Source: Turritopsis dohrnii (lineage: Eukaryota; Cnidaria; Hydrozoa; Anthoathecata; Oceaniidae). Taken from it: a stretch of DNA of 64,000 nt. The stretch covers positions 806,001 to 870,000 of the forward strand of contig BQMF02000116.1 in the NCBI GenBank assembly GCA_027922465.2. Reading direction: 5' to 3'. Below, in pieces: positions 1-64,000 of the stretch. Position 1 is the first letter of the stretch. Each line of letters opens with the position of its first letter. The notes beneath the pieces are model-generated. The model was not told the DNA's origin. It was given only the letters and a program-made list of their open reading frames with translations, and made no database searches. The position numbers were made by a program, and so were the translations under genes.

Positions 1-433
1 ATATTAGTATTTCTACAAAAAAATGTAAACTTGCATAATATTGTATAATTGTTTATTCAAAAATGGTAAAAAATAGTACCCACCAAGTGAATCAGTTTTT
101 TCAACGGACAAGTGGCCTGCAGAGTTAAAAATGTTGTAGCATCTGCTAAATTTCATGAAGAGTGTTTCGAATAACTTCATGCCAGCCTCTTATTTGTTAT
201 ACAATTGGTTGTTGTTGGTATGCTGTTTGACAACATTAGAAATACTGTTGCATAACACTTTAGTGTTTTTTCCCTGAAATTTTTTTAAACATAATATATA
301 ATAAAGAAAATGCTTCTGTGTTATGACTAGTAAGAATGCCAAGACAAACTTACTTGAAGTAATTTATGGCAATGATTCCCAATGAAACTCCTTCCATGAC
401 ATGCTTGACGCTGAATACCCATTTTATTTAAAG

Positions 434-3400
434 TCACATCAAGTGTAAAGCACACACACCAATGTTTTCTGGCATGTCTATGTTCAGTTCAGGAGATTCA
501 TTTTCATTGTATTTATCTTTTATTTGTTTCTCTAGATGGTTAATTGCTGGCTGATGCTGACTGATGATTCGTTGTTCATTGTCATTATCTGCTACAACTG
601 GTGATGTAACCTCTTGTTGAAGTATTTCAAGATGATCTTCAAACTCTTGAATATCAATGTTAAGCTGTTGTTTACGTTTCAATATTTCGATGAAATTGCC
701 ATAACAAGTGTCAAAAGAGTAAGTTTCCTGCGCAAAAATTTCAGCTAGATCCATGTCTAATTCATTGCAAAATGATTCGAGCATGTTGAACATTTTCAAA
801 AAAACACCTATTGTAACATGTAACCCAGGAACTGATACCTGAAAAAAGAAACTCAAGCTTTTTTTACTGTTCTCAAAATACGTACCAACACTGATGAAGT
901 TTTCGATTTATTTACAATTTTTGGCCATATTTGGATTGCACCCTGTATTTTTTAAAACGCTTTAAATCTGCATACAAGCCATCCAATGTTCTTTCAGGAT
1001 ATCTGCCCCGCAACTGTTTTGGAACATTCATGTCAGTGGATGCAACTATGACGACCTAAGGATTAAATGCACAACTATATAATTCAATATAAATCAATAT
1101 AATATTCTACCGTAAAGTTAGAATATATAATAATTTCTGTATATTTACAAACAACCTTTGAGATTTATACATTTTATGAAATGCACTATTTAATGTGAAA
1201 TTCATCCTAAATTACTTACCATTTGCACCAGTCAATCCATGCATGGCACATAAAAATTCATAGTCTCCATAAAGGAAAACACGGATTAGCTTGCCCTCCC
1301 ATTTCAATGTTTGTAGCATCTTCACTTGTGCACTGTATCGACTCAAACAAAGTTGTAAGTTAGTACAGTTATCTTTCCCTTCCAATATACTAAATACTAC
1401 TGTGTTCTCTTTTTTATTTGGATTTTTTACATTGGCTACTTGATAGCACATTTTGAAGCTATTGTCTCCATGGTCCTCTCCAATCTTTATATGTGACGAT
1501 TTAAGGGAAAAGGATAACAATCGCTTTTGAGATTCTTCAAAAATCGATTTTGAGATTAAATAATCGATTCTAGGAAATCGATTATGGGATTTCCAATCGA
1601 ATGTTTAAGATTTCAAAGAATCTCAAAATCGATTCTTTGGAATCTCAAAATCGATTCTAGAATCTCAAAATCGATTTTTTTGAATCTCAAAATCGATTTT
1701 CTTGAATCTCAAAATCGATTTTCTTGAATCTCAAAATCGATTTGTGACGTTCTAGGGAATTTTGATACAGAAACGGTATTAACTTGAAATTGTTCTGAAA
1801 ACATTAAAGTTAAATAATGAAAAAGGACAATAATCTTTTACTTGTGACAAGGAAACCATAGACATTTTTTTAACGTAACGAACGTAATGAACCCTTACGC
1901 CGTGTTTCTCACTAGCAAAACATTTTCCTCGTAAGACATTTTGCTTAAGAAAACCTGACGTAAGTAATGCATATTACACGTAAGAGGTTAAGTCTTCCAA
2001 TGCGCTCCTATAGTTAGCTCAGATGCACTTTTAATCGCGCACGTAGATAGTCATTGTTAGAACTTTTAAAACTTTTTTAAAAAGCCTTTATCGCTGAATA
2101 TTTTTTTTGTTCCTTTCGTCAACGTCTACTAATAATGTGTAATAAAAATAATAATGAACTGCATGTTTCCAGTTTGAAACGTGCAGGTGGTATTGCATAA
2201 TCATGTTGTTTAAATGAATGAACTGCTTGAGCATCAACGATGGAGAACCCATGGTGCTTTTCAATGCAATTTCCGATGGAAGATTTCAATCCAATTAAAA
2301 ACATGCTCAACCTGTTATATTAGTTTTGGTGCTCAATTGATAACGAAAGATAACTTAGGTATATTAAGTGACCATTCACCAAGTTGCTGTTACTAGGGAG
2401 AACGACCACCGTGCTAAGGTAATTTTGAAGGTAACCCTTCGTTATACGAATTCATTTCTTCACCTACCGAAAGAATAAGAAAACATTAGTGGTACCAGTA
2501 AGACTCGTTTTCGTTTTATTTTAGTGAAATTAAGCATTTTAGTTTCCAGCTCTCTTTACAATATCACTGTTAAATGGAAGCTTAACCGGGAATTCCATAA
2601 AAGAAACTTGCGTAGCTTTTCCAACTGTCCATTGACTGCGAGAATTGTACAGCCAGGACATGGGAGAGTTTTGCAGCCCTGCGTAAACACAGCTTTCAGA
2701 CAATCATCTACGTAAACATATGATGAAAAACTGATGGAAACAGGTATTATTTTATTTAAACGAAGGTGAGTATTTCAAAAGAGAACTCTTGCAACTCGTC
2801 AAGCCGACGTTAAAATGTTTTCATTTGTCTCCTCCAGCATTTATCCTTCATCCAAATATTGAACCTAAAAACATTATCGTAATAAAGTTACAACAACGAT
2901 CACTAAAATCGAGACGATATGATCAATTTCGAAAAGTCTTTTGTCTGTTATAACATTTTCCCCCAAGAGATTCAAAGAATAGCAATCCCGTCGAACAACT
3001 TAAAAATAGAATTATGGTAGACGGTTTCTACTTGTGGTCGCTTTCAAACGAACTGCTGTATCTTTAATCTCCAACTGAATATGAGAACAAGCTCATCAAG
3101 TGCAATTCAATACACGAACGGGTGCTGCCTGTACATGTACATTTCAATAAGTCGAATAACATGGTCTTTTTAAACTTTTCACTTTTCAGATTTGGTGGAG
3201 CTGCAACAACAACCGCCTCTTCAAGAGCAGCAATGAAAGTGTAGACGTAGACGATTATTATCAATGAAATAAATGCTTTTGGGAAACTTTTTATTGCTAG
3301 AAAAACATTTCCGTTTAATAAATAAAGTCACTATATATTTGAATAAATTAGTGTTTATCATGTCATGAACAAGCGAGTTTATTATGACTAGGTTTCGACG

Positions 3401-5056
3401 GCTACAGCTGCTATCGATGAGCACTGTTTGAAATAACAATTTTTTATTTCTATTCCGCTAATAATTAAATAAATGTCAGTCGGGGGAAAGTTTCACCGAG
3501 GAAAACTTTTCGTCACTTTTCCCCGACAAAATTATCACCGATTATTTTCGAACTTCAAAACATGGCATATTATATAAAAACAAACGGCTTTAATGAAACC
3601 TACATACGACAGTCTATCTATGCCTCCCTTCATAATTCAAAAAAATCGATTTTTAGATTCAAAAGAATCGATTTTGAGATTCACAAGAATCGATTTTGAG
3701 ATTTATTAGAATCGATTTTGAGATTCACAAGAATCGATTTTGGGATTCACAAGAATCGATTTTGGGATTATGAATTGTAAAAAATCGATTTATAGAAATC
3801 GATTTTGAGATTTAAAAATCTCAAAATCGATTTTGAGATTATAATCGCAAAAGCGATTGTTATCCTTTTCCCTTAAATCTTCACATATCCATTTCATTGG
3901 TTGGCATGAAATTATGTTGTATTATTTGGTTGTAGAGTTTTAAGTTTGATAACCTTTGAAGGATATGAGCTACTACATTGTAAAGATAGGCCCACGGTTT
4001 CAGTTGAATTTCAATCGTATGGGAGTTTTGATTCCTTTTTGTAAATGGGGCCAATTCAACCTGTAAACCTTCCCCTATCCAATCTTTTGAAGTAGCTCGT
4101 GTTTCTTTTTCAGATGCCATTTTTATATTAAATGTTTTTAACCATCTTGAGATGTTTCTCATTTGGTTCCAGGGAAGATTCAAAGTTGTCTTCATAGCAG
4201 CCATATGAGAAGCAGGAATAGTGACACTTGAAGTTATGTCGCATAAAATCTTTGTTCTCTCCTCCATCTCAATGCTTTTTAACATAGCTGCAGTTTGTGC
4301 ATTAAATGCTTCTTGGGATCCACCTGCCAACAAGCCAGTTATATCTTTAACTGCCTTGTTCCTTCTTTGTATACTTCTTTGACAAGTGGAAGTGCTATCT
4401 TTCCTAGGCATTATGATTGGTGTTATAGTCAATGGCTATAAAAAAATATGATAGTTAAAATTATATTCATAATTTTGTGTTGATGATTTAAGACAGCGTC
4501 GTACCTGAGGTCCTTTGCTTTGCAGTTGAAAAGTATGATTTGGTAAAGTAGATTGTTTCATTTTTATTTTTACCACGTGTGAAACCATTTCTTCAACTTC
4601 TGATGGAATTGTTTTCAATGGAGTCAATTTGAAGATTTCCTTTTTGTCTATGATGTTATTAGTTTTTCTCTTTACTTTCGGTCGTCCAATTTTAGTTTTC
4701 TTGGCTGGGCGACCACCTCTGGCTTGTTTTTCAAGTCTTCCACATGTAGGGCAATCGGTGTTAGTGTGTACAGTCCAATGTTCTAATGTTGATTTTATAG
4801 TAGATCCCCTTGATTCGAAATGACTAAGACTGTAACTACAACTTTTACAGTACGTTGTAGGATGAACGTTGGATAAATCTTCGTTAAAGTTGAGCTTAAA
4901 TGCATTATTCAACCTCTCAATGCTGTCACAAACATAATAAAATATTTTTCCAGTTATTGTACATCCACAAATGCGACAAAGTTTCTTCATAGCAGTCTTG
5001 TGATTTGAAAATGTACTCATTATGTTAACAAAAATTGTAAAAGTTTGATCTTCCAT
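434..5056 (-). pseudogene. N-RAG-TP-like transposon gene, interrupted copy
   Basis: A multi-exon gene reads leftward. Exon 1 (5056-4505) starts at MEDQTF and carries a Cys-rich module (LCRICG, later CKSC and CPTCG) that resembles the N-terminal zinc region of RAG1. Its donor at 4504 joins an acceptor at 4435. Exon 2 (4435-1220) is split by an inserted element at 1492-3885. Without the insert and one TA the frame runs on through the junction (NEMD to IKIGEDHG) to a conserved block with FKMCYQ, GDYEFLC and LTGANG. Exon 3 (about 1057-930) has ASTDM and PKQLRG. Exon 4 (838-434) begins VPGLHVTIG. The frame slips at the exon 2/3 boundary, where a Cys motif is expected, and the 3' end was not found. 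I recall this architecture from the molluscan/cnidarian N-RAG-TP transposons; the name is from memory. A second copy's C-terminus lies at 27837-28376. Confidence 0.6.
1492..3885. mobile_element. 2.4-kb non-autonomous TIR element, TA target duplication
   Basis: The ends are inverted copies of TGTGA(C/A)GATTTAAGGGAAAA followed by GGATAACAATCGC, and TA is duplicated at 1490-1491 and 3886-3887. Inside each end are arrays of an approximately 16-bp word, AATCGATTTTGAGATT with variants, at about 1528-1742 and 3640-3840 in mirrored orientation. The core (1745-3600) has no recognisable coding region. Removing the insert with one TA restores the reading frame of the host gene, which fixes the boundaries. 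The TA duplication suggests a Tc1/mariner-type mobiliser; this is inferred. Confidence 0.85.
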
Positions 5057-5316
5057 AACGTTACGTAAAAAAATGGCTAGATAACTAAACTTTTACTGCC
5101 AATTCCTGTACTTTTTGAGCATCAAAAAATAAATGTTTGATAACTCAAAAAACTCTATAACATTGAAAAAGACGCATGGTTTTGCACCACAGTTTTGAAC
5201 CGTCATAAAAAGAAGGCCTTTTTAGGGAGTGTAAACTACCTTTAATTCAACCTGAAGTACTTTTAGTTTTTGAAATTAATATTCTCTAGGGACACGTGTT
5301 TCATATTCATTTATTA

Positions 5317-5377
5317 ACGTTGTTGTTGCCCCATTCTTCTTTTGCGTTTATTGATGGTTGTCTTTCATTGATGCACA
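5317..5377 (-). mobile_element. 3' end fragment of the minus-strand Penelope-like element
   Basis: This 61-bp stretch is the reverse complement of 16016-16076, the last part of the intact PLE at 13332-16115. It is the 3' tail of the minus-strand PLE at 11218-13292, cut off by the transposon at 5378-11217. Similarity stops at about 5316, so the 3' untranslated part is missing. Confidence 0.8.
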
Positions 5378-6009
5378 GCAAAAACTTATTTTCTTATTTT
5401 GAGCAAAAAAATTAACAAAATAAGAAAAAAATTCTTGAATTAAGAAATATTTGCTTGTCCGAAGAGCAAGCAAAAAAGTCTAGCTTAGATTATTTATATT
5501 CTTGAAATAAGCCTATTTTGCTTAAAACAAGTAGATTTTAACTGATTTAGTTAGTCCAAATATACTTAAAATAAGAAGGAAAAGCTTATTCAGCTTTTAA
5601 ATTAAATGGGATAATGGTGATTAAATTAAAACAACGAGGATTGTTCAACCGTTGATACTAACACAACACAAGCATATATACAAGTAAGTTAGGTTAGATG
5701 TTAGTTCTTATAAACTTAATATTCGGAATTGTATCTGTTATATAGTTGCATCAGATGCAACGGCACACTGTTATCGTCAAATAGTAGATTTTGGAGTATG
5801 TATAAGGCTGGTTGACAGGAAATGGGATAATCGATATCCAGCAGGTAAAATATTCCAAGAAATCCCAAAACCGCTTCGTCCAGTACATCAATGGATGATT
5901 GACAGATAATGTATTGATTTGCCATCAAATAGACGTCATCGTTGTGCAAAATAATTGCAGCCGAACCTCCGTTTTTCTTAATAAACAGTTCTGGATCTTC
6001 GTGACTCTG

Positions 6010-8015
6010 TAAAAAGAAAATATTCTATAGCTATGAATGAATTTAAATCAACTACAAATATTACGGTATAGCAGCGAAGCCAAAATATTAAAACACCCTC
6101 GCGTTTTTTCTGTCTCCGTGAAGTTCACAATTTTATTGTGGCTCTATATTATGGAGATTCATACGTATTGGCGCGAGAATATGAGAGGTTGAAAAATATG
6201 AAGGTTTTTTGATATTTCCATTTTTTATATAACTCTTTCTCCTTTTTACTTTTGAAAAAGATAGCAGCAATACCATTTGGGATGCATGGTCGTATTATTT
6301 CTATGATTTCAAACACACAAACAGTAACAAATGTACGTTTGATATTAGAGAGATGGTAGAAGTCTATGCTCTCCATACTACAAAATTTCATTATTCTAGA
6401 GTTTATCTTTTGTCGTAAACACATTTTGGATTGAAAGTTCACAACAATTTTACTAAGAGTTCCCCTTTTTGAGTAAAAACACTTTCATCCAGAAGAGAGA
6501 AAGATTGAAACAAAGTATAATAGTGCTAGGTCAGATAGATAGCCCAGAGAAAAAGCCAAGCCAAGAGAACTAAAGCCCGTTGTAAATATTTTGCTGTAAT
6601 GACGTTATTTGCAAAGATTACACAAACAAGGTTCTTTTCATCAGGGAAATAACAAACTTGGGGAAATTGCAAGAAAGCAATGCACTTGCTGCTCATTATT
6701 TTCAGTTGCTTTTGCATTCTTTGAAAACCCAGGCCATTGGGACTCCTTTGATCTTGATTTTATCTTGGACAATGGAAGCAAAATCTATAGAAATTTAAAT
6801 AAAGTAACCTATTTGATGTTTTCTGAACTCCCTTGAGAAGTATCCATTGTTGATTCAACAGTTTCTGTTAATTTTTTAGAAAACAAATATGGTTTTTTGT
6901 GTGGAAATAGTGTTTGTTGTGCACAAATGGACAAAAATTTACCACTTGTTTGTGACGGATTTCTTCTTATCATAAAGGGCTATGTATCTCAGTTACATGG
7001 TGTTTTTATAAATTTTCAAACTCTTAAAATTGTAAAATAAACACAGGAAAAGTATGCAGTAATCACCTTAGATTCTTTACCAAAAAGAAAAGACATAAAA
7101 GATAAAAATGGTTACAGAAGAACTCTAAAAACACAAGATATATTATGCTGTAAAGCATATTGCGTAACTTAAATAAAAGTACTTTCGTTTCTCATTGTGA
7201 ATTAACAATATACAGTAGAACCCTGTATTATCTCGGACACTGTTTAAGTTGGATACTCCGAATAAGTATTAACCCTGATGGTCCCACTCCCGATAAATCA
7301 GCAAGTTTTTCACAATCCTTCATAGGTCCGAGTTAACAGGGTTGTACTGTATTTCATATTGATATTAGTTTTTTCTTCTGTTTACATAAAAAAGACAAAA
7401 GAACTTTTCGTCAATAATATCTCCGATTCCAAACCAATCAAAAATTTTCCGATTCTTTAAGCAGTGATATATTCTTTCTGGATTAATTTTCGCGGGTGGA
7501 AAAAAGGAAAATTCTACGTGGATTAATTTTTGCGGGTTGGAAATATAAAAATTTTGCGTAGATAAATTTTCGCAGATGTCCTCGATTTTCAATATTTCAC
7601 CGATTTTTGGAAAATCCGCAAAAACTGCGAAAATTAATTCATGTAAGGTATATATATACATATTTTGTAATATTTTGGGGTTTTTTGCGGAGTGGAGCTA
7701 TGCGGAACGGAGCTCGTTTGGCAAGATCAAATGTTGTCATCAGAGAGATGCGTTCATCTGCCGTAAATCGCTGAAATTTTTTACAGTGCATACCAAAAAT
7801 CTTAGTTTTCTCGCTTACCATTGCGTCGTTTAAAATTTGTGTGCCTTCACATATAGGAGTACCAAGTATTGAATGAAAACTGCATTTTAATCCAAAATTA
7901 CACCAAATTTTAAAAGTGATTTCAAACGTTTTTGAAAATATTTAACACTGACAGGACGTTAAGGTAGCTGCTATACCGTTTTGTGCCATGTGGCGCTTGT
8001 TAAACTTTTAAAACT
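6010..8015. other. Long intron with no coding signal
   Basis: This stretch lies between the last two exons of the gene at 5716-9842. It holds a small pogo-like MITE (7213-7349) and a region (7380-7640) with repeated TTTTCGCGGGT / TTTTTGCGGGT words. ORFs of 60-100 codons here look like chance. Confidence 0.5.
7213..7349. mobile_element. 137-bp pogo/Tigger-like MITE
   Basis: The ends are CAGTAGAACCC and GGTTGTACTG, an imperfect inverted repeat flanked by TA (7211-7212, 7350-7351). The CAGTAGAACC terminus is typical of pogo-like elements. A related end, TACAGTAGAACCTCC, occurs at 34436. Confidence 0.6.
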
Positions 8016-10283
8016 AACCTGAAGTTCATGGATTATGGAACACAACTTCTTTTGCTTCTTGAATGGTTGAAACATCATTTGCAAATTATTCAGAATGTGG
8101 ATTATTTTATCATCTGCAATATAGAATATATACATCAAGTTAAAGTTAAACGTATTTCATGATTTCAATAAAACTACAGTTGACATTCTTAGACCCAAGT
8201 AGACTTGATATATAATTTGTAAAATGTCATGATACATACTTTTATTAGGTTTTTTGGGTGGAGCAATGCCTTTAGACATTCCGAAGTATACCAATGTATC
8301 AATTTCATCACGAAATTTGATAATGGCGTCTTTCAAGTACATCAAAGGTCTTGAATCAACTTTTAAAATCCTTTGGACTTCTAGCACGACCTGAAAAAAC
8401 CATAAAAATATAATGTTTTAGAATTATAATTTCTGTTGAAGTCCAAATCATCTTTACTATTTTCACCATATTAAGCCAGAACATGTATATAAGGCATTCA
8501 TTATCAATATGAAGGAGATGCATTTACCTCCACAGGGTTTTTGAAACATGGATATGCATCAAACACTTTCTGCACTCTTGCTTCAATAGGGATTTCCTTG
8601 ATCTATCTTCTTCTGTTATTGAATTCTTTGTTCAGATAAAAACTGACAACTCCAGGATTCGGGTGTGTTTTTTGCATTCTTTCAAAAGAGCACTGTAGTG
8701 CCGTTCCATAATAATGTCACATGATTGTGCTAAGATGAAAATAAAATTAGTTAATGTCAACAAATTTGCAATCACATAAATAAGTAACAAAACACATAAC
8801 TATACACATACATTGACTTTCACAGTTTTCCTCTTCCAATGTGTTATCATCTGTTGTTTCATTTTGTTTTGCTAAACACAATTATACAGATGTGAGTAAT
8901 TTTAACATTGACTGGGCAGGTGACCACTAAGTTGAAGGAGTAAATGAAATGAAAGAGTGGAAATGAAAGCTTGGTCTCAGATCTTTACGAAGTTACATAA
9001 ATGTACAATTATGAACTGAAAAAAATAAAGAAACTGTTAATAACCACTTACGCAATATCTGAGGAGGTGCCCTTTTTTTTCATCTAGAGTTCGTTTTTCT
9101 TTAATAATTGACGTTTTCTTGGGCTTGATATTTGCCCATCGTTTCTTTAATTTTGTTAAAAGTGTTCCCTAATAGAAAAACAAAACAAAATTTTATGTCA
9201 AAGGAAATAAAGAAAAGTGTAAGATGAGAGTATTCAATGTGCTCACATGTTTGCCTTCGACATCTTTCAAGCCTAGATACGTGACAACAACAGCCTTGGC
9301 CATTTCTTGTAGCTCCAAATATGAAGGCTCTCGTTTAAATGCAGGCATATATGCACTGCTAACCATATTCGTTATGGTTGCTCTAATAAGCCGGTGTTGA
9401 AGATCACTAGGCAGATTTTCATTTAAACCACAATACTTTGCTAAATCACTATCTTTATAAGCAGTGCATGTTGGTGATTTCGATGTAACAGTGTAAGTCT
9501 AGAGATAATAAAACTACTTTTATAGTTATATATCTTTCCTAAAAATTAATAGAATCAGCAAGGTTTTTTAATCAAGAACACTAACGTCTTGGATATTGCC
9601 AGTTGGAACTTTTTCAGTGGTACAATCAAATGACACATCTGCAGAGTCACTGTTGGAAAATGAGGCATCATTACTTGCACTTCCTATTGATGACATAGTT
9701 CCTGAGCCAGAGCTGCACGAAACAGTGTCAGCATATTGTGCTTGTTCATCCTAGAAAGTTTATCATAAGCAAAATAATAAGCATAAAAAGCATTTACACT
9801 TTTAACTCATCTGCGATTTTTGTTTTGACCCATACCTTCATTCTTCGTAACTTCGGAAACTCCTTCTAATTTCGGACGCAATAAATAAACAGACCTGTCT
9901 GGTTTACAAATTATGCATCCATACTCAATCAAACCACGAGAAATACTAAAATATTTTATAAAACAGAGAAGAGATGTTGAACAATGGTAATCATCATCGT
10001 GAAAAAAAAAACATCGTGCAAGAAATAATTATAACGGCCTATACTACACACTCAAGAGATTTAATGGGCTTTGTTTTCACTTGATGTTCAGTGCGGAGCG
10101 GAAAATAATTTTTCTTCGGTTGCGTCAAATTGGAGAAATCCCACTACGGAATCACAAAGCAGAGATTGTCTATTAGCTGCGTGCGATGAAAGTCTCAAGG
10201 GTCAACTTGAATCTGATTAGATTTCTTTTAATTAAAGTTTGTTTTAACAAGTTTAGGTTTTTTAGACATCTTTGCAGGAATCT

Positions 10284-10800
10284 TTAAGGGAAGTAATTAT
10301 CGCGTGAAAAAAATTTTGCGAGTTTTGCGAATTTGCCTCAAATTAGCGAAATTATATTCTCACTAAATACTCCATTTTTTCAAATTCACAAATTTAAATT
10401 CTCGCGAAAAGTGAAAATCTAAATCGTTTTTATCACACTCAATTCATTAGAATGGGAAATTCCTAATTGTATCCAATAGCCGACTTTTTCATTTCTTGTG
10501 AGTGCCGATGGAGTTAAATATTTACAATATTCAGTGTCCAAGCTAAACAATTATCATGGTTTCTAAGTTCTCCATTGTCAGTAAATGTTTTAACGCGTGG
10601 TGGTGGTGACGAAAAATTTGATCTCGGAATAGTGAACGGATAGTGTATCCATCTCATAAAGCTCGAAAAACTGATGAAAAAAATGTATTGGATCGTTTTT
10701 GTACTACCAACGATTGCCGAGATATCGCGTGAGAAAGTTGCGCGAATTTTGGTGCTTGTAAATTCGCGAAAATAAATTCTCGCGAAATTTTCTTCCTCTA
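10284..10800. repeat. Degenerate TTCGCGA-rich repeat region
   Basis: Words such as AATTCGCGAAAA, TCTCGCGAAA and TTTTGCGAGTTTTGCG recur at 10300-10410 and 10725-10800 in opposite senses. They resemble the MITE at 38720-39137. It may be an old inverted-repeat insertion inside the CACTA-like element; boundaries are unclear. Confidence 0.35.
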
Positions 10801-10842
10801 AGGTAAGAATATGTTCCTTTAATGCGTGACTGGTCTTTGAAC

Positions 10843-10975
10843 ACATCAATCTTTGAACGCGCATCAATCTTTGAACGCACATCAATCCATGAACGCACAT
10901 CAATCTTTGAACGCACATTAATCCATGAACGCACATCAATCTTTGAACGCACATCAATCTTTGAACGCACATACT
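10843..10975. repeat. 18-bp tandem repeat, about 7 copies
   Basis: The unit AATCTTTGAACGCACATC, with AATCCATGAACGCACATC variants, repeats in the right subterminal region of the CACTA-like element. Because 18 is divisible by 3, several frames stay open across it, which explains repeat-rich ORFs on both strands here. Confidence 0.85.
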
Positions 10976-11217
10976 TGTTTTTAAGCAAAAAAATCTTATT
11001 TTCAGAATTTTGTTTTCTCAATAAGAAAAAAAATTCAACTTAAGCAAAAAAATCTTATTTTTAGAATATCATTTCCTTGGTAGGAATGATATTCTTATTT
11101 TAAGAAAAATTTTCTGGTTAAGAATAAATACTTCTTAATTTTCTTACTTCAAGTAAAACTTTACTGAAAACAAGAATTATTTTCTTGAATAATTCTAATT
11201 AAGAATATTGGTTTTTG

Positions 11218-13292
11218 CTGTGTGTAGATGGATTCGGTTACTTGCCGTAACATAGCATCTCCGTGACACGCTGTCAAGATCTTTAATTCGAACTTGTTGT
11301 TTGTCATATGTTTGTGCTTCTCTTGTGTATGTCTATATAAAACAGAGTTCTTGTCTTTCTTTTCGTATGTTTTTATATGTTCAGTATATCTTTCTGAAAT
11401 GCTTCGTGCAGTTTCGCCAATATAGGTATCGCCACATTGGCAACTTATTTCATATACTACTTCTCGGCTTTTGCAGTTGATATTGTTGTTGTTGCCGTTG
11501 CAGACTTTGCAGGTATCGTCATTACATGTTGTATTGTTGAATGGGTTTGATCTAACAAGTTGTTGTTTTATTGTAGGTCCTGCTTTTTCTATCACTTTAA
11601 TCTTTAGGTTATTTGCTTTTATGATGTGTTGGAATTTTCTTTGTAATTCGCTATTCGGTGTCGATTCGACAAACAATACAGTGTCGTATTTATCAGGTTG
11701 GAACCAATTGTTTCTTTTACAGTGTTTCTCTTTCTCGCGTTCTTGTTTGTGCCAAAATTTTGAACGGTAGAGTGGGCAGATTCCATTTTTGGCGTTATTG
11801 ATGATGGTTGTAAACTTTTGTTGTGCTCGTTTGTATATTAGTTTTCTATCGTATTCGTTATAGCCAGAGAATTGCATTCTATTAAGGAATTGTTGGATGT
11901 GCGTTTTTCGTTCGTTAGGGTTGCAGTAGGGTGAAATGTTGCGCATAATACGGACAAGGTCTGCAACGAGTATGTTCTTCTTTGATTCTTTGATTCTGGT
12001 AAAGCAGAATGTTTGTTGATTACGTGTTTACTGGACATAGGTTTCATATAGTGCGAGTGCATGATTTTGGGTTTTACTTCGTTGTTTGTAGTTACTTCTT
12101 CGATCCATATTTCGAGATTAAGTACAGGTAGGCGATTGTTCGGGTTATTTGATGGATAGTCGATTGTGACGGATATACTTGGATGGATTGTGTTTGCAAT
12201 GAACTGGATGTGTTGCATTGTTTGTTTTTCGCTGGTATTATTCGAGTTAATGGCGATGTTGATGTCGTCTACGTATCGGCCATAGAGGTGTATAGTGTAT
12301 GTGTGGTCAGTTAACTTTCGGAGTAACTGTTTGTCCCACCAAACCATGAATAGAACAGCTACGTCTCCGGCTATTCCTACACCTATAGCTCCACCGGTTT
12401 CTTGAATATAAAGTTTCTTATTGAACGTGTATATATGGTTTTTCAGTGTGTACTTGAGGGTTACTCCTAGTGCGTATATAAGCATTCTTTTAATTTCTTT
12501 GTTGTTATGTGGTGTTACGTTGCTTTTATTCCAGTTCGCCCAACGAATGTTTGAATTGGTGCTTGTACCAGCAGATGTCAACGTTGGTTTTCTTCCTTTA
12601 TTTGTGGTCCTTTTCGGACAGTATGATAGAAGATTGGTTGATCTCAATTCATCTTCAGAGCACGTGAGCATTAGGAATAAGCCTAGTTCGTCGGTGTCGA
12701 TATTGTTAAATGTGACGTCACTTTCTAAAATAATTTCTTTGCAATTATCAACAGCGAAATCGATTTCAATTGATGGGTAGAGGGCTTTTACGTCCATACT
12801 TCCAATTATAGTGTTACTAAGGTCTAAGTTGTTATTGACGTCATCAATACGACTTAGAAGATCTTCAGTACTTTCACAAGTTGTTTTTGCTGCTTTCACG
12901 AATGGTCTTAGGATTGATGATAGAAAGTGCGATATTCTATTATTGCTTGCTATTTTTGCACCACATACTGGTCTTGTAACTGGTCCTTCTATGAGATTCT
13001 CGCAATTCTTGTGGTCTTTTCGTAATCCATATAACGGTGGTATTTGATTGTTGAACGTCTGAAAGGATTGTTTTACTCTGTTGTTGCTTTTCATTATTGT
13101 ACACCATGAAGTTAAGTGTGCATTTAAGTTCTTTTCTATGCTATTGTATTGATCTTGCGTTACTTCTGTTGAGTCGAGGTGTGGTTGCATAGATTTTATA
13201 TAATTTGTTGGTGTATCTATTGACATTCTACCGGATTTATCTGTGGGGTAACACATGACTTCGTTTGATTTTATCCGTTCTCTTAAAGATCT
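11218..13292 (-). pseudogene. Penelope-like element, 5'-truncated minus-strand copy
   Basis: This is nearly identical to the plus-strand PLE from its position about 13963 to 16018. It encodes most of the reverse transcriptase (from the CYPTDKSGR region) and the GIY-YIG endonuclease. The 5' end is cut at 13292, directly against the plus copy (13293). A small duplication (AGAATCAAAGAATCAAAG at about 11980-12000, 5 extra bases) breaks the frame between RT and GIY-YIG. The 3' end is separated at 11217/11218 by the CACTA-like insertion; its tail lies at 5317-5377. Head-to-head pairs with one 5'-truncated partner are a known Penelope insertion pattern. Confidence 0.9.
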
Positions 13293-16250
13293 TTCCTACA
13301 AAAAGCCAATGAACACTTAACCAAACAACAAATGAAACAACTACAAGAATTACTAAAACGAGAATCAAATTATGTATTGCCAAGAACAAAACAACATTAC
13401 AAAGAAAGACTAACATGGTTACGGAATAAACAACAAAAATTAAAGAGAAATCCCGAAATACTAAATGAAGACGAGCTCACTTTTGCTGACGTTAATATTA
13501 ATAACTTCGAATCTGAACCACGAGTTTACGGAGGTGCAACGATAAATGAAAATGAACGAGCAGCATTAATGTTACCGCCAAAATATGCTACATTCAAAAA
13601 GATAGAACCAATAAAAGTAAAAGCAGAAATCGAGAAAGCCTTTACAAAACTCAGATGGAAAAAGGAAATCGAACAAAACAAGGAAAAGGAAAACAATGAA
13701 GATGGAGATACAACTGACGACAAAGAGATGTGTGGAAGTTTCTACGATCCAACCAACAATGAGTTCGACCTCTCTTATCTAAAAGCCACCAATCTACCCT
13801 TTAATAAAAATGTTTGCATGCCATCCTACGCTGACAACGAAACGGAAACTAAGATCAACAACGCGAAATTAGAAATGTATAAAGTAATCGAGGAATATCG
13901 AACGAAAAGCAAAAGCAATACCAACCTCACGAAAACCGAAAGAATCGGCCTGAGATCTTTAAGAGAACGGATAAAATCAAACGAAGTCCTGTGTTACCCC
14001 ACAGATAAATCCGGTAGAATGTCAATAGATACACCAACAAATTATATAAAATCTATGCAACCACACCTCGACTCAACAGAAGTAACGCAAGATCAATACA
14101 ATAGCATAGAAAAGAACTTAAATGCACACTTAACTTCATGGTGTACAATAATGAAAAGCAACAACAGAGTAAAACAATCCTTTCAGACGTTCAACAATCA
14201 AATACCACCGTTATATGGATTACGAAAAGACCACAAGAATTGCGAGAATCTCATAGAAGGACCAGTTACAAGACCAGTATGTGGTGCAAAAATAGCAAGC
14301 AATAATAGAATATCGCACTTTCTATCATCAATCCTAAGACCATTCGTGAAAGCAGCAAAAACAACTTGTGAAAGTACTGAAGATCTTCTAAGTCGTATTG
14401 ATGACGTCAATAACAACTTAGACCTTAGTAACACTATAATTGGAAGTATGGACGTAAAAGCCCTCTACCCATCAATTGAAATCGATTTCGCTGTTGATAA
14501 TTGCAAAGAAATTATTTTAGAAAGTGACGTCACATTTAACAATATCGACACCGACGAACTAGGCTTATTCCTAATGCTCACGTGCTCTGAAGATGAATTG
14601 AGATCAACCAATCTTCTATCATACTGTCCGAAAAGGACCACAAATAAAGGAAGAAAACCAACGTTGACATCTGCTGGTACAAGCACCAATTCAAACATTC
14701 GTTGGGCGAACTGGAATAAAAGCAACGTAACACCACATAACAACAAAGAAATTAAAAGAATGCTTATATACGCACTAGGAGTAACCCTCAAGTACACACT
14801 GAAAAACCATATATACACGTTCAATAAGAAACTTTATATTCAAGAAACCGGTGGAGCTATAGGTGTAGGAATAGCCGGAGACGTAGCTGTTCTATTCATG
14901 GTTTGGTGGGACAAACAGTTACTCCGAAAGTTAACTGACCACACATACACTATACACCTCTATGGCCGATACGTAGACGACATCAACATCGCCATTAACT
15001 CGAATAATACCAGCGAAAAACAAACAATGCAACACATCCAGTTCATTGCAAACACAATCCATCCAAGTATATCCGTCACAATCGACTATCCATCAAATAA
15101 CCCGAACAATCGCCTACCTGTACTTAATCTCGAAATATGGATCGAAGAAGTAACTACAAACAACGAAGTAAAACCCAAAATCATGCACTCGCACTATATG
15201 AAACCTATGTCCAGTAAACACGTAATCAACAAACATTCTGCTTTACCAGAAGAATCAAAGAAGAACATACTCGTTGCAGACCTTGTCCGTATTATGCGCA
15301 ACATTTCACCCTACTGCAACCCTAACGAACGAAAAACGCACATCCAACAATTCCTTAATAGAATGCAATTCTCTGGCTATAACGAATACGATAGAAAACT
15401 AATATACAAACGAGCACAACAAAAGTTTACAACCATCATCAATAACGCCAAAAATGGAATCTGCCCACTCTACCGTTCAAAATTTTGGCACAAACAAGAA
15501 CGCGAGAAAGAGAAACACTGTAAAAGAAACAATTGGTTCCAACCTGATAAATACGACACTGTATTGTTTGTCGAATCGACACCGAATAGCGAATTACAAA
15601 GAAAATTCCAACACATCATAAAAGCAAATAACCTAAAGATTAAAGTGATAGAAAAAGCAGGACCTACAATAAAACAACAACTTGTTAGATCAAACCCATT
15701 CAACAATACAACATGTAATGACGATACCTGCAAAGTCTGCAACGGCAACAACAACAATATCAACTGCAAAAGCCGAGAAGTAGTATATGAAATAAGTTGC
15801 CAATGTGGCGATACCTATATTGGCGAAACTGCACGAAGCATTTCAGAAAGATATACTGAACATATAAAAACATACAAAAAGAAAGACAAGAACTCTGTTT
15901 TATATAGACATACACAAGAGAAGCACAAACATATGACAAACAACAAGTTCGAATTAAAGATCTTGACAGCGTGTCACGGAGATGCTATGTTACGGCAAGT
16001 AACCGAATCCATCTACATCAATGAAAGACAACCATCAATAAACGCAAAAGAAGAATGGGGCAACAACAACGTCCCACGACGGCGAAAAACTGACGTCATG
16101 CAGTGCGCAATGTAATGTCACCACCGTTAACCGCTAACGTATTCCAAAAATCATCGCTGACGAGTTGACATAAGGTCAACGAAAATATTATGATGAAAAT
16201 ATATTATTGTATACTTATAAGCAAATAAAATAAAATGACAAAAATGAAAC
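13293..16250 (+). mobile_element. Apparently full-length Penelope-like element, plus copy
   Basis: The element starts at the junction with the truncated minus copy and includes a short leader, the 927-codon ORF and about 130 bp of 3' sequence ending in an A-rich tract with AATAAAATAAAA near 16225. The 3' boundary is approximate. Confidence 0.75.
13332..16115 (+). CDS. Penelope-like element polyprotein: reverse transcriptase plus GIY-YIG endonuclease
   Basis: A 927-codon open frame that copies element RNA into DNA at a nick made by its own endonuclease. The N-terminal third (residues 1-220) is charged and unplaced. The RT follows: PPLYGLRKDHK, DVKALYPSI near residue 375, ETGGAIGVGIAGD near 510, and the catalytic YVDD at about 546-549. 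After a linker, a Cys cluster (CNDDTCKVC, 794-802) precedes the GIY-YIG domain, with VYEISC near 817, DTYIGETARS near 827 and a conserved HIKTY. Order and length match endonuclease-bearing PLEs. The first ATG in the open frame was used as the start; the frame is open a little upstream (KANEHLTKQQ), so translation may begin differently. The near-identical partner copy indicates recent activity. The exact PLE clade was not assigned. Confidence 0.93.
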   Translation: MKQLQELLKRESNYVLPRTKQHYKERLTWLRNKQQKLKRNPEILNEDELTFADVNINNFESEPRVYGGATINENERAALMLPPKYATFKKIEPIKVKAEIEKAFTKLRWKKEIEQNKEKENNEDGDTTDDKEMCGSFYDPTNNEFDLSYLKATNLPFNKNVCMPSYADNETETKINNAKLEMYKVIEEYRTKSKSNTNLTKTERIGLRSLRERIKSNEVLCYPTDKSGRMSIDTPTNYIKSMQPHLDSTEVTQDQYNSIEKNLNAHLTSWCTIMKSNNRVKQSFQTFNNQIPPLYGLRKDHKNCENLIEGPVTRPVCGAKIASNNRISHFLSSILRPFVKAAKTTCESTEDLLSRIDDVNNNLDLSNTIIGSMDVKALYPSIEIDFAVDNCKEIILESDVTFNNIDTDELGLFLMLTCSEDELRSTNLLSYCPKRTTNKGRKPTLTSAGTSTNSNIRWANWNKSNVTPHNNKEIKRMLIYALGVTLKYTLKNHIYTFNKKLYIQETGGAIGVGIAGDVAVLFMVWWDKQLLRKLTDHTYTIHLYGRYVDDINIAINSNNTSEKQTMQHIQFIANTIHPSISVTIDYPSNNPNNRLPVLNLEIWIEEVTTNNEVKPKIMHSHYMKPMSSKHVINKHSALPEESKKNILVADLVRIMRNISPYCNPNERKTHIQQFLNRMQFSGYNEYDRKLIYKRAQQKFTTIINNAKNGICPLYRSKFWHKQEREKEKHCKRNNWFQPDKYDTVLFVESTPNSELQRKFQHIIKANNLKIKVIEKAGPTIKQQLVRSNPFNNTTCNDDTCKVCNGNNNNINCKSREVVYEISCQCGDTYIGETARSISERYTEHIKTYKKKDKNSVLYRHTQEKHKHMTNNKFELKILTACHGDAMLRQVTESIYINERQPSINAKEEWGNNNVPRRRKTDVMQCAM

Positions 16251-16440
16251 TAGGAAGAATAAAAATCAGTCGTTTTGCTTGGGATGAAATCAACAAAATA
16301 ATTAAATTTTCGGTTAAAAATCTTTTTAAATTTGCGTTCAAAATGTTGAAGTTTTCCTTCCCGATTTGTTTACATTTTTTATAACTCGTTCCAGGCCTCC
16401 GTAAAAAACGCTTAATTTCGTAGAATCGCCATTTGAAACA

Positions 16441-17128
16441 GCCGTGAGGGATAACTGACGTTTTTTGGGGTCTGCGATACAGGCGATAGGGTGACGAAAA
16501 ATTTGGGTCTAATGTTTTGGAAGGACGGGCCTATGTCATCATCAATATATTTGATCAACGATGTCTTCGTAACGGTTGGTCGTAGCAAAACGATCCCATA
16601 CATTTTCTTGATCAGCTTTTTGAGCTCTAAAACATAGGTACACTTTCAGTTGCCAATTCCTTAATTTTATTTTTCGTGAAGTCAACGCAGGCTGAACATG
16701 GGCGGCGATCGACGCCGCTTTGGCGGCTAGTCTATATATTGATAAGCGATTCCCTGTTTGTCTGTTTGTCTGTCACGCAAAATGGCAGATTTAGTTGTGA
16801 GAGTGATGTTTTATTTTATTTTGTGCGAGGTCAGTATGAAACCATTGTATTGAGACCCTAATCGAATGCGACGTTTAGGGGAAATTATCTCGGTAGGCAA
16901 TAGGAATAACTGTCGTTTTTTGGGGTCCGCGATATAGGCGATAGGGTGACGAAAAATTTGGGTCCAATTTTTTGGGGTGAGGGGTCTGTAACGTCATCAA
17001 AACTTTTGATCGCCGATATCTCTGTAACGGTTGATCGTAGCGGAACGATCCCATACAATTTTTTGATCAGTTGATCAGTTGAACAGTTTGAACATGGGCG
17101 GCGAGCGACGCCGCCTTGGCGGCTAGTT
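16441..17128. repeat. Two diverged direct repeats ending in a GC-rich palindrome
   Basis: The block 16441-16732 is repeated at 16897-17127. Shared order: ACGTTTTTTGGGGTC, GCGATAGGGTGACGAAAA, CGTAACGGTTG, CGATCCCATACA, then GGCGGCG(A)(G/T)CGACGCCGC and TTGGCGGCTAG. The GC-rich palindromic end stands out in this A+T-rich DNA. Open frames on the minus strand here follow the repeat and are not taken as genes. Confidence 0.7.
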
Positions 17129-17145
17129 AAATTCTTAAAAGTCAA

Positions 17146-19320
17146 TTAACTCATTTTACAATGAATTCCATTTGTAAACACAATAAAACAAGATGCCCTA
17201 TCGGGCAGAAGGATTTCTGCAAAATCGAAGAAGAAAATGAGCTTTTCTTTATGTCATTCTTTAGCTTTTCATAAAAAACTGTTTGTGCAATCAAGCTGAA
17301 TGATTATTACTGAGAAATATATAGCTGTCATTACTAAAAAGAAAGACTATGACATTCTTGAAATTTAAGAAAAGTTTAATACGCAATATATGTTTATTAA
17401 ATTTCTGATCATGTACTCCCCAAAAATCTGGAAAAAACATAATTGTCACTATGCAAAACTTGATTAACCAAAAAAGTTGATATATCTTAATGACATAATG
17501 TTCTTTATTTTGTTGGTACGAAATGATATTAGATTCAGTGATCAATTCAGATAAGACAATGAGTATGCATGTAACTCAATGTAAATGTTATGAATTTAAT
17601 GCCTTGTCAATCTTCCTAACAGAATTCCTAATTCACAAGGACAAAAAGAAAAGCATAGATTTTAATGATACGAAATACCTCTATATATACATACAAAATC
17701 AACATACATAACTGAAAACAGAAATTTGTGCTTTAATTTGAGTAACAATATGTCATTGCCATCTTTTTAATTTAAAAACATGCATTACCTTAACTAAATT
17801 TCATGAAAAGATTATAAAAACTTAACGTTTTTATTTGGCTGAAGATTGTCCACGAAAGTGGGCATGAAACTTTAAGTACCAATAAAAAACTGTCTTCTTT
17901 ACCTATAAAAACTTATTCAGAAACTTAAAAAACAATAAATTTTTAATTACGTATACACGCCAGGACATCATGAAAGCATAACTGACACAATACGAACCTT
18001 ACATTAACTTCTAATAAACTTAATGAACAAAATAACATCAAATTCATATGCTTTCAGATATCACAATGATTACGTATATGTACGGTCAATCTTCCTAATT
18101 ACGAAAAGACTTCCCAAACACGAAAAGTAAACAAAGATTAGGATTATGAAAGACCTACACTTACCAAATTTAGCAAACATAACTGAAAACAGAAATTTGA
18201 GTTAAAGAATGTCCAGTATTTAGCATATACAAGTAAATAAGCTAAAATAGGTAGAGAAACATCAAACATAAAATGATGCACAGGTAGGGGGTAGACAGAA
18301 CATTCTTGTAAGTTGTTGGAGCTGAAGAGGAAACTGAGCTGAGCTGTATGTATCCAGAGCTTAAAAAGCGTTACAGCCCACACATGAAACAAAGGATCTT
18401 TGGTATTTAGAAAGGCTTAAAAGAATCCCCCAGACATTTTCCAAAGAAACCATTCTTTTTCACACACTGTTTTTATAAAACACTGAGAGCTTGTATTTGT
18501 ATTATTTATATGCAGTACAATCTTTGTAAGATAATTATAAACTTCTCCCCTTCTCCCTTAAATCTTCTTTTAAATCTGTTCAATATTGATCAATCAACAA
18601 TTGGAAGTCTAAGTGTGTTTCTTCGGTTTCTTCTACCATTATGCGAACGGCGTGCAAATGTGAAGTCGAAAAATACCCGGATGATCACATGGCGGAAATT
18701 CAAGCCAATAAACCGTCGCTATTGAAGTTAAGGTGGCTATATTAGCACCCTTTCGTAGAAATCGGGCATTATGCACCAATCACGATTGAGACGGCTTTTT
18801 TATGAACCAATGAAATTTAAAAAACAAAAATGCGTAGGTTTGGACAGTAAGATGAAAAAAAAAAAAAAAATCAGAAAAACACGGACGATCGTAAAGTATT
18901 TCTTGCTAACGCAGAAATCCAAAAATTAAAAATCATCAGACATTAAAAAAATTTATTTGAAATTTTTATGATTAGTTATTATGGGAAATTGATTCGCAAA
19001 GCTATACTTAAAGTTTTCTAAAGGCTTCATCAGCAAAACAAAAGAAAATTACACCATTAAAAATTCATTAGCATGTCAGTTAATTGACTTTTAAGAATTC
19101 AATGAACCAAATCGTTGAGTTTTTCCTCAATATCTTTCTGAAAAACAAATATTTTGGCAAACATTTTATATTAATGGATACAGCATGAAAAGCTCTTTCT
19201 TGTGAAATAAAATTCACAATATTTTATAAAACATGTAATGAGATATACGCCTTGAAAGTTGGTGGATAAGACATTTTGAGACACACTGTATAATAATAAT
19301 AATAATAACTAGCATGTAGC
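17146..19320. other. Gene-free A+T-rich stretch
   Basis: No coding region, RNA gene or clear repeat was recognised. ORFs are under 90 codons with no conserved look. There is a poly-A tract at 18855 and an ATA microsatellite at 19290. Confidence 0.5.
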
Positions 19321-19340
19321 TTTAGCTAAAAACGCCCCCG

Positions 19341-20443
19341 CGCTCAAGCATTCCCATTTGTACAGACAGCAAGCTATGCATTAACAACAGAAACGAAAAC
19401 AAGTTTTTGGCCGAACAAAAAATGTTTTGGTTGATTTGAGACCTGATATGAGGCAAAGTATATAACTAAATATTTCGACAAAATCAGGCTCCCTGCCTGG
19501 CGGCAATGCAAAACCAACTTGCAATATGCAGACCAAATAGATCTACACTTAAACAGATGAAAATCTGCACAAAACTTTGTTAGTTTTTGTTATCTCTTAG
19601 GCCTAAGTCACACTGATGCTAATATACCTTTCAAAAAGTGTAAATGAGGCTTAACAAGTATTATCAGAAAGTATTTGCTACAAACAAAAGAAATGTGTGA
19701 ACTGAAACCATGGATACGTATTTTATAATCAAAGTAAGATTTGTTAAACATTCTGTAAGAGCCAAAAGAAAAAAAAAACAAACTTTTTCAAAAAAATAAA
19801 TTAAAGCGAAAAATCCATTAGAAATCTGCGTTTCAAACTTTGATTTAAAACAAAAAGTAGCCAAAGTTTACATAAAAAAACAAGAAGAAAATATAAGGTT
19901 TCATTGATCATAATCACACTAGGTTTGGAAGACAGTTAAAGAAGAAAAACACGAAGAACGACAATTTGTAATATGGGTTTCTCGTATACACAGAAATCCA
20001 ATTAAAATCTTTTTAAGGCAAGACCCCCCAAAAAATCAGTGCATTAAATAAAATTATTGAATGGAAGATTTAGAGGTAAAACATATGCAAAAATAAAATG
20101 TATGGTTGGCAAAATTTCGGATTTCAAGCTGTGCTTCAAAATCCTTGTCGTTCACTTCACTAAAACAACACAAAAGTAACATGAAAAATGTCTAAGCAAT
20201 TTTATCATACGAACTTCCTAAATAACATAGTATAATATAATAACAAATTAGGAAAAAGATACGAAAAAAAAATTATGTCTCCCACCTACAGTACCAAAAG
20301 CAAAATCAGCTAATAATTGTATACCACCGTGTAACAGCAACACGAAAAGTTGGAAGATGATGATGAACAAAATCGAAAACTGACTTTCGCCTATCTCGTG
20401 AAACTACTATGCCTCCTCGCTCGCTTACGCTCGCTGCGGGGGC
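19341..20443. repeat. Possible 1.1-kb insertion with GCCCCCGC ends
   Basis: The left end reads GCCCCCGCGCTCAAGC and the right end, inverted, GCCCCCGCAGCGAGC. The stretch is bounded by ATA/AATAAT microsatellites (about 19290, 20444-20462). The interior is A-rich with no gene. The terminal match is short, so this is tentative. Confidence 0.4.
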
Positions 20444-20501
20444 AATAATAATAATAATAATATATAATCGTAGAGGAGAAAAAGTGTTCCGTATTACTTG
20501 A

Positions 20502-23500
20502 TTGAATCTGCTAAAAGACAGAATTTTTAAAATGTCTTCTCAAATACGTGCCAAAGGAAGTTTGAAAAGCAAAATCATTAAAAACGCTTTAAGAGCATAT
20601 ATTGTATCGCCTATTGTGGTAAAGTATCATGTATGCGCTGTTCGTGTTTTGTGGCAGACTGGCTATTCTTTGAAAAGCATATGGTCGAAAAGACAGCAAA
20701 TAAATGCCATACTAACAGAACAGAGAAATGTGGTCTGTTTCACGGCTATCCAGCGTAAATCCACTAAAAGGAAAGCATCGGTATCAGAAGATACTATGTC
20801 GTTGTCTGGGTTAACTTAAAACGACAACAGCGAAGATGACAACGACGAGGTTGCTGATGATACAGAAGAGCAGACCAGTGAGCCAGGTTTATCCTTTTGG
20901 ATAGCACTTGATTGGCCGGAATGTAGCCTGTCATCGTATGAAGACATTCTGGCCAAAATGTTCATGGATTCTGGCTTAGACCTCTGCAGCTGTAATGTTG
21001 TCAAAGGAAGAGGTAATTCACTTATTTTTTCGTATGAAACTATGAACTATATAGGTTGTGTGATGCTTTAATTGTGGTTTCATATTTTGTCTGTATCTTT
21101 CGCAGGTTGTAAGACATCCTTGGATGCGTATACGGCGTCACTATTCGTTGTTCTGAAAGACTGGAACTCAATCAAGTCATCCGAACTAATACAGTTATCG
21201 CAAAAGGAAATCATAAGAGACGAGGCAGAAAAGTCTGGTTTTGAAATCCAAAACGTTAACTTGAACGAGGAAATGGTGTCCTTGGCAAAGCCCGCTGAAA
21301 TTGTACTTTGCACGCGGCTTGATTGTGAAACGAGAAGGAACTTGATAGAAGGCGTTAACAAGATGAAGTTTACCATCAAATTCTCATTAAGAGATCTTAC
21401 TGAGAATTGTAAAACCTTACTCAAGTTTTCTTTCATGTTCTTCTTTGGTTCCATCTTTATTGCTTGTTCCTTTACCTTTAGTGCCTTTGTTAGACCGCGA
21501 TGTAGTCCCCGAAAAGCAAGCAAAGCCGACATCAAAGATTTGTCAAGCAGTTGATGTGATAAAAAGAACAATGCTAGACAACGGATACGGCATTAATGAT
21601 GGAGGCGTGTTTAAGAAGATCACCGAATCAACTCGTACATACGTTTTTTGTTGTTCAGTAAAAAGTTACTTGCTATCATTACTGGGAAATGGTCACATCG
21701 CAGATCTTGTAACGCCGTTTGTGAGCACCTTGACAGGATTATTGTCAGAGAGATCTTGTCGCCTTATTGAACCGCTAAAAATTGATTATAACTTTATAGA
21801 AGTACTAGACGGATACTTCTTTAACATAGAAGGAAAGGCATTCGAAGAAAACCCTGCTGACTTAAATGGATCGCCACGAGCTTACGTGAGGTACAAGTAC
21901 ATTGAAGGTGTAATTCCGTACCCAGTCAAGTTTATTGAAGGTATGCCTAATAGAATTATCTTTCGATTAGTTGTTCAAGTGATGACCATGAAAACTGTTT
22001 TCCTTTCGTTCAGGTGTGAAAAACAGCTTTCCAAATCCAGTAGTTCGAATGAACTTTTATCAAAAGTACTACCAGATCCTAATGCACGGAAAGTTCCCTA
22101 TGAAAGAACCAAAATTATGCTTGGTTGGACCGCCGGATAGTAGCAAAACAAGTTGGTTTTGTCCGTTTCAAGGTATCGTTCCCAAAAAGAGCTACTTTTT
22201 TATTTGATTCCCAAGCCATGTTTCTTGTCACCCTTTGATGCAATTTTTTCCTTCTCATTTCCTTATATCCTTTAATTTTGACAGGAAGAGATTGATTTCA
22301 ACAATTTCATTAATATTCAGGTATTATCCCTTCCCGCTATATAGCCGGAGTTGTAGAGGATGGAAGATTCTCTGGCCATATGATCAACCAGATGACGCAA
22401 GTTGTTTTCATGGACGAATGGACGTCCAATAGTCTTTCATGCAAAGATGCTAAAAGAATTCTTCAAGGTAAAATACATCTATTGAGCACAAAAGCCTAAA
22501 GTACATGGACGTTTCATGACATTTCTGTCTTGATTTACCTGCAGGTGGCCTCGTTATGGTGCCCTAAAAGCATAAAGAGGCTTCGCGTTTCATTTACAAC
22601 AGCGGTTTTTTTATCACTACAAACATATATCCCGACTTTGGGGATAATACCGATGGCGAGGCAATTCGAAAACGACTTGCCGTGTTTAATACGAAAGCAT
22701 TATCAAGCAAAGACGGAAGTGTCTCAGGTCAATAGTAAACCTTCTAAAATTCAACAGAATTACCGTTTATTTCGGCTATGTAATAAAACTATGTGTTTAT
22801 TTGCGTTTAGGTTGGCTCAGGCGACATTGTATGGATGTTTTCCATTTTCTGGCTGACGAGTTAAAAGACATGCCCATATTCGCCACATTAGATGAAGAGG
22901 AGGATCGTTCACTCGGCGCAGTTTACAACGACTTCGACTGCGATCTATCAACATTGCTGACAGGGAGTGACTCTTTCATTTATTCTCAAGCTCCCAGCGT
23001 TACAACTGAAGTTGAAGATACGACTGGAGTATCGCTAAAAGCAGTTGCTCATGCCGTATTGGAAGCCGATAGATTTGAAGGCACTCTGTACGAGCTGCTT
23101 TCCGTCGAAAATGAGCTAATAGATTTTACGCGCCAAACCCATGATGTCCATTACATGGAAAATGTGTATAAATTAATGTTGGATTGGAAGTCAATAGTGC
23201 ATACACTGAATGAGAAGATCATCAAGGTATACGAAATGCGGCAAAGCGTCGAGTGGGAAGGATCAGATTCACTATACGACAGTTGGCTTTTTATGAATGG
23301 GAAAGAAAGGAAAGCGTTCTGCAGGAGTGTTTTTAAGCATCGCTTTCCAAATTGGGAAACGCAAGTACCATCAACGAATAGCGTACAACCTGAATTGCAA
23401 ACACAGAGAGATGATGAAAGCTCCGATAACGATGTTGATTTTTTTGTACCTGTTGACAATCCTGACGATTTCGTGCTTGAACGAAAACCTTTTGCCACAA

Positions 23501-23613
23501 GAGTAATTCCAACGTACACCATAGAAATCAGCAGCGACGAAGATGAAGACCGAAAACCATTCGTAGCCACACATGTATCAAAAGAAGTGGTAGTTATAAG
23601 TGACGACGAATAA
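20502..23613 (+). pseudogene. SF3-type helicase gene of copy A, eight exons, two in-frame TAA
   Basis: Exons: 20502-21012, 21106-21408, about 21482-21940, 22014-22172, 22321-22467, 22545-22727 and 22811-23613 are supported by splice sites and by protein similarity to the copy at 50309-59628; a further exon limit inside the first is not excluded. The Walker A exon reads LVGPPDSSKTSWF, the next carries GVVEDGRFSG and the Walker B VVFMDEWT, and the next the sensor GFFITTNIYPDFG and RKRL. This order defines an SF3 (E1/NS1/Rep-type) ATPase, which would unwind DNA to replicate the element. The C-terminus is acidic and ends VVVISDDE, a plausible SUMO-interacting motif. The stop codon overlaps an AATAAA signal (23611-23616). 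In-frame TAA codons at about 20817 and 22573 break the frame; otherwise it is clean. Resolvable introns are phase 1 within Gly codons. Confidence 0.85.
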
Positions 23614-23690
23614 ATAATGTATCACTTACCTTGAATTTTTCATATCTAAGTCACACAAAAATAAATAAACAAACCAATAAATACTTTAAG

Positions 23691-24731
23691 GTCATCTAAC
23701 TACTTAGTTTCCAGACTCTCCGATAAGCAAGTTGTCTTGCGGCACTTTATCACCCCTTGTTCCTTCTTGTTCCTCCTTTTTTCCCCTTATTCCCCGTTAT
23801 TCCCCATGTCAAGAAGATAAGTTATGGAGTTGTTCCTCTTGAAGGCGTTACCTATGGGCGGTAGTTATAGGCGTTAACCTTATTTCCCCTTCTTTCTTAT
23901 TGTTCCTGCTTATTCCCCTTGTTTTCCGTTATTCCCCTTATGAAAGAGAAAAGTTTATGAACTTAAAAGAGGCTTGAAGACACCTGTTCTGAGCAAACAG
24001 TGACTTCATAACGGACTTGACTTAAGTTTGAATTAAGTCCATAACTTATCTTCTTGACATGAGGAATAACGGGGAATAAGGAGGAATAACGGGAAATAAG
24101 GGAAAACAACGGGTAACAAACAGGCAACACCCTCTAAAGGACAAAGTCCATAACTGTGCGGCAAGGCAACTCGCTAATCAGAGGGTCTGGAAACTAAGTA
24201 GTAAGATGACCCTTCCTCTTATCGGTAGTAGGCAACGCCCACCCCATCCGCAGAGGAGCAGCAGCGCTATCTTGCCACCGCTTCTTCCCCCTTACCGCCC
24301 CTCGTTCCTCCTTATTCTCCCTTGTTCCTCCTTATTCCCCCTTGTTCCCTGTTATTCCCCTTGTCACAGAGAAAAGATTATAGACTTAACGGAGCAAAGT
24401 GTTACGTCATAGTGTACTTGACTTAAGTTTGAATTAAGTCCATAACTTATCTTCTTGACATGGGGAATAACGGGGAATAAGGAGGAATAAGGGGAAATAA
24501 CGGGAAATAACGGGCAACAAACAGGCAACGCCATAACTAACCTCCTGCTCCCACCTCCCCTCGCCCTCTAGGTACCCCGTTTGGTAGAGCAAGTCCATAA
24601 TTTATCTTCTTGGCATGGGAAATAACGGGGAATAAGGGGAAAAAAGGAGGAACAAGAAGGAACAAGGGGTGATAAGTTGCTGCAAGACAACTTGCTTATC
24701 GGAGAGTCTGGAAACTAAGTAGTTAGATGAC
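23691..24731. repeat. 1-kb palindromic repeat rich in GGAATAAC words
   Basis: The ends are inverted copies beginning GTCATCTAACTACTTAGTTT and continuing through a CTCCGATAAGCAAGTTG block. Inside, TTATTCCCCGTTATTCCCC words occupy one side and their complement the other. A further inward end (GGAAACTAAGTAGTAAGATG, about 24192-24211) and a duplicated block (24013-24080 versus 24415-24482, AAGTTTGAATTAAGTCCATA) show that it is compound. It lies exactly between the converging helicase and YR genes. No protein is expected from it. Confidence 0.8.
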
Positions 24732-24893
24732 TTATTACTCCTATCAAATTGCCTGGTAGTAGGTAACAAATTGTAACCAGATATTACAAGGTGCTGTAAA
24801 GGCCATTTGCTTATCGAAGGGTCAAAAGGTAGAATTAGGCGTGATAAGGTGATTAAAATGCCGTAGGGGACTACAGATTGAAGAGGCAGATAT

Positions 24894-25184
24894 TCATTTT
24901 AAGTTTTTCTTCACTCTTAAATTTTCTTTACATTTCTTCAAAAGTACTATATGTTTTAAGTCTTTCAGCAACAGGTTATGTTTTTCCTTCCTCTTTAAGA
25001 AGATCAGCTTAGCCATCAGTCCTGTGGAGTCGGTTATATTTGCGAAATAAAATGGTCTTGGTCCTATTATTTGGCTTGCATCTAACAAATTTTTCAAGCA
25101 TCGTCGATCTTCTTCACTTAGTTCAAACTTTGTGTGGATCTCCCCATTATTGGTAAACAGACATTTACGGAACTTGAAGAACAT
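24894..25184 (-). CDS. Small lysine-rich hypothetical protein of the YR element
   Basis: A 96-codon open frame lies just downstream of the YR-Myb gene on the same strand. It contains ELSEEDRRCLKNLLDAS and a basic tail. No family was recognised, and no counterpart was found in copy B. It may be an exon of the upstream gene or chance. Confidence 0.25.
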   Translation of the reverse strand: MFFKFRKCLFTNNGEIHTKFELSEEDRRCLKNLLDASQIIGPRPFYFANITDSTGLMAKLIFLKRKEKHNLLLKDLKHIVLLKKCKENLRVKKNLK

Positions 25185-25306
25185 CCTGATCTACCAACTG
25201 TTACTCGTAAAGAAAGCTGTTCCCCTTTAGTTAGTGCTTATGTAGTCATACAAAGTACCGAACTGTTTACAAATTTAACACAGACATAGTAGATAAATCT
25301 CGTATG

Positions 25307-27082
25307 TTAAATTAAGTTTAACTTCTTTGCTCTGATCATTAGAGTACTCGGTTTTCGTGAAGGATGAAAGCTATATTCCGGATCTCGTAAAATCGCTGTC
25401 CATTTTCCCTGACCATATCTTTTGATGCCATAAGAAAGAAACGAGTCTTCAGTAGCCGAAAATGCAGCCTTGCTTTGTCGTTTGATGCCTTTATTCTGCG
25501 GTTCTGCTGCAGCGGATAAGTTCTCGTTTAAAGCAATGTTAAGACAGGATTTCGCTCGTTCATTTCTTCGGTCCACTCCATTACTGCCGAGTTCGTTAGA
25601 AGTTGATATCGTAAAATGATCGTTCAAACGATGGTTATTCGTACATTCTTTGTCCATGGTTACCAGCTTTTCCATACACTGTTGACCCTGACGAGCTACT
25701 TCGGTTGATTAAAGTTTTTGATAATGTATTCTAGCTACGTGTGATGTATGCTTTTGATCACGTGATAAAGCCGCTTGCTCACGTTCGTTCAGTTTACCCA
25801 TGCTTTCCGTTTCGATAATCTGCCTGTATCTTGTCGGGTTTACATACTTTCCAATAGCCTGGTAAACAATTCTTCCGAAAATATCACTTAACTGTTTCAG
25901 CTGGGTTCCATTCTTTGTTACCAAAACGTAATCGCAAATAGGATTTAGTCTAGTCCGAATACAAGCTATGTACCCATTCAAAATATCAACAACTCTTTTG
26001 GAAATAATGAGAGTATCAAATCCATATTTATAATTTGTTTTGAATCTTGTTTGATCGATAACACCGCCTTCACTTCCAACGCCACGTACCATTGCAACAG
26101 TTAAATACTGATATGTCATTGGTCGACTTGCTTTCACCATTAGAAACAGTACAGCTACAACAAACGAAGTGCTGAAAGATAAATCGTGTGCTGGAATGAT
26201 GGCATTCGAATCACTAGCGTTAATCAATATCTGTGAAAATTTGTCGGCATGAAAAGGAATAACATTTTGTAAATCTTCCAGGCTAGGCCAACAATTGATA
26301 GTTTCAAGGTATTCCTTGCTCAGTACTGTACTCCATTCAATCCTCATTTGCTTTGCTAAGCACTTTTTTACCCTGTCTAAGTAAATTTCAGCTGCAATGA
26401 ATACAGGTATATTCTCGCTTTTAATTGCATTACTCCTTCTGAAGTCAAGCGTGTGAGAAATGGCGTTCATGTAGCCAATAATTCCAGAATGACCAAGTTT
26501 CCAAGTGTCCTTCAAGTAATCCACAAAGTCAGAAAGCATTGTAATCGATCCAACGCAATAATCTATAACACATCCTGGTACGTCCCAGAGAATAGATACG
26601 TCATCGCAACAGAATTTCGCATACTTTAAAAGTTTGGCTGTTATTTGTTCCGCTTGACACAAACTTTTACCTCCTCCACCTGGACTTTGTAGCCATTTTG
26701 AAAACAGTTTTCCAACAGTACATGTTTTAACAAACATCGGCATTGAAGAAGTGCAGCCTCGTTTTCGTTTACTTTGAGTGGATACTCGTGTTGCAAATTC
26801 AGGAAATATAGTGGTAACGTCAGGTTTCTCGTCAAAAAAGTAAAACCAACCATGCTTTGTATAAACGTGTTTTCTACAACCTCTTTGCGTTTTAAAGCCT
26901 TCGCTTTCACATGACTTCACAGGGCATATGTACACTCCATTGCTAGTAGTTTTTAAGGACAACCTTTTCGGTTTCCTTTCATTTCCAACAGCTTTTTGCC
27001 ACATCTTCTTTGATAAAATGCGTCTTTTCAACATCTCTGTCACGTAGTGAATCAGAAGATCAAGACGATCCCTTTTATGCAA
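25307..27082 (-). pseudogene. Crypton-like tyrosine recombinase with C-terminal Myb domain, one in-frame TAA
   Basis: The first 457 codons form a tyrosine recombinase, which would cut and rejoin DNA through a tyrosine linkage. A C2H2-like finger sits at residues 53-77 (C53, C58, H72, H77). A helical core-binding region (about 125-215) includes KWLQSPGGGGKS. The catalytic region has R320 (KASRPMTY), box II NPTRYRQIIETES (R418/R420), H445 and Y454 (ARIHYQK), with the usual 9-residue H-to-Y spacing. A TAA (25709-25711) then interrupts the frame, which continues 130 codons to a Myb/SANT domain of telobox type (YGQGKWTAILRDP). Copy B has the YR end and Myb in one uninterrupted frame, so the two halves are one protein. 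The start ATG at 27082 is the first in frame. It is intronless, unlike its partner helicase gene. Confidence 0.85.
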
Positions 27083-27638
27083 ATGTTTTAATTAGGAAAC
27101 GTGTGAATTTCGACTAATCAAAAAGCTGTTCTTTTATTGCAAACTTGCGGAAACTGACAGACCGAATTAAAGTGGTCAGCAGAAAGTTTTTAGGGTTTTC
27201 CACTTGTGTTCTGTATTATACACGACTGCATGATTTTTATAATGATTACACCAATAGGAACATTCTGTCTCATATATAACGGAACAAAGCCTTCCGTACA
27301 AATACATGGCAAGTTAGCAGAATACAGAACAACATGGACCGTTTAGTATATTAAACATCGGTCTTGCAAAGACTTTTCTATTCTATAAAACATCGTGCAT
27401 CTGAAAAAAACTTTAAAGGTCCCAAGAGTGCCTCAGAAATTGTTCCTTTTATAACAAAAGGAACTAACGAAATAGGAACACGTGCAAATGATAAAAATGT
27501 TTATGCTCCATTGCTTTGCAAATTTACTTATACAAAGGAACAAAATAAGTTTATACGCTATATAATAATAATAATAACAATAATAATCAATGGAATCTCT
27601 CATCGTTGAATGAAGTAAATGGAGCACGCCTGTACTGC

Positions 27639-27743
27639 CAGTATATGTCGCAAACGCCAATAAATGTCGCGAAATTGCCAGTAAGTATCGCAATTCAACA
27701 GTAAATGTCGCAAAGAAATTAAAAATCAACAATAAATGTCGCA
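27639..27743. repeat. Degenerate tandem repeat AATGTCGCAA
   Basis: Five copies of a CCAGTAAATGTCGCAAA-like unit of about 25-30 bp follow the AATAAT microsatellite at 27563-27590. It is not coding. Confidence 0.7.
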
Positions 27744-27836
27744 ACTTTTTAATTTCGATTTCTAATCAATGATTCTAAACACCGATTATTCTGATCATGA
27801 TGAAGAACACTTAAGTTTTATGCAACAGTCTTCTTA

Positions 27837-28376
27837 ATGTTGTCAAACAGCATACCAACCACATCCAATTGCATAACAAATCAGAACATGAAGTTATTTG
27901 AAACACTCTTCATGAAATTTAGAAGATATCACAACATTTTTAACTCAGCAGGACCCTATCAGTTGAAAAAATTGATTCACTGGGTGGGTCTTATTTTTGA
28001 CCATGTCCGAATAAACAATTATTCAACATTGTGCAAGTTTCACATTTTTGTAGAAACATTGATATCAGAATTTTTGGATTTTCTTCGTAAAAACTGGCCT
28101 GACATAAACATCATTCCAAAACTGCACATGATGGAACATTACATGATCCCATTTCTCAAAAAATCGAAAGTCGGCTTTGGATTCTATGGACAAAAAGGTA
28201 GAGAGAGCATTCATCATTCATTCAAACAAATGAAACATCGATACAGTAACATGAAAAATCCTGTCAGACATATTAAGGTATCTCATGAATCAGCACTTCT
28301 TCCCTCTACTATGTACTCTGAAGCTCAACTAATCAAACCGGCAGTAAAAAGAAGGACGTTATCAGCATCAAATTAA
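27837..28376 (+). pseudogene. C-terminal fragment of an N-RAG-TP-like protein
   Basis: A 179-codon frame with FLDFLRKNWPDINIIPKLHM, HYMIPFLKKSKVGFGFYG and ESIHHSFKQMKHRY. I recognise this as the C-terminal region of the same transposon-protein type as the gene at 434-5056. No upstream exons with the RAG1-like zinc region or GDYEFLC block were found, so it is a truncated, probably dead copy. Its orientation is opposite to the first copy. The first Met in frame is arbitrary; the real exon probably starts at an acceptor. Confidence 0.6.
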
Positions 28377-28379
28377 TTT

Positions 28380-28800
28380 ATATGTGCTGTGATGTATTTA
28401 TTATTACTAAAAGAAACTACCTGTGTATCAAATTGTTATCCAGAAGAATGTGCTTCACACTAGTTGGAAGCATAAAATATTTCCCCACTTCAGGATCTAA
28501 TTGCCAAACAGAAAAAAATGGCTACAGCCACAAATCTTTTTATAGTGTTGATGCATCTATTAACAACTCCATTACATAATATTTGATGCCTAAAAAACTC
28601 CAGGTCATGCTTATTTCGTACAAAGTATATTTCCAAGTGGGTTGCTATGGAGAACCACACAAAACTAAAGTAAAATTCTCTAATAACCCAGGGAAACTTC
28701 TGTGATTATAATGTGTGCCAAAGATTAGAAACGACGAAATACACTTTTTTTATACCCAGAGAGTACTTGATTAAAGAGATCTACTTTCAGATATTCTTAT
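28380..28800. other. Gene-free stretch between transposon fragments
   Basis: Nothing recognised; A+T-rich with only chance ORFs. Confidence 0.4.
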
Positions 28801-28859
28801 AGACTAGATCATGATTTCTGCGTGCACCATGTGTAATGGCAAGTTCGTGAAAATAATAC

Positions 28860-29411
28860 GTGCTCCGCTTTATCATAATTTTGCGTACGAAACCCAGCCG
28901 TGTTTTGAAGTGGTGCCCCTTTTTCGTGTATTATGTCTGCAAACCTTGAAAGATCTGCTCTTGAAAGCCATGGTTGGTTTAATGTAGTGAGAAAATGTGA
29001 AAAATTGCCGTGAATATGGTCGATAATATAGTTAGATATCATGAACAGTTGGGGTGTAGGCCGACCAAACCAATTCATGACATGACTGTATCAGCAAGGA
29101 TACGAAAATCGGTTTAAACAAATGCAAAGTGCTTCGATTCCAGAAACCTTTAAGCCATTATAACATTTTATTTCATCAGGTATCTGAAGAGCTTCCGCCA
29201 AAACATACAAATCATTTTTCCAAAATCTAAATTTAGTTCTACACTCATCGTCGCTTAATAAATCTAAGTTAAATCGGTCATAGATCCAGTAAGGAAGGTT
29301 ACAGTTCTTTGTTCTATTCATATCATACAGCAAAACACATGTTTCTTCATCAATTAAGTTATCACTATAAGCAAATAAAATTCCATCTCGAACTTCCCTC
29401 AAGGGAGCCAT
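28860..29411 (-). pseudogene. PIF/Harbinger transposase, N-terminal part
   Basis: The frame from MAPLREVRDG runs through GIEALCICLNRFSYPC, a TGA stop, then YSHVMNWFGRPTPQLFMISN and LNQPWLSRADL. It reaches IIHEKGAPLQNTAGF, where similarity ends. The motif order (GxEALxIxLxRFxYPCR, FGRPxPxLSMI, NQxWL, KGAPLxNxxGF) is that of the helix-turn-helix part of HARBI1-type transposases. The stop replaces the conserved Arg after PC, a CGA-to-TGA change at a CpG. The catalytic DDE region is missing. It is a truncated, inactive copy. Confidence 0.75.
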
Positions 29412-29419
29412 ATTCCTTG

Positions 29420-30780
29420 TTTATGTTTTTTCCCGCGTTCGCCTCATTTCCAAATTCGTAATGACCTACTAAAGTACGGAGGCGGTTGTTCCTGTAAATC
29501 TACGACTTCATGTAACGCCGTCGCAGAGATCACCGCCGTCGATTTCGTAAGGTGCCTACTAAATGATAGACCTTTCGGAAAATACGTCAGAGCAGATCTT
29601 GCCTCGCTTTTAAACCAAATAATAGTGGCATTCGTGTTGTTTTTGAAAAGAAATGATACCGGAGAGGAAACCTTACACGAACTCTTTTTATGATTCTTAA
29701 TTACGTAAGTAATTTAAAACCTTAGAAGCAACGCAACATCTGCCGTGACGTAATTTCCGAAAAGGTCTATCCGTTTGTCTATTCTTTACGCCATCATAAA
29801 ACCGTGCGATACCGTTACACACTTTCTTTCGCTTACCAGCAGTAGATGGTTGTTACAAATAATAACAACAAAAGCAATTGGCTTTTAGAGAGAAGCCTTT
29901 TGGTGGACTTTGATAGTAAACCACTTCTTGGTCATCGAAAACTGCGAAAACACAAGATTTAATAAAAATTGAGACATTCGATTGAGATTTTATTGGGATT
30001 TAATTGAGATCATATTTTCATTGTCATTATCTCTTGTTACAATTGAAAATTTACAACTATTCTAAACTATTAATAAATTTATCTTTATCTATAAACTCTT
30101 GTTGAAAACAGAAACTAAACAAGCCTTTCAATAAGTATACCCATCATCCAGATTAAACATAATTAACTTATTTAACCTTAGTATAAAAATTTCGTGAAAA
30201 CTTACCTCTGAGGTGTTGTTTCCCAGGCAGAAAGCAAGGCGTTTGATGTTAATGATTATAATTGATGGAAATGATTATGCTAATGAGGTATTCTCCGCAA
30301 TTACAACATAACGATTTACACTGTTGGCCAAACTATTGACAATTCCAGTAAGAAAGTCTCTTAAATTCGCTTTTTTAAAAAATAAATAGGGTAGATAACC
30401 GAAAAGGACCAAAAAACAAACTTATTCTTTGGAAAATGTTCTAAAAAATATACTAGATACTACGTCTTTTAAATATGTGGTTCCTAAAATATCTATGAGG
30501 CTTTGAACTAAGAGTGGATAGTTTAATTTGGTCATTTGTGTAGTTTTCCTTTTCTAAATATATAACTAAAAATATTGATTTTGTAATTACTAAAAGTTTT
30601 TGGTTCCAAAATCTAAAGGGTTGACATACTCATTTTTGTTTGTCTATGGTATTGCGCTCTTCACGTTAAATAGACTTTTTCCTAATGCATTGTTTGAGCA
30701 TATGGTTTGAGCACTGTGTTCACTTGTTATCTGGTATGCTGCTATATACCCTGTTATTTCACTGATTACATTTCTTATTA
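29420..30780. other. Gene-free stretch upstream of the transporter region
   Basis: No gene or clear repeat recognised. CGTCGCAG and CCGTCGATT words give slightly higher G+C near 29500. Confidence 0.4.
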
Positions 30781-30784
30781 CTTA

Positions 30785-30906
30785 TCCAGTGGGGAAAATC
30801 GTCAAAAAGTTACTGCGACGAAGAGCATTTTTATTGAAATTGTGTGTATATGTTTATAGAAATGCACTCCTTCGCAAGAGCTTTTTTAATAAATGTGCCG
30901 GCTGGA
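30785..30906. mobile_element. ~120-bp MITE family, copy 1
   Basis: TCCAGTGGG to GGCTGGA ends, with an internal GAGCATTTTTATTGAAATTG box and GAAATGCACTCCTTCGCA box. The same layout recurs at 31053, 32885, 33333, 33611, 61763 and 62118. Confidence 0.75.
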
Positions 30907-31052
30907 TAGTAATATTCATTTATTAATTCCATTCCACTGTGAGATTATTATCAGAAATTAAAAGTTTTTAAACGAGTTCATACTTGTTGGCTTGATCATA
31001 AAACGGTGTTTAAACAAAATATGGGAGAGCACTGCCGATCAACCGTGATATA

Positions 31053-31175
31053 TCCCAGTAGGCAAATATATTGAAAAATCACTATGAAGGAGTGCATTTC
31101 TACAGAAATACCAAATTATCTCTATAAAAGCGCTCTACATCGCAGTGCCTTATTACAAGGTAAAGCCCACTGGGA
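31053..31175. mobile_element. ~120-bp MITE family, copy 2 (inverted)
   Basis: TCCCAGTAGGCA and its inverted match GCCCACTGGGA close a 123-bp unit. AAGGAGTGCATTTCT is the reverse of the conserved inner box. It lies 142 bp beyond the 3' end of the transporter gene. Confidence 0.75.
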
Positions 31176-31316
31176 TGTTGCCACCTAAATACTTTTCAAT
31201 AAGTCTTTTTATAAAGATACCAGCGCATTCAAAACAGGGTCAATATCAAGTCAATACAAAAATGTTCAGGTCAACCCATGGAATTTGATCTAAACATTTA
31301 TATATATACAACGGAA

Positions 31317-32609
31317 CTATATGACAACTTTAGGATTCTGAAAAGTATGTTTCCTCCAAAACATTATTACGATCATGAACATGGAGATCGTGGATACGAT
31401 TACGACAACATATTGCGAAAACTTTATTAGAAAGGCACCAAAAAGCGTTGCAGTTAAACCTCCAATCCGCATCGCAGTCGTTTGTAATCCGTTGTAATAT
31501 GATAATTTAGAAGACGACACAAGTTGAGACACGATAGGAACGAGATATATATTCCCATAGGTCAATATAAGTGATGTTAGTGAAGTACCCAACGCCAGTG
31601 CAGTCATTCCCAGTCCATAATTGAACCTTACATAGACCAGTAAGAAGTATACATACCATGTTACTGGTATACATGCAATACAGAACAAATTTATTCCAAA
31701 TAACGACTTCCAAGAAAATTCGGCCCATGAGAAAAACATCATAAATGTTACACTGCTCCCTGCTGTAATAATGTATATGATGTTTATTTCCTTAACTGTA
31801 AAATGCTGAATATCAATAATAATGATTGTGTTCCAGACTTCTACTAAATTAACAGAGAAAAATTGCAAAAAAGACAAGACCGCTACTATGCAAAAATTGA
31901 TAGGGAATTTCTTTTTTTGCTTGCAGATCTCGCTGTCTTCACTGCTCTCCATCGACCCAATTCTCTCGTACATCGTTGCCTTTAAATCATACTCTTTTGA
32001 TAAGTTGTGCATGAACAAAATAGTCATTAAGATCGAGAGTGCATAAAGTAAGCTAACCAATAACGTTGGAGCGTTTAGATACGTTATATGCCAGCCTTTA
32101 ACATATACGTCCATGTGCATAAAAGCGAAATTCAGTGGTGGCCCTATTATCATGCCGATCTCGCTAAACTGTATGACAAATCCAACTTTTGACGAAACTT
32201 TCTCTTTCTCATAAACACGTGATACTTCGCTTGCAATGATTGGCTGCAGCACTGACACGTTACTGGCAAGAATTCTTCCAAGTAACAAAAACCATACTGA
32301 AATACCAGTGCTATACAAAAGATTCCCAACGATTGCCAGGAAATTTGAAAACAGTACAATTTCTTTCATACAACGATGCTTATCCATTATCTTACCGAAA
32401 GGAACTGACAATACTGATCCACATATACAATAGCTGGACATAATCAAGCCGAAAAAGATCTTCCGATTCAGTTCGTTGGCTGTAATTGACTTGATGTACA
32501 ACCACAAAGTAGCTATTACTAAGGTATATTCAATGCCGGCTAAGAGCTGTTGTGCGCAGATCACATACAAGGTGTTTCTTCTTTTCTTCAACCATTTTGC
32601 AGGTGGCAT
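31317..32609 (-). CDS. Major facilitator superfamily transporter, MFSD8-like
   Basis: An intact single-exon gene of 430 codons. Hydrophobic segments fall into two sets of about six separated by a charged loop (residues about 200-235, with SSEDSEICKQKKK). After the second transmembrane segment comes GKIMDKHR, the MFS signature GxxxDxxxR. FLLLGRILASNVSVLQPIIA and GFVIQFSEIGMIIGPPLNF match segments 4 and 5. The overall look and length are nearest the lysosomal MFSD8/CLN7 group; that subfamily, and therefore the substrate, is inference. It is flanked by ~120-bp MITEs. It starts at the first Met in frame, MPPAKWLKKRR, with a basic cytosolic N-terminus. Confidence 0.85.
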   Translation of the reverse strand: MPPAKWLKKRRNTLYVICAQQLLAGIEYTLVIATLWLYIKSITANELNRKIFFGLIMSSYCICGSVLSVPFGKIMDKHRCMKEIVLFSNFLAIVGNLLYSTGISVWFLLLGRILASNVSVLQPIIASEVSRVYEKEKVSSKVGFVIQFSEIGMIIGPPLNFAFMHMDVYVKGWHITYLNAPTLLVSLLYALSILMTILFMHNLSKEYDLKATMYERIGSMESSEDSEICKQKKKFPINFCIVAVLSFLQFFSVNLVEVWNTIIIIDIQHFTVKEINIIYIITAGSSVTFMMFFSWAEFSWKSLFGINLFCIACIPVTWYVYFLLVYVRFNYGLGMTALALGTSLTSLILTYGNIYLVPIVSQLVSSSKLSYYNGLQTTAMRIGGLTATLFGAFLIKFSQYVVVIVSTISMFMIVIMFWRKHTFQNPKVVI

Positions 32610-32884
32610 TTCTGCTTAAAAGTAAAATAAACAAAATCTTTTTTAACCTAAGCCAGTACTGATAAATCAACCTTAACTTATATCGTTCATTGAGTTTTAT
32701 TATGAATTGTAATGTTTTGTTTTTTCGTTGTTTTCACTGGATAATAATCACATTTAGTTTAGAATGAAATTTGATTCCTGAAGGGAGAATGATTCAAGAA
32801 ATTCTACAAATTATCCAGAAGAACTTTTCTTATATAATCGATTTCGATCTAATTTCCTAAATTTATAAATTCCTGTCATACTAA

Positions 32885-33002
32885 CCAGTGGGCAAAATCT
32901 TCAAAAAGCCACTGCTAAAGAGCATTTTTATTGAATTAGTGTGTATATTTTTATATAAATGCACTCCTTCACAGTGTTTTTTTTAGTTAATTGCCCACTT
33001 GG
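32885..33002. mobile_element. ~120-bp MITE family, copy 3
   Basis: CCAGTGGGCAAAATCTTC to TTGCCCACTTGG, with the conserved AAATGCACTCCTTC inner box. It lies 276 bp upstream of the transporter start codon. Confidence 0.8.
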
Positions 33003-33332
33003 TCGTTGAAGACGATTGTAATTCCTTAATCCGCGGCCTACTGATTGGAAATCATATGTTGATCACGTAAAGATAAACACGGCGTGGTTTGTTCATATGC
33101 CGAAACGATTCTGGAATGGCATGGGTTAAACAGATGGTTTAAATTGAGCAAATTGCCGCGTCTTCATTAAGAGATAAAATCTATCTATTAATAAAAGAAT
33201 GTTAAAAATTATAAGTTAATTTATAAATTTATACGTTATTTATAAGTTTAAGTAAATTAAAGTAGATTATTTAAAACATCCTGCTATGGGAAGAAGTTGA
33301 GAAATGATAGTGTGTAACAGCTAAAGCCTGTC

Positions 33333-33450
33333 AACTGGTCAAAATTGCCGAAATGTTGCTGCAATGAAGTGGATTTTCATTGAAGGAGTGTGTATGTTTC
33401 GATAGAAATGCACTCCTTCGCAGTGATTTTTAATGAAACTTGCTCACTGG
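33333..33450. mobile_element. ~120-bp MITE family, copy 4
   Basis: It ends in TTGCTCACTGG and carries GAAATGCACTCCTTCGCAGT. The left end (AACTGGTCAAAATTGCC) is more diverged. Confidence 0.75.
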
Positions 33451-33610
33451 AGGCTTTATCTAAAGGGAGGCTTAAATCGTCCACGATTCTGTCAACATTG
33501 TATTTTATCTAAGCCGATAATTTATAATTTATGTATTTTATCTTAGTCGATAAGGTTTTCATGGCTCAAACCTTCATGACTTAAAGATAAGCATTTCACC
33601 AGTAGTATCT

Positions 33611-33732
33611 TCCAGTGGAAAAAATTGTCAAAAAGTCACTGCGATTAGGAGAACTTTTACTGAAATTGCGTGTATACTTCTTTAGAAATGCATTCCTCCG
33701 CATAGATCTTTCAACAAATTTGCTCATTTGGA
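33611..33732. mobile_element. ~120-bp MITE family, copy 5
   Basis: TCCAGTGGAAAAAATTGTC to TTTGCTCATTTGGA, with the inner box diverged to GAAATGCATTCCTCCGCA. Confidence 0.7.
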
Positions 33733-33739
33733 TAATGAG

Positions 33740-35630
33740 GATTGATTGTTAAGTACGTACCTGGACTTTTGACAAGTGTGTGCAATTCCATTTTATACGC
33801 TGATCCTACGCATGTTTACGTCCAGATTCCACGATCCTTAGATACGTTAATCTGTATTGTAATAGTGCAGGATGCTATGAGATTGCTATGGAGGCATGAC
33901 AGTAATTAGGAGCATCTTCTAATCAATGAGTAATTACGAAGATTTAGAGTCTACGTTTTTTTTAAATTAGATTTAATTGAGCGTAAAAAATCTGAATGCT
34001 TACATTGCTTCCTCTGCTTGTTTGTTTACTTGTTTGTTTGTTTGTTTGTTTGTTTGTTAAAATAAAAAGTAATAACAAATCCAATCTTTAAACACCTGAC
34101 TTATGGAAAATATTCAATACTTATGAAAAATTGACGCAGTATAAATAATGAATCTAAATGTTAAGTAGAACTTAGAATTGCATAAAAACGAGGTGACAAA
34201 CGATAACTAGTTAGCACGCGTTAGAGGTACTTTATACGGTCGAACTTTTGCCTTGTCTAATATAAATCAATTGACCTCCGATTAGACATTGTCAATACTT
34301 TTACTTAAGAATGCAAGAGTTTTCATAAGTACAGGTCATTAGAGTAAACTACACTTTAAAAGCAAAACAGCTTTTTATCATCGTTCACCTTCTACCTTCT
34401 ACCTATCTGCCTTCTTCTTTATTCATACGCTTCATACAGTAGAACCTCCATTAAATTAAAGCTTTAGGGAGGGTCCATTGTACTTGCTTTGATGAAGTTC
34501 ATAACGTAACCTTGAATGCTCAAAAGTATCAGTCGTCATTTGTATAGCAAGGCATGTATTAAAGCTCACTCATACAAGAATGCAGAACTTTCTTCAAGTT
34601 TTGTTGTAAGCTGTACCACAGATACATTGCACATCCTTACACCCAAAACCAACGCGTGCTTTATGAAACATTTTCGAAGTATCAAGAATGTACCTAAGTG
34701 TTTTATGACCATGTGTAAATACGAGGTTAGAAACAATAACTCCCTGACAATGCTTTGCTTAAACAGAAATTCAGGAAAGTTTATATACGAGTTTCCGATG
34801 TTAATTACAAAATTACCTGTTTAAATTGAAAATCAAGTAAACTTCTCGAAAATGGATTTCAAGTGCTAACGTGTAGTGAAGGAATCAGCATAACCAAAAT
34901 ATAAATATACCAAAAACAACAGTTGAAAGTAATATTTAAATAAAGTATTAGCTGTGGTGATCGTCAGATTAATCCGTATTGCAAACGCATCAATTGTAAA
35001 CAAAGATAAAATCATGTAGTATGTAATTAGTAATTACATTCGAAGCTGACATTTCATTGGCTGAAAAACATATTTGTACCTCATTTGCCAGCAACTTTTG
35101 TCATTATTTGCAATTAATCGATTTAACTCTTGATCGCTAATTCTTTACAAGCGTTGTATGAGTGTTTAATTTGTTTCAATGTCGTCATCATTGAGTGTTT
35201 AAATCTCATTGCTTGTAACCACATGCTTGACCACGATGTATAAAATGCAAGTCGTTTGTGATCACTGTTTATGTATTTTTAGTTAAATTCTGTTATACAG
35301 TATGGTATGCGACTTTCACGCAACGTATAAGTATGTATACTAAAAGAAGAAAAAATAAGGAAAAAAGACAGCCTCGTACCCAGGGTTTCTTGCCTTTTCT
35401 TTGTTTTATCGAAAAACAAACATCTTTCGGACGACTTTCCAATTATGTAACAGAATGAGTAAATCTTCCCAGAGCAGATAAACCAAATTTTTCAAACATA
35501 TTCGCTATTATGAGTTCATTCTTTGCTTCAATGAAATTGATTATAGTGATGACATTCAATTTTCTTTACCGGTATTTAGGAACATGAGATGGAAATGGAA
35601 AAGAGCGGAAGCAACAAGAAAAAACTTGTA
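33740..35630. other. Gene-free stretch with a TTTG microsatellite
   Basis: A (TTTG)n run lies at 34017-34058. A pogo-like terminus, TACAGTAGAACCTCC, is at 34436. An open frame of 102 codons at 34516-34824 has no recognisable features and is not called. Confidence 0.45.
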
Positions 35631-35637
35631 AATTGTA

Positions 35638-35707
35638 ACTAGAAGCCTCATGACTTGAATAATTTACGCATTAAGCCTAGAGGAAATAGCTTTAGACTAA
35701 TTTTCAA
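35638..35707. repeat. Left arm of a degenerate long inverted repeat
   Basis: AACTAGAAGCCTCA, AAGCCTAGAGGAAATAGC and TTTAG(A/G)CTAAT are repeated inverted at about 39824-39893. A second nested pair is 36390-36450 (AAACTTGGGAATTTCAAAGA) and, inverted, 39496-39556. This suggests an old inverted duplication or element centred near 37.8 kb. Confidence 0.65.
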
Positions 35708-35841
35708 GATATCTGAATGAAGTTCGAAAAGTCGTTTTATTTGCGTTTTGGGGTTTTCCAATCATAACTAGTGTTTAATTCCTATTGTGTTAGAAAACAT
35801 ATTCAAAATTATTTTATAATGACATTAGAATATTGTATTTC

Positions 35842-35964
35842 GATGCGAGGGTGCATCAGGATAATGTAACATGTGATGCAAGGGGGCATCAAGATAACAT
35901 AACATGTGATGCGAGGGTGCATCAGGATAGTCTAACATGTGAAACGAGGGTGCATCAGAATAAT
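35842..35964. repeat. 33-34-bp tandem repeat, 3.6 copies
   Basis: The unit begins GATGCGAGGGTGCATCAGGA and ends AACATGT. GATGC and GCATC form a small palindrome inside each unit. Confidence 0.85.
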
Positions 35965-36469
35965 GAATTTGCGTATGTTTAGCTAAGTAAAATATTAGTC
36001 AATTGTAAACATTGTTTCAGACCCACCTTGCTGCATTTACAAAGTCTTGTAAATGTGCTGTTCAGTTCCTTACGGTTTCTTTTAGAACAAGTTCAGTTTT
36101 TTATAACGAGACAGGCTGAGCACCCACTTTGGCATCGGGGTTCTAAAAGTTTTTATCCGGGGGTAATTGAACAGCAGTTTTTCAACAAAGAAAGAAAGAG
36201 AAAGGGATAGCTATTCAACATTTGTTATCAGACAACTTTGTACATTTTAAAGTTGCATTTTATGCGATGAAATACTTATAGTCTATACAACTTATTCTTG
36301 TAATTACCATGTACACGTTCTAGTCACGACGTTCTGGTACGACATCTACTATCGAAGTATAATATAAAACCTGTCTCCAGTCGATATAGTAGAAACTTGG
36401 GAATTTCAAAGATTTTAATCCATGACAGTTAACAGGATAACAAGAAGACAAAAATTATACTGTTTATCG

Positions 36470-36710
36470 CGCTATACTAATCCGCAATGTGTGTAACACA
36501 TTTAACTTAGAGAGTGATGGTTTTTTTCAAAATTTACGGTCAAAATCTTCTTAATCGTGGTCATATAGCGGTAGTTAGTCCATTCGCCAACATATGCCCA
36601 AATAAAAAGGCCGAAATGAAACCGTTTCCTACTACATCAAAATGAGGGAATGGTGGTTTTGAACAAGGATCTTATATATGGGGAAGCCCCGGCGTTGATC
36701 GTTTTTATTG
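36470..36710. repeat. Repeat shared with 40320-40500
   Basis: TATACTAATCCGCAAT, TTAGAGAGTGA, ACGGTCAAAATCTTCTTA and TATATGGGGAAGCCCC occur in the same order at 40325-40495, so this is a dispersed direct repeat. A companion block with TTTCCGCGC, AGGAAATTGTTTG, TCTATCTATC and CCGTTTTCGGA is at 37567-37690 and 40102-40200. Confidence 0.7.
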
Positions 36711-38719
36711 GCTAATGAAGGAAAACTCTTGAATTACGCTATTTTGATTGGCTGAAAAATTCATAGCAACGGAGTTCGTTAATAAGGTTCTTCATTTCTG
36801 CTGTTCTTTTGAAGAAGAAACGGGAAAGTTTTAATGTATAATAATAAAACTTTTATTGTTATACTTTTACTGTTATTGTATTGTATTGTAGAACATGCGT
36901 AAGTGAGTTATCAAGTATTAGTGTACAGACGTGCAGTGCAAAGTGCAGTGAAAGTTGTTTAAAAATGGCTGCAGAAAAGATGATGTTTATTTTGTTACTC
37001 GTCATTTTTATTCACGACAATCTTTTCAGGAGAAGTTTGGTGGGTTTATTTACGTATTTTAGGTATATAAAAGACTTATAATTAACGTTTGCAGTAGAAA
37101 AGTGTGCTGGAAAGTAAATGAAGTGTTACAAAAAGTGTTATTAATATTTGTTTACAGGTATGAATATAGAAAGTAAACAGTTTAGAAGTGTTTGAAAATG
37201 GCTGCAGAAGATGATCAATGTTGTTTACAAACATGATGAGGTGAATTGGTTTTGAAAGGTATCCTCTTATGTTTGAAGTTAAACCAAAGTTAAAATAGTA
37301 TATATCTATTTAGTTAGAACACAGTTAGTATGCTGAATAAATAAAGAATGCAGGGTTTTTTACTGTTGTGTTTTGAATTAGCCAGCAGAGGAGATTTTAC
37401 CCTGTTTTCAAAAATGGTTCCATAGAATGTTTTCAGTTGTTAAAAATTTTTTAGCTGTACAAATTTCTGTCTTTACGTTTGTGTTTTCAATTATTATTTT
37501 TAAGGTAAATTTGTTCTCGAACATTCTTTTAGTTTGAATTTATTCTTATTTTTTTTCTTATTTTTCAATTTCCGCGCCTTAGCGAAGGAAATTGTTTGAT
37601 TTAGACATTCTATCTATCTAACTCTCTCCGTAACAGTTTTTTGCCGTTTTCGGAAAGTCCGTTCGGATTTCGGATTGTTTGTTTATTCAGAATCGTTAAT
37701 GACAGACCCAAAACTCTATGCAAAATGTAATACAAAAAGGCCACTTTCAATAATAATTCACAAAAAATAATAAGCTTTTTATACTTTTCAAATACTTTTA
37801 GAAGTTATTTTAGCCGTTTTATATTTAAAAACTTCCCAATTCAATTATCTTTAAAATTTCTTTAAAAAGTCAGTAAAATATGCACACCGAACACGTGAAT
37901 CGTTCTCGAACCGTTTGGTTTATGTTTTGAGGAAATTGTAGGTAGAGAAGCTTTGAAGAAGAGTTTTAAGACTTTATCTACTATTGCAATCGAAATATAA
38001 TCATAAGAACATTCCTTATGGAGGAAATATTGATGTTTAGCTGACTCTGGGAAAAATTCTTGAAAAAGGTGAAGGTTTGATAGAAACGAAACTTTGCTGT
38101 GAAAAAAACTTTCAATATCGCAGCAGAAAATGTATTATAGTATCAAAACATTACTGGTGAATACGTCTTATCAATAAATGCATGAAACATGTTCATTTCA
38201 TTTAATAAATATTACACCGAAAGTTGAAGATATTGAAAAAAAATAAACAAATGAAATTGTCATAGCAGCACAAATCATTAGTGAATGAATTGACCCAAAC
38301 ATACATACATACTGAAAGTATAAACATGTGCAAGATATTGGTGAACGATATGTCTTATAAAACTGCTTTTCTGGCTCCGAAACGTCATAGTGAATTGAAA
38401 AGCGGTAATAAACTAAAGAAAGGAGTAATTTGGGGAATTCCGGGACTGTTTCAAATTATTCATCACTGTACAATGCTTGGTCAAGCTATCACTTGTGTGG
38501 AACTGATTATTTTTAAATTCACATTTAAAAGAATTTAAGATGACATTGTTCAAAATAATCCTGCAAACCGTCAATGGAGGCAATGATTTAGTTTGGATAT
38601 ATGTCAGAGGAAAAGAAACTTTGGATGATGATTAGAATCCAACCAATTATATACATAAAATAAGATCACTAAAGCCTTGTGAAAATTTGGAGTGTAACAT
38701 GTTCTAGGGCACAATATCT

Positions 38720-39137
38720 TAAGGGGATTTTTTTTGCGTGGATTAAGTTTTGCAACTTTTGCGAAATTTGGCCAAATTCGCAAAAAATAAATCCACGCAA
38801 AACATCAAGACATGAACAATTCACGAAAATAAATTCACGCCAAATTTCATGATTTTATTTGCTCATTTTTTGGCTCTGTGTACCTTTTATATATTAACTA
38901 TTTCCTTGTACTTATCAAGCACCGATTGGTTTTGCAATGTGGCAGGCATGGAAATGATGATTTTTACTGTTACTTCTAAGCTATATTATAAAGTACACAC
39001 ATTGCACTTTGTGCCCATTCGCAAATATAAATCCAAACATTTTCCTTGAGAAGCTCTGACTCGAAAAAATTAATCCACGCAAAACGCTCTCAAACCTTGG
39101 CTCGCAAAAATTAGTCCACGCAAAAAAAATCCCCTTA
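38720..39137. mobile_element. 418-bp MITE with TAAGGGGATTTTTTTTGCGT ends
   Basis: The left end reads TAAGGGGATTTTTTTTGCGT and the right end is its near-perfect inverse (ACGCAAAAAAAATCCCCTTA). Internal TCCACGCAAAA and TTCGCAAAAA words recur in both orientations. No coding capacity. Related words occur at 7490-7600 and 10300-10800. Confidence 0.8.
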
Positions 39138-41379
39138 GGTACATCATGTTCGAAAAGAACATTTTCATACAGATCCTAGCAAAGTTTCATTGTGTCATTT
39201 GTTTTTTCGTGCACATTGGTGTTATTTATAGACACCATAGAAGTGGTAATATGCAGACAGTTGTGGATCTAGAGTGTAGTCGCAACTTGTGGAGAAGCGC
39301 ATTAACATAAGTTGTGAATTCAGTTCATATTATCAATGGGGTTATTTGAACCTTTTTCTTTTATGTTTGAATTGCTAACACTCCCCTACACAAGTTGCGG
39401 CTTACCTCTGGATCCGCCACAGGCAGGTTAAGTAGAAATAGATTTTCGTATTGTATATTATGTTGATTTAAGTTATGTATATAATTTTTATCTTCTTGTA
39501 ATCCTGTTAAATGTCATGGATTAAAATCTTTGAAATGCCCAAGTTTCTCCTGCTCCTATTAATGCAAGTTATGAACAATTTCAATGTTTATTTAAATACA
39601 TATTACCAACAATGTTTACTTAAATATATTACCGAATTCACATTTTTGACAAAATTTGGAAGGTGTGCACAAATAACAATTGGAAGGTCCTGATATTAAA
39701 GTTGACAGTTACTTGCAGATTTTTCCCTGATTTTTCCTTGATTTTCAAATGATTTTGGTTCACTTCTATCGAATATCATTTTATTCTTCATGTGAACCAT
39801 AAGTCATACTTTGGGAATTGTGATTAGCCTAAAGCTATTTCCTCTAGGCCTGATGCGGAAATTGTTCAAGCCCTGAGGCTTCTAGTTTCTTTTTAATATC
39901 GACATAGTACGATTAGGTTTTCTGTAATATATATATATGCATTCAAAATCTTTTTTCTTTTAGAAAATCAAAATAAAAAATACAATAACAATAAATAAAT
40001 GAAATTCATGGTTTGATATCATGATGTCGATGATTGGTCAAGAACAGATTATCCATTTTAAAAATTCTGAAAAAAAGACACACAGTTACAAGGTAATTCA
40101 ATTTCCGCGCGCTATGTGTAGGAAATTGTTTGGTTTACACATTGTATCTATCTATCTGTGTAACAATTTTTCGTCGTTTTCGGATAACATCCGATACAAG
40201 ATATTTTCGGGTTCGGGTTTATGCGGTTGTAAAATACAGACCTTGGAATCAATAAGATAGAATACGGTGACACAACAAAAACTTATTTGTTATCTGAATA
40301 TTAAGCGTACATTGCGTTTATCTTATTATACTAATTCGCGATTGTGCATACCACTTTTATTTTAGAGAGTGACATATTTACTTTTTTTTTTCTCGGTCAA
40401 AACCTTCTTATTTTTTCCATTTTCGTCGTAAAACCACGTAGAAGCGAGAGCGTTTTTACGATTAGTATATGGGGAAGCCCCGCCGCTGATCGTTTTCATT
40501 TATATAAAAAAGAATGCAATTGAATGAAAGAAAAAAACATTGGTGACCTTCCCAGACACGTGTGTGTCAAAAAATGTAGACTTGATATTTTGAGCGAATG
40601 CAACAATTTTTTTTTTGATTTTTATACTTGGGGCTATTAAAAGGCACTAATCTTTTTCTCTTTCATTCAATTGCATTCTTTTTTAATGAATTTATGTATT
40701 ATGAAGAATTCTGTGTTTTTCTCTTCAAATCGTGTACTATTCCAGTTTCTGGCCAGTTATCCCTTAAAAATGGTCAAGATCTTGTTCCAAGTCACTACAT
40801 GATGAGAGATTAAAGGCATTTAATTATAGTGGAAAACCAAAGTATTCGTGAATATAAGGCAAAATGAATATTTCTCTCTGAAACATCTGACATAGACCGA
40901 TATTAAAATATTTTGGAAGGTGGACAATATGAACACTGGCACTTGTTTCCAAGGATCTTGAACTAAACGTTATTGACCTTCCTAATTAACTGTTATGCAA
41001 GATTTCTTGACAAGGAACATTTTTCCAAGAAAGGTTTTCGAATTGTGATGCCAATGCTTCATTGAAGGGTAAGATAAAACTTCAAATTGAAATTGCAAGA
41101 TCATAATTCCATAAAACAGCTCTACATCCAAAGTAATTGTTTAAAAAAGAGAGAAAAAAGAGGCAAAGTAAAATATTTTCAAAAACTTTAGAATTATTTA
41201 ACTTTGATTCGATAATCATTAGTTAAACCCAAACTAACTTTAATAAGGAAAAAAAAGTATATAATAAAACACGACGACAAATTTGTAAAATTAAGCAAAG
41301 GCTTTTCGATATATTATATCATCTTCAGTGCTAAAAGTAAAATGTTAAATTAATTTTAAAGATTTGTCGTCCTGTTTGA

Positions 41380-42062
41380 TTATATTTGCAAACTGACATG
41401 GATAATAAAAACAAAAAAAGAGACTGACTTTCTCATGGCAGGCATAGCTTTGTTGTCAACTTTTAATTTTAGTGTCTTGTTTTCAGCTTGTTTGATTTTG
41501 CCAACATTCTGTTCAAGATTCTTAAAAATAAAGTCACATAGATTTTCATTTGCATATGTCACCATCAGTGATGTATATAGTTAGAATTGTCTGTACAATG
41601 TTTTCCACTCTTCGTTAGTGTTTGTTACTGTTTGAGAAGTTGCCTTTCGATAGCATATGGAATGTACCCAGAAACATAATGTAGAGTTTTTCTTCTCCTG
41701 GTGTCAACTTTTAATGACTTGCTTCCACAAAACAATCTTTAACTAAATACTTGGTTTTTTCCTTTAACATTACTCGAAAAAGTCCCAAATAAACTGAAGT
41801 AGGATTACAAGCTCAAGCTCAATGTTTTCATGCATGGAATGAATTATATCTTTCCAGGAGTTCATAATCCTAATTTTGTGAAATTTCGAAAACATAAGTG
41901 CCTCTTGTAAAAAAAAAGATTCTTATATTTCTTCCAGCATTCTTTACAAGAGTAACTGAATGCAGATGACTGATAATCTTCGATATTTTCAAAGACCTCA
42001 ACAACTTTTAATACATCATTATCATCCCCAACAAAAACAACAGTGGGAATTTGTGAAGTAAC
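41380..42062 (-). pseudogene. Decayed coding remnant ending at the GACGTC repeat
   Basis: On the minus strand the segment next to the repeat reads QIPTVVFVGDDNDVLKVVEV then YSCKECWKKYKN. Further on RRRKTLHYVSGYIPYAIERQ is legible between stops. It looks like pieces of a transposon-type protein, but no family was pinned down. It could be the continuation of the acidic exon at 60216-60373; see the findings. Confidence 0.3.
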
Positions 42063-42500
42063 TCAGTGGGCACACGACGTCTTTGAGACGTCTCATTCGT
42101 GAAATGGTCGTTTGGTTTTGAGATCGTTTTGCGACGTCGTAGGGACGTCTGAAACTGGGACGTCGCAATTGGGATCCTTTTAAGATCAATTTGGGACCTG
42201 ATAAAAATTGTCAAATTTCATTCTGCAGTCATTAAACAGTATAAATCGAGTAATACTAACATGTTTATATGGAATTTACATTCGTATCGAATTCTGTTTA
42301 TTGGTCGTGTGAGGGATGATTTTACGACGTTTTTGGGACGTCTTTACACAGATTAAATAACGACCTTCGAAACAATTATTAATTTAGGATCATTTTGCGA
42401 CGTCGTAGAGACGTCTGAAAATGGGACGTCGCAATTGGGATCCTTTTACGATCAAATTGCAATCTGATGAAAATTTTCAAATTTCATTCGGCAGTCATTA
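42063..42500. repeat. GACGTC-rich element end, left cluster
   Basis: It begins CAGTGGGCACACGACGTC. A block with TTTTGCGACGTCGTAG, GACGTCTGAAA, GGGACGTCGCAATTGGGATC and CAGTCATTAAACAGTA occurs twice, near 42125-42245 and 42390-42510. The outer end matches, inverted, the end at 60212. ORFs across it are chance. Confidence 0.65.
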
Positions 42501-42514
42501 AACAGTAAAAAGTT

Positions 42515-43680
42515 TTCAACCATGGTTTTTTTTTGTTGAAAAGGTGTAAATGGGAGCACAACGACATACGTGTGTGAACAAGCCATGTTTTTCCTTGTTT
42601 AAACACATGCACCACTGAATACTAAATTCGCTAAAATGTGACTCAAATAAAAACGCCCATAGCTTTCTTCAGAAAATAATTGAGAGCTCTACAAAATAGC
42701 TTGTGACTGGAAAGCTAAATGATATAGCTAGGCAATAAAAGTAATTTTAAAGGATTTCCAATGTTGTATTTTTATATTACATGAATTCATTGACAAATGC
42801 GAAACAAGAATAAACATTTTCAGACACTTTAATGCGTAAAACATTTACTACCTTTTTCCATATTTTTTCGTAATACTTTTCTCATGTACTTCATTTGAAC
42901 TCGAAACGATAGTCTTATTGTTTGAAGATACACTAATATTTCACGCCAAGAATAGGTCTCTTATTGTTTAAAATTTATTTTCGGAAAGGCAGTTTTAGTC
43001 AATCCAGAGGGCCCCCAATATTTATTTCGTGTCTACGGCACTGCCAATCATAAATACGTAAGACAAAGAGAAATTCCCGGGTTATAAAATTCACGTGTGA
43101 TATAGAAAGTTTCAAAAGCAAAGACTTTCTTGTAAGAAAAGGTTAATACTGTTAATAACGATACATGTAACATAAGTTTCGATAAAAGACGTTTAGATAA
43201 AACTTAGAAGAATTAATTAAACATGGCGTTTTGTCAAAGGTAAACTGGCAAAGTGTATATGAAAAAACACCTTGAAAAGATACGATCCTGTTCGATGAAA
43301 TTAACGGTGAGTTTCTGTTTTCTGAATCCATTCGGCGGGTATATTTATACATATTTATACATTCTTGTTGAACTTAGTTTCAGCATTCCAGCATCAGAAA
43401 AGCACTGTAGATGACATAAAAAACTTCCGTTGATGCTCAAAGATCTCCTGATCGATAATGAGGTTGGCGAAATTTCAAAAAGGCTAGCCGAAAGGAGTTT
43501 TAAATGTGGAAATACATGTGATTCAAAATTTTATAATTTGATGACAAATTAGCTAGTATATATTGAACTGTAAATTGTTGCGTTGTAAACTTTTAAAAAG
43601 AATTAAAATGGAGACATCTATTGAATTTGTATGTTTTGTTGTTTTGATGATCCCAACATAGATCGCCTATGATCCCAGAA
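42515..43680. other. Gene-free stretch
   Basis: Nothing recognised except scattered A+T-rich sequence. A short GACGTC piece (43700-43720) abuts the LINE. Confidence 0.4.
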
Positions 43681-43756
43681 GAAGGAGGTTGTTAATCGGA
43701 CGTCTCTACGATGTCGTTACGGCCAGAGATTGTCGTTGCGGTATCCAAATCTTTTA

Positions 43757-46700
43757 AATTACGTCACCATACCGGAGAGGAGGCGGAGTTGGTCTTTACA
43801 TAAAAGACAGCATCACTTACATAATACGAACAGACATCAACAAGCTGGATACAACCATGGAACATATTTGGATAGAAATAAAAGGCAAAAATCGAAACAA
43901 CAAACTCCTGTTGGGTACCCTGTACCAACCTGATTCAGATAACGCCTCAAAATGTTTATGGGTAGAGAAACTTGAATCACTCTTGGCAAAGATCAACAAT
44001 ATCTGGGATGGTTCTATCATATTAACTGGAGATATGAAAATTAACCTTAATACAAACAACACAGTGGTTAACAAGTACAAAAGCTGTCTGACACTATTTA
44101 ATTTAAAAAATGTCGTCGACCTGCCCACAAGAAACGGCGTCAGTTTAATCGATCATATCATCACCAACATCCCAAACAAATTAACAACTAGTGGAGTCAT
44201 TCCATGCGAAACAATAAGTGACCACGATGCGCCATTCATCAGTGTAAAAGTCCCCAACAATATATACACACCACGTTACAAATTCATCCGTAATTTCAAA
44301 AATTTTGACATCAACATATATCGGGAAGATTTCAATCAGCTACCACTTGATGTAATATACAGTTTCGATGATCCAGGTGAGCAACTTCACATTTTGAACG
44401 ATCTTATACTAAAATGTATCGAAAACCACGCTCCTGTTCGTCGCTACAAAATCACCAGACCACCAGCACCATGGATGAAAGATCTCCGAATCAACGAATT
44501 CCAACGGCAAAGGAATCTTCTCCGGAAGACAGCTCATGAAACACAAAGTACCATTGATTGGCTGTCATTCCGCAACATAAGAAACGAATAAAAAAGGGCA
44601 ATACGGGAAACCAAAAGATCATTTTACAGAAAAGCGCTATCTTCGAATCGACCTAAAGAAGTATGGAACACCATACATCGAATTTTAACACCAAATAAGA
44701 AATCCATAGATATTGACTCATCCATTCTAAACAAGCATTACAACACTGTCGCAGAAAAACTTACAAACAAACAAACAACAACCAACATAGAGCTGCATCA
44801 AACCATTAATGATCTGCCTAATGGTACACAAGGTTTCGCAATCCAGCCGACCACATACAATGAAGTCAAAACAGCATTACAGAAAATCTGGAATGATTGC
44901 TCCACCGGAAATGACAATATCCCTATCAACCTTATCAAGCCAGTAAGCGAAAAGCTCATCTCTCCACTTACACATATAATAAACGGATTTATAAACCAAA
45001 GACTTTCCCTGACGCTTGGAAACCACTAGAATCAGTCCGATTCCGAAAGTTGTAGCTCCATCACAAGCATCAGACTACCGACCAATATCTGTTCTTCCTG
45101 TTCTTTCAAAAGTATTCGAAAGAATAGTCCTCCAACAAATGTTAACGTACATTGAGGGCGTATACCAATCTTCTCAATATGGATTCCGTAAATCCAGATC
45201 CACCGTAACATGCTTATTAAAATTAAAAGACGATATCCTTAAAACAATGAAGAAAGGAGAAGTCACTCTCGCATTATTTGTCGACTACTCAAAGGCATTT
45301 GACACGATTGACTATAACATTCTAATAAAAAAGCTACACGCGTTAAATTTTTCAAAACCGTTCTTACACTGGCTGACAGAATACATCACAAACCGCAAAC
45401 ATTATGTACAAATAGACAGCAGATCATCACCCGTTCTTAACACGAAATTTGGTGTACACCAAGGGTCGATACTTGGACCAATCATTTTCAACCTATACGT
45501 AACAGATATGCCACACTACCTCAATGCTTCGGATTCATTACAATATGCTGATGACACAACCATTTATATTCACAGTAAACCACATCAAACCAAAGATAAG
45601 GCAATGAATCTCACAGAAGATCTACAAAATCTAAAGAACTGGTCTTCCAATTCAAACTTAATTTTCAATCCTATGAAAACAACAACAATGCTATTCTCTA
45701 CAAAGCAGTTATCACATCTTCACAATATAGATGACATCGCCAACAAAACCACGATTGCTGGACATCCGCTTAACACTGTAGACCATAATACTCGGCGTCA
45801 CCTTTACCCAACATCTTGAGTGGAAAGATCACATCAATACCATCACCAAAAAATGCTTCAGCACACTAAAAACACTCAAACATCTCAAACGATTAATCCC
45901 TTTCTCACTAAAGAAACAGTTAGCTACCTCCCTCGTTTTATCTCAACTTGAATACGGAAATGCAGTATACTTAAAGTTTATTCCAAAAGCTTGTGGACAC
46001 TTTACTTTTTTAAACTTTTCTCAGCACCGATTTATGCTATATTCAAAAGTTATACACCGTTGGAAAGCTGAGAAAATGTGGGATATTCTACGCGAAAAAG
46101 TTTTTCAAAATTTTCATAAATTGAAGAAGAAAATCGAAGAAGAAAAAAAAGTCGTTTTTTTCTAAGGGTGGTACAAGCTTGATTTTTACATAGTTGGAAA
46201 GAGGAATCCTTGGCGATTACGATTATGTAATTTTTTTTTCAAAAAATTATTTATTTCGAAAGATACAGGAGGGGAAAGTGACCCATGTAAACAAACCAAA
46301 AAAATGACTTTTTGAAAAAAACCGGGGGTATGAAAACAGACTTTTTTTCTGTTTACATTCAAAACGATTTGTAACTGTTATTAATTAATTTGTAACAATT
46401 TTTAATTTCCTCTGGGATTTAACAAAGATCTGTTACACTTCTTTTGAAATGCAATGTAAAATTTATAATGCTTTGTACAATGTGAATTCTTTTCAATATA
46501 ATTGCTTTATTGAAATTAAAAAAAAAGATTCATGCTAATGTTTTACGATGCAACATATAAAGAAGATGATTAAATACTAAATGACACTTTCTACTATATG
46601 ACTGTTTTCATACCCCCGGTTTTTTTCAAAAAAGTCATTTTTTTGGTTTGTTTACATGGGTCACTTTCCCCTCCTGTATCTTTCGAAATAAATAATTTTT

Positions 46701-47412
46701 TGAAAAAAAAATTACATAATCGTAATCGCCAAGGATTCCTCTTTCCAACTATGTAAAAATCAAGCTTGTACCACCCTTAGAAAAAAACGACCATTTTTTC
46801 TTCTTCGATTTTCTTCTTCAATTTATGAAAATTTTGAAAAACTTTTTCGCGTAGAATATTCCACATTTTCTCAGCTTTCCAACGGTGTATAACTTTTGAA
46901 TATAGCATAAATCGGTGCTGAGAAAAGTTTAAAAAAGTAAAGTGTCCACAAGCTTTTGGAATAAACTTTAGGTACAACACCGCAATATTTGGTAAAACGT
47001 CTACAGAAGGTCCAAAACGCAGCAGCTGGTTTTGTGTACAACAAATTCGGGAACATTCATGATGTCATTAATCTGTCTTGGTTGCCTGTAATCGAACAAC
47101 ACGAATATGGGATTGCTGTTCTTGCTTTTAAAGGCATGAACGACTTAAACGCTCCATCAAACATTGGTGTAGAACACAAAAAAGACGCACGCACATTAAG
47201 AAGTAATACAGCGAACACTGGTATAATGTTAAAATGCAACGGAAAAGCCATTACATTCCAACAAGAAGCTGAAAATATCTTCAATGCCTTGCCAAAGTCA
47301 GCACGAAACTCGACCACACTACACGAATTCAAACATGAGACGAAGAAATTCCTAAAGGACAAAGCTTTCGCAAGAACATTAAGTATGTAAAAAAAAAAAA
47401 AAAAAAAAAAAA
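43757..47412 (+). mobile_element. CR1/Jockey-like LINE, broken, with poly(A) tail
   Basis: An APE-type endonuclease (43757-44591) is followed by a reverse transcriptase (about 44592-45819, then 46970-47390) and a poly(A) run at 47388-47412. Endonuclease motifs: GGGVGLYIKDS, GTLYQP, LTGDMKIN, DHIITN and ISDHDAPFI. RT motifs: DYRPISVLPVLSKVFERI, FVDYSKAFDTIDY, GVHQGSILGPIIFNLYV and QYADDTTIYI. Breaks: a TAA at 44589, a slip near 45008, a slip near 45795, and a foldback element at 45974-46968. After excision of that element the frame reads NAVYL then GTTPQYLVKRLQKVQ. The 5' end is truncated or unrecognised. The clade is inferred from motif style. Confidence 0.85.
45974..46968. mobile_element. 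995-bp foldback element, TA duplication, in the LINE
   Basis: Terminal inverted repeats of about 360-375 bp begin AAGTTTATTCC. TA is duplicated (45972-45973, 46969-46970), and the LINE frame is restored if one TA is kept. The word ACCGTTGGAAAG lies exactly 82 bp from each end (46056; complement ending 46886). The centre (46350-46605) is A+T-rich without coding. The 67-codon frame inside the right arm is chance. Confidence 0.9.
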
Positions 47413-47419
47413 ATTGTTT

Positions 47420-47975
47420 ATTTACGTTAAAATTTTATATTGACATTATGCACACACACACATATACACAATATTCAGATGAAGAGCCAATGTACTTGGA
47501 TATGCTGAATTGTAAATGAATTTAATGTACCGTGTTAGTTTGATTGTTTTCAACCTAAACTTGTGTGAAATTTTAACTTTATTGCCATAAATCATTCCCA
47601 ATCGTGAAAGTGGTCTAAATTAAATGGTACCCGAAGTGCCACTTTCAATTATTAAGGGTTATTGTGCAAATCGGTCTGCGTAGTGCTATAATTCCCAAGA
47701 AAATAGGAACACGCAGTTCTCTCTACACTGCAGTAATGGTTTATTTAAATGACACGTTCAGTTCCCAATAACTGTTCCTTTGAGTATTTAATATTTAAGT
47801 TATGTGAACATTTGATGAATGATTATTTAAAAGAATTGTTCAAACTATCTCATCAAACACTTTGCAGACTTGGTCATAATGTTCCGCAACGTAAAAATTC
47901 CTCTTTTCTGCGTAACTGTGGTTTAATCAGCTATGCGATGGAGATCATAAACGTTAATTATACTTAATTGTCAAA
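47420..47975. other. Gene-free stretch after the LINE
   Basis: Contains a short CA microsatellite (47450-47470) and otherwise nothing recognisable. It may be old flank of the second helicase/YR copy. Confidence 0.4.
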
Positions 47976-47979
47976 CATA

Positions 47980-48883
47980 CAGTGTGTCCACCAGAAAGTG
48001 GGCACCTTGTTTAAAACACAAATAACTTTTCGAATTTTCAACAATACAATGCGGTTTTTATACCGTTGGAAAGAGGATTTTTTGAGCTTTCCAAAAATAT
48101 AAGTTGTTACTTATAGAAATTTTTATTTTAAAGAATATTAAGTATTTTTTGTTTCGACACGGTTGTTAATTTTGTAATGATCAATAAAACAGACTTTTAA
48201 CGAGCAATTAACCTTTTGTTTCGATGAAACAACCGCTGTTGGTGGTATTGTGCTAATTTTGTCACGAAACTTTTTGAAAAGACACAGACTTTTTTTCATT
48301 GTGTAAACTTACCTTAAAATTTTTATTATGATTTAATAATTTCATATTCCAAACGCATTGCCAAAATCTTTATAAGCGAGAAAACAAACTTTTTATGAAA
48401 TTCATTCAATCATAAGAAGAAAGTTTCATGAGTCAAAAAGTTATGTAGCTGTTAGTCAGGATTTTAGACAACAGTTTCTGGGTAGAAATCCACCAACAAA
48501 AAGCACGGTTCAAAGTTCTTAAATCGTTGTAAAGGCGTTTTAGAAATGAAACTTCATGTTTAAAGCTTGTAAAAACGTTAAGTTTTCCTTGTATAAACGC
48601 AGCTTTATTACAATATTTTAGCTTTTTATGATTTCCCATGTTAATCGAGTCATTAACTCCTATTCAAGCAAGCGTTAATTGATCATTATTGATTTAATGT
48701 CATGGTTTCATGGTAAAATCGATTATATTTCCCGAAAAATTGTTTTTTCTATGAAAAAGGTCATATATTTAGAAAGAGCAAAAAATTTTCTTTCTGTTAA
48801 TATAAAAATTGAAAAAAACAAGGACGAAAAACAAAAGATATACTTATTGAAAGTTAGGTGCCCACTTTCTCGTGGACACACTG
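47980..48883. mobile_element. 904-bp mariner-type MITE, TA duplication
   Basis: Inverted ends CAGTGTGTCCAC(C/G)AGAAAGTG are flanked by TA (47978-47979, 48884-48885). ACCGTTGGAAAG lies 82 bp from the left end (48062), as in the foldback element at 45974. No transposase is present; ORFs of under 80 codons are chance. Confidence 0.85.
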
Positions 48884-48932
48884 TATATTTTGTAAGAGTT
48901 GCGTTTGTGTTCTAACTAGTTGAATATCAACT

Positions 48933-49459
48933 ATGAGCAAAAGACTGTATTCAAAGCCGTATTGGAAAGACGCTATAGGTGCTTCTAAAAAATCGAAAAG
49001 GCTTAAACTGAACACAACTGACAAGAACTTGTATTTATGTCCAATTGATTCTTGTGATAGTCATCCCTTCTACAGTAAAAGAGGATGTCGAAAGCATGTA
49101 TATAATCATCATGGTTGGTACTATTACTTTGACACAAAACCTGATATAAATGACGTTTTTCCCAGTCGAGTAACAAGAACGCACAATGAAGTTGTGAAAC
49201 ACAAGCGTGCTATCACACACAAAATGCCTACCTTTGGAAAGACAAATGCCTTGGCGACTGCGTTTCGCGCATGGTTAAAAAGTCCTGGTGGAAGTGGCAA
49301 AGACGAATCTCAGGCAGATCAAATTACATGTAAGATAATGAAGTACGCTAAGTTTTGTTGTAACGATGTACATTCGGAATGGGAAATTCCCAACAGTGTC
49401 ATGGATTATTGCATTGCCTCTATACCAATGCTGTCTGACTTTGTGAGTTATCTACATGA
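48933..49459 (+). pseudogene. Copy B tyrosine recombinase, N-terminal part
   Basis: From KRLYSKPYWKDAIG the frame parallels copy A: LYLCPIDSCDSHPFYSKRGC then KHVYNHHGWYYYF, the same C2H2-like finger. KSPGGSGKDESQADQITCKI and VMDYCIASIPMLSDF follow, which is the core-binding region. Similarity stops at an ATCTAT microsatellite (49460-49491). The catalytic half lies beyond it in reverse orientation. The first ATG (48933) follows the MITE closely, so the true start may have been lost. Confidence 0.8.
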
Positions 49460-49491
49460 AATCTACATCTATATCTATATCTATATCTACA
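49460..49491. repeat. ATCTAT microsatellite at an inversion breakpoint
   Basis: About five copies of (T)ATCTAT lie exactly where the plus-strand YR N-terminus meets the minus-strand YR-Myb C-terminus. Confidence 0.8.
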
Positions 49492-50075
49492 TGGATGAAA
49501 AGCGTATGTTGGATCATTTAAAATTGACGTCCACCTTCCCGTGCCGTATTTTAAAATTCCCTTTTCGATAAAGGTGTCTTCTAAATAGCTGAATGGAACC
49601 TTTTTTCTTCGAACTGGTGTTTCTCTTGTGACGTCTGTATGACTGTTGTTGGAATTAATGTTAATGTTAACGTCATTTATTGTTTCTTTACATTGGGTTT
49701 GATCTTTTAATTTATTCAAACACTCCTTTGCTCTTAAAGCTACATCTTGTAAGTGGATCTTTTGATAATGTATCTTGGCAACACGGGAAGTGTGCTTTTG
49801 GTCAGTTGAGATGATATTCTGTTCTTCTACATTTAAATTAATCGCACTTTCTGTTTCAATTATCTGCCTATAACGTGTGGGATTAATATATTTCCCAATT
49901 GCCTCGAACACAGTTCTTCCAAAGACATCAGCAATGCGTGTTAGTGTTTTGCCGTTGCGAGATATTAATAGGCTGTCACAAATAGGATTTAATCTAGTTC
50001 GAATGTAATCGACATAATCATTTAACAGCGTTAGAATCTCTACAGAAAAATGTAATGAATCAAAACTATGTATGA
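49492..50075 (-). pseudogene. Copy B tyrosine recombinase C-terminus fused to Myb domain
   Basis: Read leftward from 50075: a strand/helix region (SFDSLHFSVEILTLLNDYVD), RTRLNPICDSLLISRNGKTL, box II NPTRYRQIIETES, then DQKHTSRVAKIHYQK with the catalytic His and Tyr. The frame continues without a stop into RRKKVPFSYLEDTFIEKG and the Myb/telobox core ILKYGTGRWTSILNDPTY, ending at the microsatellite. The part of copy A around the first catalytic Arg (R320) is missing. This segment shows that YR and Myb are one protein. Its orientation is opposite to the N-terminal half, so it was inverted in place. Confidence 0.85.
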
Positions 50076-50169
50076 ATTTTACTAAGATTTCTGCTTACGC
50101 GCCTCTTACCCAAATGTGTGTGCTTCTTACGCGTTCTTAGACGTTCTTACTCGTTCTTACTCAGTTGCT
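50076..50169. repeat. Single unit of the GTAAGAACG satellite
   Basis: The reverse complement of one unit of the array at 51963-52795 (CACATTTGGGTAAGAGGCGC and GTAAGAACG words). It abuts the inverted YR segment, so the satellite marks a rearrangement joint. Confidence 0.8.
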
Positions 50170-51962
50170 GCTTGGATAAGAATTTTGTGATATTTCTTCT
50201 TTTTTTAAGCTGATACATAATGATTTATATCAAGTGTTCTCGCAATGCTATAGACAGCTGTTAAGAGGAATGCGATGCGAAGGAAAGAAGTATTAAGCGT
50301 AGTGTTTTTTATTTTTCATCTTCTGAGTCACTATACAAAACTATTCTCTGCACAAATTTGTCTCCAACTGAAAATGGTTGAACCGTCATTGGTGGAAGTC
50401 GAATATCTGGCTTGATGTCTTCATCGCTATCTGTAATTGTTGACGGCTCGTTGAGATCTTCTTGAATGTCTTGCGATGTTTCATCATCTGAAGACTCATC
50501 TTCATTTATTGCTGTATTTGTGCCAGAACAGCTGCTGCAGCTACAGCTACTGTCTTCTGACGAGGATTCATCTTTGCTTGTTTGCCTGCAGAGCAACTGC
50601 CAATTAGGATACATCCTTTTGAACTTTCCGTAAGCAAACCAATCCCTTCTCATGTTGTTAGCCAATAACCAGGCATCGTATATTGAATCCGGCCCTTTCC
50701 AATTTGCTCTGACACGCATATTAAAAATGTCGGTCGTTTTCTGTGTCAGATTGTTTTCTATCGCAGACCATGATGTCGTTACTAGCTTGAAAACCTTCTC
50801 TAAGTACTCTGTGTTAGAAGCGCTATTGGTGTAATCGGCCAGATTGGTGTCAAATGTCAGGTGCTCGTATAGTATCCCTTCCGTTCTATCTGCGTCAAGC
50901 ACAGCTTCGTCAAGGGCTTTCTGTGGCACCACTTCAAACTGACTGCAGTCTATCTCTTTGTGATCCTGCATACTGAAGCAATTTAACTGCTCAACATCCA
51001 GAAGCAAATTTGTTGATCCTCCATCAAAATCATTGTAGACTGCTCCTTCCTCAAGGGTACTCGTTTCTAAGTTTCCTTGTTCGAAAATCGGCGTGTCTTT
51101 CAGCTCGTTGGCAAGAAAATGGAATATCTCCATACAATGCTGTCTCAGCCACCCTAAGAACACCCAAAGTTGTTTGAGAACGCTCAATGTAAATAGTAGA
51201 CTACCAAATGTAAAAATTAGAAACAGATAAGTACTTGTCATGCTGAGATCTTTGCTTCGTAGAGTTTTCGTTCTGAAAATCGCCAACCTCTTCTTCACTG
51301 CTTCTACATCTTCAGGCGCACCAAAATCAGGATACACATTGGTCGTAATGAAAAAGCCGCTTTTGTATACAAACGTAGACACGTCTTTATGCTTGTTTGG
51401 AAGCGTGATTAAACCACCTATGGACAAAAATTCATTTATTCATGCAATATTAACCACAAGGAAAGTTCAATTGAAATAGAGAAATTATATTTTTAAAGAT
51501 TCCATACCTTGTAAGGCTGTTTTAGCTTGCTCACACGAAAAGCTATTAGATGTCCATTCATCCATAAATACGATTTCCGTAATTGATCGTATATTACTAC
51601 CACTGAAGCGACCGTCTGGCACTACGCTAGCAATATTTCTGATGGGGATAATACCTAAGGGATAATGAAACGCAAATACATCCAATAGATATTTCATTCA
51701 TGGACTATTACACAGGTTACTGTTAATAAAGTCAACTGTATGTACCCTGAAATGGACTAAACCAATTTGATTTGCTACTATCAGACGGGCCAACAAGCAG
51801 TAACTTTCTCTCCTTTTGAGGGAATTTTCCGTGCATAAGCAGTTGATAATATTTTTGATAAAACAAGTGTCGCAGCCTTGCATTTGGTATACTATTTTCG
51901 ATTCCTAAATCATCACAAAAAATAATAAAACTCACCCTTCGAAGTACAACTGAGGTGCCACT

Positions 51963-52795
51963 GTGTAAGAACGCGTAAGTAGCACACACATTTGGGTAAG
52001 AAGGGCGTAAGAAGAAATCTGAGTAAAATTCTTTTCCAAAGGGTAACTGAGTAAGAACGAGTAAGAACGAGTAAGAACGTGTAAGAACGCGTAAGTAGCA
52101 CACACATTTGGGTAAGAAGGGCGTATAAAGAAATCTTAGTAAAATTCTTTTCCAAAGGGTAACTGAGTAAGAACGAGTAAGAACGAGTAAGAACGTGTAA
52201 GAACGCGTAAGAAACACATACGTTTGGGTAAGAAGGGCGTAAGAAGAAATCTTAGTAAAATTCTCTTCCAAAGGGTAAATGAGTAAGAACGAGTAAGAAC
52301 GTGTGAGAACGCGTAAGAAGCACATACATTTGGGTAAGAAGCGCGTAAGAAGAAATCTTAGTAAAATTCTTTTCCAAAGAGTAACTGAGAAAGAACGAGT
52401 AAGAACGTGTAAGAACGCGTAAGAAGCACACACATTTGGGTAAGAGGCGCGTAAGAAGAAATCTTAGTAAAATTCTTTTCCAAAGGGTAACTGAGTAAGA
52501 ACGAGTAAGAACGTGTGGGAACGCGTAAGAAGCATATACATTTGGGTAAGAAGCGCGTAAGAAGAAATCTTAGTAAAATTCTTTTCCAAAGGGTAACTGA
52601 GTAAGAACGAGTAAGAACGTGTGAGAACGCGTAAGAAGCACATACATTTGGGTAAGAAGCGCGTAAGAAGAAATCTTAGTAAACTTTTTTTACAAAGGGT
52701 AACTGAGTAAGAACGAGTAACAACGTGTAAGAACGCGTAAGAAGCACACACATTTGGGTAAGAAGCACGTAAGAAGAAATCTTAGTAAGGGATTG
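51963..52795. repeat. 106/116-bp tandem satellite, about 8 units
   Basis: Units share CACATTTGGGTAAGAAG, AAGAAATCTTAGTAAAATTC and CCAAAGGGTAACTGAGTAAG; the 116-bp units have one extra GAGTAAGAAC. Eight CATTTGGG landmarks are spaced 106 or 116 bp. It lies in the helicase B gene just upstream of the Walker A exon. The minus-strand ORFs across it are repeat translations. Confidence 0.9.
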
Positions 52796-52834
52796 TTCAC
52801 AAATGACGTCAACCATTTTTCCAAGATTTTTGAC

Positions 52835-52911
52835 CCCCCCTCCCCCCTCTGTCAACCTCCGTCAACTTTGCGTTGCCCCCTCCCCCTCAGTTGACGTCAT
52901 CGTTTGAGAAG

Positions 52912-52950
<39 letters not shown>
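52835..52950. repeat. C-rich low-complexity tract with about 35-38 consecutive C
   Basis: A CCCCCCTCCCCCC tract is followed by an unbroken C run (about 52913-52950). Similar TTGACGTCA-flanked C-rich sequence recurs at 53195-53240. Proline- or glycine-rich ORFs here are artefacts of composition. Assembly length is probably uncertain. Confidence 0.9.
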
Positions 52951-52953
<3 letters not shown>

Positions 52954-53965
52954 AAAACAAAACAACCTCCACCCCACTTGTCCTTTTGTATGTTAGTTTC
53001 TTACGCCTTTTTAATAAGACGTGAAAATATTTGCAATGATCTTCGTGTAATTTTTCTCTGATCAAACTCCATCTGTGCTTATTGTTTTACGTTCGTGCAT
53101 CACGGACCACATCAAGATCACATTCAGTGTTAACATTTTCATAAGAAACTTTTACTTAATTAGAAAAATCAAGGTTTTGTAAAATTGTGTGGGTTGACGT
53201 CAACTAGTATCACATCCCCCCCCTCCCCCGTCAACCAGCGTCAACTTTAGCATAACCCCAGTTTTATCAACCGGCATTCCTTTTTCGATAATAGATTTGT
53301 AAGCTGTGTCATATGGGTTCCAATCACGTTTGCTATTTCTCTATTTCCCAGGAGCGTCAGCAAGAACTTTTCAACTGAGCTGCAGAATATGGACGTAAAT
53401 TTAGATTCAGGTATCTTCCTGTAGACTGATCCTTCGCAAATACCGTAGTTTCCGAAATCCATTGCTCTCTTGATAACGTCGACGGCTTTGCAGAAATTTG
53501 AATCCGATTTCATTTGTGCTGGATTACCAATATCTATGGAAAGGTAAAGTATGAAAATGAAGTAAATGGCAGCAATCTGTCTTATTTGCTTTGTAAATGC
53601 TAGTTAAACAGAACATTTTACGTACTATTGCCGTGATCAATTAAAAGATCATTCAAATTGGTATGCTTGATGTTATTAAGCCCTGATAGGATCTCCTTCC
53701 TTACGTTCTCGTCTAAGCGTTCTGTTGAAATGAATTGGACAGGTTTGACAGAAAAGTCATTTCCTTCAGTCGAAATGGAAATATCGTTTATATCGTATCC
53801 CAGATCGCAGGCAGCCCTTTTAACAGAGTCTCGCTGTGACTTGACGACCAATGCCACAGCCTTTTCGCAGTTGTGATCTTTTAAAACTTGCGAAAGTGTA
53901 GTTGTGTACGCTGTCACACACGATTCTTCTTTTCTGCCTGAAGTTTAAATCATGTTTGAAAGAAA

Positions 53966-56900
53966 TAGTCCAGTCTGATTGTGCAAAAATTGTGCAAAAT
54001 GACTTAAAAGCATGAAATTTGGCACAGTGGTAGTTTAGGGGAAAAGAAGTCATTTAAGCCTCAGACCCAACAAAAAACACCTGTTTTGTGTATTTTACAG
54101 ACCAGAATAGGTTCCCATGGCAACGAAATATTTTTTTCTACAAAATTGAAAGTGTTACATACCGTTGGAAAGATAATGTTTTCCTGAACAAAAAACTTGG
54201 TTAGGTCATGTCATAAAAATTAACCTATCAAAAGTTATAAGGCGTCAAATTTTGGGTCGTGACGTCATCAAAATACCAAAAAATTGATATTTTCAAAGTA
54301 AAACATGTCATATACCGTTGGAAAGATAATTTTTGCTTGATCAAAAAACTTGCTTAGGTCATGTCATGGAAATTAAGCTATCAAAAGCTATTAGGCGTCG
54401 AATTGTGGGTGATGATGTCAAATTTTTAATGATAAAATATTTGAAATATTTTTCCTACAACATGTTAGTTGTTTATTATATGCAGGAATACAGACTAAAC
54501 TCATATGACTAGGAAAAAAGATAAAACATTACTACACATGTATGTCATCACAATCACCCCCGCACTTGCAAAGGGCAGTGCATTTTAGTGATATGGTTTT
54601 GCATTTACAGCGTCCTTTACATCCTTTTTCTGGGTTACACCCACAAGAAATGAGTTCACGGCAAATAGCAGAAGCTTCCGGGATCGTGATCCATTGAATG
54701 GAAAATTCCCCATTTTCTTCTTCTTGCCAACCCCATATATTGGGACTAGGTAAATTCTGTTGTGCAATAAGGGATTGTCCCCAACAACTAGCTTGGTAAA
54801 TGGCACGTTTTGTGTGCTGAAGGAGAGCATGTTGTGTTGGTGGGATAGCTTCCAGTGATCTACCTTTTGCTGCAAATAGCACTTTCCGACATTCATTAAC
54901 GGATAGCATGAGACTTGTTGGGTCGTACAAAAGAGTGACATATCTTTCAATAACAGGAAATAATTCTTTTAGTTCTTGGTCAGAAGGAAAATTAGAACAG
55001 GAAACGAAACTTGCCGTTACTTCATCAAAATTTTTCCAGGTTCTCCATGCACTTTTCTTTCCTTTTCCTGCAAAGAACGAAACCTGGTCACATCCTGTAA
55101 AAGCGTGAAAGAAGGGCAGGCCACTACATTTAGCAGCACCGATAGCATTAAAGATGAGATGAATCGGTAGTAGACGATGATTATTACCAGTTCCAAATGA
55201 AATCCAAAGTTCTGATAAATTTAGCAAGGAAAACATTGCAAGGGCTATGATAACTACATCAGTATCAACTGTGCGAATCATAACTTTTTCCATCCCAGAA
55301 CGACTTGCGTGTAGAGCATGAAGGAGCATACGTGTATCTGCTTCTTCGTGGTTTGATGGAGAAAGAGACGATACATTGTCAACTGACATATTCGTGATGA
55401 TTGAGGAGCCAATAGTACTGATAATTAACTTCTCAGTTTCAGCTTGTGTTGCCTGATTAGCGAGGAAGCCAAAAAGTTCAGTTTTGTTTTCATCTAAGCG
55501 CAAAAACGACTGCCAGTTCCCAGGAATTTTGGTCGCCGGAAGAACTCTGCGTCGAATGCCTTTACCTGAAAACGAAATGAAATTATTTTGTTTTTCTTAA
55601 CATTATAAACATTTTTGAAATATAATTGCTTCGTACCATTTGTTCATAGTTCGAATCCCCCTTGAAGCCCCTCACTTTTCTTAAGGGGTGGACTTTCTCG
55701 AAAATTGAAAGAATTGGGTGGGGCAGTAAGAAAATCTTTCAAAACGGGGTTGAGGTCATACCTCTTTCAGAAGAGTGTTTTTTATTTATACCTCGTTTTT
55801 GTCGGGCTAAAGACTTCAAGGAATTCTCTACATAAACATCCCAAACAATGTCCACTCTCTTGCTTCTCTTTAACTGTTTCTGGATGTGCGGTGTGAACTT
55901 TTGAGTTGCGTATTCCTGAAATGTGGTTTGACTATTTGGTTTAACTATGTTTACGACTGCTGCTCCATCCAATATGATGCAGTCCATACACATTTCATCA
56001 GCAGCAACTTCATTATCGATTTTAAGGCAGTGCAACAGGGTAGACTTTGATCCGGGCATTAAGTCACCGTTTTTTGAGATTGATGCAGGATAACTGCCAT
56101 TTTCATGTGAAAAGAATTCTTCAAGATTGCCATCTCTAACTTGACAAGCAATGTAAAGTCGCGAGAAGAGTTGACATGACTTTTTGAGTGTTGTAATTTC
56201 CATCTTTGATGTTTTTCTTCGTTGAGATGGTTGCGTGAAGATTGAGAAATTATTTTTCTTAATGACTGCATAAATACTGATTTTTTTCTCTTTTAGCCTG
56301 CTATTGAAAAAATCATTGAACTGCTTCTTTCCAGACTCATCAATTTTCCTCATATTATCGACTGCAGTTTGATTCACAATGTTCTTTGAATCTAGTGCTA
56401 TTAGGTCTTTCGTTTCTTCCAAGAATGGGTTCCCTGCTTCCTGGAATGCCGTGACCAAATCATTGACATTCTTTGCAAATCGTTTTTGAGCACTGGGAGT
56501 TTGCTCATGATGCTTCGTTTGTTCTGTCAGTGCTGCCTCCAAGTTGTAAGGCAAGGAAGCTTCAAAATCCCTTACACTTCTTGCGACTTCAGGCCCACAA
56601 ACCATCCATCGTAAGAGTTGAATTGAATCTTCTGTGAGACCAACAGCACCTAAAAAATTGAAGTCTTACTTTCAAGTTAATCAAGTATCGAATTAGACTA
56701 AGTTTACTAATATGAGCTCGTTAAACATAAACTATCTATAAAACAATCGTGTGATACGTTCAGAATTATAAAAAAGCCCTACCCCCATCCCCTTTGACAC
56801 ATTTGTTATTCTGTTCATGAGCATGGTCGATTCCAAGTGAAGAGAATGCGCGCTTGGATTTGGCTACTACAAAGTGACCTTCGTTGAAATTATTGAAAAC

Positions 56901-59235
56901 CTCTTGGTTAGTCTCTTGTAATTGAAGCATGTCACATAGATGAACTGACAGCCAACGAGCATAGTGAGTATGATTAAGTGCAAAAAACCATGGCAAAAGG
57001 AGACTGATTGTTGTTTTGTAGAGATTGAAGTTGCCTGAACGAATAGTCGGTGCCTTGTAGAATCATGTCTACAAAGGAAGATAGCACTGACGGAACGAAG
57101 TTAGATTGTGAGTTAATATCAAATTGACCATCAAATTCTTGTAATTCTCTTTCCAATAGACTTTTTCGTAAAATATCAGCAGCCCTTGACAATACGAATG
57201 CATCTTCATCAAAATCTTTTTCATAGATAGTTTTGAAAACATCGGTCAAATCATTGTCAAATGCAAGGTATGCATCTTTACCTCTTTTTGATTCTGTTAG
57301 GCCATCAATCTGTGCAAGTAATCTTTCTTTTAGGCGTGTAGAATGTACGCGTTCAGGTAGTAGTCCTCCTAGATCTTCAAACCTCTTCTTGTACAGTGCT
57401 GCCAAGTCTGCCATCTTAAAAACGCATTTTCCTTCTAGCCTTACCCGTTCCTGCTGCATGAATGCCGCTAATTCAGCAAGAACCATCCCATGAAGTTTCT
57501 TATGTTCATCCACAATTGGTGCAGTATAATCACGAAGAGACTTTGCTTTATAATAAAAGGCAACTAGACAGACGGGATGATACATAGCATCTTGTGCTAT
57601 CATATCACCTTTGCTTAGTTTAGCAAGAACGTCAAAGTCTTGTAGAATCGTTGCGCATTCTCTGACTTTTTTGTCTAGTTTAAAAGTAGAAGCCCTAGAA
57701 AGACTCTCTGTGGTCGCTTTATCACAAAAGAAACACAATAAATTGTCATTTTCAAAATTTCCTTTACTTGTAGAAGGACGATTACTTGTTCGAGTCATCT
57801 GGCTGACAGCATCTACATAACTCATTTCACAATCAACGTTTTGTACTTCATCTGATTGAGGCTCTACCTCTGTATTGTTTATTTTCTTTTCCAACCTCTG
57901 TATTTTCATGTCGCTAAATTTATTTTTGCACAACTTGTGGAATTTTGCTTTCTTTTCAAAAAACATATCTGCTGTACATTTCTCCTTGGGAAGAATTACT
58001 GAGTCAACAGGTATAGCATTCAATTCCCGGAAACGATTGATATTATTAGTAATATTTTCGTATGTTTTAAACGAATCATAACCTTTACGATTAAGATCAG
58101 ACGGACATTCCAATTTTTCATTTGTATTGACTTGACATACAATACATAATTCCCAATCGACATCCTTAGTTTCAGTCAAACTTTCAAGTTCAGAATAACG
58201 ACGCTTTTTAGACATTTTGCTTTCCTTAATTTTCTTACTTCATCTCTATCATTCTCATTTATTTCTTTTGTCTAAAACTTAAAATACCTAACATAAAAAA
58301 TGTTAACATGCTCTGTTATAAGAAAAAGAAGAGACAATACAAGACTGTGAAATAAGCACGAACAGAACGTAAAGAACCAGACACTATAACTTGTGAAACA
58401 GAAACAACTTAAGAAACAAATATTTAAGAATCGAACATATCAAATTGAAACAAAGAATAAAAAATACTAATTAAAGCGCATTTCCATAACACACACTCAA
58501 CGCCACAAATCCACTCACACTTTGCTATAACGAACTCAATTTTAATTTGAACGTAGAAAACTAACATTTTAAACACTTTTCTAGTTGTTGCGTAACTAAT
58601 GACCGGCACGAGAGTTCGATCTAATTTTTCGAACGTTTTTTCTTCTTGAGGCTTACGGAGGCTTACAACGATTTCCTTAAAAAAAGGAAATGTTTCAAGC
58701 AAACATTTGCTTTCAAACGGTATATGGCATGTTTTACTTTAAAGATATCAAAATTTTTGGGTATTTTGATGACGTATTCACCCGAACTTTCACGCATTAT
58801 AACTTTTGATAGCTTAATTTCCATGATACGACCTAAGCAAGTTTTTTGATCAGGCAAAAATTTGCTTTCTAACGGTATATAGCATGTTTTACTTTGAAAA
58901 TATCAATTTTTTTGGTATTTTGATGACGTCACGACCCAAACTTTGACGCCTAATAACTTTTGATAGGTTAATTTTTATGACATGACCTAAGCAAGTCTTT
59001 TGTTCAGGAAAACATTATCTTTCCAACGGTATATAACACTTTCAATTTTGTAGAAAAAAATATTTCGTTGCCATGGGAACTATTCTGGTCTGTAAAATAT
59101 ACAAAACAGGTGTTTTTTTGTTGGGTCTGAGGCTTAAATGACTTCTTTTCCCCTAAACTACCACTGTGCCAAATTTCATGCTTTTAAGTCATTTTGCACA
59201 ATTTTTATGTTTTTTTGCACAATCAGACTGGACTA
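53966..59235. mobile_element. 5.27-kb TIR transposon with FEN1-like nuclease gene
   Basis: Inverted ends of about 465-490 bp begin TAGTCCAGTCTGATTGTGCA. Each arm contains ACCGTTGGAAAG-type words (54161, 54313; complement ending 59030) and a duplicated module with AAAACTTG(C/G)TTAGGTCATG and GACGTCATCAAAATACCAAA. The element sits inside intron 1 of helicase copy B: removing it leaves an intron of about 90 bp, as in copy A (93 bp). The flanks are AAA on both sides, a possible 3-bp duplication in A-rich sequence. No DDE transposase was recognised; the only gene is at 54532-58215. Confidence 0.85.
54532..58215 (-). pseudogene. Zinc-binding, FEN1/PIN-like nuclease and CXC-tail protein of the TIR transposon
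   Basis: Exons: 58215-56783 (with a frame slip near 56985), 56649-55791 and 55565-54532, joined by phase-1 introns in Gly codons. Exon 1 has two Cys/His modules (CIVCQ to FHKLCKNKF; CFFCDKA to YHPVCLVAFYYKA), then ends FFALNHTHYARWL and SLGIDHAHEQNN. Exon 2 carries FSHENGSYPASI, DCIILDGAAVVN and VDIVWDVYVENSLK. Exon 3 has HEEADTRML, VDTDVVIIAL, FTGCDQVSFFAGKGKKSAW and a Cys-rich end (CNPEKGCKGRCKCK, CTALCKC) like a tesmin/TSO1 CXC region. The D, E-x-x-D, D-x-D and GCD series with GKGKK resembles FEN1/XPG-type PIN nucleases; this is inference. From memory of the family, a central few hundred residues are missing at the slip, so this copy is probably defective. Confidence 0.7.
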
Positions 59236-59784
59236 AAAGTTAATCGACTTATGTTAATAGAAATATATGACATTTTTTACAATATGATATAATTTACCTC
59301 TTCCTTTAATAGCTTTGCACTCTTCAATATCTAGTCCTTGAGAAAGTAGCAGTTTCGTTAAATTGTTTTCGAGCGTTAAAAGAGCATGTTCTGGCCAATC
59401 ATACGCCACCCAAAATGCCATACCCGGATAATTTTCATACTCCTCTTCTTCTTCTTCCTGTTCGTCAGATTCTGCATACTTTCTCTTCTTTGACTTGCAC
59501 TTCTTCTTGGCCATAGCAGTGATGCATGAAAAGAAGCAAACGACGTTCTTGCACTCACACAAAACAAACTCAATTTCTCTGCGTTTCGCCCAGATTGTAC
59601 AATCATCAAGTTTTGCAGTGCTCCACAACGCAGTCGCGGTTTAAAATTTTGTGACATTCTGACCTTCTGTTCGTTAAAATATCGTTAACGAATCAACTAC
59701 TCAACACGAAAGAGGAACATTTTTTTTCTTTTATGGGCTGAAATATATTCGTTATTATTGTTATTATTATTATTTTTATTATTA

Positions 59785-60215
59785 TCCTGTCGTTGAGACG
59801 TCTCAGTGAAGATGTGATTAGGACGTCTTCTGAGGATCCCACTTTGCAACCATTGAGCGACGTCTTTGGGATGACATGGAAAGACGACCCTACGATGACT
59901 TAAGCAACGACGAAGGAATAAGTTTCACAATCCTGCGACATCGTTACGATGTTATTGGGATGTCGTCGAGACGTCTCAGTTAAGATGTGGTTGGGACGTC
60001 TTTTGAGATTCCCACTTCGCGACCATTTCGCGACGTCTCTACGACGACTTTACGAAGATGAACGAGTAAATTTCATACTCCTGCGACGTCGTTATGATGT
60101 CGTTGGGATGTCATCGAGACGTCTCAGTGAAGATGTAATTGTAATTGGGACATGTTTTGAGATTCCCACTTTGCGACCATTTCGCGAGGTCTCGACGTCT
60201 TTGTGCCCGCTGGGA
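59785..60215. repeat. GACGTC-rich ~145-bp tandem repeat and element end, right cluster
   Basis: Three diverged units share GAGACGTCTCAGT, AAGATGTG, GGGACGTCTTTTGAG, CCCACTT(C/T)GC(G/A)ACCATT and CGTTA(C/T)GATG. The array ends TTGTGCCCGCTGGG, the inverse of the left cluster's outer end at 42063. The ORF of 169 codons on the plus strand across it is repeat-derived. Confidence 0.7.
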
Positions 60216-60373
60216 AAGTCCTCATCCAAATCATCTACATCCACGTCAAAATCAACCAGAACTTCGTCATCTGACATAATCGCAGTATCGACTAAAACTT
60301 CAATACCTGCGTCAAAATCGACATCTTCAAACTTCAATTCCTCATTATCAAAGCACGTGTTACTGGTCGCCAT
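60216..60373 (-). CDS. Short acidic N-terminal exon, truncated by the repeat
   Basis: The frame starts MATSNTCFDNEELKFEDVDF and continues as an Asp-rich stretch (VLVDFDVDVDDLDEDF) up to the GACGTC repeat end. No homology was recognised. The coding part stops at the element boundary, so it may be an N-terminus separated from its remainder by insertion. A functional assignment is not possible. Confidence 0.3.
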
Positions 60374-60459
60374 ATTGAATATAACTGAAAGGTATTCTGG
60401 CTTGTACGTTCAGGACGAAAAACTACAAATAATTTCATTCGTTCAACTCAAACAATAAA

Positions 60460-61415
60460 ATCCAATCTGATTGGTTTAATAAGGAAAAAATTCTATTGTT
60501 TTAAAACGTGTGATCAAAATTGAATAGATAACAAGGTTGGTAACAATATGTCTTATACTCGTTCACTATCCATCTCTCCACACATCCCTGGTTTGTGTAA
60601 GTTCAGTAAGTAAATAGTGTAAGACATAGTACTGCAACCTAGTGTAACCATCTAGTGTAACAATTTTAAGAAATGTACTGTAGCTATGTTAGTGCTACAT
60701 CGTTTCAAAATTTCATGTTGCTAATTTATGTATGATCCTTGCAGTACTGTTGCTTAACTTTTTGAGAAAATTTACTAGTGTTGCTTATAAACGTGTTGCT
60801 TATAAAAAAAACGTGTATATTGTGGGAAACGGTAACGCTGTCACCACAAATGTCCCTCACACATCCCTGGAGGTACATAGAACGGTGATACCAATACTTC
60901 GCTTACAGTGAAATTAATTATCAATATAAATTATCGATAAGGGAAAAATAGAGTGCCCATCTGTGAAACAATCAACCTAGCAAGAAGGCGAACATAATCC
61001 TGGAACTACGAACAAATGGAAATTACAACAAATATCACTAGAATCCTTATGTTGTTGATTAGATTTCGCAAAGCAAAATATATTGGTTTCTGTGTGGTTC
61101 TATCTGTCAATCTATCTATGTATGTACAGCGAAGTTTATCAATGGCCCAACTTACTAACTTAAACTTCTACTTCTTTTTTGTCCATGCCGTCTATGACAT
61201 TTTAGTATATTTCGTGAGGTCCCTATATGAAGTGTTTTTAAAATATTTAAGTGGAAGCTTCAGTTGATTCTAATCTTTAACTCTAACTTCAAACCGTCTA
61301 ACAAATTATTTTCGTATGTTATTTGATTTTTTTTGCAGTATGTTTGATTGATTTTTCCCTTTTTTGTTTCACAGTTTTATTAGAATATCAATTTCAATGG
61401 AATTTTCATATAGTA
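60460..61415. other. Gene-free stretch
   Basis: Nothing recognised; an 83-codon ORF at 61016 looks like chance. Confidence 0.4.
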
Positions 61416-61420
61416 CTGAC

Positions 61421-61700
61421 GTAATGATTAAGAGGGACAACTGGGGGCATCCTTATTTCGTTGTCAGAGGTGAAATTCTTGGATTTACGAAAGACGAACC
61501 TCTGTGAAAGAACTTGCCAAGAGTATTTTAATTTATCAAGAACGAAAGTTAGATGATCAACGACGATCAGATACTGTCCTAGTTGTAACCATAAGCGATG
61601 TCGACTAGGGATCAGCGGGCATTATTGTACGACCCCAACTTACGGGAAACCAAAGTTTTTGAATTCCGGAGTAAGTATGGCTGTAAAGAGAGCAATACAA
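61421..61700 (+). pseudogene. 18S rRNA relic
   Basis: A stretch with GATTAAGAGGGACAACTGGG, AGAGGTGAAATTCTTGGATT, TTACGAAAGACGAAC, ATCAAGAACGAAAGTTAGA, GATCAGATACTGTCC, GGGATCAGCGGGC and TTACGGGAAACCAAAGTTTT in the order of the central eukaryotic 18S rRNA. Substitutions in conserved helices and a gap near 61640 show that it is not functional. It fades into the ~120-bp MITE copy at 61763. TTTACGAAAGACGAAC and GACTAGGGATCAG fit a non-bilaterian animal source; this is recalled, not searched. Confidence 0.9.
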
Positions 61701-61762
61701 AGCAGGGTGGCACGGCCACCACCTGTAACATGTAGCACCTGTAGCCTTTAGACTTTTGATTA

Positions 61763-61832
61763 AATATAGTGAATAGTTTCTATAGAAACGCACTCCTTCG
61801 CAGTGATTTTACAATTAATTTGTTCACCGGGA
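61763..61832. mobile_element. ~120-bp MITE family, partial copy 6
   Basis: Carries ATAGAAACGCACTCCTTCGC and AGTGATTTT, ending TTGTTCACCGGG. The left half is missing; the 18S relic lies there. Confidence 0.65.
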
Positions 61833-62117
61833 AATTACATGGCAATCAGCAGTTAACATCTTGTATACTCTTTAAATAAAATGCCTTTTCTTTTGAGGAG
61901 TAATCTGGATATTTAGAAATTTCCTCTTGCATTCTAGCCATTTTGACAGTAATCGCTTACATTGATAACTGATTTAAAAATGGAAATAGCCATACTACGA
62001 TGGGAGAAAGATCACTAGCTCTCATCACTATTCGATTTCCAGCTTGATTCTTGATCTACTTTTCAAAGCCTGTCTGCCTTCTACAATAGAAATTTGTTTT
62101 TAAGACCACGACTTAAC

Positions 62118-62244
62118 CTAGCAGCCAAAATTGTCAAAAAATCTCTGCCAAGGAGTGCAATTCTTTAGAAATATACACGCGATTATAATAAAAATGCTCT
62201 TCGTTGCAGGTTGCAGTGACTTATTCATGATTTTGCCTACTGGG
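62118..62244. mobile_element. ~120-bp MITE family, copy 7 (inverted core)
   Basis: CTAGCAGCCAAAATTGTC to TTTTGCCTACTGGGAG, with AAGGAGTGCAATTCTTTAGA and AATAAAAATGCTCTTCG inside. It is 159 bp beyond the GPCR stop codon. Confidence 0.65.
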
Positions 62245-62402
62245 AGGGCACATAAAGATAAAGAAAAAACTGCTTTTAGTCGATTTCAAATTTTATATTT
62301 TGATCACGTCATACTAATAATAATGGTGACACGTATGCGCCCTGAATTCTTCCGCCTCCACACACCGATTATCTTAAAAGACAGCACAGTTTTTCTCTCC
62401 CG

Positions 62403-63905
62403 TTACAAAGTCGACTCTTTTAAGTTTTGTAAAGCAACCTCTAAGCTAGCCTCGTTTCCATTCAAAAAGTTTGTCAAGTCGTCATCTTTGTATTGCTTCG
62501 TAAAGAACTGACTGGCTCGTTTTTTTATCGATTCAACCCGTGAGATACGAATTGTTGGTGGTACCAAGACAACACAGGGAGGTGTAACGTGAGCGTTATC
62601 GATTAGTTTCGATTTTTGATTGAAAACGTCTCGTGTGGTCGATTTATTTTGTTTTTCTTTGCTTTGTAACTTTTTCAATTCTGAAACATCGAGAAATTCT
62701 AACGTTTCTAACCGTTTCGATTGTCTTTTCCTTCTAGCCTCATCTTCCCTTATTTCTTCATCGACTTCCTTCTCATCGTTATCATATAAAGATGGCACGG
62801 CTAAAAATGACGTCTTGATCTCATTATTATTTATGTTACTTATCTTTGATTGGCTCTCATTCCAGTCGGTCCCATTCCTCTGGGCTTCGACTTTCCGATA
62901 GACGATCGGCGTGATATTGCTTTTTCCGTCGTCTATCGTCAGTTCTTCGGTTACGACGTTAGAACTTGACAATTTGACGAGCTCCTTCAAGACAGTCTTT
63001 TGAATTCTCGACATCACATACTTGACTATATCTTTAAAAGCTTCTTTGTAATCTTGACGTGTACTGCCATAGATAAACGGATTTATTGCCGCTTGTAACG
63101 AAACAACAAGATTTGAGATCACAAATAGATATGGGTTATGGATTAAGTGAAGAACACTTAGGTAATAATTGATATGTTGCATGCCCGTGCAAATGCTGTA
63201 AGTTATTAACAGTAGGATTACCATAGCCATCATTCGCTTGTAGAAGCCGCTGAAGGAGCTGTTGGAATGAGATATTTTCCAAGCCATGTACAAGTGGACA
63301 CCGGCAATAAACAATAACGGCGCGGCGTATTGAATGATCATAATGACGCTCCAGTATAACATTTCCCACTTTTGTGACGACCATTTATCCCGACACACCA
63401 TCCATCCGTGGTCTTCAGCTAATTGGACATGATATGTGGCTGGAATGGTTGTGACTGTTGATGCTATCCATATTAACGGTATAAATATCTTTGCATTACG
63501 CTTTGACTCGGCACGCCATGTAAACGGATCACGTAAACCACGAAATCGATCCACACTGATAGCAACCAGCGTTGCAATCGAGGCTGACAGACTCAAAGGA
63601 ATTATGGAGAAGGCAACAGAACACATGAAAAGTCCCATCCTCCAATTCAGTTGATCTGTTATTTGTTTCATCTGAGTGGGTACGAATATTAATAGTATGA
63701 TAATGTCAGCCACAGCAAGATTAAACGTGTAAAAATGTATAGAGCGTCTCATGGAGCGTTTGGCCAGTACCACAGCACATGTTAAAACATTTCCCAATAT
63801 TCCGACAAGAAGAATCAGTGAGTATACCGTCAAAATGGATGCGACAATCGGTTCACTAAATACGATGTATTGCGACGTGTCGTTTGTTTTATTTTGCGTT
63901 ACCAT
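62403..63905 (-). CDS. Class A (rhodopsin-like) G-protein-coupled receptor
   Basis: An intact 500-codon single-exon gene for a seven-transmembrane receptor. Segment 1 has GILGNVLTCAVVL (the GN motif) and segment 2 FNLAVADIIILLIF (LAVAD). A Cys lies at the top of segment 3, and SVDRFRGLRDPF gives a DRF variant of the DRY motif. Segment 4 contains the conserved Trp (IWIAS). Extracellular loop 2 has the partner Cys (GWMVCRDKW). Segment 7 ends NPFIYG, an NPxxY form. Segment 6 lacks CWxP (YSICTGMQH). The cytosolic tail (about residues 300-500) is long, basic and Ser-rich. The NATSQ-like N-terminus has Asn glycosylation sites. The style fits peptide receptors, but the ligand cannot be read from sequence. 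Confidence 0.9.
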   Translation of the reverse strand: MVTQNKTNDTSQYIVFSEPIVASILTVYSLILLVGILGNVLTCAVVLAKRSMRRSIHFYTFNLAVADIIILLIFVPTQMKQITDQLNWRMGLFMCSVAFSIIPLSLSASIATLVAISVDRFRGLRDPFTWRAESKRNAKIFIPLIWIASTVTTIPATYHVQLAEDHGWMVCRDKWSSQKWEMLYWSVIMIIQYAAPLLFIAGVHLYMAWKISHSNSSFSGFYKRMMAMVILLLITYSICTGMQHINYYLSVLHLIHNPYLFVISNLVVSLQAAINPFIYGSTRQDYKEAFKDIVKYVMSRIQKTVLKELVKLSSSNVVTEELTIDDGKSNITPIVYRKVEAQRNGTDWNESQSKISNINNNEIKTSFLAVPSLYDNDEKEVDEEIREDEARRKRQSKRLETLEFLDVSELKKLQSKEKQNKSTTRDVFNQKSKLIDNAHVTPPCVVLVPPTIRISRVESIKKRASQFFTKQYKDDDLTNFLNGNEASLEVALQNLKESTL

Positions 63906-64000
63906 AGTTTCTATAAAAAGGGAAATTTAGTTTGACTGAGCACAGTACAGAATAACACCATGTTTGATTTAATCATCTCGAAACCATAATTACACGATTT

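Follow-up and report, generated by a model that had tools for sequence, protein, structure and literature searches.

The 64,000-nucleotide window of Turritopsis dohrnii DNA analyzed here carries two copies of an element in which the gene of a tyrosine recombinase (YR) is paired with that of an SF3-like ATPase. We consider it fairly probable that they represent a family of small, capsid-less mobile DNA elements that operate in the manner of integrative plasmids. Prokaryotic integrative plasmids combine a YR integrase with a replication protein, insert site-specifically, and accrete in tandem. The suggested likeness is one of working, drawn by analogy; these plasmids, however, are prokaryotic, and a YR profile scan of prokaryote genomes returned no relative. 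The pairing is more than chance, since both proteins have relatives (Hydractinia and Clytia are among the matches to the SF3 protein, and Hydractinia among those to the YR protein) and the two genes are linked genome-wide. The features of copy 1 are as follows.

20462..27564, no strand: copy 1 of the element, spanning 7.1 kb with its 1.04-kb nested insertion
20444..20461, plus: (AAT)6 tract in the left flank; the window contains four tracts of at least 4 AAT/ATT units in all
20462..20472, plus: left arm with core, ATATAATCGTA
20820..21012, plus: SF3 gene, first homology-supported block (match to copy 2; donor site; 5' start uncertain)
21106..21390, plus: SF3 gene, block 3 (match to copy 2; acceptor; 3' boundary uncertain)
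21530..21940, plus: SF3 gene, block 4 (match to copy 2; donor; 5' boundary uncertain)
22014..22172, plus: SF3 exon 5, Walker A
22321..22467, plus: SF3 exon 6, Walker B (MDEW)
22545..22727, plus: SF3 exon 7, KH hairpin, sensor FFITTN, and arginine finger, with a premature stop inside
22811..23613, plus: SF3 exon 8, C-terminal part
23691..24731, no strand: nested insertion with inverted ends of 145 bp, between the SF3 and YR genes and foreign to the element
24894..25184, minus: third gene, about 96 aa
25307..25708, minus: C-terminal Myb (TRF-like) part of the YR gene, beyond the stop in copy 1
25709..27034, minus: YR gene main frame, with C2H2-like finger, SAM-like N-domain, and catalytic domain (frame open from 27091)
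27554..27563, minus: right arm with core, ATATAGCGTA, which recurs in fetched loci
27562..27576, plus: AAT tract in the right flank, overlapping the core by 3 bases

The SF3-like gene (plus strand, about 20.5-23.6 kb) and the YR gene (minus strand, 27.0-25.3 kb) lie where the initial annotation placed them, and they are convergent, tail to tail. As for the eight exons it gave the SF3 gene, seven coding blocks are supported, the later ones flanked by GT/AG; the additional 5' exon is tentative, as is the point where block 3 gives way to block 4, and a stop codon at 20817-20819 lies immediately 5' of the first block. Further stops interrupt exon 7 and the YR gene just upstream of its Myb part. 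Both copies in the window are damaged, which counts against the plasmid-like reading.

Walker A, Walker B, hairpin, sensor, and arginine finger occur in the correct SF3 order in proteins P0128, P0130, and P0131, as well as in type B at locus L035, and the motifs are retained across about 31-46% identity. Pfam reports PPV_E1_C (E 4.7e-4) and DUF5906 (E 1.4e-4), both below the cut-offs and from two of three SF3 proteins; the type-B ATPase has no Pfam match, and no related Pfam family was found for the SF3 N-terminal region. NCBIfam yields P4-type primase_Cterm for P0128 with an E-value of 0.0047, far under the cut-off. In the PDB search P0128 alone meets papillomavirus E1 at E 0.12, and motif order and KH hairpin align; a confident sequence or fold match with E1, however, is lacking. 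The structure model of the SF3 protein is poor (pLDDT 55.1), PDB structure searches with it gave no useful match, and PDB searches with profiles A4 and A5 returned nothing relevant. The SF3 fold is therefore putative, a point against the plasmid-like reading. The ATPase probably acts as a ring helicase, and its KH hairpin is like that of E1.

The recombinase belongs to the tyrosine recombinase superfamily according to both its fold and its catalytic residues, as had been proposed; one of the outcomes named beforehand as refuting, a recombinase lacking the YR fold, thus did not occur. Among 121 rows, the catalytic set R, K, (H/N)xxR, H, and Y is conserved as R in 120, K in 121, R in 118, H in 116, and Y in 115, with the first position of the second motif occupied by H in 44 rows and by N in 72. 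Stop-free YR frames of at least 590 aa were counted in 36 of 92 copies. The Myb-like domain reported earlier is also real: it is sub-threshold in the window itself and TRF1-like by family profile (E 3.2e-6). A BFVD search reported one viral YR (E 3.2e-4). A phrogs match was rejected as due to chance.

Crypton membership, implied by the label "Crypton-like" in the initial annotation, is not supported. The 460-aa YR frame has no Pfam match at E<=1, and no Crypton/DUF3504-type YR was reported by Pfam for P0042, P0103, and P0004 at E<=10. The element also departs from the animal Cryptons of Kojima and Jurka, which are described without terminal repeats and without a C-terminal domain in the sections of PMC3212892 compared. 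It resembles Cryptons in being a eukaryotic DNA element moved by a YR, and its 5-bp core recalls the short direct end repeats which the same sections give for the fungal and oomycete groups, along with a circular intermediate proposed for Cryptons. In contrast to Cryptons, it has an SF3-like ATPase, a third gene, an N-terminal finger, a C-terminal Myb domain, inverted arms, and tandem arrays; the words "helicase" and "Myb" are absent from the text of PMC3212892.

The pair had been described as a mobile element, and the check for co-occurrence at many loci supports this. A convergent SF3 match lies within 8 kb on the 3' side of 51 of the 92 YR copies (expected value 0.11) and a same-strand match beside none (0/92), 51 being a lower bound for any SF3 type because the query misses the type-B SF3 genes adjoining L022, L026, and L030. 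For the remaining 41 copies the 8-kb interval contains no SF3 match, and none is seen in 7 of the 16 elements followed; SF3 is therefore unnecessary in cis for each copy, which counts against the plasmid-like reading. Such SF3-less copies would also suit a plain YR transposon of the Crypton kind that excises and reinserts, with SF3 as a captured passenger (e.g., a viral replicase) having no role in movement. The YR alone could explain the ends and tandems, and truncated SF3 genes have been amplified as tandem units (L005, L006, L014, and L020). We nevertheless regard a passenger as unlikely, given that the convergent linkage is fixed and found in several diverged SF3 lineages as well as both window lineages, that the SF3 motifs are kept, and that SF3-less copies can move in trans. 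Near-identical copies are numerous, and YR cassettes sit on different backbones. The initial annotation did not include the third gene, and it likewise passed over element ends, tandem arrays, SF3-less copies, and module exchange.

Copy 1 has one ATATA core at either end. Its left end was placed by the arm adjoining (AAT)6 and by the left ends of other copies, and at its right end the homology of 29 other loci breaks off at window position 27565 +-26, except for L024, which has an insertion inside. The motif ATATA-N1-2-CGTA has 3 matches in the window versus 0.47 expected, and permutation of the AAT tracts gives 1/200,000 for three borders and 20/200,000 given the first; both are weak by themselves, because the borders were already known when they were computed, and the real test is provided by the fetched loci. 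The right-end junction is present in all 30 loci studied for ends, which are the best-scoring 30 of 92, have near-identical YRs, and include the window itself as L001. At 12 of them the right end is joined to the left end of another element through a single TATAT core. The right flanks, classified automatically and then adjusted by eye (L014 was moved to the direct tandems, L015 to those with ATT), comprise 12 direct tandems, 2 tandems with ATT, 6 ATT repeats, and 10 others, and these last 10 of 30 count against the plasmid-like reading. All 5 left ends located downstream lead into ATT repeats, and in all 17 close YR pairs both members lie on the same strand. The ATT tract was rejected as a fixed part of the element, being missing from 12 of the 30 junctions.

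The second pair is more disrupted than initially annotated, and its features are listed below.

48924..49460, plus: copy 2 YR N-terminal part
49492..50070, minus: copy 2 YR C-terminal and Myb part, inverted, with the middle of the gene missing
50309..59640, minus: copy 2 SF3 remnants, interrupted (59640-59254, 53911-53645, 53534-53262, 51905-51744, 51655-51506, and 51436-50309)
59752..59785, minus: AAT/TTA tract where copy 2 ends on its SF3 side

The SF3 gene of copy 2 is split by a 5.2-kb element with 93-bp TIRs (53985-59206) and is also broken by a 106-bp tandem array (51963-52788). A second pair in the same orientation, as initially annotated, does exist, and the orientation is true of SF3 and the YR N-terminal part; the YR C-terminal part, however, is inverted and the middle is gone. 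Plain DNA alignment of the copy 1 and copy 2 ends was no better than shuffles, and reading the sequence on the YR side of copy 2 gave no definite end there. In the search with the YR C-terminal part of copy 2, copy 1 takes rank 115, which was set aside since its frame stops early in that region. The flanks of the two copies show no match, and the copies fall into different clades of the tree, copy 2 having been entered as its N-terminal part only. Together with the genome-wide linkage, these results speak against a single segmental duplication as the source of the linkage, the other outcome named beforehand as refuting. An origin of all pairs from ordinary host genes through one segmental or tandem duplication is in general very improbable, although arrays are regularly spaced (4.3-4.6 kb) and L003 and L004 have a flank in common: one sharp end meets differing flanks, and left ends of other subfamilies are joined at the same core. 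For the family as a whole the flanks refute such an origin, whereas single arrays may have arisen in this way.

In the copies read, the genes that recur between the element ends are SF3, YR, and the third gene alone. The third gene has homologues in 30 of 30 loci plus L045 and L047 and only weak matches in PDB and Pfam; it may contribute to the cycle proposed below. This gene content bears on whether the element might be a reduced provirus, that is, the remnant of an adoma-, papilloma-, or Polinton-like virus that formerly had capsid genes. Polinton-like viruses and virophages likewise unite a YR and an SF3 helicase within one eukaryotic element, and circularization prior to integration has been proposed for them, according to the portions of PMC4642659 and PMC12220804 compared; E1-like SF3 is known in several animal viruses, as stated in part of PMC11071296. 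In the former two sources, however, they carry capsid genes and an SF3 that is frequently part of a fusion with a polymerase or primase; none of these is seen here. The Pfam scan of copy 1 recognized no further gene and no capsid gene in the frames scanned, though diverged capsids would escape it, and YR and SF3 profile scans of viral contigs found no relative. A provirus is accordingly judged improbable, more so than a passenger SF3.

As for the plasmid-like reading, the YR, aided by its finger and TRF-like Myb domain, would bind the inverted arms that flank the 5-bp TATAT core at each end and recombine both cores, giving a circle with one joined site, TACGAT-TATAT-AGCGTA. The SF3 ATPase would then open the circle by a predicted helicase activity for copying by host polymerases, and the YR would insert circles either at AT-rich sites, many of them ATT repeats, or at the end of an element already in place, producing head-to-tail arrays. 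The single 5-bp core of the tandem junctions is consistent with site-specific recombination through a circle, and the junction sequence equals the predicted circle joint. By description, the insertion resembles that of endogenous nimaviruses, whose C2H2-finger YRs insert into microsatellites and for which some seemingly episomal copies, as well as inferred concatemers, are reported in the portion of PMC10871703 compared; these, however, are large viruses (265-579 kb) with another target repeat.

The chances seem evenly balanced that this is a new class of animal mobile DNA, namely a capsid-less plasmid copied as a circle by its SF3, integrated by a TRF-Myb/C2H2 YR at ATT-rich sites and its own ends, forming tandem arrays, and exchanging a recombinase-plus-end cassette between replication backbones. 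No description of a mobile element with YR and SF3 in animals was found in the literature compared. Cryptons, in the sections of PMC3212892 compared, have a YR and no replicase, and copy gain of YR transposons is therefore an open question. This question becomes testable with an element that joins a YR to a linked replicative-type ATPase, has sharp ends, and is present in many near-identical copies within a single genome. The element may be an animal equivalent of the integrative plasmids of prokaryotes, and it may connect transposons with small DNA viruses carrying E1-like helicases. That a single YR-and-end cassette should recently have spread across several backbones would be an unexpected evolutionary mode for such elements.

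According to the initial annotation, a superfamily 3 (SF3) ATPase gene faces a tyrosine recombinase (YR) gene in the window, and both genes are present in this first copy of the element (copy 1, 20462-27564):

Gene pair of copy 1
within 20502-27082, + strand: SF3-like ATPase gene, intron-containing, facing the YR gene
within 20502-27082, - strand: YR gene, single exon, facing the SF3-like ATPase gene

The later exon boundaries of the ATPase gene have GT/AG sites; its 5' part is provisional, as is the limit between blocks 3 and 4. Exon 7 carries a premature stop, and in the YR gene a stop precedes the C-terminal Myb part. Between the two genes lies an insertion (23691-24731) with 145-nt inverted ends that are 94% complementary; sequence akin to it occurs in other copies too. 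The YR end (27092-27561) contains six GGAAC/GTTCC motifs (12.8 per kb vs 1.19 in the window), possibly binding sites, and one such motif also occurs close to the two SF3-side ends. A 190-aa frame at 27804-28376, for which no Pfam family was found, recurs in inverted and diverged form at the start of the window (12-282, 43-48% identity).

In the host assembly (436 Mb, 891 contigs), the YR query yielded 803 candidates at first look, of which 92 were scored; all 92 matched, 47 of them without a stop, including 36 with frames of at least 590 aa. With the ATPase query (frame 22690-23610), 130 matches were found, spread over 86 contigs. A convergent ATPase match lies within 8 kb on the 3' side of 51 of the 92 YRs, some of these ATPases being truncated tails and some possibly belonging to a tandem neighbour, while uniform placement predicts 0.11; same-orientation matches within 8 kb number zero for the 92 YRs. 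The query is blind to a diverged ATPase version (type B), which is present beside three YR loci (L022, L026, and L030). As for the ATPase matches, 62 of the 130 have one of the 92 scored YRs within 8 kb on the opposite strand, unscored YRs being uncounted. Co-occurrence at many loci, which the initial annotation proposed to test, is supported for this genome.

The second pair reported at 48.9-59.6 kb (copy 2) exists but is badly damaged: one half of its YR is inverted, the middle part is absent, and the ATPase gene is split by an element with terminal inverted repeats (TIRs) and a tandem array. The inserted element (53985-59206, ~5.2 kb) has 93-nt TIRs with 100% complementarity; its - strand carries long frames (354, 308, and 421 aa), for which a Pfam search gave no significant match. 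The array (51963-52788) comprises about seven 106-bp repeats, and a related inverted 113-bp piece (50074-50186) adjoins the inverted YR part. Directly upstream of the YR part of copy 2 is an apparent MITE (47980-48890) with TIRs around CAGTGTGTCCACC, and a frame at 46950-47413 that ends in 25 A resembles a non-LTR retrotransposon 3' end. Elsewhere in the window, 11223-16017 consists of two adjoining inverted-arm pairs (1299 and 768 nt, 100% complementary) around 660 nt of central sequence, which is either a long inverted duplication of very recent origin or a fold-back in the assembly.

A single duplication as the source of both pairs, the alternative raised initially, is contradicted by three results. 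The flanks of copies 1 and 2 do not match in blastn. The YR N-part of copy 2 is 59-63% identical to the six top-ranking relatives; copy 1, at 51%, is in 20th place. Finally, in a quick tree of 111 rows copy 1 belongs to a supported set of 23, and copy 2, represented by its N-part only, to a set of 3 with the homologous proteins P0034 and P0042 (Hydractinia).

Comparison of the best-scoring 30 of the 92 YR loci, the window included, located the element ends as the initial annotation had suggested. Homology to copy 1 starts at window 27565 ± 26 bases in 28 of the 29 other loci, as well as in L024 for the outer of two homologous pieces. The right (YR-side) end is TATATAGCGTA after a T in all 30 loci, with one change in L015. 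In 12 loci it is joined directly to the left (SF3-side) end of a further element, in some cases one from a different subfamily, and in 2 it is so joined with intervening ATT repeats; it is flanked by ATT repeats in 6 and by other sequence in 10 (L014 and L015 were assigned by eye). Each of the five left ends located in downstream pieces leads into ATT repeats (a short run in L042), and three of the four AAT/ATT tracts of at least 4 units in the window are at element borders. YRs less than 10 kb apart are on the same strand in 17 of 17 pairs. In two elements whose YRs are 79% and 82% identical to that of copy 1, the junctions are of the same kinds: one is joined to a left end, and the other adjoins ATT repeats. 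Just inside its flanks, copy 1 has inverted arms ATATAATCGTA and ATATAGCGTA, noticed post hoc. This pattern is what a site-specific recombinase acting on inverted arms and a 5-bp core (ATATA/TATAT) would leave, with a circle only proposed.

The two ATPase searches (8 and 10 proteins) gave 17 homologues in all, and the named ones are from Hydractinia and Clytia; the nearest named relatives are hydrozoan. Homologues P0128, P0130, and P0131 contain, in that order, Walker A, Walker B MDEW, a KH hairpin, a TTN sensor, and an arginine finger. Pfam matches were obtained for two of these three, the best being papillomavirus E1 for P0128 (4.7e-4) and DUF5906 for P0131 (1.4e-4), both below their cut-offs; type B gave none. 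ATPase identity across elements falls from 97% (L044) to 31-38% (type B). Since structure prediction yielded no usable fold, motif order and sub-cut-off matches make SF3 the best reading rather than a proven one, and helicase activity is putative.

Regarding known systems, Cryptons resemble the element in having a YR, in the proposed circle and, for some groups, in short direct repeats, but as described in PMC3212892 they lack the ATPase, finger, Myb part, and third gene. Finger-bearing YRs that insert into microsatellites have a precedent in nimaviruses (PMC10871703), and Polinton-like viruses also pair SF3 with YR, but together with capsid genes (PMC4642659, PMC12220804); further related literature includes PMC11071296, PMC6431247, and PMC3537659. 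In open-licence literature, covered mostly by titles and abstract starts, no description of the present combination was recognised.

In all 30 loci the YR is immediately followed, on its own strand, by the third gene, a frame of ~96-126 aa. This gene exists in several versions, whose identity to two queries ranges from 100% down to 39%, and two additional lineages carry it as well (35% and 47%). Sixteen elements, 14 of the 30 loci and two further ones (C4 and C132), were traced into downstream DNA. The ATPase core is present in 8 (L007, L013, L017, L019, L022, L026, L030, and C132) and the tail alone in L002, converging on the YR in 9 of 9. No ATPase was found in the other 7 (L009, L010, L012, L016, L025, L029, and C4), although in L029 and C4 it may lie farther on or be very diverged because the left end was not reached. 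The third gene of L009, L010, L012, and L016 is the one found in type B elements, and these four look like deletion derivatives. At L033 (377-2143) and L034 (753-1043), ~369-bp tandem repeats encoding the same 97-aa frame occupy the position of the SF3 gene in other elements.

The YR halves of 13 elements compared have 97-100% DNA identity. Six comparisons of the other halves, however, show 99.5% similarity within a backbone in 2 cases, similarity over 67-126 bp only in 3, and none in 1. L022 has a YR 100% identical to that of L017 and a tail 99.5% identical to that of L026. Homology to the window ends at 25303-25324, the end of the YR gene, in 17 loci. Near-identical YR halves with differing other halves, together with this homology stop, indicate a recent spread of one YR-and-end cassette across several backbones by exchange.
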